Source: Shouchella patagoniensis (lineage in GTDB: Bacteria > Bacillota > Bacilli > Bacillales > Bacillaceae_D). Taken from it: a stretch of DNA of 64,000 nt. Below the pieces are notes generated by a model. It saw nothing but the letters and a program-made list of their open reading frames with translations, had not been told where the DNA came from and did no database searches. The position numbers were made by a program, and so were the translations under genes. The stretch covers positions 1,920,565 to 1,984,564 of the forward strand of contig NZ_KV917377.1 in the NCBI RefSeq assembly GCF_002019705.1, in the 5' to 3' direction. Positions 1-64,000 of the stretch are shown here, in pieces (the stretch's first letter is position 1; each line of letters opens with the position of its first letter).

Positions 1-493
1 TTGGTGGAATCCGTAACGTCAACTCATTTCCTTGTGCAGTAATATCAGGTTCACTCGAATACGCACCGATTATAAAATCCTCTTGTTCATTAAATACTTG
101 TGTTGCGAAAATCCCTCCGCTATGAGGAACATAAACAATTGGGGTATCATATTCTTGAACAAGCCTTCGTGCGTTCGCTCCAGTTTCATTAGGCAAATAT
201 TGGTCATCTAGAGTGACTAAATTAAACGAATACATCTGTCCATCTACTTCAAATCCGCCAGCTTCATTAATTTCGTTAATCGCCATCGTCAACCCACTTG
301 CTGCATTTTGTCCATAGAATGCAGCGGCTCCAGATAACGGCCCGCTGAAACCAAGATTGATTACTTCGGTTCCGACCACTTTTTCGATCGCTTCACCTTG
401 TTCTTCATTGTCTCCCCCAACAATTGTGTCATCGCCGATACATCCAACAAGCAAACCAATAGCACCTACAACAGTAAACAGCATTCTCTTCAT
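1..493 (-). CDS. Branched-chain amino acid-type ABC transporter substrate-binding lipoprotein (partial, C-terminus beyond window)
   Basis: Extracellular solute receptor for the Liv-type importer encoded just upstream in the same direction. The reading frame stays open from the ATG at 493 to the window edge. It starts MKRMLF, continues with a short hydrophobic stretch, and has an LVGC lipobox with the lipidated Cys at residue 18. The mature start is followed by INLGFSGPLSG, the usual opening of periplasmic-binding fold type I (LivK/HAAT) receptors, and later by GGFEVDGQMY and TLDDQYLP, which also fit that family. Only about 164 residues are visible of an expected 390-420. It is the last visible gene of the operon that begins with the acyl-CoA ligase, so the ligand may be an organic or acyl acid rather than leucine. 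The ligand is inference. Confidence 0.88.
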   Translation of the reverse strand, partial: MKRMLFTVVGAIGLLVGCIGDDTIVGGDNEEQGEAIEKVVGTEVINLGFSGPLSGAAAFYGQNAASGLTMAINEINEAGGFEVDGQMYSFNLVTLDDQYLPNETGANARRLVQEYDTPIVYVPHSGGIFATQVFNEQEDFIIGAYSSEPDITAQGNELTLRIPP

Positions 494-514
494 GCCTAAG
501 CTCCTCCTTTTGGC

Positions 515-1222
515 TTATGCCCCAATATACGCTTTTTTAACAGCTTCATTTGCAAGCAACTCTTCCCGTGTCCCTTCAACTACCATGCGACCATTCTCAA
601 TCACATAACCACGATCGGCGATTCGAAGAGCTGCATTTGCATTTTGTTCTGCTAGTAATACTGTTGTGCCTTGCTGATTGATTGTCCGGATCACTTCAAA
701 AACTTGTTCGACAATAAGAGGAGCGAGACCTATTGAAGGTTCATCAAAAAGAACAAGCTTTGGTTTTGACATCATCGCTCGCCCAATTGCGAGCATCTGT
801 TGTTGTCCACCACTTAATGAACCTGCCTGAGCATCTTTCTTTTCTTCTAGTATCGGAAAGAGTGCGTAAATTTCAGAAAGTGATTCTTGTAGTTGCTGTT
901 TCTTCGGTCGCAATGCATAAGCGCCCATACGTAGATTTTCATAAACACTCATTGCTGGAAACAAATTTCTTCCTTCAGGACAATGACCAATACCTTCCTG
1001 TACAAGCTTACTAGCGGACTTTCCACCAATTGCTTTTTTATTCCATGTAATCATTCCTGATGCTGGTTTAGAGAGTCCACTAATACTCCTAAAAATCGTA
1101 CTTTTCCCTGCGCCATTAGCTCCCAGCAAAACAACTAATTCACCTTGTTCAACATGGAGGGAGATATTAGATAACACTTCATACATACCATATCGAACCG
1201 ATACTTCATTCAGCATCAGCAT
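515..1222 (-). CDS. livF: Liv-type ABC transporter ATP-binding protein LivF
   Basis: One of the two ATPases that drive the Liv-type importer at the inner face of the membrane. Walker A GANGAGKST lies at about residues 34-42, the signature LSGGQQQ near residue 135 and Walker B LVLFDEPS near 157. The C-terminal region carries the LivF-like EQNANAAL switch. The frame is open to 1252, but I start at the ATG at 1222 (MLMLNEV) because GGAGGAGG precedes it at good spacing and the length (235 aa) then fits LivF. This start overlaps the end of livG by 17 bp, so translation is probably coupled. A start at 1216 is also possible. Confidence 0.92.
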   Translation of the reverse strand: MLMLNEVSVRYGMYEVLSNISLHVEQGELVVLLGANGAGKSTIFRSISGLSKPASGMITWNKKAIGGKSASKLVQEGIGHCPEGRNLFPAMSVYENLRMGAYALRPKKQQLQESLSEIYALFPILEEKKDAQAGSLSGGQQQMLAIGRAMMSKPKLVLFDEPSIGLAPLIVEQVFEVIRTINQQGTTVLLAEQNANAALRIADRGYVIENGRMVVEGTREELLANEAVKKAYIGA

Positions 1223-1982
1223 AGACGTTGCCTCCTCCGAGATAGGCTTCAATTACCGCTTCATTTTTTTGAATCTCCGCTGGAGTACCTTCTGCAATTT
1301 TCCGGCCGTAATTAAGGACGACAATACGGTCAGCTAGACCCATAATCATCTGCATCTTATGTTCAATCAAACAAATAGTCAGCCCTTTCGCGGCCATTTT
1401 ACGAATGTATTCTGCAAGCTGAACGGTTTCTTCTGGATTAACACCCGCGGCTGGTTCATCAAGAAAGACGATCTTCGGATCTGTTGCAAGTGCAAGTGCA
1501 AAGGCTGTACGTTTTTTTGCCTCCTGAGAAATATCACCTACGAGGCGTTCTGCTTCTTTTTCTAAGTCTAGAAACGCAAGCATCTCTTGGGCTTTCTCTC
1601 TAGCAGCCGCTTCTTCTCTCTTTAAACGAGGGGTTCGAAATACCGCATCAGCAACCCCCGATTTCGTTCGCAACCGATGACCAATAATGACGTTGTCAAG
1701 GACAGTTGAATGCTCAAATAAATTTGTTGTTTGAAATGTACGGGCTATACCAAGCTTCGCGTTATGGTACGGACGATTTTTCGTTATGTCTAGACCATCA
1801 AATAGTACTTGACCCTCGCTAGCTCTGTAGTAACCACTGATAACATTAAATAAAGTTGATTTCCCAGCACCATTAGGTCCGATAATTGCTGTGATTTTCC
1901 CTTCTTCAATTGTGAGATCGACTTCATTGACCGCTATTAGCCCCCCAAATTTTTTGGTCAGCCTTTTTGTCTCGATCAGCAT
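1206..1982 (-). CDS. livG: Liv-type ABC transporter ATP-binding protein LivG
   Basis: Second ATPase of the importer. Walker A GPNGAGKST is at residues 35-43, Walker B IVFLDEP is followed by AAGVNPEE, and the H-loop IEHKM is intact. The C-terminus has the LivG-type extension ending in YLGGGN. The ABC signature is odd: where LivG normally has LS(Y/G)GQ the protein reads GDISQEAKKR. Because LivF keeps a perfect LSGGQ, one of the two composite ATP sites may be degenerate. The start ATG at 1982 abuts the livM stop at 1983, as in a tightly packed operon. Membership of the HAAT family is clear. The effect of the altered signature is inference. Confidence 0.92.
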   Translation of the reverse strand: MLIETKRLTKKFGGLIAVNEVDLTIEEGKITAIIGPNGAGKSTLFNVISGYYRASEGQVLFDGLDITKNRPYHNAKLGIARTFQTTNLFEHSTVLDNVIIGHRLRTKSGVADAVFRTPRLKREEAAAREKAQEMLAFLDLEKEAERLVGDISQEAKKRTAFALALATDPKIVFLDEPAAGVNPEETVQLAEYIRKMAAKGLTICLIEHKMQMIMGLADRIVVLNYGRKIAEGTPAEIQKNEAVIEAYLGGGNVYADAE

Positions 1983-2981
1983 TTACGGTCCCCCCTCATA
2001 AGTTGACTTGTTATGTGAATCTGTCGTGCTTTTATTCATTTTTTTTATTTTGCGCTTCCGTTTCCACGCAGCATAACCACCTACAATTCCACGGGGGTAA
2101 AAAATGACAAGCAGCACAAGTAACGGACCAAAAACAATCATCCGGTATTCTTCCATAAACTGAAGCGACTGCGTCAATAACACGATTAGAAGAGTACCCA
2201 CAACTGGACCGAACAACGTGCCGAAACCACCTACGAGCGCATAAGTGAGCATATCGAATGTGACCATCGTATAGGAAATATTCGGTCCAATAAATCGCAC
2301 AACTGATGCATACAAAACACCAGCAAGAGCAGCAAAGAATGTAGAGGTGACAAAGGAAACAAGCTTTTGACGCATCGTGTTAATCCCAATCGTTTGCGCG
2401 AGCTCTTCGGAATTTCGAATCGCTATATACGTGCGTCCTACAAGCGATTCTGTTATCCATTTCATAAAAATCACTGTACCTACTAGAAATACAAGCACAA
2501 GATAATACAGCGCTTGACTGTTTTCAAATTGAATTGGACCAATAGCACCTGGTGCTGGAATTCCAATTAAGCCACGAACACCACCCGTAAATTCATCCCA
2601 TTGGTAGATAATTAAATAAATGATGTAACCGACACATAATGTGTAAATGGCAAAAAAGTGTTCTTTCGTACGGAGAGCAATTAAACCAACAAGTAAGCCA
2701 ATTATTGTTGTGATAACTAAGGCAAGCATAAAAGCAAGCCAATAAGACATTCCAACCTTTACAGTAAGCAGTCCTACCGAATAAGCTCCGATTGCAAAGA
2801 AACCAGCATGTGCCAATGAAAGTTGCCCTGTATATCCGCTAATTAAATTCATTCCATATACACCAATTGTCCAGACAAAGGATATCGTCAAAATATATAG
2901 ATAGTATTGATTGTCAGTCACCAATGGTATGAGGAGAGCGAGTAATAAAAAGATGAGTGGCAGTATATTGTCCTTCAACAT
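1983..2981 (-). CDS. livM: Liv-type ABC transporter permease LivM
   Basis: Membrane-spanning subunit of the importer, with about nine to ten hydrophobic segments and the LivM hallmark YTGQLSLAHAGFFAIGAY in the first third, followed by GALRTKEHFFAIYTLC-like and GGFGTLFGPVVG motifs. The frame is open up to 3005, but the ATG at 2981 (MLKDNILPL) is preceded by GGGGG at nine bases and gives 332 residues, which fits the family. With this start the ATG sits two bases before the end of the livH stop codon, so translation is probably coupled. The C-terminal tail is basic and hydrophilic. Confidence 0.92.
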   Translation of the reverse strand: MLKDNILPLIFLLLALLIPLVTDNQYYLYILTISFVWTIGVYGMNLISGYTGQLSLAHAGFFAIGAYSVGLLTVKVGMSYWLAFMLALVITTIIGLLVGLIALRTKEHFFAIYTLCVGYIIYLIIYQWDEFTGGVRGLIGIPAPGAIGPIQFENSQALYYLVLVFLVGTVIFMKWITESLVGRTYIAIRNSEELAQTIGINTMRQKLVSFVTSTFFAALAGVLYASVVRFIGPNISYTMVTFDMLTYALVGGFGTLFGPVVGTLLIVLLTQSLQFMEEYRMIVFGPLLVLLVIFYPRGIVGGYAAWKRKRKIKKMNKSTTDSHNKSTYEGGP

Positions 2982-2982
2982 G

Positions 2983-3849
2983 TTACGCTGCCCCCTTCTT
3001 TGCAAAAAGTCCTTTTGGCTGAATCGTCAAGATAATGACTAGTAATGCAAAGGCGATTAAATCACTATAGTCACTTGAAATAAACGTGGCCCCAAGACTT
3101 TCAGAGAAACCAAGGATGTACCCGCCAATAATTGCACCAGGAATACTCCCCATCCCGCCGATAATAATAATGACAAACGCTTTCAAGATAACAAGATGCC
3201 CCATACCGGGGAAAACCAAATTAATTGGCGATGCAATCGATGCTGCAATTGCTGCCAAAGCCCCAGAAATAAAGAAAGTGAGCATCGCAACTTTATTGGC
3301 ATTAATCCCTACAAGAAAAGCCCCTTCTCTATTTTGTGACATCGCCACAATCGCCGCTCCAATCAACGTCTTCTTTAAAAACAATTGCAAAAGCACCATT
3401 ACAACAACCGCAGCTACGACGATTAGAATACGCTGTACGGTAACCGTTATCCCAAGAAAAGATACAACTTCACCAAAAGGCGTTGACATTGCGCGATATT
3501 CTGCACCCCAAACAAGTTGAACAAACGTTTCTAAGAATAACAACACACCAATAGCAGCGATTTTATCGTGGATTGGTGGAGAATGGCGCAGAGGGTGAAA
3601 CACAAGTCGTTCCATTAATAAGGCAACAAATCCAACAATTAAAATAGAAACAAACATCGCTAAAAAATAAGGGAAGCCAAAAGCTGCCATTGTCATGAGG
3701 GTGACATAACCACCTAGCATATACAAAGCCCCGTGTGCAAAGTTCGGGATATGCAAGATTCCATACACGAGCGTTAAACCTAAAGCAACTAAACTGTAAA
3801 CGCTTCCAATCGTTAACCCATTAAATAGTTGTTGCAGGAGAATATCCAT
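2983..3849 (-). CDS. livH: Liv-type ABC transporter permease LivH
   Basis: First permease of the Liv-type importer: 288 residues, about eight membrane segments. Family motifs are the N-terminal NGLTIGSVYSLVALGLTLVYG, the HGALYMLGGYV segment and the C-terminal IIIGGMGSIPGAIIGG loop that contacts the ATPases. It begins at an ATG 31 bases downstream of the acyl-CoA ligase stop, with a GAGGTGAATAA-type ribosome site in the gap. No separate promoter is visible, so it is probably transcribed from the sigma-54 promoter at 5476-5491. The ligand specificity of Liv-type permeases cannot be read from sequence. Confidence 0.92.
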   Translation of the reverse strand: MDILLQQLFNGLTIGSVYSLVALGLTLVYGILHIPNFAHGALYMLGGYVTLMTMAAFGFPYFLAMFVSILIVGFVALLMERLVFHPLRHSPPIHDKIAAIGVLLFLETFVQLVWGAEYRAMSTPFGEVVSFLGITVTVQRILIVVAAVVVMVLLQLFLKKTLIGAAIVAMSQNREGAFLVGINANKVAMLTFFISGALAAIAASIASPINLVFPGMGHLVILKAFVIIIIGGMGSIPGAIIGGYILGFSESLGATFISSDYSDLIAFALLVIILTIQPKGLFAKKGAA

Positions 3850-3880
3850 TTATTCACCTCACCATTTTTAACATGACTTA

Positions 3881-5437
3881 TTAGTTCTTTATTTGCGCTC
3901 TTACTAGCTCGCGCTTTAGAATTTTTCCAACTGCTGTCTTTGGCAATTCTTTGATAAACGCAATTTGCTTTGGAATTTTAAATGCTGCTAGATGTTGTTT
4001 GCAATGCTCGACAATATCCTCTTCGGATAATTGACTTCCTTGTTTTTTTACGATAAAAGCTTTTACTGTTTCACCTCGATATTCGTCAGGTACACCAATC
4101 ACTGCCGCTTCTTGTATCCCTTCCATTCGGTACAAAACATCTTCAATCTCAATTGGATAAACATTGTAACCACTTGCGATAATCAACTCTTTTTTCCGAC
4201 CAACAATATAAAAGTACCCATCTTCATCTCTTCTCGCTAAATCTCCAGTAAAAAGCCAACCGTTTCGAAGAGCATTTGCCGTTTCTTGTGAGAGGTTATA
4301 ATACCCTTTCATAATTTGCGGGCCTCGAATAATCAACTCACCAACTTCATTTGCTTTAAGTTCCTGCTCCGTTGCAATATCAACAATTTTAGACTCTGTA
4401 TTTGGTAGTGACACCCCAATGCTACCTGCCTTTTGTTTTCCTTGGAGTGGATTCCGGTGAGTAACAGGTGATGCTTCTGATAATCCGAACCCTTCTAAAA
4501 TTGTTGTTCCAGTCAATTCATTAAACTGACGCATCACCTCAACTGGCATCGGCGCTGAACCACTCGTGCACACATTTAACATCGACAAATCCATGTGATG
4601 CTTGCGGAAATAATCGAGTAAGGCAATATACATCGTCGGTACACCTGGAAAACTTGTTGGTCTGTACATTTCAATTGCCTTAGCGGTCTCTTCTACATCG
4701 AAACGAGGCAGAAGAATCATATTCCCACCAAGAAACAACGTTAAGTTCATTGCACTTGTCATGCCGTACACATGAAAGAGGGGGATTATGGTTAGCACAC
4801 GTTCGCTTCCTTCTCCTTGATTGCTTTCTTGAGTTGCTGCAGTTTGCAATGTATTCGAAACGAGGTTGTAATGCGTCAACATCGCCCCCTTCGATCGCCC
4901 AGTTGTACCGCCTGTATATTGAATGACAGCTACATCTTCGACGGGGTCCACTTCTTCAGGCTTCTTCAGTGGAATTGAGTTTAAAAGCAGATCAAATGAC
5001 CCTGAACCTTCAAAAGAAACAGCAGCTACAAGTATTACTTGTGTTTCATTTTTGATTACTTCATAAACAGGTACTAACTGATCAAGCATGATGATCGCTT
5101 TCACTTCCGCGTCTTTTAGCACATGAGCTAATTCTGCAGGTTTATAAAGCGGATTAATTTGAACAACTGTTGCTCCAAGATACAGAGTCGCAAAATAGCT
5201 AATAACATATTGGGGACAATTGGGTAGCATTAATCCAATGCGATCCCCTTTGTTCACTCCTTGCTCTGCTAATCCTGTGGCAACACGCTTACTCAAGTCA
5301 AATAACGTTTCATACGTAAATGTCTTACCAGCAAATGTTATTGCAACATTGTCCTTATACGTTGTTACACTTTCCATCATCATCTCGATTAACGTTTGTT
5401 CTGGTAATTCAATCGATTTATAATGAAACACCGCCAT
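3881..5437 (-). CDS. Acyl-CoA synthetase (AMP-forming), FadD/LvaE-like
   Basis: Activates a carboxylic acid to its CoA thioester using ATP. The 518-residue ANL-family enzyme has the P-loop YTGGTTGRSKG at residues 174-184, the adenylate-binding EGFGLSEASP, the hinge region GDLARRDEDGYFYIVGRKKELI, and the C-terminal catalytic lysine K505 in TAVGKILKREL. It is the first gene after a sigma-54 promoter and is followed by the Liv-type importer, so uptake and CoA activation of the same acid are probably coupled. In the Pseudomonas Lva system the equivalent ligase is LvaE. The substrate chain length is unknown. AGGGAG upstream supports the ATG at 5437. Confidence 0.9.
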   Translation of the reverse strand: MAVFHYKSIELPEQTLIEMMMESVTTYKDNVAITFAGKTFTYETLFDLSKRVATGLAEQGVNKGDRIGLMLPNCPQYVISYFATLYLGATVVQINPLYKPAELAHVLKDAEVKAIIMLDQLVPVYEVIKNETQVILVAAVSFEGSGSFDLLLNSIPLKKPEEVDPVEDVAVIQYTGGTTGRSKGAMLTHYNLVSNTLQTAATQESNQGEGSERVLTIIPLFHVYGMTSAMNLTLFLGGNMILLPRFDVEETAKAIEMYRPTSFPGVPTMYIALLDYFRKHHMDLSMLNVCTSGSAPMPVEVMRQFNELTGTTILEGFGLSEASPVTHRNPLQGKQKAGSIGVSLPNTESKIVDIATEQELKANEVGELIIRGPQIMKGYYNLSQETANALRNGWLFTGDLARRDEDGYFYIVGRKKELIIASGYNVYPIEIEDVLYRMEGIQEAAVIGVPDEYRGETVKAFIVKKQGSQLSEEDIVEHCKQHLAAFKIPKQIAFIKELPKTAVGKILKRELVRAQIKN

Positions 5438-5475
5438 TTGATCACTCCCTCTTTAGAATGAGTTACTAACCTATT

Positions 5476-5491
5476 AGCAATTTCCATGCCA
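5476..5491 (-). promoter_or_regulatory. Sigma-54 (SigL) -24/-12 promoter of the ligase-liv operon
   Basis: On the minus strand the sequence reads TGGCATGGAAATTGCT. It matches the consensus TGGCAYRNNNNTTGCW at the essential -24 GG and -12 GC with exact spacing. Transcription would start about 12 bases downstream, near 5465, which leaves a short leader before the ATG at 5437. A gene for a sigma-54 activator lies directly upstream, at 5603. Confidence 0.85.
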
Positions 5492-5584
5492 AATGAATAA
5501 AAGTGACTCGTTCACGTTTTCTATATAAACTCAATTCACTTTTGAGAGAATTTAATTGATTGAATGCAATACTGAATAATGGAC

Positions 5585-5614
5585 AAAAAAAAGCAGCTTC
5601 AATTAAGAAGTGCT
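5585..5614 (-). terminator. Terminator of the sigma-54 activator gene
   Basis: On the minus strand the hairpin AGCACTTC / GAAGCTGCT, with a 6-base loop and one bulge, is followed by eight T. The hairpin covers the last codons and the stop codon of the activator gene. Confidence 0.6.
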
Positions 5615-7255
5615 CGTAAGGCCATATTTCTTCATTTTTCTGGCAATTGTTGCTTGACTTGATTGCAAAGCCTCTGCAATTTCGTATGTTGTTTTATATG
5701 TCCGCAATGCGTCTTCAAGTAAGTTTCTTTCTGCTTGTTCAACGGTTAGTTGCAATAAACTGTTCGATTCATTTTCTGATCCCTTCGAATCTCGATATTC
5801 TTCCGGCAAATCTTCTAAACCAAGCTCATCGTTTTTTGATAAAATCATCAATCGTTGAATCAAATTAGCCAGCTCTCTTACATTCCCCGACCACCTATTC
5901 GAAAATAACAGATGTTTTAAAGGTTTTGACAACATTTTTGTCATTCCAAATGCTGCATTAAAATGATTAATATAATATTCTGCTAGCGGTAAAATATCAG
6001 CTCGTCTTTCACGTAACGGCGGAATACGAATTGGCAGGATATTAAGCCGGTAATAAAGGTCTTCACGGAATTTACCATTTTCAGCCATTTCTTTTAAATC
6101 GCGATTTGTTGCGGCTATTACTCGAACGTCAACACGCTTCGTCTTACTCCCACCAACCCGTCGAATCTCTCTATCCTGAAGGACTTGCAGTAGTTTCACT
6201 TGTAACGGCAAAGCAAGTTCACCAATCTCATCAAGAAACAAAATACCTCCATCCGCCATCTCAAACATACCCGCTTTGCCATAACGACTTGCCCCTGAAA
6301 ACGCACCAGCTTCATAACCAAATAGTTCGGATTCCATTAACTCAGCAGGAATCGCACCGCAATTCACTTTAACCAACTCCCCGTTTCGACGCGGACTTGA
6401 TTGATGGATGTGTTTAGCTAGCACATCTTTACCTACACCTGTTTCTCCTAATAGCAAAACAGTCGCATCGATTTGATTTATTCGATTTACCATTTCATGA
6501 ATGTCTGCCATTGCGCTGCTATGCAATACTGGTAACGGTGATTGATTAGAAGTGTAAATAGCGTCTGTTGGTAAACTCTCTTGTCCAAATTTGCGATAAT
6601 ACGGCAATAGCTCCGAAACATCTCGAATATTATAAATAATCTTATCAACCTCACCATTATTATTTAATAATGGTGAGCCTGTCATAACAATTTGATGGCC
6701 ATTTTTCCCCCCTTGAAAGGCGGTTGCTGGCTTCTTCGTTTTTATTATTCTTGAATACAGAGATTCTTGTAAAAAACCTCTTGTAACAAGTTTCTCTGCA
6801 CTTTTTCCTATAAAATATTCTTTTGGAATCCCCGTAAAGCGTTCAACAGAGTTATTCACTTTTAGCGTAATACCATCTGCTGTATTAATTGATATACCAT
6901 CATAAGAATGTTCTAAAATCCTATTTAATTCTTGATTTGCTTGCTTTTCGTCTTGTAGCTCTGCTTGTATCGCTTCAAATTCAGGATCCTCAATAAACAA
7001 GTGGGCTTGAAGGTTTGCCTCATTCTGATATCCCATCTTGAAATGACGCAAGAGTTGCCCTGATAAATAAAAAGACGCACCATTCTTTTCGTTTACGCAA
7101 AGTTTTTTTGTTAACTCTTTCTCTTCGGTATGATTTAATCCGTCTCTTAATTCCTGAAAACTTATACTTTCTTCTTTAATCTGACCAAATTGGTCTGTGA
7201 TTACCCACAACAAAGGAAAGTAAGAAGTCATGTCCAATAAGCGCATCGGTGCCAT
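5603..7255 (-). CDS. Sigma-54-dependent transcriptional activator (PAS, AAA+, Fis-type HTH)
   Basis: Enhancer-binding protein that remodels SigL-RNA polymerase. Residues 1-110 form a unique sensor region, and a PAS domain spans about 111-215 (EHSYDGISINTADG, then GIPKEYFIGKSAEKL). The AAA+ core has Walker A GETGVGKD at 270-277, the sigma-54 contact loop GAFSGA at 317-322 (usually GAFTGA), Walker B GILFLDE at 337-343 and the arginine-finger region FREDLYYRLN. A Fis-like HTH (YEIAEALQSSQATIARKMKKYG) closes the 550-residue protein. GGAAGGGG is placed correctly for the ATG at 7255. It sits between two operons that each have a -24/-12 promoter, so it probably controls both. The threonine-to-serine change in the loop is conservative. 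The signal is unknown; a CoA or acid intermediate would fit. Confidence 0.93.
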   Translation of the reverse strand: MAPMRLLDMTSYFPLLWVITDQFGQIKEESISFQELRDGLNHTEEKELTKKLCVNEKNGASFYLSGQLLRHFKMGYQNEANLQAHLFIEDPEFEAIQAELQDEKQANQELNRILEHSYDGISINTADGITLKVNNSVERFTGIPKEYFIGKSAEKLVTRGFLQESLYSRIIKTKKPATAFQGGKNGHQIVMTGSPLLNNNGEVDKIIYNIRDVSELLPYYRKFGQESLPTDAIYTSNQSPLPVLHSSAMADIHEMVNRINQIDATVLLLGETGVGKDVLAKHIHQSSPRRNGELVKVNCGAIPAELMESELFGYEAGAFSGASRYGKAGMFEMADGGILFLDEIGELALPLQVKLLQVLQDREIRRVGGSKTKRVDVRVIAATNRDLKEMAENGKFREDLYYRLNILPIRIPPLRERRADILPLAEYYINHFNAAFGMTKMLSKPLKHLLFSNRWSGNVRELANLIQRLMILSKNDELGLEDLPEEYRDSKGSENESNSLLQLTVEQAERNLLEDALRTYKTTYEIAEALQSSQATIARKMKKYGLTSTS

Positions 7256-7356
7256 TCACATTACCCCTTCCTGCTACTCGAAAGAAAATATGGAATTTTC
7301 TATTATTATAACGAGCTTAACACCTAAATGGAAGAGCTGTGTCCGACAGAAGAAAT

Positions 7357-7382
7357 AAACGGCCAGAGGACACGGCCGTTTT
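7357..7382 (-). terminator. Terminator of the ACAD/APH operon
   Basis: Perfect 8-bp stem AAACGGCC / GGCCGTTT with a 9-base loop. On the minus strand it is followed by TTTATTT. It lies just after the quinone oxidoreductase stop codon. Confidence 0.65.
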
Positions 7383-7387
7383 CCACG

Positions 7388-8383
7388 TTAATAATGTCTA
7401 TTCATTTCAATGATTAACTTCCCAAATGTCTGACGATCACTAAGTTGATCAAGTGCATGAATTGCTTCTTCCATCTTATACACCTTAAATAAAAGAGGAC
7501 GAACATCTCCACTTTCATACAACCCACATAGTTTTTTATGAATCTCTTTTACACCATCAGGATATAATTTTGCATAATAGCCCCAATGAACACCAATTAA
7601 TGAATAATTTTTCACAAGAGCATGGTTCATAGGGGCTTCTGAAATACTGCCCCCAGCAAAACCGATAACAAGTAATTTCCCTGCAAAAGCAATACATTTG
7701 CGCGATCGATCAAATGTATCGCCACCAACAGGGTCAAAAATCACATCAGCCCCCCGACCACCAGTTGCTTTGTTCACAAGGGGAACGAAATCGTCGTTTC
7801 GATAATCAATCACTGCATCTGCACCGAGCTCGCTACATCGTTTTGTCTTATCAGCTCCACCGGCTGTGGCAATGACATACGCTCCAGCCGCTTTGCCAAG
7901 CTGAATTGCCGCTGAACCGACTCCTCCAGCTCCTGCATGGACAAGTAATGTCTGACCTTCTTTTATATTTGCACGGTGATGGAGCGCATAATAAGCTGTT
8001 TGATACGTAATAAAAAGCGATGCTGCTTCAGGAAATGACATTGACTTTGGCACTTCGAATACACTTTCTTCTTCAACTGCATGCCATTCTGCCAACCCTC
8101 CGGCTGGCATAGTCGGTCTGGCAATAACCCGTTGATTTACTCGAAATCGACTATTGCTTCCTACCTCTGCAACAGTTCCTGCAATTTCCGAACCTGGCGT
8201 AAACGGCAACGCAGGTTTTTCTTGATAAGTACCTTGACACAACAAAATATCAAAGAAATTTAGCGCCGCTGCTTCCGTACGGATTAACACTTGCCCTTTT
8301 TTTCTTATGGGCCTCTCTTCATTTGTTCTCAAAACGAGCGCCTCTTTTGGATTGCCTAATTGTTCTACAGTCCACTTCTGCAT
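7388..8383 (-). CDS. NADPH:quinone oxidoreductase family protein (zinc-independent MDR)
   Basis: Medium-chain dehydrogenase/reductase of 331 residues. It has an N-terminal GroES-like fold (about 1-120), NADPH-binding AGAGGVGSAAIQ at 150-161 and the quinone-reductase motif DPVGGDTFDRS. The catalytic-zinc cysteines of alcohol dehydrogenases are absent, which places it with Qor/enoyl reductase-like members. It is the last gene of the operon that starts at the ComB-like gene and lies 11 bases after the preceding SDR. In this setting it could reduce an enoyl or keto intermediate of the acid pathway, but that is inference. Confidence 0.85.
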   Translation of the reverse strand: MQKWTVEQLGNPKEALVLRTNEERPIRKKGQVLIRTEAAALNFFDILLCQGTYQEKPALPFTPGSEIAGTVAEVGSNSRFRVNQRVIARPTMPAGGLAEWHAVEEESVFEVPKSMSFPEAASLFITYQTAYYALHHRANIKEGQTLLVHAGAGGVGSAAIQLGKAAGAYVIATAGGADKTKRCSELGADAVIDYRNDDFVPLVNKATGGRGADVIFDPVGGDTFDRSRKCIAFAGKLLVIGFAGGSISEAPMNHALVKNYSLIGVHWGYYAKLYPDGVKEIHKKLCGLYESGDVRPLLFKVYKMEEAIHALDQLSDRQTFGKLIIEMNRHY

Positions 8384-8394
8384 GAATGAACCTC

Positions 8395-9150
8395 CTATCG
8401 TTTAAATGCACTTGCCCCGTCATCAGCATAATAAACGTGAGCATTTAAAAAAGCAGCCTCATCGCTAGCTAAAAACAAAGCCAGTTTTGCAATATCTTCA
8501 GGCTGACCTGCCTTGCGCCGCATTTGTGCTTTTTCTATTTTTAACCACGTATCAGGATCTTTTTTCCATCCGGAAACGATATCCGTTTCGACTAAACCAG
8601 GAGCAATTGCAACAACACGTATGTTGTATTTGGCTAATTCAAGTGCCGCTCCCTTTGTCATTGATACAACCGCTCCTTTGCTCGCATGGTAAGCCAACTG
8701 ATTGCGATCAGCTATATATGCATAGATAGAAGCTGTATTGATGATAACGCCCCCGGCTTCCTTCATCGCCTCTGCCGAAGCCTTGATGCCAAAAAACACA
8801 CCGTCTTGATTAACCGAAACCGTTTTTCGATAGGCTTCAACGGATGTTTGCAATAGCGGCAAACCGTCCGTACCAATACCTGCATTGTTAAACATAATAT
8901 CTAACGCTCCGTATGTTTTTAGAGCAACCGCGACCGCCTTTTTTACTGATTCATAAGATGTCACGTTAATCAGCAAAGGTTTTGCTTTGCCGCCCAATTC
9001 TTTAATTGTTTCAGCTGTTTCATCTGCTTTTTCTAACATTAGATCAGCGCAAATAACATTTGCACCTTCTCTTGCGAATGCCAAAGCAGAAGCTTTACCA
9101 ATTCCAGACCCGGCGCCTGTTACAATTGCTGTTTTTCCAGCAAGCCTCAA
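8395..9150 (-). CDS. Short-chain dehydrogenase/reductase (SDR)
   Basis: Classical SDR of 251 residues. The cofactor loop TGAGSGIG is at 11-18, D36 after the second strand suggests NAD(H) preference, NNAG is at 88-91, and the catalytic triad is S141, Y154 and K158. It overlaps the previous SDR by 4 bp (ATGA type), so the two are translated together. Two consecutive SDRs in an operon for acyl-CoA metabolism suggest oxidation or reduction of hydroxyacyl-CoA intermediates. In the Pseudomonas levulinate pathway the SDR LvaD reduces the 4-keto group. Which of the two would be the equivalent cannot be decided here. Confidence 0.87.
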   Translation of the reverse strand: MRLAGKTAIVTGAGSGIGKASALAFAREGANVICADLMLEKADETAETIKELGGKAKPLLINVTSYESVKKAVAVALKTYGALDIMFNNAGIGTDGLPLLQTSVEAYRKTVSVNQDGVFFGIKASAEAMKEAGGVIINTASIYAYIADRNQLAYHASKGAVVSMTKGAALELAKYNIRVVAIAPGLVETDIVSGWKKDPDTWLKIEKAQMRRKAGQPEDIAKLALFLASDEAAFLNAHVYYADDGASAFKR

Positions 9151-9923
9151 GCTGTTGTACCTCCGTCTATAACGATTGTTTGACCAGTCACATAAGAAGA
9201 CGCTTCAGAAGCCAAGTAAAGTACAGCACCTTGCATATCCCGGGGCTCTCCAAGTCGGTTAAGGGGGACGGAAGCAACCATCTCCTTTTCTACTGGCGCG
9301 ATCACATCTTTTGTCATTTTCGTTGGAATAAACCCTGGCGCAATCGCATTGACTGTGATTCCATGCTTTCCCCAGCTCTTCGCTAAGTCCTTTGTTAGTG
9401 TAATGACTCCACCTTTGCTTGCATTATAACCAACCGCTTGCATCACATTGGGATCTGATCCTCTTAACCCTGCGACAGAAGCAATGTTAACGATTTTGCC
9501 TTGGACGCTATCGGCGATCATCTTTTTACCAACAGCTTTTGCCATTAAAAACGTTCCAAGCAAGTTCACATTAACGACTTTTTGAAATTTATCTGCTGGC
9601 ATTTCTTCTGGTGGCATTCCGCCCCAAGACGTGCCGCTATTATTAATTAAAATATCAATTTTCCCATATTGGTTATAAACTTCTTCTACAATACGCTCCA
9701 CATCTGCTTCATTCGTTACATCACATGCGAGAGCCATTGCATGCCCACCGCTCGCCTCTATCTGTTGTTTCACTTCTTGGCATGCAGCTTCCTTACGTGA
9801 GCAAACAACGACGTTTGCACCCGCTTCAGCTAGGGCTTGTGCCATTGCTTCTCCAAGCCCTCTCCCCCCTCCTGTTACAATTGCTGTTTTACCCGTTAGA
9901 TCAAATAATGTTTGAATACTCAT
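9147..9923 (-). CDS. Short-chain dehydrogenase/reductase (SDR), FabG/gluconate 5-dehydrogenase-like
   Basis: Classical SDR of 258 residues. TGGGRGLG is at 17-24, and the CSRKE segment after the second strand is typical of NADP(H) binding, unlike the adjacent SDR. NNSG is at 94-97, and the active-site residues are S149, Y166 and K170. The C-terminus [14 protein letters not shown] is the usual FabG-like ending. It overlaps the acyl-CoA dehydrogenase gene by 4 bp and the next SDR by 4 bp. A pair of SDRs with different likely cofactors could carry out opposite oxidation and reduction steps on one substrate, which is inference. Confidence 0.87.
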
Positions 9924-11152
9924 CTTACCGACTCCTCCCGATTTACTTGCCTTATTTTTTGTAATTCATACTTTGCAATTGCTCTCCGATGAACCTCATC
10001 TGGACCGTCCGCCAAGCGTAATGTCCTTGCATGCGCCCATGCCTTGGCAAGTAGAACATCATCGCTCACTCCAGCTCCACCAAATGCTTGAATAGCTCGA
10101 TCTATAACGTTTAACGCCATATTAGGTGCAACGACTTTAATCATTGCAATTTCTGATTTCCCTTCCTTATTACCAACCGTGTCCATCATATGGGCAGCTT
10201 TTAATGTTAATAAACGTGCTTGTTCTATTTCAATTCTCGAGTTAGCAATCCATTCACGAACAACGCCTTGTTCTCCAAGCGGTCGCCCAAATGCATTACG
10301 CTCTTCCACCCGTTTACACATATAAGCAAGTGACCTCTCTGCTACACCGATTAAGCGCATACAATGATGAATACGACCTGGCCCAAGCCTTCCTTGCGCA
10401 ATCTCAAAACCCTTTCCTACACCGAGTAAAATGTTTTCCTTTGGAACTCGGACATCCACAAACTCCACTTCCCCATGCCCATGCGGCGCATCGTCATAAC
10501 CAAAGACAGGCAAATGACGATGCACCGTTATTCCAGGTGTGTTCATTGGTACTAGAATCATTGATTGTTGTTCATGTCTCGCCGCAGTAGGATCTGTTTT
10601 CCCCATCACAATTAACACTTCACATCGCGGGTCTAGAACCCCAGAGGTCCACCATTTTCGTCCATTAATTAAATAGTCAGCTCCATCTTGCACGATCCTT
10701 GTCTCTATATTCGTTGCATCAGATGAGGCAACTTGTGGTTCAGTCATCGCAAAAGCAGAACGAATTTCACCGGCTAAAAGCGGCTCAAGCCACCTTTTTT
10801 TTTGCTCTTCAGTCCCATAACGAACAAGCGTCTCCATATTTCCCGTATCAGGTGCAGCACAATTAAACACTTCTGGTGCAAGAGGTGAACCACCCATTTG
10901 TTCACAAAGCGGGGCATACTCAACATTTGTTAAACCTGCACCATACTCACTATTTGGTAAGAATAGATTCCATAACCCTGCTCGCTTAGCTTTTGACTTC
11001 ATTTCTTCCATTACCGGAGGAATCGTCCAACGACTTTCCGCATTATTTAACTGCACTTCATAAAGAGTGACATTAGGTTCAATCACATTTTCTATAAACT
11101 GAATGACATCCGCTTCAAGCCTTTTCACTTTTTCCGAGTAATCAAAGTTCAT
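9920..11152 (-). CDS. Acyl-CoA dehydrogenase, ACAD10/ACAD11/LvaC-like
   Basis: Flavin-dependent acyl-CoA dehydrogenase of 410 residues. It carries the motif set seen in the ACAD10/11 branch: [67 protein letters not shown] and the C-terminal [10 protein letters not shown]. In mammals this domain is fused to an APH-type kinase. In Pseudomonas LvaC works with the separate kinase LvaA to turn 4-hydroxyacyl-CoA into 3-hydroxyacyl-CoA through a 4-phospho intermediate. Here the gene for an APH-type kinase lies 20 bases upstream, the same pairing. Assignment to this branch is fairly firm. Activity on 4-hydroxyacids is inference. Confidence 0.9.
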
Positions 11153-11172
11153 TGTTTTCCTCCCTTTATAAA

Positions 11173-12219
11173 TTAATTAATTTGTTTATATGCATGCTTT
11201 ATTAATACCTTTGTACGTAAATTAAATGTTCCAAACCGTGAATCAGTTGTTTGTCCTTGGTGCCAACGAAAATAGATTTGTTGGACGATAACTGCCAGCT
11301 TAAATAACGCAAACACATGATAGAATTTTAATTCAGCACAATCCCTTCCACTCTTTTTAGCATAACGTTCTACAAGCTGTCTTCTACTTAAAAACCCTTC
11401 ATTAGTCGTTATCGTAGGGAACAATTTACGCAACTCTATTGGATCTGACGGCTCTGTCCAATAACTTAAAACTACACCTAAATCAAACAACGGATCACCT
11501 ATAGTTGCCATCTCCCAATCTACAACCGCTCTTACTTCTGAAAGGTCACGAGATAATAACATATTGTTGAATTTAAAATCGTTATGAATGATCCGTGATT
11601 CACTTGAGAGAGGGATTTTCTCCTTTAACCATTTCGCCAATCCAAGATACTCAGCAATCTCATCCGTTTGTACCCGCTCATACCGTCCAATCCAACCAAG
11701 TACTTGACGTTCCATAAAACCTTCTGGTTTGCCAAAATTTCTAAGTCCAGATTGATCAGGTTCAACTTGATGCAATTCCACAAGTGTATCAATTAACAAT
11801 TCAGACACTTGTTGCCCTTTAACGATTGTTCCTTTTATATGTGCAGGAAAGTCGGCATCTAAAACAACCCCTTCACGGCGTTCCATTACGTAAAAAACCT
11901 TATCCATTACTTCCATATCCGTACCAAGTGCCAGTGGCCTTGGTGCGTAAGAAAAGAACGGGGCAAGCGAGGATAGAAAATCATATTCCCTTTTCATATC
12001 ATGTGCTTTTGGCGGTAAAGGTCCAAGTGGCGGGCGCCTTAAGACAGCTTGCCAATCGTCATTGGAAAGCAGGTAAGTTAGATTTGATGCCCCTGCTGGA
12101 AATTGACTGATTTCCAGTTTTCCTTCAGCAGGATAATTAGTAATCGCTTTCATTAAAAAACGATGTAATGCTTCATTATCCAATTCTTCACCTTGCCGTA
12201 CCGCGATTGTTTCCTCCAT
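11173..12219 (-). CDS. APH-fold kinase, ACAD10/ACAD11 N-domain/LvaA-like
   Basis: Phosphotransferase of the choline/aminoglycoside kinase fold, 348 residues. The N-lobe reads [13 protein letters not shown] at 39-51 and [17 protein letters not shown] at 59-75. The catalytic loop HNDFKFNNM is at 212-220, with D214 as likely base, and the metal-binding [11 protein letters not shown] is at 233-243. These motifs match the ACAD10/11-associated group rather than antibiotic kinases, so it is not expected to be a resistance gene. It overlaps the ComB-like gene by 32 bp and precedes the ACAD gene by 20 bp. By analogy with LvaA it would phosphorylate the 4-hydroxyl of a hydroxyacyl-CoA. No LvaB-like small protein is present. 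Confidence 0.88.
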
Positions 12220-12958
12220 CTATTTCCCCTCCCTCTATGAACGCCAATACGCCTGGATTAATTGCCTCAACAATCGATTTTGAGGCACCTATATCACTTA
12301 TAAAATCAAGCAGTTCATTCATACCATATCGGCTCATATAACGACCGACTCTGCCACGTTTAACTAGATCTTTTACAAGATTCTCATTTACTTTTTGAGA
12401 AGAAGCAAACAACGCTGCGTCATCAAACATTGAATGCTTTGTATCCAATTCTTTTATTAATAATGCAGCACATAAATAATCTTCCATTGCCATATGGCCT
12501 CCGGCACCAGAACATACAATGACCAGATCTTCTATTGCTTGTTTCTTAAGCCAACTTGCAACAGAGTGTACATTTCTTAAGTTTGCTAGTACTCGGCGCT
12601 TCGCTTTTTGTGTTTCTTGAATTGCCTTTGTTCCATTTGTTGAAAGAAAGACCAGTTCTGCCTCTTTTAATAAATCAGCTGAATAGTGTTCTGGTAAATG
12701 TCCATAATCAAATTCTGCTATTACTTTCCCTCCAAGTTCTCCACCGGTAATTACATTATCTCCGAGCGCCCTTTTCTTCACCAATGCTTCTTCGATGGAA
12801 CTAACTGGATAAATTTTCTTTGCCCCTCGCTCCATTAAATCAACTAATGTTGTCGTAGCCAGCATGACATCAATAATAATCACTGTCGCAAGTGGTAAAT
12901 GAACCTCTTCAATTTCTTCTTTAGCTAACCATAGTCGGCACGTCTTCAACTCCAACAC
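12188..12958 (-). CDS. ComB/YitC-family phosphatase (2-phosphosulfolactate phosphatase-like)
   Basis: Member of the ComB fold, 256 residues. Visible family motifs are IIIDVMLATTTLVDLM (canonical members read DVLRATTT), GGELGGK, FLSTNGT and CSGAGGHMAMEDYLCA. In characterised ComB the reaction removes phosphate from 2-phosphosulfolactate, but no coenzyme M or sulfolactate genes are nearby. The usually conserved Arg of the DVLRATTT motif is replaced by Leu, which suggests another phosphorylated acid as substrate. It is the first gene after a sigma-54 promoter and overlaps the kinase gene, so it may act on a phospho-intermediate of the same pathway. The start is uncertain: GTG at 12958 is directly preceded by GGGGG, so TTG at 12955 or 12949 is possible. 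Confidence 0.8.
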   Translation of the reverse strand: MLELKTCRLWLAKEEIEEVHLPLATVIIIDVMLATTTLVDLMERGAKKIYPVSSIEEALVKKRALGDNVITGGELGGKVIAEFDYGHLPEHYSADLLKEAELVFLSTNGTKAIQETQKAKRRVLANLRNVHSVASWLKKQAIEDLVIVCSGAGGHMAMEDYLCAALLIKELDTKHSMFDDAALFASSQKVNENLVKDLVKRGRVGRYMSRYGMNELLDFISDIGASKSIVEAINPGVLAFIEGGEIDGGNNRGTAR

Positions 12959-12982
12959 CCCCCACTGCCTTCATGTTCTTTA

Positions 12983-12998
12983 TGCAAAAAAAATGCCA
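12983..12998 (-). promoter_or_regulatory. Sigma-54 (SigL) -24/-12 promoter of the ComB-APH-ACAD operon
   Basis: The minus strand reads TGGCA, eight T, then GCA: a match to TGGCAYNNNNNTTGCA with the -24 GG and -12 GC at the required spacing. The start point would be near 12972, only about 15 bases before the putative GTG start. It is the second such promoter within 8 kb; the activator gene lies between them. Confidence 0.85.
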
Positions 12999-13103
12999 AC
13001 ATCGTACTTCACGTTTCATCACCACTTCAACCGTTTCATGAAAAACAGTTATGTCACATTTGCATTACGATCTAGCTTTTAATGCACGATTGGATTAAGA
13101 ACA

Positions 13104-13139
13104 AAAAAACCTGATTCATCGTTCTGAATCAGGTTTTTT
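13104..13139. terminator. Bidirectional terminator
   Basis: Near-perfect 14-15 bp stem built on AAACCTGATTCA / TGAATCAGGTTT with a short loop and runs of A and T on the two sides. It ends the lipoprotein gene on the minus strand. Confidence 0.85.
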
Positions 13140-13141
13140 CT

Positions 13142-14500
13142 TTATTGTATAAATCCGGAATGCAAGCTTTCTTGATCTAAGATAAGGTACCCTCCACCAG
13201 CTCGATTTACTTCAAGCGTCACTTCACGGGCAGGGGCAAGATTATCACTCTCTGAAATCTGATTAATCACATCAACAATTGCACTCATCATCTCTTCCTC
13301 GGTAACATCTTCTGAATAGCCGCCATTCATCAATTCATCTGTTAAGAGCAATTCCAATTCACGCTCAACAGCAAACATGTCTAACCCTTCAATACTTACT
13401 TCTACATAAAATGTATCCTCTGAACTTGCAGAAGCATCAATGATCAAATAATTAGTACTCTTTAACAGACTAAGCCATGCTTCGGTATAAGAATCAATAA
13501 GCTCATCACTCAATTCCAGTTCTTCAAAACCAAGTGCAATACCTGCTTGAAAGTCATCACGGAATGCCTCTTTGTACTCCTCACCCATTTCCTTCTTTCG
13601 ATCTTCATCTTCTTCTACAGGCATTCTTTCAACAAATTCATCGACGTTTTGATATACACCAGCTTGAATAAGGGCTTCAATATAATCACTAGCTTCTTGT
13701 TCATATTGTTCTTGCTGGTCATATGTTAATGTACCAACAGCTGTCAGGTCTTTATCAGGTTTTTCAATCGCTGCAACTTCATTAAAAGCCGCTAACAAAT
13801 AAGAGGCTTCATCTTCATATTCCTGTTCTAGACTTTGAATGCGAACATCGTATTCAGCAGTGTATTGATAACTCAAGATCCGACTCGTTTCTTCATCAAT
13901 ATCAAACGATAAGTCAAACGTATGAATTTCCACATCATCCAGTTTTAAATTTTCAACTTCTTCACTTAAGATATAGGAAGCATACTCAAAAAATGGCTGG
14001 GCAAAGCCTTCTATAAGTAGCTCTTGATCTGCCTTTTCTCCATTGTATACAAGTTTATACGCCCCATCATTTTCTTCAAGATCAAATTTATCATATAAAT
14101 CTTCATCATATTGTTTATAAAAAGCTAATGGATTGCGATGCTCTTCTACTTGTGAATCAAGCTTATTTTCTGGTTCATTTTCATTTAGAGAATAATCAAA
14201 ATCGGTAATATGCATAAAGTCATCAGTATCTTTATAAAGTATGGTTCCTCCATCTTCCTCTATATGAGTCACATTATTGGCAAAATCATAAGAAGCTACA
14301 CCTTCTTGCACCATTCCATAAGAATCTGTATTTGTGAATGACACTTCCAATGATTCTAAATTTTCATGCGCTTCTTCTGCTTGCTCCAAAACTCCCGCCG
14401 CTGTCACTTCCTCTGGTTCTTCTGCCTCTACATCTGCCCCCTGGCTATTACATGCAGCAAGAACTCCCATTCCAAATAATGCTACTAAATATTTTTTCAT
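13142..14500 (-). CDS. Acidic secreted lipoprotein, DUF6612/DUF5105-like
   Basis: Function not recognised. The 452-residue protein starts with a short signal peptide and a VLAAC lipobox, with Cys at residue 17. It is then very rich in Asp and Glu (AEEPEEVTAAG, then NENEPENKLDSQVEEH), as is common in surface proteins of alkaliphiles. The N-terminal half, with repeated AEEAHENLESLEVSF and a YNGEKADQELLIEGF stretch, resembles the DUF6612 (LolA/LppX-like) lipoproteins. The C-terminal half, from about residue 255, with EYKEAFRDDFQ and DELIDSYTEAWLSLLKS, resembles DUF5105. Both assignments are from memory of family patterns. It is transcribed alone, divergent from an acyl-CoA synthetase. Confidence 0.75.
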   Translation of the reverse strand: MKKYLVALFGMGVLAACNSQGADVEAEEPEEVTAAGVLEQAEEAHENLESLEVSFTNTDSYGMVQEGVASYDFANNVTHIEEDGGTILYKDTDDFMHITDFDYSLNENEPENKLDSQVEEHRNPLAFYKQYDEDLYDKFDLEENDGAYKLVYNGEKADQELLIEGFAQPFFEYASYILSEEVENLKLDDVEIHTFDLSFDIDEETSRILSYQYTAEYDVRIQSLEQEYEDEASYLLAAFNEVAAIEKPDKDLTAVGTLTYDQQEQYEQEASDYIEALIQAGVYQNVDEFVERMPVEEDEDRKKEMGEEYKEAFRDDFQAGIALGFEELELSDELIDSYTEAWLSLLKSTNYLIIDASASSEDTFYVEVSIEGLDMFAVERELELLLTDELMNGGYSEDVTEEEMMSAIVDVINQISESDNLAPAREVTLEVNRAGGGYLILDQESLHSGFIQ

Positions 14501-14680
14501 CTCTTTGCTCTCCTTTTCTACACACTTACTTCTTTTACATTTATTAGTTACCCTTAATTTTAATTTTGAATCCTCTATTTAATTTGTTTTTTTCAATTTA
14601 TTTCAGAAGGGATTCCAGCTTCCTCCCCGAATCTTCTTAATAAACGAATTATTTATATGTTGAAAGGGGTTGCACTATAA

Positions 14681-16312
14681 TTGAAACAAGAAACAATTAG
14701 CCATCTTTTACAAAAAGTCGTTGATAAGAACCCTAACGCTGAAGCACTCGTATATAAAGACTTAGACCTGAGGCTTACTTATCAGGAATTTAATGAATCC
14801 TGCCGTCAACTGGCAAAAGGATTATTTCACATAGGCATGAAGCGTGGGGATCATTTAGCGATCTGGGCTACTAACTCACCGGAATGGGTTACCACCCAAT
14901 TCGCGTCTGCAACTATAGGAGCTACGCTTGTAACCGTTAACACGAACTATCAAGAAAACGAATTAAAGTACTTACTCACTCAATCCGATACAAAAACGCT
15001 ATTTGTGATGGAAGAGTATCGTGGCACATCATATCTAGATATGCTTTACAAGCTCATTCCAGAATTAAAGACAACTCAGCCAGGAAAGCTAAAATCAGCG
15101 GCATTTCCTCACCTTGAACATGTTGTTTTTCTTGGAAAAGAACATAAACAAGGAATGTGGTTATATGAAGACATTGTTCATTTAGGGGATAACATCCCAG
15201 ATCATCTTTTAGATAATCAGACAAATGCATTGCAAGCTGATGATGTGATTAATATACAATACACTTCGGGTACAACTGGATTTCCAAAAGGAGTGATGTT
15301 AACGCACAAAAACTTAATTCATAATGCAAAAAATATCGCTGCTTGTATGGAATTATCGGAAGAGGACCGCATGTGTATCCCCGTACCATTCTTTCATTGC
15401 TTTGGTTGTGTATTAGGTATTCTTGCTTGTGTTAGTGCTGGCGCAACAATGGTTCCCGTTGTTGAATTTAATCCGGAGATCGTGTTAGAAACGGTGCAAG
15501 ATGAGGCTTGTACCGCACTCCATGGTGTACCTACAATGTTCATAGCAGAACTCAACTTACCAACCTTTTCGAACTATAACCTAACTTCTTTACGCACAGG
15601 TATTATGGCAGGTTCCACTTGTCCAATTGAAGTGATGAAAGGTGTCATAGAAAAAATGGGTGCCAAGGAAATAACAATTGCATACGGTCAAACAGAATCA
15701 TCCCCTGTTATTACTCAAACACGGGTCAACGATTCTCTTCATAGAAGAACCGATACAGTAGGACGAGCTTTACCTAACGTTGAAGTAAAAATCATTGATC
15801 CTTATACAAAACAAGAAGTTCCTCGAGGAGAACAAGGAGAACTCGTAACACGAGGGTACCATGTCATGAAAGGGTATTATAAGCAACCAGAAGAAACAGC
15901 CCGTGTCTTAAATCAAGATGGATGGCTCCATACTGGTGACCTAGCTGTCATGGATGAAGATGGTTACTGTAAGATAACCGGTCGATTAAAAGATATGATT
16001 ATCCGTGGGGGTGAAAATATCTATCCCCGTGAGATCGAAGAATACTTGTACACTCATCCAGACATTTTAGACGTACAAGTCGTTGGCGTCCCCGATCCCA
16101 AGTACGGAGAAGCAGTTTCAGCATGGATACGTTGTAAAGAAGGAAGAGTGTTATCAACGGAAGAAGTACAACATTTCTGTCAGGGACAAATCGCTCGCTT
16201 TAAAATCCCTAGTTACATTAAATTTGTCGATCACTTTCCAATGACTGCTTCAGGAAAAGTTCAAAAGTTTAAAATGCGAGAACAAATGGAAGACCATAAT
16301 AAACCTCGTTAA
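14681..16312 (+). CDS. Acyl-CoA synthetase (AMP-forming), ACSF2-like
   Basis: ANL-superfamily ligase of 543 residues that makes acyl-CoA from a fatty or other carboxylic acid. Visible are the P-loop [16 protein letters not shown], the motif [21 protein letters not shown] (adenylate binding), the hinge segment [21 protein letters not shown] and the C-terminal lysine in [11 protein letters not shown]. The pattern is closest to medium-chain ACSF2-type enzymes. The start is TTG at 14681, preceded by AAAGGGG. It stands alone, with a terminator behind it, and no sigma-54 element precedes it, so it is probably not part of the neighbouring sigma-54 regulon. Substrate unknown. Confidence 0.9.
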
Positions 16313-16323
16313 TATCGTTTTGT

Positions 16324-16352
16324 AACCTCAGCTTAGGCAGCTTAGGTTTTTC
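16324..16352 (+). terminator. Terminator of the acyl-CoA synthetase gene
   Basis: Stem AACCTCAGC / GCTTAGGTT (one mismatch) followed by five T, twelve bases after the stop codon. Confidence 0.6.
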
Positions 16353-16502
16353 ATTTTTCTATGCGATCTGAGAAAATGTTTGAACTACATGTCAACCAAA
16401 GTTTCGTCTCAATCGTATGAATCTTAAGACATTATACACTTAATCACTTTTATCTTTAGCCTTGATTATTAGAGGCAAAACAGTGCTTGTTTCATTGGAA
16501 AT

Positions 16503-16536
16503 AAAAAAGAGCTTCCGCACTTGAAATGCGGAAGCT
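16503..16536 (-). terminator. Terminator of the thiamine-binding family gene
   Basis: Perfect 10-bp stem AGCTTCCGCA / TGCGGAAGCT. On the minus strand it is followed by CTTTTTTAT. It sits directly behind the stop codon at 16544. Confidence 0.85.
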
Positions 16537-16543
16537 TACTCCC

Positions 16544-16819
16544 TTAATGCTTATCTTCAAGCGAAACGCCTGCTGTCCGGTAATGCATTTTCACATTCGT
16601 CATGATTTCCTCCGCACCAGCATCTACTGCTTTTCGATGCGCATTACGCAATACGGTCATAACTGAGTCAAAATCCCCCTCAACAACCGTCTCTAAAGGC
16701 CCTACTTGATGACGAAGACCAGATTGTTCAATCACTTCCAGAATTTTTCCAACTGTTCCATCTGTATGATCATCTTTGTTATTAGGCATTAATTGAATTC
16801 CTGCTAATACTGTTGCCAC
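16544..16819 (-). CDS. MTH1187/YqgV-family thiamine-binding-like protein
   Basis: Small cytosolic protein of 91 residues of the MTH1187/YkoF-like ferredoxin-fold family. Several members bind thiamine or its HMP moiety as dimers or tetramers. Recognisable segments are LAGIQLMPN, QSGLRHQVGPLETVVEGDFD and HRKAVDAGAEEIMTNVKM. The frame begins at a GTG at 16828, but AAAGGAG directly touches that codon. I use the second GTG at 16819 (MATVLAG), where the ribosome site has about ten bases of spacing and the N-terminus fits the family. It is monocistronic. Its physiological role is uncertain even in model bacilli. Confidence 0.82.
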   Translation of the reverse strand: MATVLAGIQLMPNNKDDHTDGTVGKILEVIEQSGLRHQVGPLETVVEGDFDSVMTVLRNAHRKAVDAGAEEIMTNVKMHYRTAGVSLEDKH

Positions 16820-17007
16820 TTCGATCACACTCCTTTAAAACTATCGTTAATGTATGATTACCCGCTGTTCTTTTTACTAAACACCATTGTAAGATTTACT
16901 TGGCCCTCCTATTCAACTACTAAAAAAAGGAGTTACACCAACAGAACAAACGAACATGAATCGTTGGACTTGCTATATAATAATGAAAACATAGAGGAGG
17001 TTTTTTC

Positions 17008-17922
17008 ATGCGCATTTTATCGGTTGGAGCAGGAGGCATTGGCGGCTACTTTGGCGCACGGTTAGTAGAAAAAGGAGAAGATGTTACTTTTTTAGTACGC
17101 GAGAAACGGCAACAGCTATTAAAAGAAAATCAACTTATTCTCAAAAGCGTCCACGGAGATTATTCTTTTTTACCGAAATTAATTACAACAAAAGATTCCG
17201 TCTCTCATCCGTTTGATCTTGTGTTGTTTACAACAAAATCCTACCAATTTGAACAAGCGATCAAAGATGTACAACCCTTTATTGGAAAAGACACGATTAT
17301 ATTACCATTACTGAATGGCATTGCTCATATGAAGGTACTTGAGCAACATTTCGGTAATCAACTTCTCGGTGGGCTTTGCTTTATAGAAAGTTCGGTTGCG
17401 GATGATGGTTCAATCATTCAAGAAAGTCAGATTCATCGTCTTATTTATGGAGAACGTGATGGTAGGGAAACGCTACGCATAAAGAAACTTAACGAGATCT
17501 TTTCGAATAGCAACGCTGAATTCCAATTCAGTACAAATGTCGAACAAGCTATGTGGAATAAATATCTCTTTATTACAGTTGCTTCTGGAATCACTACGCT
17601 TTTCCGTTCACCTATAGGACCTATACGTGAAAGCAATGGCGGTCAGGATTTCATTCACTCTTTGTTGGAAGAATGCATGTCCATTATGCGAGCTGAGGCG
17701 GTACCGGTATCAGAAGACATCGTTAACCAACATTTAGCTACGTTTAATGCGATGAGTTATACAATGAAATCGTCTATGCTACGTGACATGGAACGAGGTT
17801 CAAGAACAGAAGGATCTCATTTACAAGGCTATTTGCTTGAATTAGCTAAAAAACATGGACTTAAATCTCCTCTTCTGCAAGCTGTATTTCAAAATCTTCA
17901 AGTATATGAAGATAGGCTCTAA
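17008..17922 (+). CDS. panE: 2-dehydropantoate 2-reductase
   Basis: Ketopantoate reductase family enzyme of 304 residues that would reduce ketopantoate to pantoate with NADPH for coenzyme A synthesis. The nucleotide-binding GAGGIGG is at 7-13. TTKSYQFEQAI (substrate-contact lysine), LLNGIAHM, and the C-terminal-domain motifs EQAMWNKYLFI and MRDMERGSRTEG follow in the family order. AGAGGAGG is optimally spaced from the ATG. It stands alone. Many bacilli carry several PanE paralogues, not all of which act in pantothenate synthesis, so the role here is likely but not proven. Confidence 0.85.
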   Translation: MRILSVGAGGIGGYFGARLVEKGEDVTFLVREKRQQLLKENQLILKSVHGDYSFLPKLITTKDSVSHPFDLVLFTTKSYQFEQAIKDVQPFIGKDTIILPLLNGIAHMKVLEQHFGNQLLGGLCFIESSVADDGSIIQESQIHRLIYGERDGRETLRIKKLNEIFSNSNAEFQFSTNVEQAMWNKYLFITVASGITTLFRSPIGPIRESNGGQDFIHSLLEECMSIMRAEAVPVSEDIVNQHLATFNAMSYTMKSSMLRDMERGSRTEGSHLQGYLLELAKKHGLKSPLLQAVFQNLQVYEDRL

Positions 17923-17924
17923 AA

Positions 17925-17955
17925 AAACGCAGGTAGACATTAACTACCTGCGTTT
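17925..17955. terminator. Hairpin after panE (weak terminator)
   Basis: Perfect 12-bp stem AAACGCAGGTAG / CTACCTGCGTTT. The T-run is short on the plus strand; a run of seven A makes it a better terminator in the minus direction, behind the YfcC-family gene. Confidence 0.55.
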
Positions 17956-18031
17956 AAGTATGCTTTAACCTTCAATTAACCAAAGACTCGTTTAAACCAA
18001 CCATATTATCGTTTGCACGAGGAACTTCGTT

Positions 18032-19453
18032 CTACAACCCAGCTCCCCCATTAATCATTTGAGCAATGACTAGGAAAACAATAGCGAGTACGTACCAAAT
18101 AATAAGCAGTGGCCAAACAAACTTCATCCACTTATCCCAACCAACCCTTGCGATTGCAAGAGTCGCCATAAAATAACCTGATGTTGGATAAAAGATATTT
18201 GCAAACCCATCACCGAATTGAAATGCAAGTACAGCGGTCTGTCTCGTAATCCCAACAAGATCTGCCAAACCGCTCATGATTGGCATTGTAATAACAGCCT
18301 GTCCACTCCCAGAAGGGACAAGAAAATTAAACCCACCTTGTACAATCATCATAAAAACAGCTGTGAACGCACTTGGCATAACACTCACAAGCTGACTAGT
18401 TCCTTGCACAACTGTATCTAAAATTTGCCCGTTTTCTAGAATAACAGAGATTGAACGGGCGATACCAACAACTAACGCCCCGAGTAAGATTGACTGAAAT
18501 CCTTTATTAAACGTTTCCGCAATTTTACTTGGTCCAAGACCTGTAATTAACCCAATCAACAAGCCCATTGTTAAATACAGTCCACCTAGCTCACGGAAGT
18601 ACCAGCCCCACTCAATTAATCCGTATATCATGAGCAAGACGCCACTTAAAAGTACGAAAACTGCTAGAAGTTGCGGTTTTGAAGCTTTTTCATTCTCAAT
18701 ATCACCAGAAGACAGAACAAACTCTTGGTCAATCCCGTCATTAGAAACAAGGCTTGCACCTGCGTCTTTCTTTACCTTACTCGCATAGAGACAAACAAAC
18801 AAAATACCAATCGTTAAAATAATAATAAAAATAAGAGCTCGGTACCCATAACCACTATAAAGCTCGATACCACTTACATCATGAGCAACTCCGACCGTTG
18901 CTGGTCCTGTAACGGCTGCTGTAAATCCGGCGACCGTACTAATAAGTACTGCAGCAAGAGCCGTCATTCGGTCAAACCCTAGTCGTACCATTAAGGGAAT
19001 GACTACTGGAGCAAAGACAATGGCTAGCTCAATTGCACTAGTAAAAGTTGTTAATAATGCAAGAGGGATCATTAACGCCGGTATCACAAAGAACGGTCGA
19101 TGCCCAAACGTTCTAGATAATTTACTAATGCCAATACCAACAAGTCCACTTTTTTCAAGAACAGCAAACATCCCGCCAATCATTAAAACACCAAATACAA
19201 TTTCTCCAGCTTCAATCAAACCAGTAGGCACGGCATACATTAAATCAAATAAAGATAAATACGTTTTCTCCATTTCTGAAAATGTTTCTGGCAAAAGGAC
19301 AATTGTGCCATTTTCATTTTCAGCTCGTTCAAACTCTCCAGACGGGATAATAAACGTAGCGGCAAATGCAATTAACAAAATCGCAATAAGAATGACATAA
19401 ATGTGCGGTACGCGAATGGATTTTCTCTCTTTTTTTTGATCACTTTCCATCAT
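18032..19453 (-). CDS. YfcC-family permease (C4-dicarboxylate carrier-like)
   Basis: Integral membrane carrier of 473 residues with about twelve to thirteen hydrophobic segments. It belongs to the YfcC/DcuC-like group, of which some members act on arginine or ornithine and dicarboxylates. Recognisable parts are the N-terminal RVPHIYVILIAILLIAF with IIPSGEFER, the TSAIELAIVFAPVVIPLM segment and the C-terminal GGFNFLVPSGSGQAVITMPIM repeat loop, whose twin lies in FGDGFANIFYPTSGYFMATL. It starts at the first of two ATGs, after GAGGAG. It is monocistronic and divergent from the SAM-riboswitch operon. The substrate cannot be told from sequence. Confidence 0.85.
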   Translation of the reverse strand: MMESDQKKERKSIRVPHIYVILIAILLIAFAATFIIPSGEFERAENENGTIVLLPETFSEMEKTYLSLFDLMYAVPTGLIEAGEIVFGVLMIGGMFAVLEKSGLVGIGISKLSRTFGHRPFFVIPALMIPLALLTTFTSAIELAIVFAPVVIPLMVRLGFDRMTALAAVLISTVAGFTAAVTGPATVGVAHDVSGIELYSGYGYRALIFIIILTIGILFVCLYASKVKKDAGASLVSNDGIDQEFVLSSGDIENEKASKPQLLAVFVLLSGVLLMIYGLIEWGWYFRELGGLYLTMGLLIGLITGLGPSKIAETFNKGFQSILLGALVVGIARSISVILENGQILDTVVQGTSQLVSVMPSAFTAVFMMIVQGGFNFLVPSGSGQAVITMPIMSGLADLVGITRQTAVLAFQFGDGFANIFYPTSGYFMATLAIARVGWDKWMKFVWPLLIIWYVLAIVFLVIAQMINGGAGL

Positions 19454-19557
19454 TCACCACTCCTCTCTCTTTTAAATTCAGAATAAAAACTGATCATACT
19501 AAAAAGTTACGTTCCCGTCTATTTAATTTAAAAAGATCATTCTTTTTAAAATTTTTC

Positions 19558-19587
19558 TTGTCAAACCTTATACGTTTCTGCTAAACT
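19558..19587 (+). promoter_or_regulatory. Putative sigma-A promoter of the met operon
   Basis: -35 TTGTCA at 19558-19563 and -10 TAAACT at 19582-19587 with an 18-bp spacer, about 30 bases before the riboswitch aptamer. Confidence 0.5.
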
Positions 19588-19615
19588 AAGCATCAACAAC
19601 TTAACTTTATATCTT

Positions 19616-19721
19616 TTTCTTATTTAGAGGAGCAGAGGGACTGGCCCGATGACGCTTCAGCAACCCCACAAATGTGGAAGGTGCTAAATCCTGCAGGATT
19701 CATTTCCTGAATGATAAGAGC
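19616..19721 (+). ncRNA. SAM-I (S-box) riboswitch aptamer
   Basis: Carries the conserved S-box core in order: AGAGGAGCAGAGGGACTGGC, CCGATGACGCTTCAGCAACC, GAAGGTGCTAAATCCTGCA and the closing ATGATAAGAG. P1 pairs TCTTAT near 19617 with ATAAGA at 19714-19719. SAM binding would stabilise P1 and let the downstream terminator form, switching off the methionine transporter operon that follows. Confidence 0.95.
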
Positions 19722-19740
19722 TGTTTGAATTAAATTATTC

Positions 19741-19775
19741 ATCCCTCTTCCTCATTTAGGAAGAGGGATTTTTTG
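19741..19775 (+). terminator. Riboswitch-controlled terminator
   Basis: Perfect 12-bp stem ATCCCTCTTCCT / AGGAAGAGGGAT with a 5-base loop and seven T, about 20 bases after the S-box aptamer and about 95 bases before metN. Confidence 0.92.
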
Positions 19776-19869
19776 TTTTTAGTAGGAAAGCGGAAAACAG
19801 AAGAGAAACAAAAACAAAATCCGACTAAACAGCTAGATCTACATTACTTTATTTTAAGGAGCGACATAA

Positions 19870-20910
19870 ATGATTGAGTTTAAACAAGTATCTAAAACCT
19901 ATCAAACAAACGGAAAAACAGTTAAAGCGCTCGATCAAATCAATTTAAAAATTGATCAAGGTGATATCTATGGTGTTATTGGCTTTAGTGGGGCTGGTAA
20001 AAGTACGTTATTACGAACAGTGAACTTGCTTGAGCGACCTACATCTGGCGAAATTATCGTCAACAATAAAAATGTAGCTGAATTAAAACCGAATGATCTA
20101 CAAAAAACCAAACGAAACATCGGCATGATCTTTCAACATTTTAATTTACTTCAGTCTAAAACGGTATTTGAAAATATAGCGATTCCATTAAAACTAGTAA
20201 AAACACCTAAAAACGAGATAAAAAAGCGAGTGCAAGAGTTGCTTTCATTTGTAGGTTTAACCGACAAGGCAACAAATTATCCTGACCAACTCTCCGGAGG
20301 CCAAAAACAACGAATTGGAATCGCTAGAGCCCTTGCTACAAACCCTGATATCTTGTTATGTGATGAAGCAACATCAGCTCTTGATCCTGAAACAACGAGT
20401 TCCATTCTTCAACTATTAAAGAAAATCAATCGCGACTATAACATTACGATTTTAATTATCACACACGAAATGTCCGTTATACGTGAACTATGCGACAAAG
20501 TTGCTGTCATGGAAGCAGGACGTGTGATCGAGGCAGGTTCGGTTTTTTCGCTTTTTTCAAATCCAACTCAAGAAACAACAAAAAAGTTTGTTCGGTCTAT
20601 CATCTCTGATCATCTACCCGAAAAAGTAAAAACGGAGATTGAGAAAAAGGAAGACAATCAGCAAATTTACCAGTTGAAAGTGACAGATGAAGCCCTTGAC
20701 TCTACCCTCTTTTCGTCATTAATTCAGAATGCCGGAGTAGAAGTGAATATCTTGTATGCTTCCATGCAAGAAGTTCAAGGTAAATCCTTTGGTGTGTTAT
20801 ACCTTCAAATAAAAGGAGAGCATGAACAAAGGTTAGCTGCAAGAGCGTATTTAAATAATCAACCATTTCAAATAAAAGAGGTGACAAATAATGTTCGATT
20901 GGTTGCCTGA
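19870..20910 (+). CDS. metN: Methionine ABC transporter ATP-binding protein MetN
   Basis: ATPase of the D/L-methionine importer, 346 residues. Walker A GFSGAGKST is at 38-46, followed by QHFNLLQSKTVFENIAIPL, the signature LSGGQKQR, Walker B ILLCDEATSALDPETT and the H-loop THEM. The C-terminal domain from about residue 265 is a NIL domain, the ACT-like methionine sensor that gives trans-inhibition when internal methionine is high. It follows a SAM riboswitch, which supports methionine or a sulfur analogue as substrate. Its end overlaps metP by 20 bp. Confidence 0.95.
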   Translation: MIEFKQVSKTYQTNGKTVKALDQINLKIDQGDIYGVIGFSGAGKSTLLRTVNLLERPTSGEIIVNNKNVAELKPNDLQKTKRNIGMIFQHFNLLQSKTVFENIAIPLKLVKTPKNEIKKRVQELLSFVGLTDKATNYPDQLSGGQKQRIGIARALATNPDILLCDEATSALDPETTSSILQLLKKINRDYNITILIITHEMSVIRELCDKVAVMEAGRVIEAGSVFSLFSNPTQETTKKFVRSIISDHLPEKVKTEIEKKEDNQQIYQLKVTDEALDSTLFSSLIQNAGVEVNILYASMQEVQGKSFGVLYLQIKGEHEQRLAARAYLNNQPFQIKEVTNNVRLVA

Positions 20911-21571
20911 AGACATTCGTCCCAATATATCAAGCAATATGCTCTTAGAAGCTATTTATGAAACTGTCTATATGGTCGGATGGTCCTTTCTTTTTTCAAC
21001 ACTTATTGGTGTGTTATTAGGCGTTATCCTTGTTGTGACGAGGCCAAATCACATTCTAGAAACACCAGTCATTTATAATTTTATCAATCCTGTAATAAAT
21101 GTTCTGAGGTCGATTCCATTTATTATTTTGCTTATCGCACTCATTCCATTTACGCGCTTCATTCTCGGTTCAGCAATTGGGACTACCGCAGCCATTGTTC
21201 CCCTTGTCTTTTACGCAGGTCCGTATATCGCACGTTTAGTGGAAAATTCATTGTTAGAGGTTGATCAAGGTATTATTGAAGCCGCTGATGCAATGGGAGC
21301 TTCAAAGGCACAAATCATTTTCAGATTCTTACTGCCCGAAGCTACAAGTTCTCTTATCCTTAGCATGACTACAGCAACGATAGGCCTTGTCGGTGCTACA
21401 GCAATGGCAGGTGCGATCGGGGCTGGAGGAATCGGTCACCTTGCTATCGCCTATGGCTATCAACGATTTGATAATGGCACGATGTATATAACAGTCCTTA
21501 TGCTCATCATTATTGTTCAAAGCTTGCAATCTATTGGTAACATCACATCAAAACGAGTCAGACGTAGATAA
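20891..21571 (+). CDS. metP: Methionine ABC transporter permease MetP (MetI)
   Basis: Membrane subunit of the methionine importer: 226 residues, five to six membrane segments. The EAA loop, EAADAMGASKAQIIFRFLLPEA, fits the MetI family, as do RSIPFIILLIALIPFTRF and the GAIGAGGIGHLAI segment. It starts inside the end of metN, so translation is coupled, and metQ follows after 28 bases. Confidence 0.95.
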   Translation: MFDWLPEDIRPNISSNMLLEAIYETVYMVGWSFLFSTLIGVLLGVILVVTRPNHILETPVIYNFINPVINVLRSIPFIILLIALIPFTRFILGSAIGTTAAIVPLVFYAGPYIARLVENSLLEVDQGIIEAADAMGASKAQIIFRFLLPEATSSLILSMTTATIGLVGATAMAGAIGAGGIGHLAIAYGYQRFDNGTMYITVLMLIIIVQSLQSIGNITSKRVRRR

Positions 21572-21599
21572 CGAACTGATCCTAAAGGAGATTACGATC

Positions 21600-22472
21600 A
21601 TGAAAAAAACATCCATTTTGTATACGACCATTCCTGTTCTAGCCGCATTAACATTATCTGCATGTGGTCAAAATGCCACAAGTCTAGCAGATGCGGGTGA
21701 TTCTTACAGCAAGGATAATCCAGTAAATGTAAAAGTTGGTATTAGTGGCACCGATTCACCTGAATGGGATTACATTGCGGAGATCGCATCCGAAGAAGGA
21801 ATCGAAGTGGAAATTGTCCGCTTTAATGATTATGTACAACCAAATCAAGCACTTGCAGATGGCGAGATTGATGCGAACGCATTTCAAACCGTCTCCTATT
21901 TTGATCATTTCATTGAAGAACATAATCAGGATTTAAGCGCGATCGGCTCAACCGTCCTAGCACCAATGGGACTTTATTCATCAAAATATGAATCCGTTGA
22001 TGACATTCCAGATGGTGCTGAAATAACAATTGACCAGGAAGTAACAAACCAAGCACGTAATTTAATGCTCCTGCAAGAAGCAGGCTTACTTGTTTTAGAT
22101 GATGATTTTGGAGTAACAAGTGGTCAGGATCAAATTTCAGATAATCCAAAGAACATACAACTAACTGAGATTGTTGCGGGTAATGCACCTCGCATCATGG
22201 AAGATGTTGATGCTTCCGTTATTAACAACGGCATTGCTGTAGATGCTAAGTTAAGCCCAACTGATAATTCCATTGCTAGAGAAAGTGAGACAGCAACGCC
22301 TTATATTAATATCATTGCTGCGCAAACTGCGGATGCCGACAACCCAATCCTGCAGCGTTTAGTCGACATCTATCAATCTGATGAAGTTGCAGATTTTATT
22401 GTTGACGAGCATGCGGGAGCACGAATCCCAACAGCCATTTCACTTGAACAATTAAATAGTTATCCTCGATAA
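21600..22472 (+). CDS. metQ: Methionine-binding lipoprotein MetQ
   Basis: NlpA/MetQ substrate receptor of 290 residues. It starts at the ATG at 21600 after AAAGGAG; the open frame upstream lies inside metP. The signal peptide ends in LSAC with the lipidated Cys at residue 22. The mature part has VKVGISGTDSPEWDYI, FNDYVQPNQALADGEIDANAFQ (typical of MetQ), YFDHFIEEH and the C-terminal DEHAGARIPTA. It completes the metNPQ set controlled by the S-box leader. Ligands of this family include D- and L-methionine and N-formyl or N-acetyl methionine, which fits the amidohydrolase gene that follows. Confidence 0.94.
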   Translation: MKKTSILYTTIPVLAALTLSACGQNATSLADAGDSYSKDNPVNVKVGISGTDSPEWDYIAEIASEEGIEVEIVRFNDYVQPNQALADGEIDANAFQTVSYFDHFIEEHNQDLSAIGSTVLAPMGLYSSKYESVDDIPDGAEITIDQEVTNQARNLMLLQEAGLLVLDDDFGVTSGQDQISDNPKNIQLTEIVAGNAPRIMEDVDASVINNGIAVDAKLSPTDNSIARESETATPYINIIAAQTADADNPILQRLVDIYQSDEVADFIVDEHAGARIPTAISLEQLNSYPR

Positions 22473-22493
22473 AAAATAAGGAGTGACAAAACG

Positions 22494-23696
22494 ATGACAA
22501 CAACAAGCAATGATTATCAAAACGCGATTAAAGAAAGCATTGATGTAAACGCGGATGTTTACATTCGTACGAGTCACCAAATTCATGAGAACCCTGAGAT
22601 TGGTAATGAGGAAGTATTTGCCTCTTATCAACTGACAACTCTACTTAAAGATGCCGGTTTTTCCGTTACAACAGATGTCGCCGGCCACCCTACTGGTTTT
22701 ATTGCTTCCAAAGGCAAAAACGACGGACCAGCTGTTGCCTTTCTAGCAGAATATGATGCTCTTCCAGGACTTGGGCACGCTTGTGGTCATAATTTGATTG
22801 GGACCACAAGCGTTGCAGCAGCCATTGCTTTAGGAGAACATATCGAACATATCGGAGGGCGCGTTGTCGTGCTTGGTACCCCTGCAGAAGAAGGCGGCAA
22901 TAACGGCAGCGCAAAAGGAAGCTTTGTACGAGAAGGTCTATTGGAAGACATCGATGCAGCACTGATCATTCATCCATCAAGCCACACGAAACGATCCGGC
23001 GTATCTTTAGCAGTTGACCCTGTTGATTATGCTTTTTATGGTAAACCTGCACATGCTGCAGGAGCTCCGGAGCATGGAATTAATGCACTTGATGCCGTTA
23101 TTCAACTTTTTAATGGCATAAACGCACTAAGACAACATGTTACCGACGATGTTCGAATTCACGGCATTATACCAGATGGAGGGGAAGCTCCAAATATTGT
23201 GCCAAGTTTTGCAAGGGCTCGCTTTTACATCCGTGCTGACTCAAGACCAAAAACCGATGCAGTTCGTGCAAAAATTGATGCAATTGCTCATGGAGCTGCA
23301 CTTGCAACAGGAGCTGAACTAAAAATAATTGAGTTTCAAAATAAAGTCGATAATCTCATACCAAATGATACACTAAATAACGTATTTGCCGACATTTTCA
23401 CCGATCTTGGTGAGGAGATTTATCTAACTAATGAAACTGGCATTGGTTCAACAGACACGGGCAACATTAGTCAAGTTGTACCTACAATTCACCCATATAT
23501 CAAAATTGGTGCTGCAAGCTTAGTGCCCCACACCATCCCTTTTCGAGAAGCTGCGGCATCAGATCTTGGTGATCAAGCTCTTATAACCGGGGCAAAAGGC
23601 CTTGCATTTATTGGCCTGGAACTCCTAACTAACCCAAGCCTGTTATCACGGGCACAGCAAGAGCTACTACAGCGAAAAAAAGCAGCTTCACAATAA
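22494..23696 (+). CDS. M20-family amidohydrolase (N-acyl-amino-acid/ACY1L2-like)
   Basis: Metal-dependent amidohydrolase of the M20D group, 400 residues. Metal-site motifs are GLGHACGHNLIG, PAEEGGNNGSAKG, the HPSSHTKRSG region and the late GIGSTDTGNISQVVPTIHPY. A dimerisation domain (DYAFYGKPAHAAGAPEHG) sits in the middle. Members cleave N-acyl amino acids, aminobenzoyl-glutamate or small peptides. It lies 21 bases after metQ, and no terminator separates them, so it belongs to the SAM-controlled operon. A role in freeing methionine or cysteine from an N-acylated or dipeptide form after MetNPQ uptake is inferred from that context. Confidence 0.88.
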   Translation: MTTTSNDYQNAIKESIDVNADVYIRTSHQIHENPEIGNEEVFASYQLTTLLKDAGFSVTTDVAGHPTGFIASKGKNDGPAVAFLAEYDALPGLGHACGHNLIGTTSVAAAIALGEHIEHIGGRVVVLGTPAEEGGNNGSAKGSFVREGLLEDIDAALIIHPSSHTKRSGVSLAVDPVDYAFYGKPAHAAGAPEHGINALDAVIQLFNGINALRQHVTDDVRIHGIIPDGGEAPNIVPSFARARFYIRADSRPKTDAVRAKIDAIAHGAALATGAELKIIEFQNKVDNLIPNDTLNNVFADIFTDLGEEIYLTNETGIGSTDTGNISQVVPTIHPYIKIGAASLVPHTIPFREAAASDLGDQALITGAKGLAFIGLELLTNPSLLSRAQQELLQRKKAASQ

Positions 23697-23701
23697 AAAA
23701 A

Positions 23702-23731
23702 CTGGGCACCTAATGGTGTCCAGCTATTTTT
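23702..23731. terminator. Terminator of the met operon (bidirectional)
   Basis: 9-bp stem CTGGGCACC / GGTGTCCAG (one G-U pair), tetraloop TAAT, a T-rich run after it and a run of A before it. Confidence 0.8.
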
Positions 23732-23733
23732 AA

Positions 23734-24066
23734 TTAAACAGAATCCACTTCCTCCACTTCTTCAGCCCGTTCTTTTTTTATTAGCATCATTCCCGCTATG
23801 ATAAATAATACAGACTGTACAATGGCAGCTCCCATTGTAATTAGCAACAAGATGCTTCCATTTACAAGCAAAATAATAGCAGCCTCTTTTGACTTGGTTT
23901 CCAAAATAACAACAGCCCGTATGATAAAACCAAGGCTTAATAAGCTAAAACCTGCTGAAGCCCACAAAATAGAAGTCACCAACACGTTAAAGCTTGATTC
24001 AACCGAGGATTCCCCTGAAAATATAACTGAAAAAAAAGAAACCAGTAAAGCTGTAGACAGGGTCAT
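23734..24066 (-). CDS. Small membrane protein of unknown function (possibly N-terminally damaged)
   Basis: Not recognised. 110 residues with three clear hydrophobic segments, and a possible fourth at the very N-terminus, ending in an acidic KKERAEEVEEVDSV tail. No convincing ribosome site precedes the ATG at 24066. In the same frame, codons upstream would extend the first hydrophobic segment (IGLGFHVVWCLL) but reach a TGA without a normal start. A start ATG at about 24112 is in another frame (MRVYRSWF), so a one-base frameshift near 24100 could have split the real N-terminus. Confidence 0.5.
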   Translation of the reverse strand: MTLSTALLVSFFSVIFSGESSVESSFNVLVTSILWASAGFSLLSLGFIIRAVVILETKSKEAAIILLVNGSILLLITMGAAIVQSVLFIIAGMMLIKKERAEEVEEVDSV

Positions 24067-24137
24067 TAATAAACACCAAACGACATGAAAACCAAGACCT
24101 ATATACCCTCATAGTGCGCTTTTATTAATAGTAAACG

Positions 24138-24177
24138 AAAAAGAGTGTGAAGTGAATACGAATTCACTTTCACACTC
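24138..24177 (-). terminator. Terminator of the acid-sugar operon
   Basis: Long stem GAGTGTGAAGTGAAT / ATTCACTTTCACACTC with one bulge. On the minus strand it is followed by five T. It lies 13 bases after the kinase stop codon. Confidence 0.8.
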
Positions 24178-24189
24178 CTTTTTATTGTT

Positions 24190-25620
24190 TTATTTTCCTT
24201 CTAACACTTCCACGGCCTCTTTTAACGTTTCAGGCTGACCGACATTTCCAGGGAAAATCACATACGCCGCACCTGGAAATTTACTTTCTTGACCCGTTTT
24301 CCAAACAGGAATTCCCGGTTTAATTTGTCCAGCTACTTCTGCACGCTTTACTGACAAACCAATTGTACCGATGCTACTAGATGTAATGCCACCTTTAGCA
24401 ACGATGTAGCTCGGCTGTACTTGTAAATCTCGGACAATGCTCGTCACAGCATCAGAAATTCTAACGGATTGCTTCAACTCTTCCTCTTGCATGCCGTCCC
24501 CTAAATCTAAGCGCTCCCGACGTGTGTAATAGACTACGGATTCCCCGTTTTTAATCGCTTTTTCACAAGCAAGACGTACACGATCCGTTTCTTGTTTAAA
24601 CTTATCTGCATCTTGAACGAGATGCACATCAAATTCAATACCCTTCACTAGGCCACTCTCGAGCAAATGATTTAATTGTTCTGTTGTTTTTTTCACATGG
24701 GAACCAACGGCGATTAAACCACCATTTTGACTGCTTTTTGTAACCAGTTCATCACGTGTAAGTAACCCTTTATCTTTTACTCCACCAAGTACTTTCGTAA
24801 GTGCTGCAGCGCTGCGGCAAATAAATTGTTTCCCTTCTTTTACAGCTTGCAAAAATGCGGTTGAGAATACTTCTACATCTTCATACCCAACTGCATTTAC
24901 AACCACTTTCTGAAAATCGCTTGCTCCAAGAAGTTGCTTTTTAATTTGCTCAACACGCTGATTACGCAAATCATCGATACCAATATAGATTGTTTGTTCC
25001 TTTGTATATTTGCCCGCTGTTTTCTCTTCAATCCACTCACCGAGGTGAGAAGCGCTAAAACCAAATGTACGGTCTTTCGCAAATTCCGTTTCACCTGCTG
25101 GGATCAATTGTTCACCATCTTGAACATAATGGATGTTGTTAACAGTTAAACGGCCTCCTTCTTTGAAGAAAGGCATAATCACTTCACCATCAAATTGTCT
25201 ATTAGAATGTGCTTCAATTGTCTGTTTTAACGTTTCCGTTTCAAGTGGATAATGACCACGGAGAGTTGAATCTCCACGGCTAATAATGACGTATGGAATA
25301 TCTTCTTCTTCAGAAACTTCTTGGACACGCTCAGCGATTTCTTTATGACATGTCTTTGTTTCACTCTCTGTAAAACCACGAGAATTTGTAAGAATAAAAA
25401 AGATGCGATTGTGCTCACGAAAACCTGCTTGAATCGAAGATTTTTCCCAATCTGTATAAACAGATACACCGTGAACTGTCTGAATGCCAGTCGGGTCATC
25501 ATCAAGAACAACCATTTTATAAGGAGAATTCGTTAATTCTTTTTGTAACTTTGTTTGAATTTCTTCACGATCCACAGTAGGAATTTGACTCATTAGCAGT
25601 TCTACATTTAACTTATCCAC
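24190..25620 (-). CDS. Four-carbon acid sugar kinase (OtnK/DtnK, DUF1537)
   Basis: ATP-dependent kinase of 476 residues that phosphorylates a four-carbon sugar acid such as 3-oxo-tetronate, D-threonate or D-erythronate. The N-terminal substrate domain shows the hallmark VVLDDDPTGIQTVHG, then RGDSTLRGHYPLE. The C-terminal nucleotide-binding domain shows IVAKGGITSSSIG and PGAAYVIFPGNVG. It lies two bases behind the dehydrogenase gene, so the two are co-translated. In YgbJKLM-type clusters this pair is accompanied by an isomerase (OtnI) and a decarboxylase (OtnC). Neither is seen here; a class II aldolase takes that place. The family call is firm, the exact substrate open. Confidence 0.9.
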   Translation of the reverse strand: MDKLNVELLMSQIPTVDREEIQTKLQKELTNSPYKMVVLDDDPTGIQTVHGVSVYTDWEKSSIQAGFREHNRIFFILTNSRGFTESETKTCHKEIAERVQEVSEEEDIPYVIISRGDSTLRGHYPLETETLKQTIEAHSNRQFDGEVIMPFFKEGGRLTVNNIHYVQDGEQLIPAGETEFAKDRTFGFSASHLGEWIEEKTAGKYTKEQTIYIGIDDLRNQRVEQIKKQLLGASDFQKVVVNAVGYEDVEVFSTAFLQAVKEGKQFICRSAAALTKVLGGVKDKGLLTRDELVTKSSQNGGLIAVGSHVKKTTEQLNHLLESGLVKGIEFDVHLVQDADKFKQETDRVRLACEKAIKNGESVVYYTRRERLDLGDGMQEEELKQSVRISDAVTSIVRDLQVQPSYIVAKGGITSSSIGTIGLSVKRAEVAGQIKPGIPVWKTGQESKFPGAAYVIFPGNVGQPETLKEAVEVLEGK

Positions 25621-25622
25621 GC

Positions 25623-26522
25623 TTATGACTCCTCTCTTTTCACTATAACGTTTGCCATTTTTTCGTAATGTTGCACAATGCTAGCGTGATCAAGAGCTTC
25701 TTTCCCGTCCGCCTTAAGTGAATGAAAAATCTCGAGTAATTGGCTTGAAAGTGGAAGAGGTACATCTAACTCATGCGCAGTATTCATTACATTTGTTAAG
25801 TCTTTCATATTAATATCAACACGACCACCTGCTTTAAAATTACGGTCAAGAATCATTGGGATTTTTGCATCCATTACGGTGCTTCCCGCTAAACCTCCAC
25901 GAATTGCCTCGTACATTTTTTCAATATTAATGCCCGCCTTGGAAGCAAGAGCAAGTGCTTCTGAAACAGCGGCAATGTTTAAATTAACAATAATTTGATT
26001 TGCAAGCTTTGCCGTTGTCCCACAACCAGAATCACCAACTAATACAATATCTGTCCCCATCGCTTGAAGAACGGGCTTGGTATTTTCAAAAACAGCTTCT
26101 TCTCCACCAACCATAATAGCAAGTGTTCCGTCAATTGCCTTAGGTTCTCCACCACTTACTGGAGCGTCAAGAAAATGAACACCTTTTTCAGAAGCATGAG
26201 TGGCCATTTGTTTTGAATCTACTGGCGAAACAGAACTCATATCAACAATCGTTAAACCTTCATGCGCTCCTTCAATTACACCATTCATTCCAAATACTGC
26301 CGCCCGAACATGCTCCCCTTTTGGAAGCATGGTTATAACAACATCACTATTTTCAGCAACTTCTTTACCAGACGTTGCAGCAATTGCTCCTTCAGTCGCT
26401 ATAAGGTTTACTGCCTCTTGGTTTAAATCAAAAACGGTCACATTAAAGCCCGCTTTAATTAAGTTTCTTGTCATAGGCATTCCCATAATGCCAAGTCCGA
26501 TAAATCCTACGCGTTTTCTCAT
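25623..26522 (-). CDS. L-threonate/3-hydroxyacid dehydrogenase (beta-hydroxyacid dehydrogenase family)
   Basis: NAD(P)-dependent oxidoreductase of 299 residues. Rossmann motif GFIGLGIMGMPM is at the N-terminus, the substrate motif DAPVSGGEPKAIDGTL in the middle, and the catalytic Lys in AKLANQIIVNLNIAAVSEAL. Relatives are L-threonate 2-dehydrogenase (LtnD), tartronate semialdehyde reductase and hydroxyisobutyrate dehydrogenase. Linkage to a DUF1537 kinase favours LtnD-like oxidation of a C4 acid. The frame opens at a GTG at 26534, but GGTGGAG fits the ATG at 26522 (MRKRVGF), which I use. Confidence 0.88.
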   Translation of the reverse strand: MRKRVGFIGLGIMGMPMTRNLIKAGFNVTVFDLNQEAVNLIATEGAIAATSGKEVAENSDVVITMLPKGEHVRAAVFGMNGVIEGAHEGLTIVDMSSVSPVDSKQMATHASEKGVHFLDAPVSGGEPKAIDGTLAIMVGGEEAVFENTKPVLQAMGTDIVLVGDSGCGTTAKLANQIIVNLNIAAVSEALALASKAGINIEKMYEAIRGGLAGSTVMDAKIPMILDRNFKAGGRVDINMKDLTNVMNTAHELDVPLPLSSQLLEIFHSLKADGKEALDHASIVQHYEKMANVIVKREES

Positions 26523-26605
26523 GATTTTCTCCACCCTTTTATCTCTGTTTTTATTACCCTATTTAAAATTGATTGTTTATAAAATTAACGATCCGCTGGT
26601 TTTCG

Positions 26606-27973
26606 TTAAATACCTGGTAAAAATCCAGAAATTGCACTTAAAAGATGAACGAAAACTAATGCAGTCAGTCCTGCAACAAAACCACCTAAACTCCAAACAC
26701 GAAGAGTTTCTGACACGGATAAACGACCAAATTTAGATACGACCCAGAATCCAGAATCATTTGGCAAGGATAAACCAATACCACCTGCACAAATTGCTAA
26801 TCCTAGCAACACTGGTGAAACACCTAGTTCCACAGCCATAGGTCCTAGAATTGAAGACGTTGTTACTAATGCAACTGTCGCACTACCAAGAGACGCACGT
26901 AACACTTGAGCAAAAACAAACCCTAACAGTAAAGCAGGCATATTAAATCCTTGCATTAAACTAATAAGTAAATCCCCTAACCCTGTTTCTTGAACAACAC
27001 GGCCAAACGCTCCTCCAGCACCGGTAATTAAAATAACCATACCTGAAGCTTCAAAAGCATCTTTAAAAACAGTATTTGAAGACTCTTTCATGTATTTTGG
27101 CAAAATAAACATCGCTGTGATAACACTAATTAACAAGGCAACGTTTTTGTCTCCAATAACTCCAAAGAATGTCGGTAGTGCAGCTTCTTCGTTTCCTAAG
27201 AAAATAACATTGTTCATTAATGTATTCGATAGAATTAACACAATCGGTAGCGCTAACATTGCATATGCTAACCATGTCGGAATTTCTTGACGATGTGAGG
27301 TGTCAATCTGTTCATTAGCGTTTAGTTCAACATCATCTAATCGTCCATTATTAGGAATACGTTTCCCCATAAACTTACCGTAAAGCACTCCACCTACAAG
27401 AGTTGCCGGAATTGCCACCAAAAGACCGTATAAGAAAAATACACCTATATCTGTTCCCATTTGATCTGCTACCACAAGAGGTCCTGGCGTTGGAATGATC
27501 AAACTATGAGACACAATTAATCCAATCGCTAAAATGGCTATAAATGTTGATAAAGAGATCTTCGTCTTGAGAGATAAACTCTGAATTAATTTGTTTAATA
27601 TAATAAATGCAGCATCAAAAAAGACTGGAATTGCCACCGTTGTAGACGTTGCTGCAAGAGCATATGGAGAATTTTTCACACCAAAAGCACGGAGCATTGA
27701 GTTTGCTATTTTTTCAATTGCCCCAGAAGCAGCAAGAAATTGGCCAAATATAATGCCGAGTCCAATAAGAATCCCTACGCCTGTTAAGGTAGATCCAAAG
27801 CCTTCTGCTATTACAGCAGGTACTTCCCGAGCTGGTATTGCTGATACAAGACCAATTCCAATTGCTATAACGAGAAGGGCAATAAATGCATCCCATTTAA
27901 ATTTAATAATAAGTATAAAAAGAAGAATTAAAGCGATAACAAAACCGATAATTAGACCATTTCCTGTCAGCAT
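26606..27973 (-). CDS. GntP-family permease (sugar-acid:H+ symporter)
   Basis: Membrane carrier of 455 residues with about twelve to fourteen hydrophobic segments. It is of the gluconate-transporter family, taking up aldonic acids with protons. Family motifs: GFGSTLTGVGILIGLGIIFG, VIPVFFDAAFIILNKL, HSLIIPTPGPLVVADQMG and LRASLGSATVALVTTSS, plus the C-terminal SLPNDSGFWVVSKFGRLS. It follows the RpiR gene after 42 bases and precedes the dehydrogenase, so it probably imports the four-carbon acid used by this cluster. A second GntP paralogue sits in the galactonate operon at 44.2 kb. Confidence 0.9.
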   Translation of the reverse strand: MLTGNGLIIGFVIALILLFILIIKFKWDAFIALLVIAIGIGLVSAIPAREVPAVIAEGFGSTLTGVGILIGLGIIFGQFLAASGAIEKIANSMLRAFGVKNSPYALAATSTTVAIPVFFDAAFIILNKLIQSLSLKTKISLSTFIAILAIGLIVSHSLIIPTPGPLVVADQMGTDIGVFFLYGLLVAIPATLVGGVLYGKFMGKRIPNNGRLDDVELNANEQIDTSHRQEIPTWLAYAMLALPIVLILSNTLMNNVIFLGNEEAALPTFFGVIGDKNVALLISVITAMFILPKYMKESSNTVFKDAFEASGMVILITGAGGAFGRVVQETGLGDLLISLMQGFNMPALLLGFVFAQVLRASLGSATVALVTTSSILGPMAVELGVSPVLLGLAICAGGIGLSLPNDSGFWVVSKFGRLSVSETLRVWSLGGFVAGLTALVFVHLLSAISGFLPGI

Positions 27974-28015
27974 TCTCTTTCACCCCATACCTTTACTTTT
28001 CATAAATTGAACTAT

Positions 28016-28861
28016 TTATTTCTTCATCCGCGTAACAGCCAAGCGGGAGCGATTTATATTCGCTTTTCCTAAACTTCCTGATTCAGATGCTACTCTTGTA
28101 TAAAGCGTATCCATTAATGCTAATTGAATTAGTCTCGATACCATTGCATCCGATTGTCGGTTTGTCTCATGTGCCTGTGTCACAAGCAAACAATCTGCAA
28201 GCTCTGCAAGGGTGGATTTTTGATTTGATGTAATAACTAAAATAAATGCACCGTTCGCTTGAGCCATTTCAATGACATTAATAAGATCAATTGTTTCACC
28301 TGAATGAGAAATGGCGATGACCATATCTTGTTCATTCATATGGCTCGCATAAATAGCTTGGTATTGAGGATCTTTGATGGAGACTACCATGCCCCCGAGC
28401 CTCATAAATTTATGGGCACCATCTTCGGCAATTGTCCCAGATAATCCCTGTCCAAAAAAATACAGTCTTTTCGCTTTTAGTATTTTTTTTATAGCTAACT
28501 CTATACTGTGAAGATTCATCTGTTCTTTTGTTAAAGACACCGCTTGAAAAAATTGATCACCAATCTTTTCAAAAATAACATCGGCATTATCTTCAGGCAT
28601 AATATCAATCGCTTCTAGAGAAGACGGTTTCAACTCTGCTAATTCTTGCGCTAAAGCGACTTTTAATTCTTGGTAACTACTATATTCTAATTTCTTATAT
28701 AACCTCACTACACTTGGTTCACTTACCTCACTGAGCATGGCTAGTTCATTCATGGAAAGTAAAAAAGGTTTTTCGTGTTTTTGCAACTGAATGATGATTT
28801 TCTCTTCGGTTGCTGTAAGCGATTTCTTTTTCATCTCAACCCGTTCTTGGAAACTGTTCAT
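28016..28861 (-). CDS. MurR/RpiR-family transcriptional regulator
   Basis: Repressor or activator of 281 residues. The N-terminal RpiR HTH (TATEEKIIIQLQKHEKPFLLSMNELA, then VSEPSVVRLYKKLEYSSYQEL) is followed by a SIS domain that binds a phosphosugar (RLYFFGQGLSGTIAEDGAHKF, then ISHSGETIDLINVI). The frame extends to 28942, but AGGAGGTG is eight bases before the ATG at 28861 (MNSFQERVEM). Two palindromes that look like its operators lie in the shared gap with the divergent aldolase, one 23 bases before its own start. The effector is probably a phosphorylated C4 acid or a downstream triose/ketose phosphate, which is inference. Confidence 0.9.
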   Translation of the reverse strand: MNSFQERVEMKKKSLTATEEKIIIQLQKHEKPFLLSMNELAMLSEVSEPSVVRLYKKLEYSSYQELKVALAQELAELKPSSLEAIDIMPEDNADVIFEKIGDQFFQAVSLTKEQMNLHSIELAIKKILKAKRLYFFGQGLSGTIAEDGAHKFMRLGGMVVSIKDPQYQAIYASHMNEQDMVIAISHSGETIDLINVIEMAQANGAFILVITSNQKSTLAELADCLLVTQAHETNRQSDAMVSRLIQLALMDTLYTRVASESGSLGKANINRSRLAVTRMKK

Positions 28862-28883
28862 TTTTGGACACCTCCTGTTCACG

Positions 28884-28899
28884 GTAGTAATATTACTAC
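28884..28899. promoter_or_regulatory. Palindromic operator, RpiR-side
   Basis: Perfect 16-bp palindrome GTAGTAATATTACTAC just upstream of the RpiR gene. It shares its GTAGTA/TACTAC arms with the site at 28991-29005, as expected for a dimeric RpiR-type regulator. Confidence 0.75.
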
Positions 28900-28990
28900 A
28901 GAAATAACGCTTACACAAGACAAACTTTATCCTTTTCGCCAAATTTCGACTTGATTAGCATCAGTACAACACTTATCATTAGTATTAATC

Positions 28991-29005
28991 TGTAGTATTA
29001 CTACA
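28991..29005. promoter_or_regulatory. Palindromic operator, aldolase-side
   Basis: Perfect 7-1-7 palindrome TGTAGTATTACTACA, 18 bases before the aldolase start, overlapping where its ribosome-site leader begins. Same arms as the site at 28884-28899, with the centre one base shorter. Confidence 0.75.
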
Positions 29006-29023
29006 AAATGATGGAGGTTTGAC

Positions 29024-29863
29024 ATGTTTACTACAACGAAAGAAGTCTTAACTCACGCTGAAAAAACAAATAGCGCCATTGCTGCGTTTAATTGCTATAA
29101 TGCCGAAACGATACAAGCCGCAATTACAGCAGCTGAGGCTAAACAACAGCCTGTGATTATCGCATACGGTGAAAGATACCAAGAGTACATGAATTTGGAA
29201 GCGTTCGCAGCATTTACTAAAGTGTTGGCTGAACAAGCGACTGTAAAAGTAGCGCTTCATTTAGACCATAGCTATCAATTTGAAACAATAAAACGAGCAG
29301 TTCATGCTGGGTTTACTTCGGTGATGTATGATGGTTCTACGCATTCACTTGAAGATAATATTAAACATACAAAAGAAGTGGTTGACTTTGCTCATGCGCA
29401 TGATGTTTTTGTTGAGGCAGAAATCGGGTCAATGGAAAGAGGGGCTTTTTCGGACGAAGAAGAAGGAGACGGTCGACTCACTGATCCAGATGAAGCAGTT
29501 CATTTCGTTAAAGAAACCGGAGTCGATTTCTTAGCCGCATCAATCGGGACGGTCCACGGTATGTACGATGGCGAGCCAAATATTCGACTTGATTTATTAG
29601 AAGAGATTAAGAGCAAGATTGAAATTCCCCTTGTACTCCATGGAGGGTCTGGTACACCAGAACAGCAAATATTAAAAGCAATTGATCGTGGAATACGGAA
29701 AATTAATGTTAACACTGAGATTTCCCTTACTGCGGTGGAATCAATGAGGAATACGCTTGAAAAGAACGCAAAAACACATTTAAGTGTTGTGATGGAGGAT
29801 GCACAAGAGGCAATGGTGACTCATATGGAGAAAGTCATTCATGTTTACTTAAATCAAAAATAA
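29024..29863 (+). CDS. Class II ketose-bisphosphate aldolase family protein
   Basis: Zinc-dependent aldolase of 279 residues, of the FbaA/GatY/KbaY family. D81-H82 in LHLDHSY, H178 in GTVHGMY and H206 in LHGGSGTPE are the expected catalytic Asp and zinc ligands. The C-terminal KINVNTEI motif holds the phosphate-binding loop. It reads divergently from the RpiR-permease-dehydrogenase-kinase operon and shares twin operators with it, so it belongs to the same regulon. In known four-carbon-acid routes the phosphorylated intermediate is decarboxylated by OtnC or PdxA2. An aldolase here suggests a variant route ending in triose phosphates. Confidence 0.88.
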   Translation: MFTTTKEVLTHAEKTNSAIAAFNCYNAETIQAAITAAEAKQQPVIIAYGERYQEYMNLEAFAAFTKVLAEQATVKVALHLDHSYQFETIKRAVHAGFTSVMYDGSTHSLEDNIKHTKEVVDFAHAHDVFVEAEIGSMERGAFSDEEEGDGRLTDPDEAVHFVKETGVDFLAASIGTVHGMYDGEPNIRLDLLEEIKSKIEIPLVLHGGSGTPEQQILKAIDRGIRKINVNTEISLTAVESMRNTLEKNAKTHLSVVMEDAQEAMVTHMEKVIHVYLNQK

Positions 29864-29878
29864 AACAAGCTTCACCTC

Positions 29879-29910
29879 GAGTTGTAGTTTAAAAGCTACA
29901 ACTCTTTTTT
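29879..29910 (+). terminator. Terminator of the aldolase gene
   Basis: Perfect 9-bp stem GAGTTGTAG / CTACAACTC with an 8-base loop and a seven-base T-run. Confidence 0.88.
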
Positions 29911-29920
29911 GTTCCTATGT

Positions 29921-29950
29921 GCATGAAAAGAGTGTGCAGTCGACATAATA
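29921..29950 (+). promoter_or_regulatory. Sigma-G promoter of the germination operon
   Basis: -35 GCATG at 29921-29925, an 18-bp spacer, and -10 CATAATA at 29944-29950. This matches the forespore sigma-G consensus (GHATR N18 CATWHTA) and fits forespore expression of a germinant receptor. Confidence 0.8.
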
Positions 29951-29981
29951 ATGGTTATTCATACGGGAAAGGGGCGGAAAA

Positions 29982-31502
29982 ATGACAAGCACACACACCA
30001 ACCAATCAAACTCTGTAAAGCTTCAACCTTCAGATAATCTCTCGAAAAAACTTAGCTATTTAAGTGAAATAACTGGTAAGAGTGATGATCTTGTCATCCG
30101 TCCTTTTTTATTCGGAAATAAAGATGGAATACAGGCTGCAATGATTTATGTGGACGGGCTTGTTGACGATCGCGCTTTGCAAAAGATGTTAGGTGGAGCT
30201 AAATTCTTTGAACCCCAGGAGGATAAAGATGTTTTCCCACAGATTCAAGCGGATCTAGAAGAAATCGGTCACTCTGAGAAAGTACTTGATTATAAAACGA
30301 TATTAGAACGCTTGTTTAAAGGAAATTGTCTTTGTGCAATCGACGGGTTTGCATCTTGCATTTCTGTTGCTATCCCTCAATTCTCTGAACGACCTGTAAC
30401 TGAACCTACAACCGAAACAGTTGTCCGTGGTCCGAGGGAAGGGTTCGTTGAAAATTCTCGAGTCAATACATCTTTACTTCGTCGTCGGTTAGCCGACGAG
30501 AATTTGTGGATTGAATCAAAAACAATTGGTTTACGAACAAAAACAAAAATCTCGATCGCTTATTTAAACGATATTGTGGATAAAAGTCTGCTTCATGAAT
30601 TAAATAGCCGTTTAAATCGAATAAATACAGATAGTATTTTAGAGGATGGAGATGTAGAAGAACTTATTCAAGACGCTTTTTACACCCCTTTCCCGACCGT
30701 TTATACAACGGAAAGACCAGATACAGCGGTCTCTCATTTATTAGAAGGAAAGATCGCCATCATTGTCGATGGCTCTCCTATGGTTATTGTTATACCCGCT
30801 TTGTTTGTACAGTTCTTCCATAATACAGAGGACTATACACAGCGTGCAGACATCGGTACGCTTATCCGACTGCTACGATTTTTTTCAATCTTTATTGCTT
30901 TGCTTGCACCTTCTTTATACATCGCTGTCACAACATTTCATCAGGAGTTAATTCCAACTGGTCTTCTCGGAAACTTAGCGGCTCAACGAGAAGGCACACC
31001 TTTTCCAACGTTTATTGAAACATTAATGATGGAGATTACATTTGAAATTTTACGAGAAGCCGGCATCCGAATGCCACAACCAGTTGGTCAAGCAGTATCA
31101 ATCGTTGGAGCCATTGTTATTGGGCAAGCCGCCGTTCAGGCTGGTATCGTATCCGCCGTTGTTGTAATTGTTGTTTCCGTCACTGCCATTGCCAGCTTTG
31201 TTTTTCCTAGCTATAACATTGGCATCCCAATTCGAATTTTGCGATTTGGCTTTATGGCTCTTGCTGCTTCATTTGGTTTAGTTGGGATTTGTATTGGTTT
31301 TACGATGATGGTGTTGCATTTATCAAGCTTAAAGTCATTTGGTATTCCTTATATGGAGGGGCTATCACCTTTTGTTTGGAAAAACCAAAAAGACATTGTC
31401 GCTCGAGCTCCGAAATGGATGATGGATAAACGTCCAAAACCAGGTGATCACCTTGATGAGATTCGCCAAAATACGCCTAAGCCTGGTCCTGAACATAATT
31501 AA
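29982..31502 (+). CDS. Spore germination receptor subunit A (GerA family)
   Basis: Subunit A of a germinant receptor in the spore inner membrane, 506 residues. The large N-terminal cytoplasmic domain (about 1-280) includes SGKSDDLVIRPF-like and VRGPREGFVENSRVNTSLLRRR motifs, followed by RTKTKISIAYLNDIVD. About four to five membrane segments follow (from APSLYIAVTTFHQELIPTGLL), then a cytoplasmic tail rich in Pro, RAPKWMMDKRPKPGD. A sigma-G promoter lies upstream and GGGGCGG is the ribosome site. It heads an operon of order A-C-small-B-B. Recent work shows that A subunits form pentameric ion channels. The germinant recognised is unknown. Confidence 0.95.
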   Translation: MTSTHTNQSNSVKLQPSDNLSKKLSYLSEITGKSDDLVIRPFLFGNKDGIQAAMIYVDGLVDDRALQKMLGGAKFFEPQEDKDVFPQIQADLEEIGHSEKVLDYKTILERLFKGNCLCAIDGFASCISVAIPQFSERPVTEPTTETVVRGPREGFVENSRVNTSLLRRRLADENLWIESKTIGLRTKTKISIAYLNDIVDKSLLHELNSRLNRINTDSILEDGDVEELIQDAFYTPFPTVYTTERPDTAVSHLLEGKIAIIVDGSPMVIVIPALFVQFFHNTEDYTQRADIGTLIRLLRFFSIFIALLAPSLYIAVTTFHQELIPTGLLGNLAAQREGTPFPTFIETLMMEITFEILREAGIRMPQPVGQAVSIVGAIVIGQAAVQAGIVSAVVVIVVSVTAIASFVFPSYNIGIPIRILRFGFMALAASFGLVGICIGFTMMVLHLSSLKSFGIPYMEGLSPFVWKNQKDIVARAPKWMMDKRPKPGDHLDEIRQNTPKPGPEHN

Positions 31503-31515
31503 GGAGGGATAGTAA

Positions 31516-32715
31516 ATGAAGAAACACACACTGATTAAAATAGCTCATGCGTTTCTTCTTTTAACTCTTCTAACAGGTTGCTGGGATCGCTGGGAACTTA
31601 ATGAACTTTCATTAATTGTAGGATTGGCTATTGATCACGACGATTCAGGTTATATTTTAACCATGCAGGCGATGAACCCAGCCGAGATCGCATCCCAAGA
31701 AACAGGTCGCGGCTATGCTCAAGCAATGAATGTCCAGGAAAAGTCAAAAACAATTCATGAGTCTTTACGAAAAATGGTCCAAAAATCACCTAGACGTGCG
31801 TTTCTTTCACAACTAAAAGTGTTAGTTATCAGTGAGGAAGTAGCCAAGGATGGCCTTGAACATGTATTAGACTTCTTTTATCGTGACCACGAAATGCGGT
31901 CGGATTTCTATATTGTTATTGCGCGTAATAACGAAGCACATGAGATTCTTGAAATTATCACTCCACTCGAAACACTGCCATCACAAAGCATTTTCGATTC
32001 GATCAGTTTTTCTCTCCGCTCTTATGCTGGCACAAAAGCAATTACGATAGATGAGCTTTTTCAAGAGATGTCGGCGGAAGGCATCGAACCTTCCATTATG
32101 GGGATTACAGTTGAAGGGGATCTTGGCCAAGGGGCAACACGTAAAAATGCCGAGTCCATAAGACCGAAAGCGCAATTAAGAAATAACGGGATTGCCATAT
32201 TTAAAAACAATCGTTTTCTCACATGGTTTTCAAATGAAAAAAGCAAAGGACTTGATTACTTAACCGGTACCAATAATGAGAGTGTAGGGAGCTTCTCTTG
32301 CCCTGGAGGCGGTGAAATTGCATTAGAGTTAGCTAAATATGACAAGGAAATTGACATTAAAATGGTCGATGGGAAGCCCGACGTCACCTACCATTTCCAT
32401 TTAGTATCGTCCATTTCTGAAGTAGATTGTCATTCGCTTGATTTATCACTACCCTCCTCCTATGAAAAGATCTCTAAGAATGCAGAGAAAGAATTTCAAA
32501 GTATTCTTCACGATTCAATTAGAACTACTCAGGAATTAGAGACCGATGTATTAGGAGTAGGCCAACAACTTTACCGTAAACACCCTGACTACTGGGAAAA
32601 TGTTAAGGATGATTGGGACAATCTGTACAAAGACTTAGACATTCATATAAATGTTGAAATCGAAATCACCGATAGTGGAAATATGATCAATTCATTCTCA
32701 ACAAAGGACGATTAA
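31516..32715 (+). CDS. Spore germination lipoprotein subunit C (Ger(x)C)
   Basis: Subunit C of the germinant receptor, 399 residues. The signal peptide ends in LLTGC with the lipidated Cys at residue 22, followed by the near-invariant CWDRWELNELSLIVGLAID. Three domains follow, with VQKSPRRAFLSQLKVLVISEE and the C-terminal HPDYWENVKDDWDNLYKDLDIHI segment typical of Ger(x)C. It begins 13 bases after the A gene. Lipidation by Lgt anchors it at the outer face of the spore inner membrane. Confidence 0.95.
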   Translation: MKKHTLIKIAHAFLLLTLLTGCWDRWELNELSLIVGLAIDHDDSGYILTMQAMNPAEIASQETGRGYAQAMNVQEKSKTIHESLRKMVQKSPRRAFLSQLKVLVISEEVAKDGLEHVLDFFYRDHEMRSDFYIVIARNNEAHEILEIITPLETLPSQSIFDSISFSLRSYAGTKAITIDELFQEMSAEGIEPSIMGITVEGDLGQGATRKNAESIRPKAQLRNNGIAIFKNNRFLTWFSNEKSKGLDYLTGTNNESVGSFSCPGGGEIALELAKYDKEIDIKMVDGKPDVTYHFHLVSSISEVDCHSLDLSLPSSYEKISKNAEKEFQSILHDSIRTTQELETDVLGVGQQLYRKHPDYWENVKDDWDNLYKDLDIHINVEIEITDSGNMINSFSTKDD

Positions 32716-32719
32716 TGCG

Positions 32720-32938
32720 ATGTTTATTAAGTTAGTAGCCGTTCTAATAGGAGCCTTTGTGATTGCCTGGAGTCAAAAAAAATCATTAAAAGCAGATCGC
32801 CAACTACAATTTGTCTTTTATGGGTTGCTTGGACTTGCAACCTTTTATGGTACTGCCTACGCACTTGAACTTAACATTCCAAGTCTCGCCAACGGACTAA
32901 CAGCAATAATGAAAGCCATTCAAGGAGTGCAGACCTAA
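32720..32938 (+). CDS. Small two-TM protein of the ger operon (GerD-type small subunit)
   Basis: 72 residues with two hydrophobic segments (FIKLVAVLIGAFVIAW and FVFYGLLGLATFYGTAYAL) separated by a basic QKKSLKADRQ loop. Position between C and B genes, with 4 bases to the former and a 1-bp TAATG overlap with the latter, fits the small 2-TM 'D' proteins found in some Bacillus ger operons, where they modulate receptor output. No function is shown for this one. Confidence 0.8.
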   Translation: MFIKLVAVLIGAFVIAWSQKKSLKADRQLQFVFYGLLGLATFYGTAYALELNIPSLANGLTAIMKAIQGVQT

Positions 32939-34080
32939 TGAAGCAGCACATTTCAAGTAGCCAATTTCGAATGCTTGTCATCTATAGTACATGCAGTACG
33001 TCGGTGCTAAGCATGCCTCTCATCCTTGGCACATTGGTTGGCCGCGATGCTTGGTGGATACCTCTAATTGGTACTGTATTAGGGTTTCCATTTATCCTAC
33101 TTTTCGTGATTATGTCACGATGGTACCCAACAACTGATTTCTTTGGAATGAGCAATAAAATTGTCGGTAAAAAGTTCGGTAAGATATGTGGTCTTCTCTT
33201 TACTTTACTCCCGTTACTTACAATTTCACCGAAACTGCATTACTCAACCGATTTTATTACAACACACTTATTAAAAACGACTCCTCCAGTTGTTGTTGTT
33301 GCGATATGCATGTCAGTAGTGGCGATGGGAAGTTATTTAGGAATCGAAGCATTTGGCAGAACAGCTGAAATGACTGCCTTTTTCTTTTTTTTACCCCTTA
33401 TCTTATTGTTGCTTTTTAAGATACCAGATATGGATATAGAAAAAGTATTACCCTTTTTCAGGGGTGATGAGAACCACTACATTGATGCTATTTTGTTTTA
33501 TATAGCCATTACAGCATGTAATAGCGTTTTGCTGCTTGCACTCTATCCGTACGCTATTTCTGATAAAAAAAAAGCAGAACAGGCTTTCTTACAAGGTTTC
33601 CTAATTGCTTGTTCGATTCTTTTCTTCATTACAGTGCTTTGCGAAACGGCACTTGGTCCTGAACTGATGACCGCTTCTTACTTCCCAACCTTCACATTAG
33701 CGCAACGAATCTCCTTTGGGAATTTCGCAGAGCGAGTCGAAGCTTTATTAACGGTCATTTGGTTTATTACGATTTACTTTAAAATTACGCTTTACCTCTT
33801 CATATCGACTCGTGGCATTGCCCAGACATTTGGAATTAAAAACGAGAAACCATTAACTCTGCCCCTGGCTATGATATTTGTCTTCATCCCTTTGCAAGCC
33901 TTTGATAACACAATTCAGGATTATGAGTTTTATGTAGGACCTGCCAAATGGCTCTCTCTACTGGTAGGTGCCGTTCTTCCCCTCGTTTTATTTATCATTG
34001 GTGCCCTTCAGCGAAAGAAAAAGAAACAATCGCTACTCCCTAAACATACTCGTCAATCAAACACCTCAAGGAGAGTGTAA
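32938..34080 (+). CDS. Spore germination receptor subunit B (GerAB/YndE, endospore germination permease), copy 1
   Basis: 380 residues, ten hydrophobic segments, APC-superfamily fold. Subunit B is the germinant-binding membrane subunit. It begins ISSSQFRMLVIYSTCSTSVLSMPLILG, and conserved features are GRDAWWIPLIGTVLGFPF and the late ERVEALLTVIWFITIYFKITLYLF. It is followed after six bases by a second B gene of the same family that differs widely in sequence, so the two probably recognise different germinants while sharing the A and C subunits. That sharing is inference from gene order. Confidence 0.93.
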   Translation: MKQHISSSQFRMLVIYSTCSTSVLSMPLILGTLVGRDAWWIPLIGTVLGFPFILLFVIMSRWYPTTDFFGMSNKIVGKKFGKICGLLFTLLPLLTISPKLHYSTDFITTHLLKTTPPVVVVAICMSVVAMGSYLGIEAFGRTAEMTAFFFFLPLILLLLFKIPDMDIEKVLPFFRGDENHYIDAILFYIAITACNSVLLLALYPYAISDKKKAEQAFLQGFLIACSILFFITVLCETALGPELMTASYFPTFTLAQRISFGNFAERVEALLTVIWFITIYFKITLYLFISTRGIAQTFGIKNEKPLTLPLAMIFVFIPLQAFDNTIQDYEFYVGPAKWLSLLVGAVLPLVLFIIGALQRKKKKQSLLPKHTRQSNTSRRV

Positions 34081-34086
34081 TCTCTT

Positions 34087-35256
34087 ATGGAATCTAATGA
34101 AATGTTTAATTCCCTAGCGTTTGCGTTCATTGTTATATACGCCACTTGTAGTACGGCTCTATTAGGCATTCCTGCTTCCATGAGTTATTTTGTTACCCAA
34201 GATGCTTGGATCATCCCGATCATTGGTAGCTTAATCGGACTCCCCATTATCTTTTTATATACCATCCTTGCCCGGTGGATGCCAAAAGGAATAATCTACA
34301 CGATGAATGATGCGATACTAGGAAAGCTGTTTGGAAAGCTTGCTACAATCGTATATATATTGTTTCCGTTGCTTCACTTCCCAGCCATTTTTGCATACGG
34401 GATCAATTTCATCACCCATTTCCTATTACCAGAGACTCCTTTCATTGCATGTATGCTTTTGTGCTTAACGGTTATCGTATTTGGTGTTTTTACAGGTGTA
34501 GAAGCAATAGCACGTACAGCACTACTCATTAGCATTTTTTTTATAAGTCCATTAGCCCTATTAATTGGCTTAAATATCCCTGATATTGACCTTCAATTTA
34601 CACAACCAATGTTCCACTCGTCACTTGCTGACAGCGGGCAAGCGTTGTCTCTCTATATGGGCAATGTCGTTTGTAACGTTGTTATTCAACTTGCAATCTT
34701 TCCGAAGTATATAAAGAACAAAAAAACCGGGGAACGTGCATTATGGGTTGGTTACAGTTTGGGTTGTTTTATCCTTATCTTATTGACATTTCTATGTATT
34801 ACGGTACTTTCGCCAGAGGTAACAGCAAGAGATTTCTATCCTGCCCTTTCACTCGCCCAACGGATTGAGCTTGGAGAATTCCTCGAACGTATTGAGGCAA
34901 CGATTACGATTCTCTGGTTTATTTCTATCTACTTTAACTTACTCCTGTACTTTTATGCGATTGTTTCAGGCATTGCCCACCTTTTTAACTTAAAGAATAG
35001 CAAACCGCTCATTTTACCAACAGCTATGTTGTTATTATTTTTAGGAGCGACTTACTTTACAAGTGTTGTTCAGGAACGAGAATTCTACCGCTTTGTCAGT
35101 ATTCCACAATCTATTCTCACTGGTCTTGGTCTCCCACTCTTACTTGTTCTTGTCGGTATGATAAGGCGCAAACGAAAAGGTTTAGCTGTCTATCCAAAAC
35201 TTATGGAAAGTGATTCAACAAATAATAAAGAAACCGGACAATCGTCGAATGTATAA
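34087..35256 (+). CDS. Spore germination receptor subunit B (GerAB family), copy 2
   Basis: 389 residues, ten hydrophobic segments. Parallel motifs to copy 1: IVIYATCSTALLGIPASM, TQDAWIIPIIGSLIGLPI, ARDFYPALSLAQRIELGEFLERIEATITILWFISIYFNLLLYF. Helix 1 and the VEA-IARTA segment are shared with copy 1, but the loops and the mid-protein helices differ strongly, as expected for a subunit that sets ligand specificity. It is the last gene of the operon and ends before a strong bidirectional terminator. Confidence 0.93.
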   Translation: MESNEMFNSLAFAFIVIYATCSTALLGIPASMSYFVTQDAWIIPIIGSLIGLPIIFLYTILARWMPKGIIYTMNDAILGKLFGKLATIVYILFPLLHFPAIFAYGINFITHFLLPETPFIACMLLCLTVIVFGVFTGVEAIARTALLISIFFISPLALLIGLNIPDIDLQFTQPMFHSSLADSGQALSLYMGNVVCNVVIQLAIFPKYIKNKKTGERALWVGYSLGCFILILLTFLCITVLSPEVTARDFYPALSLAQRIELGEFLERIEATITILWFISIYFNLLLYFYAIVSGIAHLFNLKNSKPLILPTAMLLLFLGATYFTSVVQEREFYRFVSIPQSILTGLGLPLLLVLVGMIRRKRKGLAVYPKLMESDSTNNKETGQSSNV

Positions 35257-35261
35257 CAAAA

Positions 35262-35284
35262 GCAGAGACCGACTCGGTCTCTGC
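35262..35284. terminator. Bidirectional terminator
   Basis: Stem GCAGAGACC / GGTCTCTGC with a 5-base loop. It separates the convergent ger operon and ABC permease gene, with short T-rich runs on both sides. Confidence 0.75.
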
Positions 35285-35289
35285 TCTTA

Positions 35290-37890
35290 TTACACGTTTT
35301 CTTGTTTTAACGCGTCGATGATGTTTTCTTTTTTTACTTTTGACATGGAATAAAACATAGCCAAGCCAACAATAATAAATACCGCAATAATCACATACAT
35401 CATATGAAGCCATGGTAATGTGAACGGATATGAAAACGAGTTTTGTGTTGTGCGATAAATTAAATACATGACACCAATACTAAATGGCAGTCCATACAGC
35501 AATGATTTGATGCCATAAAAAACACTCTCATAACGAATCATTTTATTAAATGATTTTGGCGTCATACCAACAGATTTCAACATTGCAAACTCTCTTTTTC
35601 GGAGTGCGATACTTGTTGAAATTGTGTTAAAAATATTCGCGACGGAAATGAGTGTAATCAGTGTGATAAAACCGTATATGAACACGGACAGGATCGTCAT
35701 TATCTGCGTCTCTTGTTGCCTTACTTGATAATAGTTATAGAGCGATAAATTAGAAAAAGAATCACTTTTTTCTATAATCGTTTGAGTTGCTAACGGATCT
35801 TCACTCGTCAGGTAGAGTGGTGTATGGCTAAACTGCAATTCTTCGTTAGATTCCATCAAGTCATCAAACGATTCATCCGTCACAATCACAAGTAACTCTC
35901 CTAAAAATACATGGTTTGTCCCCATAGGTATTTCACTCGTTAAAGCCGCTACTTCAACTGGCGCGAGATCGATTTGTTCACCTGTCTCCCAGTTTTCATA
36001 AACCAGCTCGAACCTCTCTCCAACTTCCATCTGCACGGCATGTGTTTCTACGTATTTTCCAAGTGCATCGTCCCCGTAAGAGATTTCATCAATGATAATC
36101 GCCTGATGCGTACTCTGTTCATCTAAAACATTTACATCAATTCCAGCTTTTTCCGCATATGATTTTAAACTTTCTTCCTCCATACCGATAAGCTGAATAC
36201 TATAAGGATATTGCCCGTCCACTAACATCTCTGGCTCTTCTACTGCACGGTTACGTAATTCTGGTGATGCATTCTCTTCATCGATAAATGAACTCAGATG
36301 TATCCTTCTATTTATGCTTGTTGCTGTAACATGTTCTCTTAGTTCTTCATTTCCTACTAAATTCTTAAGATCCTGAACGTCACCAGAAACCGCGATATCA
36401 TAACTCATTTCACTTTGCGAAAGTTCAACTGAACGTTTTAGACTCTCGGTAAAATAAGACACCGATAAAAACAAGATGATGCTAATCATAAGTGAAAACA
36501 CAGTGACTTGGTATCGACGCTTATTCCGTTTTAAGTTCTTTAATCCGATTTCAGCCTCTATTCCAAAAATCTTTGTAACAAGTTTAGATGTTTTTACTGC
36601 TTTTCCTGTTAATTTCACATCTTGCGTTTGTCGAATGGCATCTATCGCCGTAATTCTCGATGCACGAATCGCTGGAATATACGTCGAAATAAAAATGGTA
36701 CCTGCTGATATCGCTGTTGCAATGACAAGAGAAGTGGGAGTGACTATTAATTGCAACCCTTCCTTCACACCCGTCGCCTCTATGAACGTATTATTGATGA
36801 AGTAGAATGTAATACCAATACCAACTACACCTGCGATTAACCCGAACGGTATACTAATTAAACCAATAAGAAACCCTTCAAAAAAGACAGAATTCCTTTT
36901 TTGTCTTTTCGTTGCACCAACGCTGGAGAGCATCCCTAAGTGCCTGGATCTTTCTGATACAGAAATAGCAAACGCGTTAAATATAAGAGCGACAGACCCA
37001 ACAACAATCACGGCTATAATAATTGATAAAAGTCCATAAAGTGTGCCTTGCATACTATCATTTAGCGTTAAGCCGTAATACCGCAGCAGTTCGTTATTAA
37101 ATGAAACAGAATTCACGTCCAACTCTTCCGCTAACGTATCCGCATCCTTATAAAGAGAACGACTAAAATCATTAAGAACGACTAAGCCATTTACTTGATC
37201 TTCTGTAGACATGATTTCTTCATCAACATAAGAGAGAGCTGTATACGCTGGTCCCCAAGCCGGTTCCCATTCAGGCGTTTCAATAATACCTACAACTTCA
37301 TACTCTTTATTTGTCTCATTAACGAGTTCTTCTCCTAACTCACCTTCTTCAGTCCAAACGAGAAAATTTTGCTGTGACAAAGGACCCTCATATCCTTCTT
37401 CCTCTGTTACCCGATCTCCAATAGCAAGCGTTACTGTATCACCAATTTCATAATAAACTTTTGCATCTTTTGCAACCTTTTCGGTGAGAACAATTTCATT
37501 TTCTGCCTTAGGCATTCTCCCTAAACTAGGGGTGAGGTGAAAGCGCTCATAACCAATCTCATTCATCTCTTTTATAAAAAGATAAGGCCTGCTCTCGTTT
37601 TTACTTCCTTCTAATTTTGCAAAACCTAGATCTTTTGACAGAATTAAATCTCCTGTTCCATCATCTTGCCTAATGTCATAGAGCTGCTCTTTCGTTACAT
37701 CTTCATAAGCAACATGCCATTCTCCAGTCTGAACAATTGTATTACGCTGCAACATGTCCATAAATGACAATCCAAGTGTCGCAACTGCAGAAACCATTGC
37801 GACCGAAATAATCGTACCGAGAATCGTCACAAGCGTCCGTTTTTTGTTTTGCTTTAAGTGACGAACCGTTAGCTTGTTGACAATGTTCAC
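35290..37890 (-). CDS. FtsX-type ABC transporter permease (two MacB-like domains)
   Basis: Permease of 866 residues with two FtsX/MacB-type modules. Each has a signal-anchor helix (VTILGTIISVAMVSAVATLG near 20, and QVTVFSLMISIILFLSV near 465), a large extracellular region and three further helices with the FtsX-type loop (SERSRHLGMLSSVGATKRQ and ALRKREFAMLKSVGMTPKS). The layout differs from ten-helix BceB proteins. The upstream ATPase gene overlaps it by 4 bp, and the two-component genes lie beyond. The pair probably exports a lipid or peptide or removes a membrane-active compound. No substrate can be read. Confidence 0.87.
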   Translation of the reverse strand: MNIVNKLTVRHLKQNKKRTLVTILGTIISVAMVSAVATLGLSFMDMLQRNTIVQTGEWHVAYEDVTKEQLYDIRQDDGTGDLILSKDLGFAKLEGSKNESRPYLFIKEMNEIGYERFHLTPSLGRMPKAENEIVLTEKVAKDAKVYYEIGDTVTLAIGDRVTEEEGYEGPLSQQNFLVWTEEGELGEELVNETNKEYEVVGIIETPEWEPAWGPAYTALSYVDEEIMSTEDQVNGLVVLNDFSRSLYKDADTLAEELDVNSVSFNNELLRYYGLTLNDSMQGTLYGLLSIIIAVIVVGSVALIFNAFAISVSERSRHLGMLSSVGATKRQKRNSVFFEGFLIGLISIPFGLIAGVVGIGITFYFINNTFIEATGVKEGLQLIVTPTSLVIATAISAGTIFISTYIPAIRASRITAIDAIRQTQDVKLTGKAVKTSKLVTKIFGIEAEIGLKNLKRNKRRYQVTVFSLMISIILFLSVSYFTESLKRSVELSQSEMSYDIAVSGDVQDLKNLVGNEELREHVTATSINRRIHLSSFIDEENASPELRNRAVEEPEMLVDGQYPYSIQLIGMEEESLKSYAEKAGIDVNVLDEQSTHQAIIIDEISYGDDALGKYVETHAVQMEVGERFELVYENWETGEQIDLAPVEVAALTSEIPMGTNHVFLGELLVIVTDESFDDLMESNEELQFSHTPLYLTSEDPLATQTIIEKSDSFSNLSLYNYYQVRQQETQIMTILSVFIYGFITLITLISVANIFNTISTSIALRKREFAMLKSVGMTPKSFNKMIRYESVFYGIKSLLYGLPFSIGVMYLIYRTTQNSFSYPFTLPWLHMMYVIIAVFIIVGLAMFYSMSKVKKENIIDALKQENV

Positions 37891-38570
37891 GGACGAATCA
37901 CCTCGTCCTTCGCAATCTTGCCGTCTTCTATTGTAATCACACGGTCTGCTTGTAGCGCAATTCGCTCGTCATGTGTAATCACCACAAGTGTTTGATTTAA
38001 TGTTTTATTAAACATTTTTAATAGGTCAATAATTTCTGCGCTGTTCTTACTGTCAAGATTACCTGTAGGTTCATCAGCGAGCATAATCGCTGGATTGCTC
38101 ATTAATGCACGACCAATCGAAACCCGTTGTTGCTGACCACCAGAGAGTTGATTTGGTAAATGTGACAACCGTTTTTCCAAACCGAGCGAGCTAATAATAC
38201 TAGAAAAATGCTTATCATCTACTTTGTGATTATCAAGCAACAAAGGCAATGTCATATTTTCTTCAACTGTTAGAATCGGAATTAAGTTGTAAAACTGATA
38301 AATCAAACCAATTTGCCTACGCCTAAAAATAGCTAATTGCGTTTCATTTAATTCGTACATATTCGTATTGTCGACAAAAACATGTCCGTTGGTTGGACGA
38401 TCTACCCCACCAAGCAAATGTAATAATGTCGACTTGCCTGATCCCGAAGGACCAATAATTGCAGTAAACTCTCCCTTACGAACAGTAAATGAGACATTAT
38501 CAAGTGCCTTAACAGCCGTTTCGCCTTTGCCATATACTTTAGACAGATTTTCAATTTTTAAGATATCCAC
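37887..38570 (-). CDS. ABC transporter ATP-binding protein (MacB/LolD type)
   Basis: 227-residue ATPase. Walker A GPSGSGKST is at 40-48, the LLGGVDRPT segment is typical of MacB-type proteins, the signature is LSGGQQQRVSIGRAL, Walker B IMLADEPTGNLDS, H-loop VITHD. It overlaps the FtsX-type permease by 4 bp. Its upstream gap carries several GTGAC repeats that look like response-regulator sites. The two-component genes upstream share the direction, and the pattern fits an induced detoxification or cell-envelope module. Confidence 0.92.
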   Translation of the reverse strand: MDILKIENLSKVYGKGETAVKALDNVSFTVRKGEFTAIIGPSGSGKSTLLHLLGGVDRPTNGHVFVDNTNMYELNETQLAIFRRRQIGLIYQFYNLIPILTVEENMTLPLLLDNHKVDDKHFSSIISSLGLEKRLSHLPNQLSGGQQQRVSIGRALMSNPAIMLADEPTGNLDSKNSAEIIDLLKMFNKTLNQTLVVITHDERIALQADRVITIEDGKIAKDEVIRP

Positions 38571-38603
38571 TATTCTTCCCCCAATTACTTTTGTTGTATC
38601 TTG

Positions 38604-38658
38604 AGTATATCTGCCTAAAGTGACTCGTTCGTGACTTTTAAAGTGACAATTTAGTCAC
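38604..38658 (-). promoter_or_regulatory. Candidate response-regulator sites and promoter of the ABC pair
   Basis: Plus-strand GTGAC occurs at 38620, 38631 and 38643 (11-12 bp steps), and its complement GTCAC at 38654. On the minus strand these precede a -10-like TATACT (38604-38609) with no good -35, as for an activator-dependent promoter. The repeats begin right after the histidine kinase stop codon, so the ABC pair can be induced separately from the kinase. Confidence 0.55.
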
Positions 38659-39666
38659 TTACTTTGAACGGTTGTCTCGGTAAAATTTCAACGTAAAGGT
38701 CGTTCCTTCATTAAGCCTACTTTTGACTTCGATTGCACCATTCTGGCTTGTCACAATGCGATGGGCCATAGCAAGACCTATACCAATACTATTAGCTCCA
38801 GAACGTTCTCCCTTAAAGAAACGTTTAAAAATATGAGGTAGCTCATTCTTATTTATACCCGACCCATTATCTTGAATTTTAATTTCTGTGTAAATCACAT
38901 TTTGTGAGAAAGAAATGGAAATAACACCGCCTTCATCTGTATGCTCCGTTGCATTCTTAATCAAATTAATGAGTGCTTCCTTTGTCCAATGAAAATCACC
39001 TTGAAAAACCACATCTGATTTTCCATCGATTAAAAAAGTCTGGTTCTTTAATTCCATTGGAATGAGCAGTGGCGCCCCTGCTGCTTTGACCATTTCAACA
39101 ACATGAACTTGGTCTCTTTTAAAATCAACCGTCCCTGCATCTATTTTTGATAACTTAAGCAATGATGAAACCAGCCAATCAATTCGCTCAAGCTGCATGA
39201 CTATGCTTTGAGTAAACTCTTCACGTTTTTCTGATGGGAGCTTTGGATTCGCTAGAAGATCGGCCATTACTGTCATTGAAGTTAAGGGTGTTTTTAACTG
39301 ATGAGAAATGTCTGACAGGGCCTCCGTTAGTTTTGTTTTGTCATTCGTTAGTCTCGAACTTTGTTCAGACAACATCTGAGTCACTTTATAAATCTCATTC
39401 TTTAAAATGCTTAACTCTCCTTCTTGATTATCACGCACATCGAGTGAGAAAGCCCCAGAACTAATTTGTCTTAAATAACTGGATAACTTTTCAAACTCTT
39501 TGTAGCGAAATCTTGTAAAGCCTATGCTAATCCCTATTATTAAAATCATTGCCACTGCCACTATAGTTGCTCCCAAAAAGGATAAGAAGGAAATAGCTAT
39601 AACTGTGCACAGAGCGATACCAACCAGTCCAACCATATATAAACGCCACTCTTGATTACGAAACAT
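38659..39666 (-). CDS. Sensor histidine kinase (two-TM, minimal extracellular loop)
   Basis: 335 residues. Two adjacent N-terminal membrane helices (about 10-50) with almost no outer loop, a short HAMP-like linker, HisKA with H122 in SDISHQLKTPL, and an HATPase_c domain with NLIKNATEHT, DNGSGI and the G2 box SIGIGLAMA. The lack of an extracellular sensor domain resembles the intramembrane-sensing kinases that work with ABC transporters such as BceAB. It overlaps the response-regulator gene by 1 bp and is followed by the ABC pair. Confidence 0.9.
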   Translation of the reverse strand: MFRNQEWRLYMVGLVGIALCTVIAISFLSFLGATIVAVAMILIIGISIGFTRFRYKEFEKLSSYLRQISSGAFSLDVRDNQEGELSILKNEIYKVTQMLSEQSSRLTNDKTKLTEALSDISHQLKTPLTSMTVMADLLANPKLPSEKREEFTQSIVMQLERIDWLVSSLLKLSKIDAGTVDFKRDQVHVVEMVKAAGAPLLIPMELKNQTFLIDGKSDVVFQGDFHWTKEALINLIKNATEHTDEGGVISISFSQNVIYTEIKIQDNGSGINKNELPHIFKRFFKGERSGANSIGIGLAMAHRIVTSQNGAIEVKSRLNEGTTFTLKFYRDNRSK

Positions 39667-40349
39667 TAATTGCCCACCTTATAACCTCGACCTCTAACCG
39701 TTTGAATAATCGTCGGTTTTTGCGGATCGTCTTCCAATTTTTCACGTAATCTTTTAATATAGACAGTTAACGTATTATCATTAACAAAATCTCCAGCCAC
39801 ATCCCATATCTGTTCGAGCAATTGATTCCGCGATAGAACTTGTCCCCTATGATTAGCAAAAATCATCAGTAACCGATATTCTAACGCTGTCATTGATACC
39901 TCTTGACCCGATTTGATCACTTTTCCTTCAAGCGTATGGATACGAACTGACCCAAGTTCACGTATCGAATGCTGACGCGGTTGCTTTTCATACCTTCGTA
40001 AGACAGACTTAATTCTGGATAAAAGCTCACGTATCCGAAAGGGTTTTGTTATATAATCATCAGCACCCATATCTAGACCCATTACGACATTCCCTTCATC
40101 ATCAACAGCGGTTAGAAAAATAACAGGAATATCGCTTTTATCTTTCACTAATTTGCATAATTCATAACCACTTCCATCTGGCAAAGCCAAATCAAATAAG
40201 CATAAGGAAATTCGATCGATTTGATTGGCCAAAACTTCCTTTGCTGAACGTACATCTGGACATAAAACAGACTCAAACCCTTCTTGTTCGAGGGAATATT
40301 CGATCCCTGTCGCAATTGTTTGATCATCCTCAACAAGCAGTATTTTCAT
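39666..40349 (-). CDS. OmpR-family response regulator
   Basis: 227 residues. Receiver domain with the acidic pocket ED-D at 7-9, phosphoacceptor D53 (LFDLALPDGSG) and K103-region FRIRELL, then a winged-helix DNA-binding domain (MTALEYRLLMIFANHRGQVLSR, then VYIKRLREKLEDDPQKP). The frame begins at 40358, but AAAGGA touches that ATG. The ATG at 40349 (MKILLVEDD) has an eight-base spacer and the canonical N-terminus. It probably controls the ABC genes through the GTGAC repeats at 38620-38658. Confidence 0.92.
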   Translation of the reverse strand: MKILLVEDDQTIATGIEYSLEQEGFESVLCPDVRSAKEVLANQIDRISLCLFDLALPDGSGYELCKLVKDKSDIPVIFLTAVDDEGNVVMGLDMGADDYITKPFRIRELLSRIKSVLRRYEKQPRQHSIRELGSVRIHTLEGKVIKSGQEVSMTALEYRLLMIFANHRGQVLSRNQLLEQIWDVAGDFVNDNTLTVYIKRLREKLEDDPQKPTIIQTVRGRGYKVGN

Positions 40350-40742
40350 AACACCCATCCTTTTACGTAATCAATGGTGTTAGTTTACCATATCGCTCAT
40401 CCTTCCACTAAAACGCGGGAAGTGAGTTTTTTCCAATAAATTGTTTATCAAGCGCTTCAAAGAATATTATTTGGAGGTCCAATGGAAGAGATCATTCATT
40501 ATCCAGAGTAAATCGTTCATCTAGCTGAACGATCCGCTTGGATACGCTGATTGAATGGCTCATTATTTCTCACAAGGTGCAGCAAGTATAACGCTTAAAA
40601 AAACAGTGAATTGATTGACCATTGATGTTTTTAAAAACGGCCTCAGCGATCGTATCTCTGAGGCCGTTCATCTAGGTTTTGAAGAACCAAATAGAGGTCC
40701 TTTTATTGTATTCCTATATCTTTTACGTTCTAGATACGCCTA
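40350..40742. other. Gene-poor gap between response regulator and serine hydrolase
   Basis: No credible gene. A well-formed GGAGG precedes a nine-codon frame (ATG at about 40483) that ends at once, and stops interrupt all frames after it, so this could be a decayed gene remnant. The only clear element is the hairpin at 40636-40668. Confidence 0.4.
40632..40668 (-). terminator. Terminator downstream of the serine hydrolase gene
   Basis: Perfect 11-bp stem AACGGCCTCAG / CTGAGGCCGTT with an 11-base loop. On the minus strand it is followed by TTTTTAAAAA. It lies about 75 bases beyond the hydrolase stop codon. Confidence 0.65.
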
Positions 40743-41801
40743 CTAGAGAAGCGATCTCATGTGACTTTTTATGAGATTGTGCAACCGCGGACGCAACCGC
40801 AAAATACCTGTTCCCCTTCCAAAATGAACACGATTTGTCAATAAAATAACTTGAAGATCATCAATTGGATCGATCCAAATGCTTGTGCCGGTAAAACCGG
40901 TATGCCCATACGAAGAAGCGGAAAATAAATCCCCACATGATGAAGGATTTGACGACTTCAACAACCACCCAAGCCCCCGAGCTTCAGCTGCAAATGGCGT
41001 ATGATTTTTGGCAGCGAGCTTTAACGTCGGAACGGCAATGATTTCGCGATGCTTAAATAGACCATCATTCGAAAGCGCTGTAACATAGTTCCCCAGATCT
41101 GCGACGGTCGAAAATAAGCCTGCGTGGCCACTAATGCCCCCCATAAATCTTGCGTTCTCATCATGTACAACTCCTCTTAGCCATCTCCCGCTTGCCTCAT
41201 CATATTCTGTTGAAGCAAAGCGATTGAGATCATAATTCGGATTAAAGGCCGTTTCATTCATACCAAGCGGCTCAAATAACTCGCGTTTCGCAAAAACATC
41301 CAATCGTTGACTAGCCAGTTTTTCAATTAATTTATATAAAACGATAAACCCTAAATCGCTATAAATGACCTTCCTTCCAGAAGTAGCTTGCAATGGAGTT
41401 GCGGCAATAAGATTCAAAATCTCCTTTGGCTCGGTCGATTCTTTATAAAAATCACGACTAGCTGGCAGTCCTGAAGTATGAGTTAATAATTGATGAACAG
41501 TGATCTCTCTTTTATCTTCTGTGGCGAATTCTTCAAGAAAAAAACAAACCCTTTCATGGAGATGAATTTCCCCAGATGCGACAAATTTTAGTATTAGCGG
41601 TAACGTACAAACGACCTTTGTCAGTGATGCTAGATCAAATACCGTATTCAGATCCATTTTTTCTTTGTCTGGATAAACGACTGCTTCCCCTACAGCGGCA
41701 GTCATCAGTTGTTTATTCTCTTGGCGAACACTTATAACAGCACCAGGAATAGACCCACCCTTTACTTCTTTTTCTAAAAAATAAATGACTTCGTCTCTCA
41801 T
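40743..41801 (-). CDS. Serine hydrolase, class C beta-lactamase/PBP4* family
   Basis: 352 residues with the penicillin-binding-like fold. Nucleophile Ser59 and Lys62 in the SLTK motif, the Tyr motif as YSDLGF near residue 148 (YSN in many relatives), and the third motif region as YGHTGFTGTSIWIDP. No signal peptide is visible, so it seems cytoplasmic, which argues against a beta-lactamase role. Family members hydrolyse esters, peptides or cell-wall amides. AAAGGAGG is eight bases before the ATG. It is monocistronic and divergent from a peptide transporter gene. Confidence 0.88.
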   Translation of the reverse strand: MRDEVIYFLEKEVKGGSIPGAVISVRQENKQLMTAAVGEAVVYPDKEKMDLNTVFDLASLTKVVCTLPLILKFVASGEIHLHERVCFFLEEFATEDKREITVHQLLTHTSGLPASRDFYKESTEPKEILNLIAATPLQATSGRKVIYSDLGFIVLYKLIEKLASQRLDVFAKRELFEPLGMNETAFNPNYDLNRFASTEYDEASGRWLRGVVHDENARFMGGISGHAGLFSTVADLGNYVTALSNDGLFKHREIIAVPTLKLAAKNHTPFAAEARGLGWLLKSSNPSSCGDLFSASSYGHTGFTGTSIWIDPIDDLQVILLTNRVHFGRGTGILRLRPRLHNLIKSHMRSLL

Positions 41802-41998
41802 TCATTCATCCTCCTTTACAACTACTACAACCACGATCAATTGCACACATCTTTATTCCTGTAGATCAACTTACTTTAAAAAGAATGATAGTAAATTTGT
41901 TCCGATTCCTCGAATTATATTGACATATTCATTATACAAGAATACTATTTTTCTCATATCTTTTTAATCCTTTACCATACTGAAAGAAGGTTGCACTT

Positions 41999-43480
41999 AT
42001 GTCATCGAATAATCGCAGTGAACCAAGTATTCCTCAAAAAGGTTTTTTTGGTCACCCTAAAGGTTTATTCACATTATTTTTCACTGAGTTTTGGGAGCGT
42101 TTCTCCTATTACGGCATGCGTGCCATTCTTTTATATTACTTATACGATACCGTAGCCAACGGCGGTCTTGGCTTTGATCGAGCGACTGCCACAGCCATCG
42201 TTTCCATTTACGGTGCACTCGTTTATATGTCAGGTGTACTCGGCGGTTGGCTGGCAGACAGGCTGTTCGGAACAAAGAAAATGGTTTTTTATGGCGGCGT
42301 TATTATTATGCTCGGTCATATTGTCTTATCCATTCCTGGAAGCACCAGTGCCTTTTTTGTTAGTATGATTTTGATTATTCTTGGTACCGGCTTATTAAAA
42401 CCTAATGTGTCCAGTGTTGTTGGTGATCTATATACAGCTGATGATACACGTAGAGATTCTGGATTCAGCATTTTTGTAATGGGCATTAATTTAGGTGCTT
42501 TTGTAGCGCCACTCATTGTCGGAACACTTGGACAAAACTACAATTATCATCTCGGGTTTGCAGTTGCTGCAGTCGGCATGTTTATTGGGCTTATTGTCTT
42601 TCTAATGACTCATAAAACGTATTTAGGAACGGCAGGTGAATTGCCACCTAATCCACTACCAGAATCAAAACGAAAAAAAGTGATTGTTAGTTTGGTTGGG
42701 GGTGGCTTAATCATCCTTACTGCTAGTGCGCTTTTGCTCGCTTACGAAATGGTTACAATTACATTTTTTATTAACGTCGTCAGTATTTTAGGTGTACTGC
42801 TTCCTATTATCTATTTTATTGCGATGTACCGTAGCAAGAAAACAACTAGCGATGAAAAGTCACGTTTACTTGCATACATTCCATTATTTGTCGCCGCGGT
42901 CATGTTTTGGTCAATCCAAGAACAAGGTGCAACGATCCTTGCACTTTATGCGGCAGAACGAACACAATTGTCGCTTGGGAGTTTCACATTACAAGCATCG
43001 TGGTTTCAATCACTTAACCCATTATTTATCATCGCTCTCGCCCCTATTTTTGCATGGCTATGGCTTAAACTGGGCAGCAAGCAACCAGGCACACCCATTA
43101 AATATGGCATCGGAATTATCTTTGCCGGAGCCTCATTTTTAATTATGGTGATACCGGCTATGTTAGGCAGCACACAAGTAAGCCCGCTTTGGTTAGTTTT
43201 CAGCTTTTTCCTATGTGTTATTGGGGAGCTGCTTATTTCACCAGTCGGCCTTTCCATTACAACAAAGCTTGCACCAAAAGCCTTCTCATCACAAATGATG
43301 AGCATGTGGTTTCTAACCAATGCTTGTGCACAAGCGTTAAATGCACAGCTTGCAGGGGTGTTTGACAAAGTATCCGAGGCGACCTATTTTGGCGTGCTTG
43401 GAGGTACAGCCATCATTCTTGGTCTTGCAATGTTCGCTCTAACACCGTGGATTAAACGAGCAATGCGCGGTATCCAATGA
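41999..43480 (+). CDS. POT-family proton:oligopeptide symporter (DtpT-like)
   Basis: 493 residues, about fourteen hydrophobic segments. Imports di- and tripeptides with protons. The first-helix ExxERFSYYGMRAILLYYL motif (FTEFWERFSYYGMRAILL), the GGWLADRLFGTKKMVFYGG loop and the MGINLGAFVAPLIVGTLG motif of helix 5 are present, as is FWSIQEQGATILALYA in the second half. AAGAAGG precedes the ATG. It is monocistronic with its own terminator. Confidence 0.94.
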   Translation: MSSNNRSEPSIPQKGFFGHPKGLFTLFFTEFWERFSYYGMRAILLYYLYDTVANGGLGFDRATATAIVSIYGALVYMSGVLGGWLADRLFGTKKMVFYGGVIIMLGHIVLSIPGSTSAFFVSMILIILGTGLLKPNVSSVVGDLYTADDTRRDSGFSIFVMGINLGAFVAPLIVGTLGQNYNYHLGFAVAAVGMFIGLIVFLMTHKTYLGTAGELPPNPLPESKRKKVIVSLVGGGLIILTASALLLAYEMVTITFFINVVSILGVLLPIIYFIAMYRSKKTTSDEKSRLLAYIPLFVAAVMFWSIQEQGATILALYAAERTQLSLGSFTLQASWFQSLNPLFIIALAPIFAWLWLKLGSKQPGTPIKYGIGIIFAGASFLIMVIPAMLGSTQVSPLWLVFSFFLCVIGELLISPVGLSITTKLAPKAFSSQMMSMWFLTNACAQALNAQLAGVFDKVSEATYFGVLGGTAIILGLAMFALTPWIKRAMRGIQ

Positions 43481-43484
43481 CAGA

Positions 43485-43519
43485 TGAGACGCCAGTCACT
43501 TTAGCCTGGCGTCTCTTTT
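43485..43519 (+). terminator. Terminator of the POT transporter gene
   Basis: Perfect 10-bp stem GAGACGCCAG / CTGGCGTCTC with a 10-base loop and six T. Confidence 0.88.
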
Positions 43520-43618
43520 TCTTTCCCCACTCGCTTCATCAATGAACATAAAACAAAGGAATCCATCTCTTTAAGTCGAATTCAATTATGGATCATAACT
43601 TTGAAAGGAGTCGATCCA

Positions 43619-44098
43619 ATGAGTGATATGCTTGTGCCTCTCTATCGATTACCAAAGGAAAATGAGCCATCAACTGATTTCAGCATAAGAAGGGCACTCG
43701 CCCCAGAAAAATCAATTATTCTTACTTGGGTGAAAGATCACTTTGGTCAAGGCTGGTCTGACGAGTGCGATGTCGCTTTCAGCAACGCACCAGTTACTTG
43801 CTACATTGCGATTCAAGACGAGAAATTAATTGGATTCGCTTGCTATGATGCCACAATGAAAAACTTTTTTGGTCCAACTGGTGTAAAAGAAGATGCGCGC
43901 GGTCTTGGTGCTGGCAAGGCACTCTTGTTACGTTGCTTCCATTCAATGAAAGAAGCTGGTTACGGATATGGGATTATAGGAGGGGCTGGTCCGGTAGAAT
44001 TTTATGAGCATACTCTTGGCGCCATTGCCATACCAAACTCTAAACCTGGCATCTACGCAGGCATGCTTCGTTCTACACCGACTAGCGCCAATAGTTAA
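43619..44098 (+). CDS. GNAT-family N-acetyltransferase
   Basis: 159 residues, one Gcn5-type acetyltransferase domain. The acetyl-CoA loop region is seen as GVKEDARGLGAGKALLLRCFHSMKEAG, with the beta-bulge segment FACYDATMKNFFGPTGV before it. The C-terminal GAGPVEFYEHTLGAIAIPNS fits the fold. The frame opens at a TTG at 43601, but AAAGGAG lies inside that stretch, and the ATG at 43619 is eight bases downstream of it. The substrate is unknown. Standing alone, it gives no context clue. Confidence 0.82.
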   Translation: MSDMLVPLYRLPKENEPSTDFSIRRALAPEKSIILTWVKDHFGQGWSDECDVAFSNAPVTCYIAIQDEKLIGFACYDATMKNFFGPTGVKEDARGLGAGKALLLRCFHSMKEAGYGYGIIGGAGPVEFYEHTLGAIAIPNSKPGIYAGMLRSTPTSANS

Positions 44099-44192
44099 GG
44101 AATAGGTGCTAAACCCCTGCCGCATGTTACAAATCAATGAATAAGGAACCATAATAATTACCACTAATACGAGGAAATTCGTCACCAACCAA

Positions 44193-44220
44193 AAAACAGC
44201 CTGCTAATGCAGGCTGTTTT
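44193..44220. terminator. Bidirectional terminator
   Basis: Perfect 12-bp stem AAAACAGCCTGC / GCAGGCTGTTTT with a tetraloop. It ends the galactonate operon on the minus strand. Confidence 0.88.
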
Positions 44221-44233
44221 TCAAACTAGATTT

Positions 44234-45583
44234 CTATGAAAAGAAAAAGCTCAATCCAAATACAACAAAGAATCCAACTAGACCGATAATTGTTTCCATT
44301 ACCGTCCATGATTTAAGAGTATCTTTCTCAGACATCTCAAGGAAACGGTTAACAAGCCAAAATCCTGAATCATTTACATGGGATAATACTGTCGCACCAC
44401 ATGCAATTGAAATTGCAATTAACGCTAAAGATGGCTGTGAAAGATCAACCATTTCCAAAATTGGGGAAATTAATCCCGCTGCCGTAATCATTGCGACTGT
44501 TGCTGAACCTTGAGCCACTCGGACAAAGGTTGCGATTAAAAACGCAAGCAATACGAGTGGAAACCCTGAAGACGCCATTAGTTCACCCATTGCATCACCA
44601 ACACCGCTTTGAATAAGCACTTCTTTAAACACGCCGCCAGCTCCTGTAATTAAAATAACAATACCAGCAGGTTCAAGTGCTTTCGTTGTCATCGTTTGCA
44701 TTTCTTCCTTCGTCACACCACGACGCTTACCTAGGAAATACATCGCTAGCAGTGTTGCAATAATTAAAGCAACAAACGGATGGCCGATAAACGTTACCAC
44801 ATCTCGAAGCATTCCATCTTCAAGAACGATCCCCCCGGTCGTATTTAACAAAATAAGCACCAGCGGGGAAAAGATAATAAAGCATATTAATGAAAATGAA
44901 GGTAGCTGTTTTCTTTCTCCAGATTCTTTTTTAGCTTTCTCCGCAATATGAGCAGGTACACCAATGTGTAATTTGTTACCGATGAAGCGTCCAAATAATG
45001 GTCCTGCTACAATCATCGCTGGTATCCCGGCTATCACGCCAAACAACAGCATCCAGCCTAAATCAACCCCAATAACAGATGCAACTGCAATTGGACCTGG
45101 AGTGGGAGGAATAAAACTATGTGCCACAGCTAGTCCCGCCAGTAGAGGGATCGCATAGTAAAGCAAAGATTTTCCTGTGCGCATTGCAAGGCTATAAACG
45201 ATAGGAAGCAAGATAACAAGCGCAACATCTAGAAACACTGGAATTGCAACAATGAAACCTGTTAAACCTAAAGCCCATTGCGATCGTTTTTCTCCAAACT
45301 TATCAACGAGAGTAAAAGCCAGCCTTTCAGCCCCTCCAGATGTTCGAAGCATTTCTCCAAACATGGCTCCAAGTCCTACTACAATTGCAATAAACCCTAG
45401 CGTCCCTCCCATTCCTTCTTCAATGGTCTCAATTAAAAAACTTGGATCCATTCCTGTAAAAAGTCCGATAAAAATACTAGCAATCAAAAGAGCAAGAAAT
45501 GCTTGCATTTTCGAATGCATAATTAAATATAATAGAACGCCAATCCCAATAATTGTGATTAGTATTAAACCAGTTGCCGACAT
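44234..45583 (-). CDS. GntP-family permease (aldonate:H+ symporter)
   Basis: 449 residues, about twelve to fourteen hydrophobic segments. GntP motifs: EGMGGTLGFIAIVVGLGAMFGEML, IPVFLDVALVILLPIVY, HSFIPPTPGPIAVASVIG, RVAQGSATVAMITAAG and HVNDSGFWLVNRFLEMS. It lies 31 bases after the galactonate dehydratase gene as the last gene of the operon, so it is probably the D-galactonate (or related aldonate) importer. It is more distant from the C4-cluster permease at 26.6 kb than two recent duplicates would be. Confidence 0.9.
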   Translation of the reverse strand: MSATGLILITIIGIGVLLYLIMHSKMQAFLALLIASIFIGLFTGMDPSFLIETIEEGMGGTLGFIAIVVGLGAMFGEMLRTSGGAERLAFTLVDKFGEKRSQWALGLTGFIVAIPVFLDVALVILLPIVYSLAMRTGKSLLYYAIPLLAGLAVAHSFIPPTPGPIAVASVIGVDLGWMLLFGVIAGIPAMIVAGPLFGRFIGNKLHIGVPAHIAEKAKKESGERKQLPSFSLICFIIFSPLVLILLNTTGGIVLEDGMLRDVVTFIGHPFVALIIATLLAMYFLGKRRGVTKEEMQTMTTKALEPAGIVILITGAGGVFKEVLIQSGVGDAMGELMASSGFPLVLLAFLIATFVRVAQGSATVAMITAAGLISPILEMVDLSQPSLALIAISIACGATVLSHVNDSGFWLVNRFLEMSEKDTLKSWTVMETIIGLVGFFVVFGLSFFFS

Positions 45584-45614
45584 CCATTCTCCTCCTTCTA
45601 GTACAAGGGTCTAT

Positions 45615-46763
45615 TTACCACTCAGCGACACTGTTGTCTTTATGACGCCAGATAGGATTGCGCCAATTATGCCCAGTTTCAGCCATTTTCCGTACATGCG
45701 CTTCATTGATTTCAATACCTAGTCCAGGTTTATTCGGAATATCAACATATCCATCTTTGTATTTAAAAACGCTTCCATCTACTAAGTAATCAAGCAAGTC
45801 GGATCCTTGATTGTAATGAATACCTAGACTCTGTTCTTGAATAAAGGCGTTATGGCATGTTGCATCAACTTGTAAACAAGCTGCTAGAGCGATTGGTCCC
45901 AGAGGACAATGAGGTGCTGCCGCTACATCAAAAGCTTCCGCCATTGACAGGATTTTTTTGTTTTCTGTAATTCCCCCCGCATGAGATAAATCAGGTTGGA
46001 TAATGTCGGCATACCCATCAGTAAGCAAATTTTTAAAATCCCACTTTGAATACATACGTTCACCAGTTGCAATTGGTATAACTGTGTGGTTCGCAATTTC
46101 TCGTAATGCTTCATTATTCTCTGGCAAGACCGGTTCTTCGATAAACATCGGTCTAAATTGTTCTAATTCTTTCGCTAACATTTTGGCCATGGGCTTGTGA
46201 ACGCGCCCATGAAAGTCGATACCAATACCTACATAAGGACCAATTGCATCACGAATGGCTGCCACATTCTCTAACACCCGATCTATCTTTTCATAGGAAT
46301 CAATGTATTGCAATTCATCCGATGCATTCATTTTGACCGCGGTGAAACCTTGATCAACAACTGATTTAGCTGCTGCTCCTACATCAGATGGGCGGTCACC
46401 GCCAATCCATGAATAGACGCGAATCGATTCGCGGGCTTTTCCTCCTAATAATTGGTGAATCGGCACATTTAAATACTTACCTTTAATATCCCAAAGAGCT
46501 TGGTCAATTCCAGAAATCGCACTCATTAGTATTGGCCCTCCGCGGTAAAAGCCGCCACGATACATCACATTCCAGTGATCTTCAATTTGAAGAGGATCTT
46601 TTCCGATCAAATATTCCATCAATTCATCCACTGCGGCCTTAACAGTTGCAGCACGGCCCTCGATCACCGGTTCTCCCCACCCGGTAATCCCTTCATCCGT
46701 TTCAATTTTTAAAAATAGCCACCTTGGTTGTACTTGAAACAATTCATAATTAGTAATTTTCAT
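45615..46763 (-). CDS. dgoD: D-galactonate dehydratase
   Basis: Enolase-superfamily dehydratase of exactly 382 residues that converts D-galactonate to 2-keto-3-deoxy-galactonate. The metal ligands D183, E209 and E235 and the catalytic histidines H185 (GIDFHGRV) and H285 ([10 protein letters not shown]) fall at the same numbers I recall for E. coli DgoD, and [15 protein letters not shown] matches its N-terminus. Kinase, aldolase and permease genes in the same operon complete the De Ley-Doudoroff route to glyceraldehyde 3-phosphate and pyruvate. The start is the ATG at 46763 with AAAGGAT nearby. Confidence 0.93.
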
Positions 46764-46814
46764 TGATAATCATCCTTTATAAGCATTTTTAAATCATTTG
46801 TTAAATAACAGGTT

Positions 46815-47441
46815 TTATTTTTGAACTAATTGGACAAATGTTTTTGCTTTATTTGTTATTTCAAGTAAGTACTCATCAGTTACTTCAGTCTTTGTGTTTA
46901 CAAGCGAACTTCCGATTCCAAATGCTGTGGCGCCTGCCTTTTGAAAATCAACAATGTTTGTTTCGGTCACACCACCTGTTGGAACTAAAGGAATATGAGG
47001 AAGTGGACCCCGAATATCTTTTATGTAACCCGATCCAATGCTTGCTGGAAAAACTTTTATTAAATCTGCACCGTGTTCATAAGCCGTTAAAATTTCTGTT
47101 GGCGTATACGCCCCTGGAATGCTTACTTTGCCATAACGTTTCGTCAATTTAATTGTTTCTGTATTGACAGTTGGCGATAAGATAAAATCTGCCCCTGCCT
47201 CAATAGCGGACCTTGCTGACTCTGGATCCAAAACAGTCCCTGCACCAATCTTTATTTCACCTTTAAACACTTCTGCCATTTGTTTGATTCCTTCAATCGC
47301 GCCAGGCGAATTTAATGTAACCTCAACTAACTGAATGCCTCCTTCTTTCAAAGAATTGCCAATAAGAAGTAGGTCTTCTTTCTTCGCTCCTCTGATAATG
47401 GCTATAAGTTTATATGTATAAATCGCTTCAAGTGTATTCAT
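46815..47441 (-). CDS. 2-dehydro-3-deoxy-6-phospho-galactonate/gluconate aldolase (KDPGal/KDPG)
   Basis: Class I aldolase of 208 residues that splits 2-keto-3-deoxy-6-phosphogalactonate (or gluconate) into pyruvate and glyceraldehyde 3-phosphate. The Schiff-base lysine is K129 in LIKVFPAS and the catalytic Glu is E40 in LVEVTLNSP. IAIIRG and the GAGTVLDPESARSAIEAGADF segment are family hallmarks. An upstream in-frame extension reaches 47528, but AAAGGAG is eight bases before the ATG at 47441, which gives the usual N-terminus. The gap to the kinase gene is 13 bases. Confidence 0.92.
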   Translation of the reverse strand: MNTLEAIYTYKLIAIIRGAKKEDLLLIGNSLKEGGIQLVEVTLNSPGAIEGIKQMAEVFKGEIKIGAGTVLDPESARSAIEAGADFILSPTVNTETIKLTKRYGKVSIPGAYTPTEILTAYEHGADLIKVFPASIGSGYIKDIRGPLPHIPLVPTGGVTETNIVDFQKAGATAFGIGSSLVNTKTEVTDEYLLEITNKAKTFVQLVQK

Positions 47442-47454
47442 TATCTTCGCTCCT

Positions 47455-48408
47455 TTATCTGAGAACATCATCATGTTCATTTGCTTCCATGTAGGTTTGC
47501 AGTTGTTCTCTTGTGGGCAATCCCTCAATATCCCCGTTTACTTGTGTCACTAGTGCTCCTATTGCACATGCCCGTCTGATGGACTCTTCTATTGTTAATT
47601 CATCCAGCAATCCAGAAAGCAATCCTGCTGCAAACCCATCACCAGCTCCGATTGGATCAACAACGTGAGGCACATGAAAAGGAGCTACATATCCACTTTC
47701 ATGTTCTGTCTCGTAATAAGCTCCTGCTTCTCCAAGCTTAAGGACGACTGTAGCTGCACCAAGCATCTTGCAGTGACCCACGATCTCCACCTCATTCATC
47801 GTTCCAAATAGAAAAGTCCCTTCCCCTTTGCCTGGCAATACGATATCCGATAAGCCAATCAAATTTTTTATTAAATCGATACCGCCATTATCATCTAGCA
47901 ATTTTTTTCGAATATTAGGGTCAAAAACAATCGGTATCCCCGCATCTTTTGCTTTTTGAATAAGAGCGAACACTGTCTCCTCACATGACTTGCTTAAGGC
48001 CGGAGTAATACCAGTTAAGTAGAAGTAACGAACATGGGATAAATCTGCATTTTCAATATCTGTAGGCGTCATTTTGCTTGCTGCAGAACCCTTTCGATAA
48101 TAAAAAACAGATGTTTTTTCTACTGTTGTTTCTTCTTTTAAGAAAAGACCTGTTGGTGCATCCGTTGCCCACTTCACATTTGTTGTGTCTACCCCTTCGC
48201 CCCGGACAGCGTTTACAATTTTTGCTCCTAACTCATCCTTGCCAACCCTACTAATCCAACTCGTTTTATGCCCAAGCTTCGTTAAGCCTATTAACGTATT
48301 CGTTTCAGCTCCAGCAATGCGCGCCGAAAAATCTGTCGCATACCTTAACTGCCCATTTGTTTTCGGAGAAAATAAAACCATTGTCTCTCCGATACTTATA
48401 ACGTCCAT
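47455..48408 (-). CDS. 2-keto-3-deoxy-gluconate/galactonate kinase (PfkB family)
   Basis: Ribokinase-fold sugar kinase of 317 residues. VISIGETMVLFSP is at the start, AGAETNTLIGLTKLG and GRVGKDELG-like motifs follow, and the anion-hole/catalytic signature is DPIGAGDGFAAGLLSGLL near the C-terminus. It would phosphorylate the 2-keto-3-deoxy acid made by DgoD. The frame continues to 48438, but GGAAGG is correctly placed for the ATG at 48408, which sits one base after the IclR stop codon, so the two are translationally coupled. Gluconate or galactonate specificity cannot be separated by eye; the operon favours galactonate. Confidence 0.9.
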   Translation of the reverse strand: MDVISIGETMVLFSPKTNGQLRYATDFSARIAGAETNTLIGLTKLGHKTSWISRVGKDELGAKIVNAVRGEGVDTTNVKWATDAPTGLFLKEETTVEKTSVFYYRKGSAASKMTPTDIENADLSHVRYFYLTGITPALSKSCEETVFALIQKAKDAGIPIVFDPNIRKKLLDDNGGIDLIKNLIGLSDIVLPGKGEGTFLFGTMNEVEIVGHCKMLGAATVVLKLGEAGAYYETEHESGYVAPFHVPHVVDPIGAGDGFAAGLLSGLLDELTIEESIRRACAIGALVTQVNGDIEGLPTREQLQTYMEANEHDDVLR

Positions 48409-48409
48409 T

Positions 48410-49171
48410 TTAGACACCTTCCTTACGTACATATCCAAGCTTTGAAGAAATGATAGTAGACGTTTCCTTCAAGTGCTCAACTATGCGTTTTTCCTGTTTT
48501 AACATTCTCTCTTTCGGACCAGCTACACTAATTGCGGCCTGCATGGTACCTCCAACATCAAAAACAGGTGCTGCTAAACAATATAAGCCATCCTCATTTT
48601 CCTCGTCATCAATTGAATAGCCCATTTGTGAATATCCTTGAAGCTTTTTTTCTAGTTCTACTTTGCTCGTAATGGTCTGTTTTGTAATCGCTCTTAGTTT
48701 AATCGCTTTCATATACCTTTTTCTTTCAGTTTCGGGCATAAATGCAAGAAATGCTTTTCCTAGGCCCGTGCAATATAGCGGTTTTTTTCCACCTAAATAA
48801 GCTGACGTCCGGATGGAACGATTGCTATCAATTTTTGCGACATACACAAGCTCTTGTTCAACTAACACTGTCATAAAAACGGTTTCTTCAACCGCTTTCA
48901 TTAAATCCTTCAAAAATGGGGTACCTAAGGATGAAATATCAAGCGACTCCATTGCAGCATTGCCGACCGGTATTAATTTTGGTCCTAATGTCAATCGATT
49001 AAATTGATTGAGTGAAACATAATTCTCGTTCAACAACGTTTTAACTAAACCTGATGTACTACTTTGAGGCATATTGAGTGTTTCACTAATCTCCTTAATC
49101 GTCAGGCCACTAATATTCGCGCTCAACAATTCAAAAATTCGCAAAACACGTTCTGCTGATTTTACTGACAT
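48410..49171 (-). CDS. IclR-family transcriptional regulator
   Basis: 253 residues. N-terminal winged helix (SAERVLRIFELLSANISG, then TIKEISETLNMPQSSTSGLVKTLL) and a C-terminal IclR effector domain (YCTGLGKAFLAFMPE, then GYSIDDEENEDGLYCLAAPVFD). It heads the galactonate operon and would respond to galactonate or a keto-deoxy intermediate. The frame opens at a TTG at 49177, but GGAGG is six bases from the ATG at 49171. A palindrome just upstream (49183-49196) is its likely operator. Confidence 0.92.
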   Translation of the reverse strand: MSVKSAERVLRIFELLSANISGLTIKEISETLNMPQSSTSGLVKTLLNENYVSLNQFNRLTLGPKLIPVGNAAMESLDISSLGTPFLKDLMKAVEETVFMTVLVEQELVYVAKIDSNRSIRTSAYLGGKKPLYCTGLGKAFLAFMPETERKRYMKAIKLRAITKQTITSKVELEKKLQGYSQMGYSIDDEENEDGLYCLAAPVFDVGGTMQAAISVAGPKERMLKQEKRIVEHLKETSTIISSKLGYVRKEGV

Positions 49172-49182
49172 AAACAACCTCC

Positions 49183-49216
49183 ATCACATATGTGATTCCA
49201 AATCCTATATATGATT
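49183..49216. promoter_or_regulatory. Candidate IclR operator pair
   Basis: Perfect 14-bp palindrome ATCACATATGTGAT at 49183-49196, overlapping the ribosome site upstream of the IclR gene, and a weaker AATCCTATATATGATT at 49201-49216. Position suggests autoregulation of the operon. Confidence 0.55.
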
Positions 49217-49421
49217 CATTTCATCAAAAGAACCTTATCATGGTTCCTATGAAATAACAATAATAAATAAATTCTTCTACAAATTTTGCGCAAACGTCTC
49301 GTTATTTGTGCACAGCGCAAGAACGCAAGTTGCCAAGCTAGCGTCCGAACAGAAAAAAAGATGAAAAACTAGCGGCTGGTATGCAAAACAGAACACTCCA
49401 TTGAGTGTTCTGGCTTTTTTT
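49217..49421 (+). ncRNA. Candidate small RNA with its own terminator
   Basis: No plus-strand gene precedes the well-formed terminator at 49390-49421. The 100-150 bases before it contain self-complementary arms (TTTGCGC/GCGCAAG near 49287 and 49315), so a short structured transcript is possible. No riboswitch class was recognised and no promoter is clear. Both ends are approximate. Confidence 0.25.
49390..49421 (+). terminator. Orphan terminator
   Basis: Perfect 9-bp stem AGAACACTC / GAGTGTTCT, tetraloop, GGC, then seven T. No plus-strand gene lies in front of it. Confidence 0.75.
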
Positions 49422-49571
49422 GTATTACTATTCTCACTTATTTCCTTCCCCACCGTCATTCTTTAAACCTCAACAACAAAAACAATAGGAACCTTAAATT
49501 TCAGTGGTACCGGACAGTTTGTGCATATAAATATCAGCTATTAACAGCACTCGTGCTGGCCACCTGTAACA

Positions 49572-49606
49572 AAAAAACAACCAACTTTATTCGTTGGTTG
49601 TTTTTT
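49572..49606. terminator. Terminator overlapping the end of the TetR gene
   Basis: Perfect 14-bp stem AAAAAACAACCAAC / GTTGGTTGTTTTTT with the TetR stop codon (49587-49589) in the loop. On the minus strand it ends in six T. Confidence 0.85.
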
Positions 49607-50225
49607 GCTCCAGTGCACCATCGACCATTGGTAACATTAACGTATCAACAATACGTTCCACATACGCACGATCAAAAGGCTTCCCGATTAAGAAGATACG
49701 ATACGTAATTAATGCTGGTCCAATATCGGCGAGTAAATCTAGTTCAGTAGATTGAAGTGAATGATCTTTCTTTAAAAAGGGTTTGACAATGGATTCAATC
49801 GTCGTGCGATGACGTCGGTAGAAATCATTGTGAAGCCCTTTTTCTAGTTCCTGATTATGAGGCATCGCTGAACCGATCGCAGTCATCGCTTTTTGATAAC
49901 ATTTATTTTCATTTTGAAAAACAAGAGAGAGCATATCAATTAATTGACCACGCAATCCTTGGTCCGTATTCAGGTATTCTTCTAATGTTTCAAATGGACT
50001 AACAAACGAGGCCGCATCTATGACTAGTTCCGTTTTAGATGACCACCTTCTATAAATAGTCGCCTTCCCAACCTTTGCTCGCGCTGCAACAGCATCAATC
50101 GTTAATGCATCATATCCACATTCTGCAAGTACTTCTAACACGGTCGACAAAATCACTTCATTACGTGAAAGGTCTAGTGGGCGCCCCCGCTTGCTTTCCT
50201 CTTGTTCTTCCTTTTGCGTAGACAT
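49587..50225 (-). CDS. TetR/AcrR-family transcriptional regulator
   Basis: 212 residues. N-terminal TetR HTH: ALTIDAVAARAKVGKATIYRRWSSK, followed by a helical ligand domain. The DLLADIGPALITYRIFLIGKPFD stretch resembles the TetR_C_11 type often paired with efflux pumps. GAGAGG supports the ATG at 50225 (MSTQKEE) rather than the GTG at 50237 it touches. It is divergent from a DHA2 transporter gene with an inverted repeat over that gene's -35, so it is probably its local repressor. Confidence 0.88.
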   Translation of the reverse strand: MSTQKEEQEESKRGRPLDLSRNEVILSTVLEVLAECGYDALTIDAVAARAKVGKATIYRRWSSKTELVIDAASFVSPFETLEEYLNTDQGLRGQLIDMLSLVFQNENKCYQKAMTAIGSAMPHNQELEKGLHNDFYRRHRTTIESIVKPFLKKDHSLQSTELDLLADIGPALITYRIFLIGKPFDRAYVERIVDTLMLPMVDGALEQKTTNE

Positions 50226-50301
50226 GGGCTTATACACCTCTCATTTCACACGCCTTACTTCCTGTTTTATTTTATCATTCACATCCTTTTTTTACAATTA
50301 C

Positions 50302-50337
50302 GAAACTGTTGCGTTTCATATTTCTTGGTGGTAAGAT
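50302..50337 (+). promoter_or_regulatory. Efflux promoter with overlapping TetR-type operator
   Basis: -35 TTGCGT (50309-50314), a 17-bp spacer, and -10 TAAGAT (50332-50337). The inverted repeat GAAAC-N6-GTTTC (50302-50317) covers the -35, an arrangement expected for TetR repression. Confidence 0.6.
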
Positions 50338-50393
50338 AGTTTAGCTGAACGATCACGTTCCGTATTTGTATGTAAGGTTAGGAGGAATTTTTT

Positions 50394-51857
50394 ATGGCTG
50401 TTATTGGAAGTGGTGGCGGCGCAGCAGAGGAAACGAGTAGACCCGATATAAATCCGATTCCCGTGCTTGCCGTCTTATTATCAGGTGCATTTGTGGCGAT
50501 TTTAAGTGAAACCATTCTTAACGTTGCACTAAATGCAATTATGAGCGATTTTGGCGTTGCTTCAAGCACGGCACAATGGCTTGTAACTGGATATATGCTT
50601 GTTATTGGTACGCTTATACCAATATCTGCTTACTTTATGCAACGTTTTACGACTCGCCAACTTTTTATTACCGCGATGTCTCTTTTTACGTTAGGAACAC
50701 TTATTTCAGGTTTCAGCCCGGTTTTTAGCGTCCTATTACTTGGTCGACTAACCCAAGCTGTTGGAACAGCTATCATGATTCCACTTTTAATAAATGTTAT
50801 TCTATCTGTTATCCCCGTTGAACGTCGTGGTGCAGCAATGGGTATGGTTGGCCTTGTTATTATGTTCGCTCCAGCGATTGGTCCTACCGTATCCGGTCTA
50901 ATTGTGGAGAATTTTACATGGCGTTGGTTGTTTTACTTCATTCTACCGATATCCTTAGGCTCACTTTTCTTCGGAATGAAAGTGTTAACCAATATATCCG
51001 AAGTCTCAAAACCAAAGCTCGATATACTCTCATTTGTTTTATCTACTTTCGGTTTTGGTGGGGTTGTTTACGGTTTTAGTGCGGCAGGAAAAGGAGACGC
51101 TAGTTTCACAGATCCTCTTGTTTTTTCTTTCTTACTCATTGGGTTTGTTTCTTTACTCTTATTCAGCTGGAGACAGTTAAAACTAGAATCACCTTTACTT
51201 GATATTCGCGTGTTCCGGTACCCCATGTTCTTACTTGGGTTAATCCTTGTTATGCTTGTTATGATGACGATGTTCGCAATGATGCTTGTTATGCCCATTT
51301 ACATGCAAGGGGCTCTTTTATTTAGTGCTATTACAACAGGACTTATTATGCTACCAGGAGGCTTACTGAACGGTGCTATGTCGCCGATTATGGGGCGTCT
51401 ATTCGATAAGTTTGGACCTCGTCCATTATTAATTCCTGGTACGATTATTCTTGCAGTGATTGTCTTTACGTATCGCTTCACTGTTCCTGGCATTCCAATT
51501 TGGCTTGTCGTCGTGCAACAAGCGATTCTAATGATTTCAGTTGCCATGATTATGATGCCAGCCCAAACAAACGGACTTAATCAAATCCCAGAGAAACTTT
51601 ATCCACATGGTACAGCAATTATGAACACCTTAATGCAAGTATCTGGTGCGATCGGGGCCGCTTTGTTTATTGCCGTAATGGAAAACGGACAACAGGCTTA
51701 CTTAAGTGAAAATAGCATTGCTGACCCAACTCCAGCGCAAATGGCTGACGCTCTAACTTACGGCTCTCAGCAGAGCTTTTCGACAGGTTTCTACTTAGCA
51801 CTAGCTGCGATTGTCCTTGCTCTCTTTGTTCGTAGAAGCAGTATAAAAAACAAGTAA
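50394..51857 (+). CDS. DHA2-family (14-TM) MFS efflux transporter
   Basis: 487 residues with about fourteen hydrophobic segments. Drug:H+ antiporter motifs: SETILNVALNAIMSDFGVASSTAQWLVTGYML (helix 1 to 2), the GRLTQAVGTAIMIPLLI and AMGMVGLVIMFAPAIGPTVSG segment (motif C), typical of LmrB/EmrB-like exporters. AGGAGG is correctly placed for the ATG. The TetR gene and operator upstream suggest induction by a toxic compound. Substrate unknown. Confidence 0.92.
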   Translation: MAVIGSGGGAAEETSRPDINPIPVLAVLLSGAFVAILSETILNVALNAIMSDFGVASSTAQWLVTGYMLVIGTLIPISAYFMQRFTTRQLFITAMSLFTLGTLISGFSPVFSVLLLGRLTQAVGTAIMIPLLINVILSVIPVERRGAAMGMVGLVIMFAPAIGPTVSGLIVENFTWRWLFYFILPISLGSLFFGMKVLTNISEVSKPKLDILSFVLSTFGFGGVVYGFSAAGKGDASFTDPLVFSFLLIGFVSLLLFSWRQLKLESPLLDIRVFRYPMFLLGLILVMLVMMTMFAMMLVMPIYMQGALLFSAITTGLIMLPGGLLNGAMSPIMGRLFDKFGPRPLLIPGTIILAVIVFTYRFTVPGIPIWLVVVQQAILMISVAMIMMPAQTNGLNQIPEKLYPHGTAIMNTLMQVSGAIGAALFIAVMENGQQAYLSENSIADPTPAQMADALTYGSQQSFSTGFYLALAAIVLALFVRRSSIKNK

Positions 51858-51865
51858 TCTATAAA

Positions 51866-51897
51866 AACGTTGTGTCTTTTTAGGCACATCGTTTTTT
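51866..51897 (+). terminator. Terminator of the efflux gene
   Basis: Imperfect 12-bp stem AACGTTGTGTCT / AGGCACATCGTT with a tetra-T loop and six T. Confidence 0.65.
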
Positions 51898-52097
51898 ATT
51901 TGCGCATAAAGCGATATTCCATTAACCACTTCTACACATTCGATTTTTAAAGTGCATTAGAATGAATCTAACTGACCTCTCCATTAGTCTTGATAAATGA
52001 ACGTTCACATAGTTACTATAAGAGAGAAACAAGTACAGGAGAAAAAAGTAACCTTATAATGAAAGTATGAGAGTATTATTCTCGGGAAGGATTTTAA

Positions 52098-53033
52098 ATG
52101 GATATTACAACAGTTGTATTAACAATTACGACAATGGCAATCATCATCGTTTTTGGCGCAGCAATTGCAAGTAAAGTGCCAATTACAAAGGAAGCAAAGC
52201 AATTGTTTATGACTTTAATCATTAACATAGCTGTACCTTTCATTATCTTAAACGGGGTTTTTAATTCTGATATTACGGAAGGCGTTTTGCGACAAGTACT
52301 CATTATCTTCGTTGTCTCGATTCTTTTTAACATCTTCGCTGTTCTTGTAAGTCTACTTGTAGGTCGGATACTTGGTTTTGAGTGGTCTCTTGCAAAAAAA
52401 CTTGCACTACTTGCAGCAATTGGAAATACTGGATTCATTGGCATTCCCTTAGCAGCAGCAATATTTGGACCCATTGGCGGTTTACTAGCAGCTGTATTTG
52501 ATGCGGGGTTAGATGTTGTATTATTTTCACTCGGAATCTATTTACTTCAAAGCGATCAACGTTTTCACTTTAAACAATTAAAAGCACTTTTCAATTTACC
52601 CTTAGCAGCAATCCTCCTTGGTCTTTTATTTGCAATTAGCGGTCTTCACGCTCCTGTCCTTTTAAAAGATTTATCTAGTATGCTTTCAAGCCTTGCAGCT
52701 CCACTAGCAATGCTCTATATCGGCTTTTTACTTCCCCCCTTTTTCAAGAAGAGAGGAAAGATCTTTTTTCAAGAACTTTGGTACCCACTTACTATGCGAC
52801 TCGTTTTCATTCCGACCATTAGTGTTCTTATTATCGTAGCCATTCCAATGGACAATTTCCTTCAGCAGTTGTTTATCATTTTAACAGCAATGCCCACATT
52901 TATGCTTGCTACTGTATTATTTTCACGCTATACAAACGATGAAGAAAAAGCGGTTGTGACAACTGCTGTCTCGACGTTACTGTCACTCTTTACAATCCCT
53001 CTCATCGCCATTTTTGCTTCATTCTTTTTGTAA
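52098..53033 (+). CDS. AEC-family transporter (auxin efflux carrier fold)
   Basis: 311 residues, about ten hydrophobic segments in two inverted five-helix halves. ALLAAIGNTGFIGIPLAAAIFGPIGG and the QLFIILTAMPTFMLATVLFSRY segment with the helix-break prolines fit the AEC (malate/auxin efflux-like) family. GGAAGGA precedes the ATG. It is followed by an AraC-type regulator, but a long inverted repeat separates them. Known bacterial members carry malate, malonate or amino-acid-like compounds. The substrate here is unknown. Confidence 0.88.
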   Translation: MDITTVVLTITTMAIIIVFGAAIASKVPITKEAKQLFMTLIINIAVPFIILNGVFNSDITEGVLRQVLIIFVVSILFNIFAVLVSLLVGRILGFEWSLAKKLALLAAIGNTGFIGIPLAAAIFGPIGGLLAAVFDAGLDVVLFSLGIYLLQSDQRFHFKQLKALFNLPLAAILLGLLFAISGLHAPVLLKDLSSMLSSLAAPLAMLYIGFLLPPFFKKRGKIFFQELWYPLTMRLVFIPTISVLIIVAIPMDNFLQQLFIILTAMPTFMLATVLFSRYTNDEEKAVVTTAVSTLLSLFTIPLIAIFASFFL

Positions 53034-53090
53034 AAGCAATCCCAACAATTGATGTAGCCGCTCTTTTTAAATCATTGTTGTGATTGCTTT
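53033..53090 (+). terminator. Long inverted repeat after the AEC gene (putative terminator)
   Basis: Arms of about 20 bp, AAAGCAATCCCAACAATTGAT and ATCATTGTTGTGATTGCTTT minus one base and with one mismatch, separated by about 17 bases. The T-run is short (TTTAG), so it may be a weak terminator. Confidence 0.4.
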
Positions 53091-53208
53091 AGTCTTTAAC
53101 CCCTATTTCTACATCATTCTGATTAATCGAGTCATGCATTAAACTTCTCGTATTATTCACTATTTTATGTTACTATTTAACCGAATTTTCTATAAAAGGA
53201 GAATACTA

Positions 53209-54000
53209 ATGTCATATCAATCAAAAGAAATTGATCAGGCACTTAACTATATTCAAGAACATTTGCATGATCCACTTACATTACAACGACTTGCAAAAGA
53301 AGTTTCCTACAGTCCTTATCATTTTTCAAGGTTATTTAAACGCAGGACTGGTTTAACCCCACTCTATTATGTTTCAACCATGAGGCTCCAGCGTGCAAAA
53401 GAATTATTATTAACCACTGATTTTGATGTCCGCGACATTGGAATCGAAATAGGTCAACAGAGTTTAGGTACATTTACTTCTCGCTTCACAAAAAGTGTTG
53501 GACTTCCACCTGCACAGTTCAGACAGTCGCTTCATTCAACAAATAACATCGTACATGCATTGCAACAACTAAAGAAATTCCCAATGACCACACTTCATGT
53601 ACAATCAGAAAACAGTGTTGTAGGAACCATTTCCGCAAATGGACCTCTTCATGGCATTATTTTAGTGGGTTTATTCAATAAACCATTACCAGAGGGGCTA
53701 CCAGAATATGGGACACTACTCGACTCATTAGGTGACTTTTCCTTTAAAAATGTCCTTCCAGGAACCTATTATTTGATGGCTACTTCTATTTCCTGGGGAA
53801 TAGAGTCGAAACAAATCCTGCTCCCACATAAGACATTGCGGACACGCATAGCTAAACCGATTATTTTAAAAAATGAGGAGCCTATTGCCCGTCAATACCT
53901 TCATCTACACCCACCTCGCCTTGACGATCCGCCGATATTAGTTTCTTTACCTCTTTTGATGCAGTCATTTTTAACACGCATGACTCGTATGAAGGAATAA
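53209..54000 (+). CDS. AraC-family transcriptional regulator
   Basis: 263 residues, with the DNA-binding domain at the N-terminus. Two HTHs span about residues 8-105 (LQRLAKEVSYSPYHFSRLFKRRTGLTPLYYV and the second helix RDIGIEIGQQSLGTFTSRFTKSVGLPPAQF). The rest (about 110-263) is unlike the AraC arm domain, and the GIILVGLFNKPLPEG and PGTYYLMATSISWG segments suggest a small beta-rich ligand-binding part. The open frame begins upstream at 53167; AAAGGAG before the ATG at 53209 decides the start. The neighbouring AEC carrier is a possible target. Confidence 0.85.
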   Translation: MSYQSKEIDQALNYIQEHLHDPLTLQRLAKEVSYSPYHFSRLFKRRTGLTPLYYVSTMRLQRAKELLLTTDFDVRDIGIEIGQQSLGTFTSRFTKSVGLPPAQFRQSLHSTNNIVHALQQLKKFPMTTLHVQSENSVVGTISANGPLHGIILVGLFNKPLPEGLPEYGTLLDSLGDFSFKNVLPGTYYLMATSISWGIESKQILLPHKTLRTRIAKPIILKNEEPIARQYLHLHPPRLDDPPILVSLPLLMQSFLTRMTRMKE

Positions 54001-54249
54001 AAAAATTTAAAGGTATGTCTATGAGAATAGTCAACTACAAACTTTCGACGAAGAATAAATTGATGATTATGCATAAAAACTTACTTACCCTACAAGATGT
54101 ACGCGTCTCAAGCTTACTTTTTAAATCCAAAGCACCAAGGTAACTTAACTAAAGCGCCCAAACTCGCTACTGATAAAGGTAATAGAAAACGATTATTAAC
54201 TTCTAATCTGGCAATGACTTTAATAAAAACCATTTCATTTACTCAATCA

Positions 54250-54384
54250 CTAATGCTCTATCTTCAGTTTTCTCCGTTCGATTTCTTCGACTAATAACTT
54301 AATAAATTCGTTATCAAGCTTCATCTTTACTGCTTTCTTATAAGATCTTATCAATACTTCATTTGGCAAATCTTTTAGAGACAA
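54250..54384 (-). CDS. sda: Sporulation histidine kinase inhibitor Sda
   Basis: Small helical-hairpin inhibitor of KinA-type kinases, 44 residues, which holds back sporulation while DNA replication is active or damaged. The sequence LPNEVLIRSYKKAVKMKLDN followed by EFIKLLVEEIERRKL aligns along its whole length with B. subtilis Sda (LSDELLIESYFKATEMNL, then RDFIELIENEIKRRSL), with the same spacing of hydrophobic positions. AGGAGGG touches an ATG at 54390 but lies seven bases from the TTG at 54384, so the TTG is the better start. The gene is too short for most automatic calls. No clear DnaA box was found upstream. Confidence 0.85.
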   Translation of the reverse strand: MSLKDLPNEVLIRSYKKAVKMKLDNEFIKLLVEEIERRKLKIEH

Positions 54385-54976
54385 GCACATCCCTCCTCTA
54401 TCAGCTATTTGATTGTTTAAATAAAAGATTCATATTCTTCATCCTGTAACGATGATCTAACTTTAGTGAAAAGAGGAAAAGCCGACATGCACTTTTATCT
54501 TTACGATTACGCTTTAAGAACTTTAAACTATGCTGACACCATTGAGAAGGAAAACGTTACTACTTTAACTGGTATTTCTAATGTTAATAGCATTTTTCTC
54601 ACAAATCAAAATCAGCTCAAACGTTTGGTTTTCAGACTAAACTGAATTCCTTTTTATCGTACCAAACAACATTATCTGAAAACGTGTACTTATTTTATAC
54701 CGTTTCTTCAGTTTCTTTTTATCATACCATTGGTCATTCATTCAAAGACATATTATTTTAAACGACTCAAAAGCACTACAACATCCTACATCTACCTGCC
54801 ACAATTCATGCGTTATGCGTGAGACAAAGGTTCACCGAAGGAAAAGAACCGCTGCTTCCTCTCGTTACTAACCTAGACTGTTGAGATATGAATGTGAACC
54901 GGGCATTGGAATCATCTTGCCTACCATGCTCTAGATCTATTCTTATAATTGGTCATTCTTTTTATTCCATTTTTTA

Positions 54977-54991
54977 AGCAAACGATTGCAT
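54977..54991. promoter_or_regulatory. Cre-like/LacI-type operator (distal)
   Basis: AGCAAACGATTGCAT. Its reverse complement, ATGCAATCGTTTGCT, fits the CcpA cre consensus WTGNAANCGNWNNCW at each fixed position. It lies about 340 bases before the PTS gene. A related half, AGCAAACGATGAT, occurs at about 55022. Confidence 0.55.
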
Positions 54992-55096
54992 AAATCATTT
55001 ACTAATTTATGGTGTAAAAAAAGCAAACGATGATAATAGTTAAAATTTAAACAGTAATTCGCTACTTTCCCTTTATCATTCATAAGAAACATTATA

Positions 55097-55124
55097 TTGA
55101 TCTAACTAGTATTATCTTTATAAT
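55097..55124 (+). promoter_or_regulatory. Putative sigma-A promoter of the PTS operon
   Basis: -35 TTGATC (55097-55102), 16-bp spacer, -10 TATAAT (55119-55124), about 190 bases before the start codon. Confidence 0.55.
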
Positions 55125-55209
55125 GAAAAAGAAAAGCGTCATACTCAAATGATTCCGTTTTCAAAAAAATGGTTGAAATTAAACAAAAGAAAAGGTACTA
55201 TTATATTCG

Positions 55210-55223
55210 TGCAAACGTTTGCT
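55210..55223. promoter_or_regulatory. Cre-like/LacI-type operator (proximal)
   Basis: TGCAAACGTTTGCT contains the perfect palindrome GCAAACGTTTGC and fits the cre consensus. It lies downstream of the putative promoter, a position where CcpA or a MalR-type repressor would block elongation. Confidence 0.65.
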
Positions 55224-55316
55224 TTAAACAGCATCAACTGAAAGCGTTTTACAAATAGTTGACGCTGCTCTTCTTTAAAATAAAAATGAATAGATAAATA
55301 CAAGGGAGGATTTACA

Positions 55317-56972
55317 TTGCGTTCATTGTTTAAATTTGATTTCTGGCAAAAACTAGGTAAGGCACTTCTTGTCGTAGTTGCCGTTATGCCTGCTGCTGGA
55401 ATTATGATCTCGCTAGGTAAAGTATTAGCAATGGCGAGTGGCGACCTAGCACTTCTTATGACAACCGCCATTGTGATGGAAGACATTGGTTGGGCTATTA
55501 TTAATAACTTAGATATTTTATTCGCCGTTGCGATTGGTGGTTCTTGGGCTAAAGAACGTGCTGGTGGCGCATTCGCTGCATTGCTCGCATTTTTACTAAT
55601 TAATCGTATCACTGGAGCTCTCTTTCAAGTAAATGTAGACATGCTTGATGATCCAACCGCTACGATTTCTTATTTTGGTCAAGAATTGGTTGTAGGTGAT
55701 TATTTTACAGCTATTTTAGGTGCGCCTGCTCTTAACATGGGTGTATTTGTAGGAATTATTGCTGGATTCCTAGGTGCAGCGATGTTTAATCGTTTCTATG
55801 CATTTAACCGCTTACCGCAAGCGCTCTCTTTCTTTAGTGGAAAACGGTTTGTTCCTTTTGTTGTTATTCTTGGTTCAGTCGTTGTTTCATTGGCACTTGG
55901 ACTAATATGGCCAATGATTCAATCTTGGTTAAATGCCTTTGGAGAATGGATTGCGACATCACGCGAAACCGCACCTATCATTGCTCCATTTGTATTTGGT
56001 TCACTAGAACGACTACTCCTCCCATTTGGACTTCACCATATGTTAACGGTCCCAATTAACTATACGGAGCTTGGTGGGACGTATACGATGCTAACTGGTA
56101 CGAATGCTGGAAGCCTCGTTGCTGGTCAAGATCCCCTTTGGCTTGCATGGGCAACTGACCTTGCTAACTTACGTTCAGCCGGGGATATGGAAGCTTATCA
56201 TGCACTAATGAACGAAGTTACGCCTGCCCGTTTTAAAGTTGGACAAATGATTCTTTCTTCAGCCGCTCTTATCGGTGCAGCTGTTGCGATGTACAAAAAT
56301 GTAGATTCAGAGAAGAAAAAGAAATACAAGCCAATGTTCTTATCTGCAGGTCTTGCTGTCTTCTTGACTGGGGTAACAGAGCCTATTGAATTTTTATTCT
56401 TATTTGCTGCCCCACTTCTATTCGGTGTTTATGCTGTCATTACTGGACTTGCATTTGCTGTTGTTGATATCATAGACATTCGAGTTCATTCATTTGGTAT
56501 CATTGAGTTCATTACAAGAACGCCAATGACTGTTTCAGCAGGTTTAACAATGGATATTGTAAACTTCTTAGTTGTAAGTGTGATCTTCTTCTTCTTAACA
56601 TACTTTGTGTTTAATTTTATGATTAAACGTTTTAATATGCCAACACCTGGTCGCCGAGGCAATTATATTGAAGATGCTGCTCCTACTGAAGCAGACAAAA
56701 CAGAAGAAAACAGTCTCTCAAAAGTAGACAATCGAGCAAATAAAGTAATTGAACTACTTGGTGGAAAAAGCAATATTGAAGATGTAGATGCGTGCATGAC
56801 TCGTTTACGTGTTACAGTTAAGAATGTCGACACTGTTGCTCCAGAAGAAGACTGGAAGAAACAAACGCAAGCGCTCGGGTTTATTAAAAAGGACCAAGGT
56901 GTCCAAGTTATTTATGGACCAAAGGCTGATATTATTAAATCCGAAGTACAAGATGAACTAGGAGAGCACTAA
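55317..56972 (+). CDS. PTS transporter EIICB, glucose/maltose family (MalT-like)
   Basis: 551 residues. EIIC spans about 1-450 with about ten membrane segments (LLVVVAVMPAAGIMISLGK, the LLLPFGLHHMLTVPIN motif and the conserved GVTEPIEFLFLFAAP). EIIB is at about 470-551 with phospho-Cys 493 in DVDACMTRLRV. There is no fused EIIA, so EIIA-Glc encoded elsewhere must supply phosphate. The start is TTG at 55317 after GGGAGGA. The next gene overlaps its stop by one base and encodes a MapP-like phosphatase, the pairing known for maltose uptake in Enterococcus. Maltose is therefore the best guess, glucose a possible alternative. Confidence 0.9.
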   Translation: MRSLFKFDFWQKLGKALLVVVAVMPAAGIMISLGKVLAMASGDLALLMTTAIVMEDIGWAIINNLDILFAVAIGGSWAKERAGGAFAALLAFLLINRITGALFQVNVDMLDDPTATISYFGQELVVGDYFTAILGAPALNMGVFVGIIAGFLGAAMFNRFYAFNRLPQALSFFSGKRFVPFVVILGSVVVSLALGLIWPMIQSWLNAFGEWIATSRETAPIIAPFVFGSLERLLLPFGLHHMLTVPINYTELGGTYTMLTGTNAGSLVAGQDPLWLAWATDLANLRSAGDMEAYHALMNEVTPARFKVGQMILSSAALIGAAVAMYKNVDSEKKKKYKPMFLSAGLAVFLTGVTEPIEFLFLFAAPLLFGVYAVITGLAFAVVDIIDIRVHSFGIIEFITRTPMTVSAGLTMDIVNFLVVSVIFFFLTYFVFNFMIKRFNMPTPGRRGNYIEDAAPTEADKTEENSLSKVDNRANKVIELLGGKSNIEDVDACMTRLRVTVKNVDTVAPEEDWKKQTQALGFIKKDQGVQVIYGPKADIIKSEVQDELGEH

Positions 56973-57778
56973 TGGAATTAAACCTTTTAACGCTGAATGT
57001 GCATGGATGGGCAGAAGAAGATCAGCTTAAAAAAATAGATATTCTTGCAGAGGCCATCGCACAAAACCGATATGATATTATTGCAATGCAAGAGGTGAAT
57101 CAACCAAAGGATAAGCCATTTATAGATAAAACAAACACAATTCGCGAGGGTAACTATGGTCTTGCCCTCCTTTCTGCTCTTGAGAAAAAAGGAATGACTG
57201 ATTATACACTGGAGTGGGCCTTCTCACATTATTCATTTGGCATCTATGAAGAAGGTGTGGCTTTTCTCACACGTCATTCAGTGAAAGCAAAAGAACAATT
57301 CTTTATCTCTAAAAATAAAGTGGCAGAAAACTATAAAACGCGTGTTATTCAAAAGCTGACATTAGCGATTGCTGAAAAAGAGATTGATGTTTTTACATGC
57401 CACCTTGGTTGGTGGCATGACGAAGAAGACCCAGCGGAACAACAACTACAAGCACTATTAAAAGAAGTAGATACTCGTTCCACTTCATTCTTAATGGGTG
57501 ATTTTAATAATGACGCGTCGCTCGCTGGGGAAGGGTATGATTATCTTCTAAAACATGGCTTAAAAGATACGTGGAATCTTGCCACAAAACGAAGTGGAGA
57601 AGCAACCATTCGTGGCAAAATTGCAGGCTGGAATAACAACCGTGGAGACCTCCGCATTGACTACATCTTTGCCCAAGGAAACATAGATGTACCTTCTCAC
57701 CACGTTATTTTTGATGGTGAAAACAGACCCGTTGTCTCCGATCATTTTGGAGTTGAATGTACCGTTACGTTAAAGTAA
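56972..57778 (+). CDS. MapP-like sugar phosphatase (endonuclease/exonuclease/phosphatase fold)
   Basis: 268-residue metal-dependent hydrolase of the EEP superfamily. Conserved pieces: LTLNVHGW at 7-13, the metal-binding Glu in IIAMQEVNQ (E41), the paired THLGWWHD-type His in VFTCHLGWWHDEED, MGDFNNDA, RIDYIFA and SDHFGVECT. Characterised relatives linked to PTS genes are maltose 6'-phosphate phosphatases (MapP). The 1-bp TAATG overlap with the PTS gene supports that role: the phosphatase would remove phosphate from the imported disaccharide. The alternative, a nuclease, is unlikely in this setting. Confidence 0.85.
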   Translation: MELNLLTLNVHGWAEEDQLKKIDILAEAIAQNRYDIIAMQEVNQPKDKPFIDKTNTIREGNYGLALLSALEKKGMTDYTLEWAFSHYSFGIYEEGVAFLTRHSVKAKEQFFISKNKVAENYKTRVIQKLTLAIAEKEIDVFTCHLGWWHDEEDPAEQQLQALLKEVDTRSTSFLMGDFNNDASLAGEGYDYLLKHGLKDTWNLATKRSGEATIRGKIAGWNNNRGDLRIDYIFAQGNIDVPSHHVIFDGENRPVVSDHFGVECTVTLK

Positions 57779-57788
57779 CGAATATAGA

Positions 57789-57821
57789 AAAAAACTCTTC
57801 CGCACACTAGAAGAGTTTTTT
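57789..57821. terminator. Bidirectional terminator
   Basis: Perfect 12-bp stem AAAAAACTCTTC / GAAGAGTTTTTT with a 9-base loop. It is shared by the convergent PTS and response-regulator operons. Confidence 0.85.
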
Positions 57822-57822
57822 T

Positions 57823-58431
57823 CTATTCTCTTTTCCAATAATAGATTGCTAATTGCGTACGATCTCGAAGTTCTAGTTTTTCTAAAATAACGGATAATGT
57901 GTTTCTAACAGTTCCTGTGCTTAGGTAGAGCTTATCAGCTATTTCTTTATTTGAGAGTCCCTCTCCAACACAGCTCACAATTTGTTTTTCTCGATCAGTC
58001 AATTCCTGCAAGTGCGCATGCTTATCGAAATGTAATAACTGGTTTAATACACTTTTATCTAGTACTGATCCACCCGAATGTAATGCGCGAAGTTGAGTGG
58101 CCATGTTTTCTGCATCAGATGATTTTAATAAGTAACCAGATGCTCCAACTTGGAGCGCACGTCGAATGTTTTTCTCGTCTTTAAACGTTGTTAACATCAT
58201 TACATATACATGAGGCCACTCTTCTTTAATCCTCTTCGTACACTCAATTCCGTCCATTACAGGCATTCGGATATCCATTAATATCGCATCAGGTACCTTT
58301 TTTTCACAGTGTCTAAGTGCTTCCTTTCCATTAGCAGCCAGAGCAATTACATGTAAATCATTCTCTTTATCAAGTAAGAGTTTTAAACTTTGTCTTACTA
58401 ATGGGTCATCATCTACAATCAATACGTTCAT
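57823..58431 (-). CDS. NarL/LuxR-family response regulator (LnrK/DesR-like)
   Basis: 202 residues. Receiver with D7-D9 and phosphoacceptor D53 (LMDIRMPVMDG), followed by a LuxR-type HTH (LTDREKQIVSCVGEGLSNKEIADKLYLSTGTVRNTLSVILEKL). The open frame extends to 58470, but the ATG at 58431 overlaps the histidine kinase stop as ATGA, with GAGG seven bases before it. The gene order ATPase, permease, permease, kinase, regulator corresponds to the B. subtilis lnr locus with its two blocks exchanged. The likely site of action is the GTGACA palindrome before the ABC operon. Confidence 0.92.
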   Translation of the reverse strand: MNVLIVDDDPLVRQSLKLLLDKENDLHVIALAANGKEALRHCEKKVPDAILMDIRMPVMDGIECTKRIKEEWPHVYVMMLTTFKDEKNIRRALQVGASGYLLKSSDAENMATQLRALHSGGSVLDKSVLNQLLHFDKHAHLQELTDREKQIVSCVGEGLSNKEIADKLYLSTGTVRNTLSVILEKLELRDRTQLAIYYWKRE

Positions 58432-59504
58432 TGCTCTGCCTCTTTTCCTTTCGTTAATGGCAATACACATACAATAAGAAACCCTGTTTGGTATGACATT
58501 GATAAACTTCCACCAACGGACCTTGCTCTTAATTTCAGATGACGGAGACCACTCCCTTCATTTACTTTATTCGTACGATTCCCATTGTCCATAATTGACA
58601 GTCTGACAAGCGCTTCAGTCGCATCAAGTTGCACGATAATGTTTGTGGCATCACTATGTCTAACCGTATTTGTGAGCGCTTCCTTTAAACACGGTTCTAA
58701 GATACTCCAGTATTGAACAGGGATTGAATTCATATCACCAGCTTGTTTCATCTCCACATGTATATGGTTAAATTCCTCAATAATTTCAGTTAATCGATCA
58801 GCCCCTGTACGCATGACAGGAGTCATATCATGGACCGTGTCCCGCAGCATCAGTGTGCTCCGCTCAATGCGTTTCTTCACCTGGTTTAGCATCTCTTCAG
58901 CTTCAGATCCATCAAGATGTTGAAGTGCATCCATTGCCAATTTCGCCCCAGTTAGGTCATGACCTAGATGATCGTGCAATGCCCGCGCAATTCGATTTCG
59001 TTCCGATAGTTCAGCTAAATGAGCGGTTTTTTTATTTGCTTCCAATAATTCATTCCTTATTTGCTCCAAATCATAGCGTGCGTGCCTTTCACGATCCGCT
59101 TCAGCAGTATACACCCCCCGTTGTTTTTCCCATTCCGTAACGAGAAAACCAATAAAAGCCGCTTGAAAGACTAACCAATATCCAAGTGGAGAATGATTCG
59201 TTAAGACCAAATAAAAAAACAGACAGAAAACAAATAAAACCCATTTTCTTGTTTTTACACTTTCAAAAATAGGTAATATGAATCCATATACCGCACCACT
59301 CCAAAAAGGGGTAAATACTAGGCAGAGTGCAATATCAATAAAAATGGTCCATGGAGGCATTTGAAAGCGAAATCGCAGACTCGCAAGAAGAGCGAGCAAC
59401 ACAATAAACAAAAAACTGCCCTCTAAAGTGTCTTGATAGAACCACATGCCGAATAAAAAAATGACATTAATAAAACGCCAACTCGTTACAAGACCACTGC
59501 TCAT
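58428..59504 (-). CDS. Sensor histidine kinase, HisKA_3 type (LnrJ/DesK-like)
   Basis: 358 residues. About six membrane segments in the first 125 residues, a coiled-coil linker, the HisKA_3 motif ERNRIARALHDHLGH with H177, and a small HATPase_c with CLKEALTNTVRHSDATNI and DNGNRTNKVNEGSGLRHLKLR. Polytopic kinases of this type sense membrane state or membrane-active lipids, as DesK and LnrJ do. It lies 75 bases after the second ABC permease gene and probably belongs to the same transcript. Confidence 0.92.
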   Translation of the reverse strand: MSSGLVTSWRFINVIFLFGMWFYQDTLEGSFLFIVLLALLASLRFRFQMPPWTIFIDIALCLVFTPFWSGAVYGFILPIFESVKTRKWVLFVFCLFFYLVLTNHSPLGYWLVFQAAFIGFLVTEWEKQRGVYTAEADRERHARYDLEQIRNELLEANKKTAHLAELSERNRIARALHDHLGHDLTGAKLAMDALQHLDGSEAEEMLNQVKKRIERSTLMLRDTVHDMTPVMRTGADRLTEIIEEFNHIHVEMKQAGDMNSIPVQYWSILEPCLKEALTNTVRHSDATNIIVQLDATEALVRLSIMDNGNRTNKVNEGSGLRHLKLRARSVGGSLSMSYQTGFLIVCVLPLTKGKEAEQ

Positions 59505-59579
59505 CCTTCAACACCCCCTATATTTCTAACTATAAGTAAAACAGGCCTTCAGCTCAAGCGCTGAAGGCAGAACAATGAG

Positions 59580-60266
59580 TTAGCCAATTCTACGGATACT
59601 ACCGACAATAAGCAACAGCAGCGAATAAACACATAAAACACTATTGATGAAAATAAAATCAATTGCATCACCGCCGTGAACAATCCATTCTATGCCTTTG
59701 TATAACCAGTAAGTTGGTAGAACAACAGATAGTTTTTGTATCCATTCGGGCAACATTTCATACGGAACGAGTAAACCGCCGAGTAACGAAATGAGGATAA
59801 TAACAGACATAAAAATAAGAAAGGACGATTCCCTACTTCTATAAAACGAATTCCATGCCAAAGCTAAAGCAATAGCAGTTACACTAAAAGCAAGATAAAG
59901 GATAAAGAGCAGGAATGGTTGATACAATTCTTGACCATATAATACCCCACCAACAATGACAACTACACACTGACCAAGCATAATTGTCGCAAAAGCAAGC
60001 AAGTTTTCCAACAAATAACGGAAATGGCTAATGGGTGCTGCAGCTACCCGCTTAACAACACCTTTCTGTCTATCTTCTAGCAATAGACCCGTTAAGCGAA
60101 TAGCAACAAACAAGATGAGGACGCCAAAATACTGATACCCAAGTGGCATAGATGGCCAATAGGCTTGAGATGGTAGAAAGATTGCGGCTATAGGAAAAAA
60201 CATGAGAAACAAAAGATTGGTCTTATCACGAAAGCTGCGTTTTAACGCAAACGTATACACAGTCAT
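59580..60266 (-). CDS. ABC-2-type permease (LnrN-like)
   Basis: 228 residues with six hydrophobic segments, ABC-2 membrane fold. VYTFALKRSFRDKTNLLFLMFFPIAAIF at the start and the LGGLLVPYEMLPEWIQKLSVVLPTYWLYKGI region are typical of YfiM/YfiN (LnrM/LnrN) proteins. The frame reaches 60347, but GGAGGCGG places the start at the ATG at 60266, which overlaps the first permease stop as ATGA. It forms the heterodimeric membrane part of an exporter with the next subunit. Confidence 0.88.
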   Translation of the reverse strand: MTVYTFALKRSFRDKTNLLFLMFFPIAAIFLPSQAYWPSMPLGYQYFGVLILFVAIRLTGLLLEDRQKGVVKRVAAAPISHFRYLLENLLAFATIMLGQCVVVIVGGVLYGQELYQPFLLFILYLAFSVTAIALALAWNSFYRSRESSFLIFMSVIILISLLGGLLVPYEMLPEWIQKLSVVLPTYWLYKGIEWIVHGGDAIDFIFINSVLCVYSLLLLIVGSIRRIG

Positions 60267-60991
60267 GGCATCCGCCTCCGTCCTACTACCAGCATAATGA
60301 CAAACGTAAGCACAATGAGGGAGACAAGTGTGAAAACAGACTGCCACGCTTGAGTCATTTGTGAAAGTCGATACGCATCCACAGATTGATAAGCAATGGT
60401 TAAGGGATTTAAATACTCATTAATTCCATTGATTAAAGCTAGATCCGGCATTGGAAAAAACATACCAGCTAACACAACAGCACCAACACCGTAAACTTCA
60501 CTTAACCGTTCAGCAATTTTAAAGTTTTTTACTGCAAATGTAAAAATCAAACTTACATTAATGGAGAGCAACGCAATTAATGAAACAATAAATATTGACC
60601 AACCAACACTTCCCCATTCCACATCAAAAACAAGACTTGTGTATACGATTAAAATCAGCCCAAGAACGATGGAATAAATCGTACCTGCCAACATGATGGT
60701 GAAGCCATACATCGTTGAATTCATGGGTAATGCTTGAATCCGGAAACGCATTTGTGTAAAGAAGTCTAGGTGGATATAGGACATAACAATTGCTCCACCA
60801 AATAGCTGAAACAAAAGAACCATTTTCACGGACGTTTCATCCAATAGAAGCATGCCCTCTTGTTCAGCTCCCGCTAACACCATTGAAAAAATAGTTACTA
60901 AGATGAGCGGTACGATAAGAAGAAGCAATAGCGTGATATAGTCTCGCATCATTCGAAGCGCCGTAAACCGCAACGTATAAAATGCGTTCAT
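60263..60991 (-). CDS. ABC-2-type permease (LnrM-like)
   Basis: 242 residues, six hydrophobic segments. FYTLRFTALRMMRDYITLLLLLIVPLILV at the N-terminus and the FFPMPDLALINGINEYLNPLTIAYQSVDAY segment resemble LnrM/YfiM-type subunits. The ATG at 60991 overlaps the ATPase stop by one base, and the C-terminus overlaps the next permease by 4 bp, so the three are translated together. Probably an exporter of amphiphilic or polyketide-like compounds by analogy with linearmycin resistance. Confidence 0.88.
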   Translation of the reverse strand: MNAFYTLRFTALRMMRDYITLLLLLIVPLILVTIFSMVLAGAEQEGMLLLDETSVKMVLLFQLFGGAIVMSYIHLDFFTQMRFRIQALPMNSTMYGFTIMLAGTIYSIVLGLILIVYTSLVFDVEWGSVGWSIFIVSLIALLSINVSLIFTFAVKNFKIAERLSEVYGVGAVVLAGMFFPMPDLALINGINEYLNPLTIAYQSVDAYRLSQMTQAWQSVFTLVSLIVLTFVIMLVVGRRRMP

Positions 60992-61935
60992 TATTCTTCC
61001 TCCTTATCTCGCAACTGCTTGCCAGTCAAAGTCAAAAAAACATCCTCTAAATTTGGTTTCTCTGCATTGATGCCTATCACTCCACTGGTTTCTTTCACAA
61101 TAGAAAGCGCTCTGTCCAACGTACCAGAACCCATTAATGAAATGAGATTAATTGAATTCCCCTCTATTTGAACATGTTTAACTCCCTTAAGTTGTTTCAA
61201 CCGTTCTTCCAACCCAACTATTGGCGCGTCTACTTCAATCGTCATTTTCTCCTCATGCTGTATCGTTGCAATCAATTCTTTTACTGTACCTTCCTTAATA
61301 ATTTGCCCTTGATCAACAATAACTACTCTAGAAGCAATCGCTTGAACTTCTTCCATATAATGAGTGGTGTAAAGAATGGTCGTTCCTTGATCCCGGAGTT
61401 TTTTTACGGTTTCTAAAATATGATTGCGCGATTGAGGATCAATACCAACTGTCGGCTCATCCATAATAAGCAATTTTGGTTGATGAGTGAGTGCACAAGC
61501 AATATTTAACCGCCGCTTCATTCCACCCGAAAACTTCTTGGGTAGCTTATTCGCGTTCGATGATAGACCTACAAACTCCAGAGCCTGTAAAACTCTCTCT
61601 TTCCGTACTTCTCCTTTTAAACCATACACACCAGCAAAAAACTCTAAATTTTCTTTTGCTGTTAGTTCTTCAAATACTGTCAGTTCTTGAGTAACTAACC
61701 CAATTTGTTGTTTTATTTCATTCCGGAATACGTTCTCTTCTTCTCCAAATAATGTAATCTTTCCTTTATCAAAGGGGATGATACCAAGTAATGTGTGGAT
61801 TAATGTGGTTTTACCTGCTCCATTTGGTCCTAGTAAACCAACAATTTCTCCTTTATATACATCAAAATCAATGTAATCAAGAGCCAATTCACTTCCATAA
61901 CGTTTTACGATACCTTGCATTGATGCAAGAGCCAT
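60991..61935 (-). CDS. ABC-2-type transporter ATP-binding protein (LnrL-like)
   Basis: 314 residues. Walker A GPNGAGKTT at 36-44, LTVFEELTAKENLEFFAGVYGL typical of CcmA-like exporters, signature FSGGMKRRLNIACAL, Walker B LLIMDEPTVGIDPQSR, H-loop TTHYMEE. A C-terminal DUF4162-type domain (about 225-314) ends in LEDVFLTLTGK. The frame is open to 61986; GAGAGGTGAGGG places the start at the ATG at 61935, although MQGIVKRYG at 61920 is possible. The probable regulator palindrome lies about 60 bases upstream. Confidence 0.92.
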   Translation of the reverse strand: MALASMQGIVKRYGSELALDYIDFDVYKGEIVGLLGPNGAGKTTLIHTLLGIIPFDKGKITLFGEEENVFRNEIKQQIGLVTQELTVFEELTAKENLEFFAGVYGLKGEVRKERVLQALEFVGLSSNANKLPKKFSGGMKRRLNIACALTHQPKLLIMDEPTVGIDPQSRNHILETVKKLRDQGTTILYTTHYMEEVQAIASRVVIVDQGQIIKEGTVKELIATIQHEEKMTIEVDAPIVGLEERLKQLKGVKHVQIEGNSINLISLMGSGTLDRALSIVKETSGVIGINAEKPNLEDVFLTLTGKQLRDKEEE

Positions 61936-61996
61936 AATAACCCTCACCTCTCTTGTTTTATTCTCTTTAGTATTCGCTATAACCATTCAATTGAGT

Positions 61997-62012
61997 AGTG
62001 ACATTTGTCACT
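61997..62012. promoter_or_regulatory. Candidate LnrK/DesR-type response-regulator site
   Basis: Palindrome AGTGACA-TT-TGTCACT, perfect 7-bp arms, in the gap between the LnrL-like gene (minus strand) and the VanZ gene (plus strand). Its position about 60 bases before the ABC operon and its symmetry fit a LuxR-type regulator dimer. Confidence 0.6.
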
Positions 62013-62068
62013 GAACTTTATGCTAAAATAAAACATTGATTCTACCTTTGAAAGGTTGTTTTAGACGA

Positions 62069-62551
62069 ATGAAAGAGTTACGCGTTTTCATTTCATGGAC
62101 TTTCGTTTTGCTTTGGATGGCTTTGATTTTTTACTTATCTCACCAGCCGGGGGATGAATCTGCATCACTTAGTGGCGGCGTTATGGAGTTCGCTTTAAGT
62201 TTAATAAACAGGTTGATGCCTGGCATTCATTTAGCCGAGGTAGAGTGGTTTCACACGTTCATCCGAAAAGGAGCTCATTTTGGTGCTTACTTCATTTTAG
62301 GCCTATTGGTTATGAACGCACTTGGACGAAGTGGCGTCCTAGGACGAAAACGCGTTCTTTTAGGTATTATTACTTGTACTACTTATGCTATTTCCGATGA
62401 ATTTCATCAGTTGTTTATTCCTGGGCGAAGCGGTCAAGTTAGCGATGTACTAATCGATAGCTTAGGGGCATGTGCTGGTATTTTCTTTTTCCTAGCGATA
62501 GCTCGACTGAGTAAAAAATCATCAGCAAAAAAACAAAACGGGGCTTATTGA
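62069..62551 (+). CDS. VanZ-family membrane protein
   Basis: 160 residues with four to five hydrophobic segments. The VanZ core is present: FYLSHQPGDESASLSGGV, the FIRKGAHFGAYFILGLLV segment with the conserved Lys and His, and SDEFHQLFIPGRSGQVSDVLIDSLGA. Family members raise low-level teicoplanin tolerance or act in cell-envelope functions. No van genes are nearby. The frame begins at 62036, but I use the ATG at 62069; AAAGG is 13 bases away, so the start is not certain. It is divergent from the LnrL-like operon. Confidence 0.88.
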   Translation: MKELRVFISWTFVLLWMALIFYLSHQPGDESASLSGGVMEFALSLINRLMPGIHLAEVEWFHTFIRKGAHFGAYFILGLLVMNALGRSGVLGRKRVLLGIITCTTYAISDEFHQLFIPGRSGQVSDVLIDSLGACAGIFFFLAIARLSKKSSAKKQNGAY

Positions 62552-62592
62552 TAGAAAGTGTCTGGAGTAACGACTTGGGCTTGGGCTTTCGG

Positions 62593-63021
62593 TCCTGAGC
62601 TTCTCCTCCTGAACCCTGAGCTCCTCCTCTCGTACCCTGAGCTCCTCCTCCCGAATCTTGAGCTGCTCCTCTCAAATCCTGAGCTTCTCCTCTCGTACCC
62701 TGAGCTCCTCCTCTCGTATCCTGAGCTCCTTTCTCAAATCCTGAGCTCCTCCTCCCGAATCCTGAGCTCCTTCTCTCTAACTCTGAGCTCCTCTCCCTTA
62801 TCCTGAGCTTCTTTTCCGAATCCAGAGCTCCTTCTCCTAATTTGAGCTCCTACCCCTGTATCCTGATCTCCTCCCCCTTATCCTGAGCTCCTACCCCTGT
62901 ATCCTGAGCTCCTCTCCCTTATCCTGAGTTTCTCTCCCTTATCCTGAGTTCCTCCTCCGAATCCCGAGCTCCTTCTCCGAATCCTGAGATTCTACCCCCT
63001 TATCCTGAGCCCTCCCTCTCG
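62593..63021. repeat. Tandem array of about 21 degenerate 20-21 bp units
   Basis: Each unit reads about CTGAGCTCCTCCTCTCGAATC on the plus strand, purine-rich GGAGGAGCTCAG on the minus. The core CTGAGCTCC is well kept, including the GAGCTC palindrome. The following TC-rich part ends in GAATC, TATC or GTACC. Units alternate between 20 and 21 bp, so a reading frame is not maintained and it does not encode a repeat protein. The first half has mostly 21-bp units and the last half mostly 20-bp units. No spacers are present. It lies between the VanZ gene and the terminator of the dioxygenase gene. Confidence 0.9.
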
Positions 63022-63040
63022 CACAAGAGTTACCTTCATA

Positions 63041-63070
63041 AAAAAACCTTGCAGATAATCCACAAGGTTT
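63041..63070 (-). terminator. Terminator of the dioxygenase gene
   Basis: Perfect 8-bp stem AAACCTTG / CAAGGTTT with an 11-base loop. On the minus strand it is followed by TTTTTTT. Confidence 0.85.
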
Positions 63071-63085
63071 GTTGAATTGATGCGT

Positions 63086-63907
63086 TTAAGCTTCAACCGC
63101 ATTTTTTTCTTTTCTAAATGTCATTATAGCATTGCCACTACCGGAGGACTGGGCATATGATTTAAAGTCAGGCTTGTAATTGATTCCGAGTATACCGAGC
63201 ATCATAGCTAAGTGGCGGCCCCCACCCTCAACTCCTGCATTATTTGCATATTGAGGCAACATTGAAATCATTGATTCATAATCACGGTCGAGTGCGTAAT
63301 TAATAAATTGTTTATCGAGAGCTTGTTCTGAAATTGTTGGCATATTATGCCGTCCACGAACAAGATTATGCGCTAAAGCTCCACTAAAAATAAAAACTGT
63401 CTTTTTACCAGATTCATCAATTACATGTTTAATTGTCTCTCCCCATTTACGTGACTCTTCTAGACTAGCAGCCTCTGTAATAGAAAAACTAACAATCGGT
63501 ACATCCGATTTTGGAAGTAAATAGCGGAGGGGGACAACCGTTCCGTAATCCCATACATAGGTTGGGTCATCAATTGCTGTTACCGGAATTCGTGCGCGTT
63601 TGCCTGCTTCAACGATTTGAAGCGCAATTTCACGATCTCCAACATGCTTGTAACCAACATCTGAAATAATATCGGGACATTCAAATGCAGTTAAGATGCC
63701 CTCATGACGATCTGCTACGTCAACATAATGATTAAATGTCGATAACCAATGACAAGATACAATGCAAATAAGATCAGGGTTTAACGCATCAATCTCTTTC
63801 GCAATATTATCCATCTCATCTACCATCCCCTCTTGAAACGGCGGAATGTTCTCTCGATGACAAATGCTCGGAACATGGGCAGCAAGAACACCTAACTCAA
63901 CAGTCAT
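63086..63907 (-). CDS. Class III extradiol ring-cleavage dioxygenase (LigB/HpaD-like)
   Basis: 273 residues, LigB fold. The N-terminal AAHVPSICH and ICIVSCHWLSTFNHY supply the expected Fe(II) histidines, and the SGALAHNLVRG and AGVEGGGRHLAMMLG segments supply the catalytic His region and C-terminal Glu. Family members open a catechol ring between carbons 2 and 3, such as that of homoprotocatechuate. GGGGGAG is correctly spaced before the ATG at 63907. The preceding gene, cut by the window edge, encodes a probable 4-oxalocrotonate tautomerase, so this is the start of an aromatic meta-cleavage operon. Substrate unknown. Confidence 0.88.
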   Translation of the reverse strand: MTVELGVLAAHVPSICHRENIPPFQEGMVDEMDNIAKEIDALNPDLICIVSCHWLSTFNHYVDVADRHEGILTAFECPDIISDVGYKHVGDREIALQIVEAGKRARIPVTAIDDPTYVWDYGTVVPLRYLLPKSDVPIVSFSITEAASLEESRKWGETIKHVIDESGKKTVFIFSGALAHNLVRGRHNMPTISEQALDKQFINYALDRDYESMISMLPQYANNAGVEGGGRHLAMMLGILGINYKPDFKSYAQSSGSGNAIMTFRKEKNAVEA

Positions 63908-63919
63908 TGTTTCTCCCCC

Positions 63920-64000
63920 TTAGTTCGATTGATTTTTTTTATAACCAGATTCTCCGCCAATACCCCAATGCGTTTTTGGCAGCTCCGTCACAAGAACACG
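63920..64000 (-). CDS. Probable 4-oxalocrotonate tautomerase-family protein (partial, C-terminus only)
   Basis: Only the last 26 residues are visible, RVLVTELPKTHWGIGGESGY followed by KKNQSN. The V-TE-P--HWGIGG pattern is typical of the C-terminal strand and turn of 4-OT-like tautomerases. The pairing with an extradiol dioxygenase fits a meta-cleavage pathway. The rest lies outside the window. Confidence 0.6.
   Translation of the reverse strand, partial: RVLVTELPKTHWGIGGESGYKKNQSN

What the first reader, a model, noticed from the sequence alone, without database searches (positions are those of the whole stretch)
3881..12998. Sigma-54-controlled APH-kinase/ACAD pathway with two -24/-12 promoters and a dedicated activator
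Seen in sequence: perfect sigma-54 promoters at 5476-5491 and 12983-12998 head two operons, and a PAS/AAA+/Fis activator gene lies between them. One operon has a CoA ligase plus Liv-type importer. The other has an ACAD10/11-type dehydrogenase next to its separate APH-type kinase, two SDRs and a quinone oxidoreductase. Known: P. putida lvaRABCDE (levulinate; a kinase plus ACAD convert 4-hydroxyacyl-CoA to 3-hydroxyacyl-CoA, with a sigma-54 regulator LvaR) and mammalian ACAD10/11. Inference: a Gram-positive version for uptake, activation and 4-hydroxyacid breakdown, with transport built in, no LvaB, and an added phosphatase.
Basis: partly seen in the sequence, partly recalled or inferred. Interest (0 to 1): 0.8.

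Follow-up and report, generated by a model that had tools for sequence, protein, structure and literature searches.

The report
Sigma-54 hydroxy-acid operon with unexpected phosphatase
A relative of Bacillus carries a switchable gene set that probably imports and burns 4-hydroxy (or 4-keto) acids by a phosphate trick also used by mammals, and it and many relatives pair the key kinase with a phosphatase that databases name for a quite different job.

Summary
Such sites recur with such activators: 8 of 9 activator-bearing loci, 1 of 42 without. The ligase operon runs past the window into thioesterase, thiolase, dehydrogenase, SDR and two MaoC-type genes. The dehydrogenase keeps the residues tied to 4-phosphoacyl-CoA. 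The Gram-positive kinase is common: 181 of 397 genomes of the order; a TetR-like gene was near it in 22 of 31 loci. New: the phosphatase, PF04029, is linked to this kinase (160 genomes with both, 21 kinase only, 25 phosphatase only). None of 44 kinase-linked copies shows the Arg or Asn-Ser-Pro that 14 of 14 ComA-linked copies have, and 135 of the 160 genomes lack ComA, so its database name is probably wrong here. Best reading: a 4-hydroxyacyl-CoA pathway with a phosphatase that clears or limits phosphorylated intermediates. Substrate and activities are untested; LvaA could not be placed.

The parts
12983..12998 (-). -24/-12 promoter P1 before the phosphatase-kinase operon
   Evidence: same place in L016, L056, L057
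12188..12958 (-). PF04029 (ComB-like) phosphatase, kinase-linked type; overlaps the kinase start by 32 nt
   Evidence: 167 bits, cut-off 26.4; motifs; linkage
11173..12219 (-). APH-fold kinase, candidate 4-hydroxyacyl-CoA kinase
9920..11152 (-). ACAD10/11-type acyl-CoA dehydrogenase (R255, HCMR 263-266, D382)
9147..9923 (-). SDR1; candidate 4-oxoacyl-CoA reductase (inference)
   Evidence: relatives beside the ACAD11-type gene in many loci
8395..9150 (-). SDR2
7388..8383 (-). PIG3-like quinone/enone oxidoreductase
   Evidence: below the NCBIfam cut-off
5603..7255 (-). sigma-54 activator: PAS, AAA+ with GAFSGA, Fis-type HTH
5476..5491 (-). -24/-12 promoter P2 before the ligase-importer operon
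   Evidence: same place in L016, L056, L057
3881..5437 (-). AMP-forming acyl-CoA ligase
2983..3849 (-). LivH-type permease
1983..3005 (-). LivM-type permease
1206..1982 (-). LivG-type ATPase
515..1252 (-). LivF-type ATPase
1..493 (-). N-terminal part of the Liv-type binding protein (whole gene L014:4852-6057); the operon goes on outside the window with PaaI-type thioesterase, thiolase, classical ACAD, SDR, FAS1_DH-region and MaoC genes (L014:440-4859)
   Evidence: window coordinates computed from the contig position

Best explanation
A sigma-54-switched catabolic island. The Liv-type importer brings in a carboxylic acid with a hydroxyl or keto group at C4, the ligase makes the CoA ester, an SDR reduces a 4-keto group if there is one, the APH-fold kinase phosphorylates the 4-hydroxyl, and the ACAD11-type enzyme removes the phosphate to give a 2-enoyl-CoA. 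The MaoC pair, SDR3 and thiolase then complete beta-oxidation, with the classical dehydrogenase for further rounds. The PF04029 protein most likely hydrolyses 4-phosphoacyl-CoA or the free 4-phospho acid when it piles up or has the wrong configuration, sparing CoA and phosphate. Shown here: gene content, promoter sites, residues, linkage. Inferred: every reaction, the substrate, and the phosphatase's target.
For: Kinase: matches the ACAD11 kinase domain at 6e-34; after it and 3dxp (which falls in the ACAD11 kinase clade) the next chain is at 2e-5; H212, D214, N219, D234 invariant in 6 aligned kinases. Dehydrogenase: ACAD11 at 467 bits, ordinary ACADs at 143 or less; the Arg, HCMR and Asp that PMC12440821 (passages) links to 4-phosphoacyl-CoA turnover are in 132 of 138 aligned proteins, the window's included. 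Kinase and ACAD11-type genes lie within 6 kb of each other in loci of several phyla. Promoters. Beta-oxidation set. Phosphatase linkage: 160/21/25/191 genomes with both/kinase only/phosphatase only/neither; 97 of 150 listed kinase places have a listed PF04029 gene within 1 kb on the same strand and 12 more within 5.6 kb. A histidine phosphatase lies within 1.5 kb of the kinase on the same strand for 18 of 66 kinases of the second set and was found near 0 of 48 of the first, Bacillales, set.
Against: I know of no assay of a kinase placed in the window's clade; the ACAD11 kinase lies in the other clade, and LvaA was not placed. 21 of 181 kinase genomes have no PF04029 gene, and 41 of 150 listed kinase places have no listed one within 15 kb, so the phosphatase is not indispensable. 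The co-occurrence test ignores relatedness. Distribution is patchy: in the window's own genus 3 of 13 genomes have the kinase, and one of these, G035, has the other kind of cluster (L018). The island's phosphatase sits on a long branch and its union with the other kinase-linked copies has only 89/87 support. In ACAD10 the HAD domain restrained the kinase rather than hydrolysing its product (PMC11342911, passages), so a non-catalytic role is possible. No activator-binding site common to both promoters was found.
Confidence: 0.6

Rival explanations
1. It is simply a Gram-positive lva operon for levulinate (C5): ligase = LvaE, SDR = LvaD, kinase = LvaA, ACAD = LvaC, activator = LvaR.
For: Same enzyme classes and sigma-54 control as described for P. 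putida and P. citronellolis (PMC6692424, passages). The window kinase is 30% identical to the mouse ACAD11 kinase, close to the 29% reported for LvaA (PMC11342911, passages).
Against: Extra classical ACAD, MaoC pair and importer are not needed for levulinate as the pathway is known to me. LvaA, LvaB, LvaC and LvaR were not available, so orthology was not tested; the Pseudomonas loci fetched did not look like lva operons.
Confidence: 0.17
2. The PF04029 protein does not hydrolyse the intermediate but binds and restrains the kinase, as the HAD domain of ACAD10 does.
For: ACAD10's HAD domain lowered kinase output with negligible phosphatase activity (PMC11342911, passages); phosphatase and kinase genes overlap by 32 nt.
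Against: Positions conserved in PF04029 remain (D30, E74, T107-T110, E159, D160, D180 in 47-49 of 49 aligned rows, 2 of them ComA-linked), which suggests catalysis. Histidine phosphatases, another fold family, lie near the kinase elsewhere.
Confidence: 0.2
3. The PF04029 protein is an ordinary 2-phosphosulfolactate phosphatase that happens to lie here.
For: Pfam match over the cut-off.
Against: No ComA found in the genome; 135 of 160 genomes with kinase and PF04029 lack ComA above the cut-off; no Arg and no NSP in 44 kinase-linked copies (one is cut off at the Arg column), both in 14 of 14 ComA-linked ones.
Confidence: 0.04
4. The kinase phosphorylates another hydroxyl (for example on a terpenoid, cyclic or aromatic-side-chain acid) and the island serves that compound.
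For: MaoC pair, Liv importer and second ACAD would suit bulky acids (inference); an ACAD11-type gene lies opposite an atuA-like gene in Tistrella.
Against: Active-site residues are those of enzymes shown to work on 4-phosphoacyl-CoAs; this limits the position of the hydroxyl but not the rest of the acid.
Confidence: 0.25

Closest known systems
P. putida / P. citronellolis lva operon (levulinate)
   Same: APH-type kinase, ACAD, SDR, CoA ligase, sigma-54 activator; in P. citronellolis a histidine phosphatase gene and no lvaB homologue in the region analysed (PMC6692424, passages)
   Different: Here a Liv importer and a beta-oxidation set are in the island, the phosphatase is PF04029; P. citronellolis has a cation/acetate symporter; orthology of the kinase with LvaA not tested
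Mammalian ACAD10/ACAD11
   Same: Kinase and dehydrogenase homologous; catalytic Asp and HCMR motif kept; ACAD10 carries a HAD domain, a phosphatase-type fold
   Different: Separate proteins here; the kinase belongs to another clade; phosphatase of another family
Kinase/PF04029 clusters of other Bacillales (e.g. L017, L068; named: Bacillus massilionigeriensis L132, Bacillus sp. 165 L135)
   Same: ACAD11-type, SDR1 (not seen in L135), ligase, kinase with PF04029; in several loci thiolase and Liv importer too
   Different: TetR-like gene in 22 of 31 loci; no -24/-12 site in 41 of 42 loci without activator (L132 and L135 not scanned); PF04029 after the kinase in 94 of the 97 adjacent pairs
ComB, 2-phosphosulfolactate phosphatase (1vr0, 2yyv, 2z0j)
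   Same: Sequence family and most invariant residues
   Different: Arg of D-x-x-R-A-T/S and the Asn-Ser-Pro are lost; no ComA in the genome

Membership tests
ACAD10/11-LvaC-type dehydrogenase | Arg, HCMR and Asp active-site set | tested here: met
   R255, H263-R266, D382 in the window protein; 132 of 138 aligned proteins carry all six, 6 have HAMR
ACAD10/11-LvaC-type dehydrogenase | Closer to ACAD11 than to other ACADs of known function | tested here: met
   467 bits to ACAD11, 143 or less to ordinary ACADs; best 4hr3, 479 bits, named only putative ACAD
ACAD10/11-type kinase domain | Catalytic residues and nearest characterised relative | tested here: met
   H212, D214, N219, D234; ACAD11 6e-34, then 3dxp 1e-32, then 2e-5
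ACAD10/11-type kinase domain | Same clade as the ACAD11 kinase | tested here: not met
   ACAD11 in a 40-row clade (99*), window kinase in the 73-row clade (98*); SH-aLRT only, very long outgroup branches
lva operon | Orthology with LvaA, LvaB, LvaR | not tested
   sequences not available; Rand et al. 2017 not held
lva operon | Growth on levulinate needs the genes | not testable with these tools
ComB phosphatase | PF04029 over the curated cut-off | tested here: met
   167 bits against 26.4
ComB phosphatase | Arg of D-x-x-R-A-T/S and NSP | tested here: not met
   window has DVMLATTT and YGHLP; 0 of 44 kinase-linked, 14 of 14 ComA-linked. That these residues define ComB is my reading of the alignments, not from a paper
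ComB phosphatase | ComA in the genome to make the substrate | tested here: not met
   no PF02679 match at E 0.001; controls ring in B. subtilis and M. jannaschii
sigma-54 regulon with dedicated activator | -24/-12 sites, activator with AAA+/GAFTGA and HTH, sigma-54 gene | tested here: met
sigma-54 regulon with dedicated activator | Shared upstream activator sites | tested here: inconclusive
   dyads found but none seen to be shared between the promoters

The most novel reading that the evidence does not exclude
A PF04029 subfamily, marked by D-x-x-[L/M]-A-T and loss of the NSP, and present with this kinase in many Bacillales, is a 4-phosphoacyl-CoA (or 4-phospho acid) phosphatase. With the histidine phosphatases beside such kinases in Proteobacteria, Acidobacteria and Planctomycetes and the HAD domain of ACAD10, it would be the third unrelated phosphatase family recruited to police the same phosphorylated intermediate, which makes phosphate quality control a general demand of 4-hydroxyacid catabolism.
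Probability: 0.45. Interest if true: 0.68.

Novelty: new variant of a known kind. Interest (0 to 1): 0.55.

Why it matters
4-Hydroxy acids come from lipid peroxidation, plant lactones and biomass levulinate (general knowledge), and the mammalian enzymes were reported only in 2024-2025 (PMC11342911, PMC12440821). A bacterial version with separate proteins would let each step be tested. The linkage questions the name given to a protein found with the kinase in 160 of 397 sampled genomes of the order and turns an open point, what the HAD domain of ACAD10 is for, into a comparison across three phosphatase families. The two promoters give a defined, testable switch.

Tried and rejected
Levulinate-only reading: set back because of the extra beta-oxidation genes. 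ComB/sulfolactate reading of the phosphatase: rejected. Chance promoters: rejected by place and conservation. Placing LvaA: tried through named Pseudomonas loci and a genus search; no locus fetched looked like an lva operon. Common activator site: none found. Kinase tree outgroup: six own-genome APH candidates gave branches of 7.8-10 changes, so the root is unsure; for five of the six the script found no APH motif and took the longest ORF over the centre, so they may not all be the APH protein. Gene calling by longest ORF failed in a high-GC locus and was redone with similarity first. A Pfam count of all unnamed neighbours was not done. No structure was predicted.

Limits of the counts. The 51 loci and the 48 kinases were partly chosen by me (some because they lacked a nearby PF04029 gene; some overlap, e.g. 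L065/L103); within 3 kb, 33 of those 48 have PF04029. The less selected figures are those. Both lists used there were cut at 150 rows by the tool, so adjacency is a lower bound. The 66 kinases hold 8 from Bacillota and one gene twice (L145/L239); the script counted 19 with a histidine phosphatase, I dropped L208 as a chance motif in a long open frame. The search used an HMM seeded from two proteins plus an RHG pattern, so more may exist. The 44 kinase-linked PF04029 sequences differ as strings, but at least two genes appear twice through overlapping loci (L011/L025, L013/L016). In one search, 42 of 47 Bacillota kinases met my strict motif; the other five were not examined.
Full report
OBSERVATION. 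Reading order: P1 (12998) - PF04029 phosphatase - APH kinase - ACAD11-type dehydrogenase - SDR1 - SDR2 - quinone oxidoreductase - activator; then P2 (5491) - CoA ligase - LivH - LivM - LivG - LivF - binding protein. Outside the window the second operon goes on, same strand, with a PaaI-type thioesterase, thiolase, classical acyl-CoA dehydrogenase, SDR, FAS1_DH-region protein and MaoC protein; the next gene lies on the other strand.

PROMOTERS. Both sites fit the -24/-12 pattern with at most one mismatch. Motif counts alone are weak (7 against 2.26 expected; 15 against 5 in the genome). Conservation is stronger: the sites stand at the same places before the phosphatase and the ligase in L016, L056 and L057, with different spacer letters in L056/L057. 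Over 51 fetched loci of the order, a site (at most 1 mismatch) lies within 300 nt before a cluster gene in 8 of 9 with an activator homologue and 1 of 42 without; the reversed pattern gives 0 of 51. The ninth, L061, has one before a gene not in my list. The loci are not independent: L056 and L057 are close relatives and some overlap. The genome has one sigma-54 gene. A survey found beta-oxidation genes enriched among predicted sigma-54 targets in Bacilli and Clostridia (PMC12316311, passages), so such regulation as such is not unprecedented.

KINASE AND DEHYDROGENASE. The kinase matches 9o56 (367 bits, named only aminoglycoside phosphotransferase), the ACAD11 kinase (121 bits, 6e-34) and 3dxp (1e-32); the next chain is at 2e-5. 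It is 30% identical to the mouse ACAD11 kinase. The dehydrogenase matches 4hr3 (479 bits) and ACAD11 (467 bits), ordinary ACADs at 143 bits or less. R255, H263, C264, M265, R266 and D382 correspond, by the alignment and the spacing, to R626, HCMR (634-637) and D753 of mouse ACAD11, which PMC12440821 links to phosphoacyl-CoA turnover (passages); 132 of 138 aligned proteins, the window's included, carry all six. In the kinase tree of 120 rows (quick method, SH-aLRT support only) the mouse ACAD11 kinase falls with proteobacterial kinases (40 rows, 99*); the window kinase falls in a 73-row clade (98*) with Bacillota (54 rows, 99*, including 9o56), Deinococcus, Acidobacteria, Planctomycetes and Pseudomonas/Marinobacter/Azospirillum kinases. 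LvaA is reported 29% identical to the ACAD10/11 kinases (PMC11342911, passages); kinases of the window's clade that I compared with mouse ACAD11 are at 30-38%, those of the other clade at 40-47%, so LvaA may belong to the window's clade. This is inference.

SPREAD. The kinase (E at most 1e-60) is in 181 of 397 genomes sampled from the window's order, 67 of 135 genera; at 1e-40 it is in 10 of 41 genomes of its family and 3 of 13 of its genus, so it is patchy near the window. The order is Bacillales by inference: contig G353:C1 has the length of the Metabacillus idriensis contig NZ_WKKF01000001.1. A frequent cluster is ACAD11-type - SDR1 - thiolase - ligase - TetR-like - 3-hydroxyacyl-CoA dehydrogenase - thioesterase - kinase - PF04029 - ... 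- Liv importer, with parts missing in many loci; a TetR-like protein was near the kinase in 22 of 31 loci (TetR by eye and by the annotation of the like-placed gene). Enzyme names in this list that are not or 75 are my reading of the sequences. The sigma-54 island with the phosphatase first is seen in the window, G036, G267 and G074.

PHOSPHATASE. PF04029 is in 185 of the same 397 genomes. Both genes: 160; kinase only 21; PF04029 only 25; neither 191; odds ratio 58 (the genomes are related, so the p-value of 1e-58 is not to be taken at face value). Of 150 listed kinase places 97 have a listed PF04029 gene within 1 kb on the same strand (after the kinase in 94), 12 more within 5.6 kb, and 41 have none listed within 15 kb (both lists cut at 150). 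ComA, which makes the substrate of true ComB (recalled), is not found in the window's genome nor, above the cut-off, in 135 of the 160; of the 25 PF04029-only genomes 15 have it (67 genomes counted). Sequence agrees: 44 kinase-linked copies have L (39), M (3), I (1) or a gap (1) where 14 of 14 ComA-linked copies have Arg, and none has the NSP that all 14 have; of 19 linked to neither, 7 are L-type, all from genomes or loci with the kinase, 10 form a third class with Ser, one has Arg, one is a fragment. The ten PF04029-only genomes without ComA are those with the Ser class. The three solved ComB-type chains have the Arg and NSP. In the tree the kinase-linked and L-type copies form one side of a branch (51 rows, support 89/87, not starred), with the island copies on a long branch. 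In L131 (Cytobacillus oceanisediminis) and L085 (G316) the phosphatase frame runs on into an alpha/beta hydrolase, PF07859; an ATG with a ribosome-binding-like stretch inside the frame leaves open whether it is one protein. A lactonase or esterase there would fit lactones as sources of 4-hydroxy acids (inference).

OTHER PHYLA. A histidine phosphatase lies within 1.5 kb of the kinase, same strand, for 18 of 66 kinases of my second set, from Proteobacteria (13), Planctomycetota (2), Vulcanimicrobiota (2) and Acidobacteriota (1), and was found near none of 48 of the first set; annotated examples are Pseudoalteromonas and Azospirillum, and P. citronellolis in print (PMC6692424, passages). Deinococcus psychrotolerans has none adjacent. 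So phosphatase-type proteins of three families attend this kind of kinase, but none is universal, which suits a clearing or damping role rather than an obligatory step.

MECHANISM. Import, CoA activation, optional 4-keto reduction, 4-phosphorylation, phosphate elimination to 2-enoyl-CoA, hydration, oxidation, thiolysis. Thioesterase and phosphatase together would free stalled CoA and phosphate. Each reaction is inferred from homology.

LITERATURE. Searches of the held open-access library showed no title on PF04029 with this kinase, or on this pathway in Bacillus; listings were cut in some (20 of 45, 15 of 263), and most subscription papers are not held. Papers seen: passages of PMC12440821, PMC11342911, PMC6692424 and PMC12316311; others as listings only. 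Rand et al. 2017 was not held.

VERDICT. Observation confirmed; pathway class likely; singularity not supported; the phosphatase linkage is the new part.

Noticed in passing
L085:9681-11408 and L131:12258-13985: PF04029 phosphatase frame continues into an alpha/beta hydrolase (PF07859), 575 aa, beside the kinase.
   Followed up: partly
L120-L129: A third class of PF04029 in the order: Ser for the Arg, altered TNGT stretch, an insert; in genomes without kinase match and without ComA. Function unknown.
   Followed up: no
L083 (Tistrella mobilis pTM2): ACAD11-type gene beside a putative HPr kinase/phosphorylase and opposite an atuA-like gene, with no APH kinase annotated in the stretch: a possible other kinase for the same step.
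   Followed up: no
G422 and 118 further Pseudomonas-group genomes: An ACAD11-type gene (E at most 1e-120) in 116 of 119 sampled; in L235, L236, L242 and L243 a kinase sits with an SDR and a histidine phosphatase and no ACAD11-type gene in the stretch; in L235 an SCP2-like protein lies between.
   Followed up: partly
L024, L026, L060, L075, L093, L241: ACAD11-like enzymes with HAMR instead of HCMR; L024, L026, L060 and L093 hold a sigma-54 activator homologue.
   Followed up: no
L016 (G036): The same island in a second genome of the genus with kinase, dehydrogenase, activator and ligase genes in pieces; the assembly is 86% complete, so error or decay cannot be told.
   Followed up: no
window 14681-16312 (+): A second AMP-binding ligase next to the island, on the other strand.
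   Followed up: no
window 52166-52181 (-): The one exact TGGCACN5TTGCW match in the window lies antisense inside a 311-aa open frame that reads like a transporter; taken as chance.
   Followed up: yes
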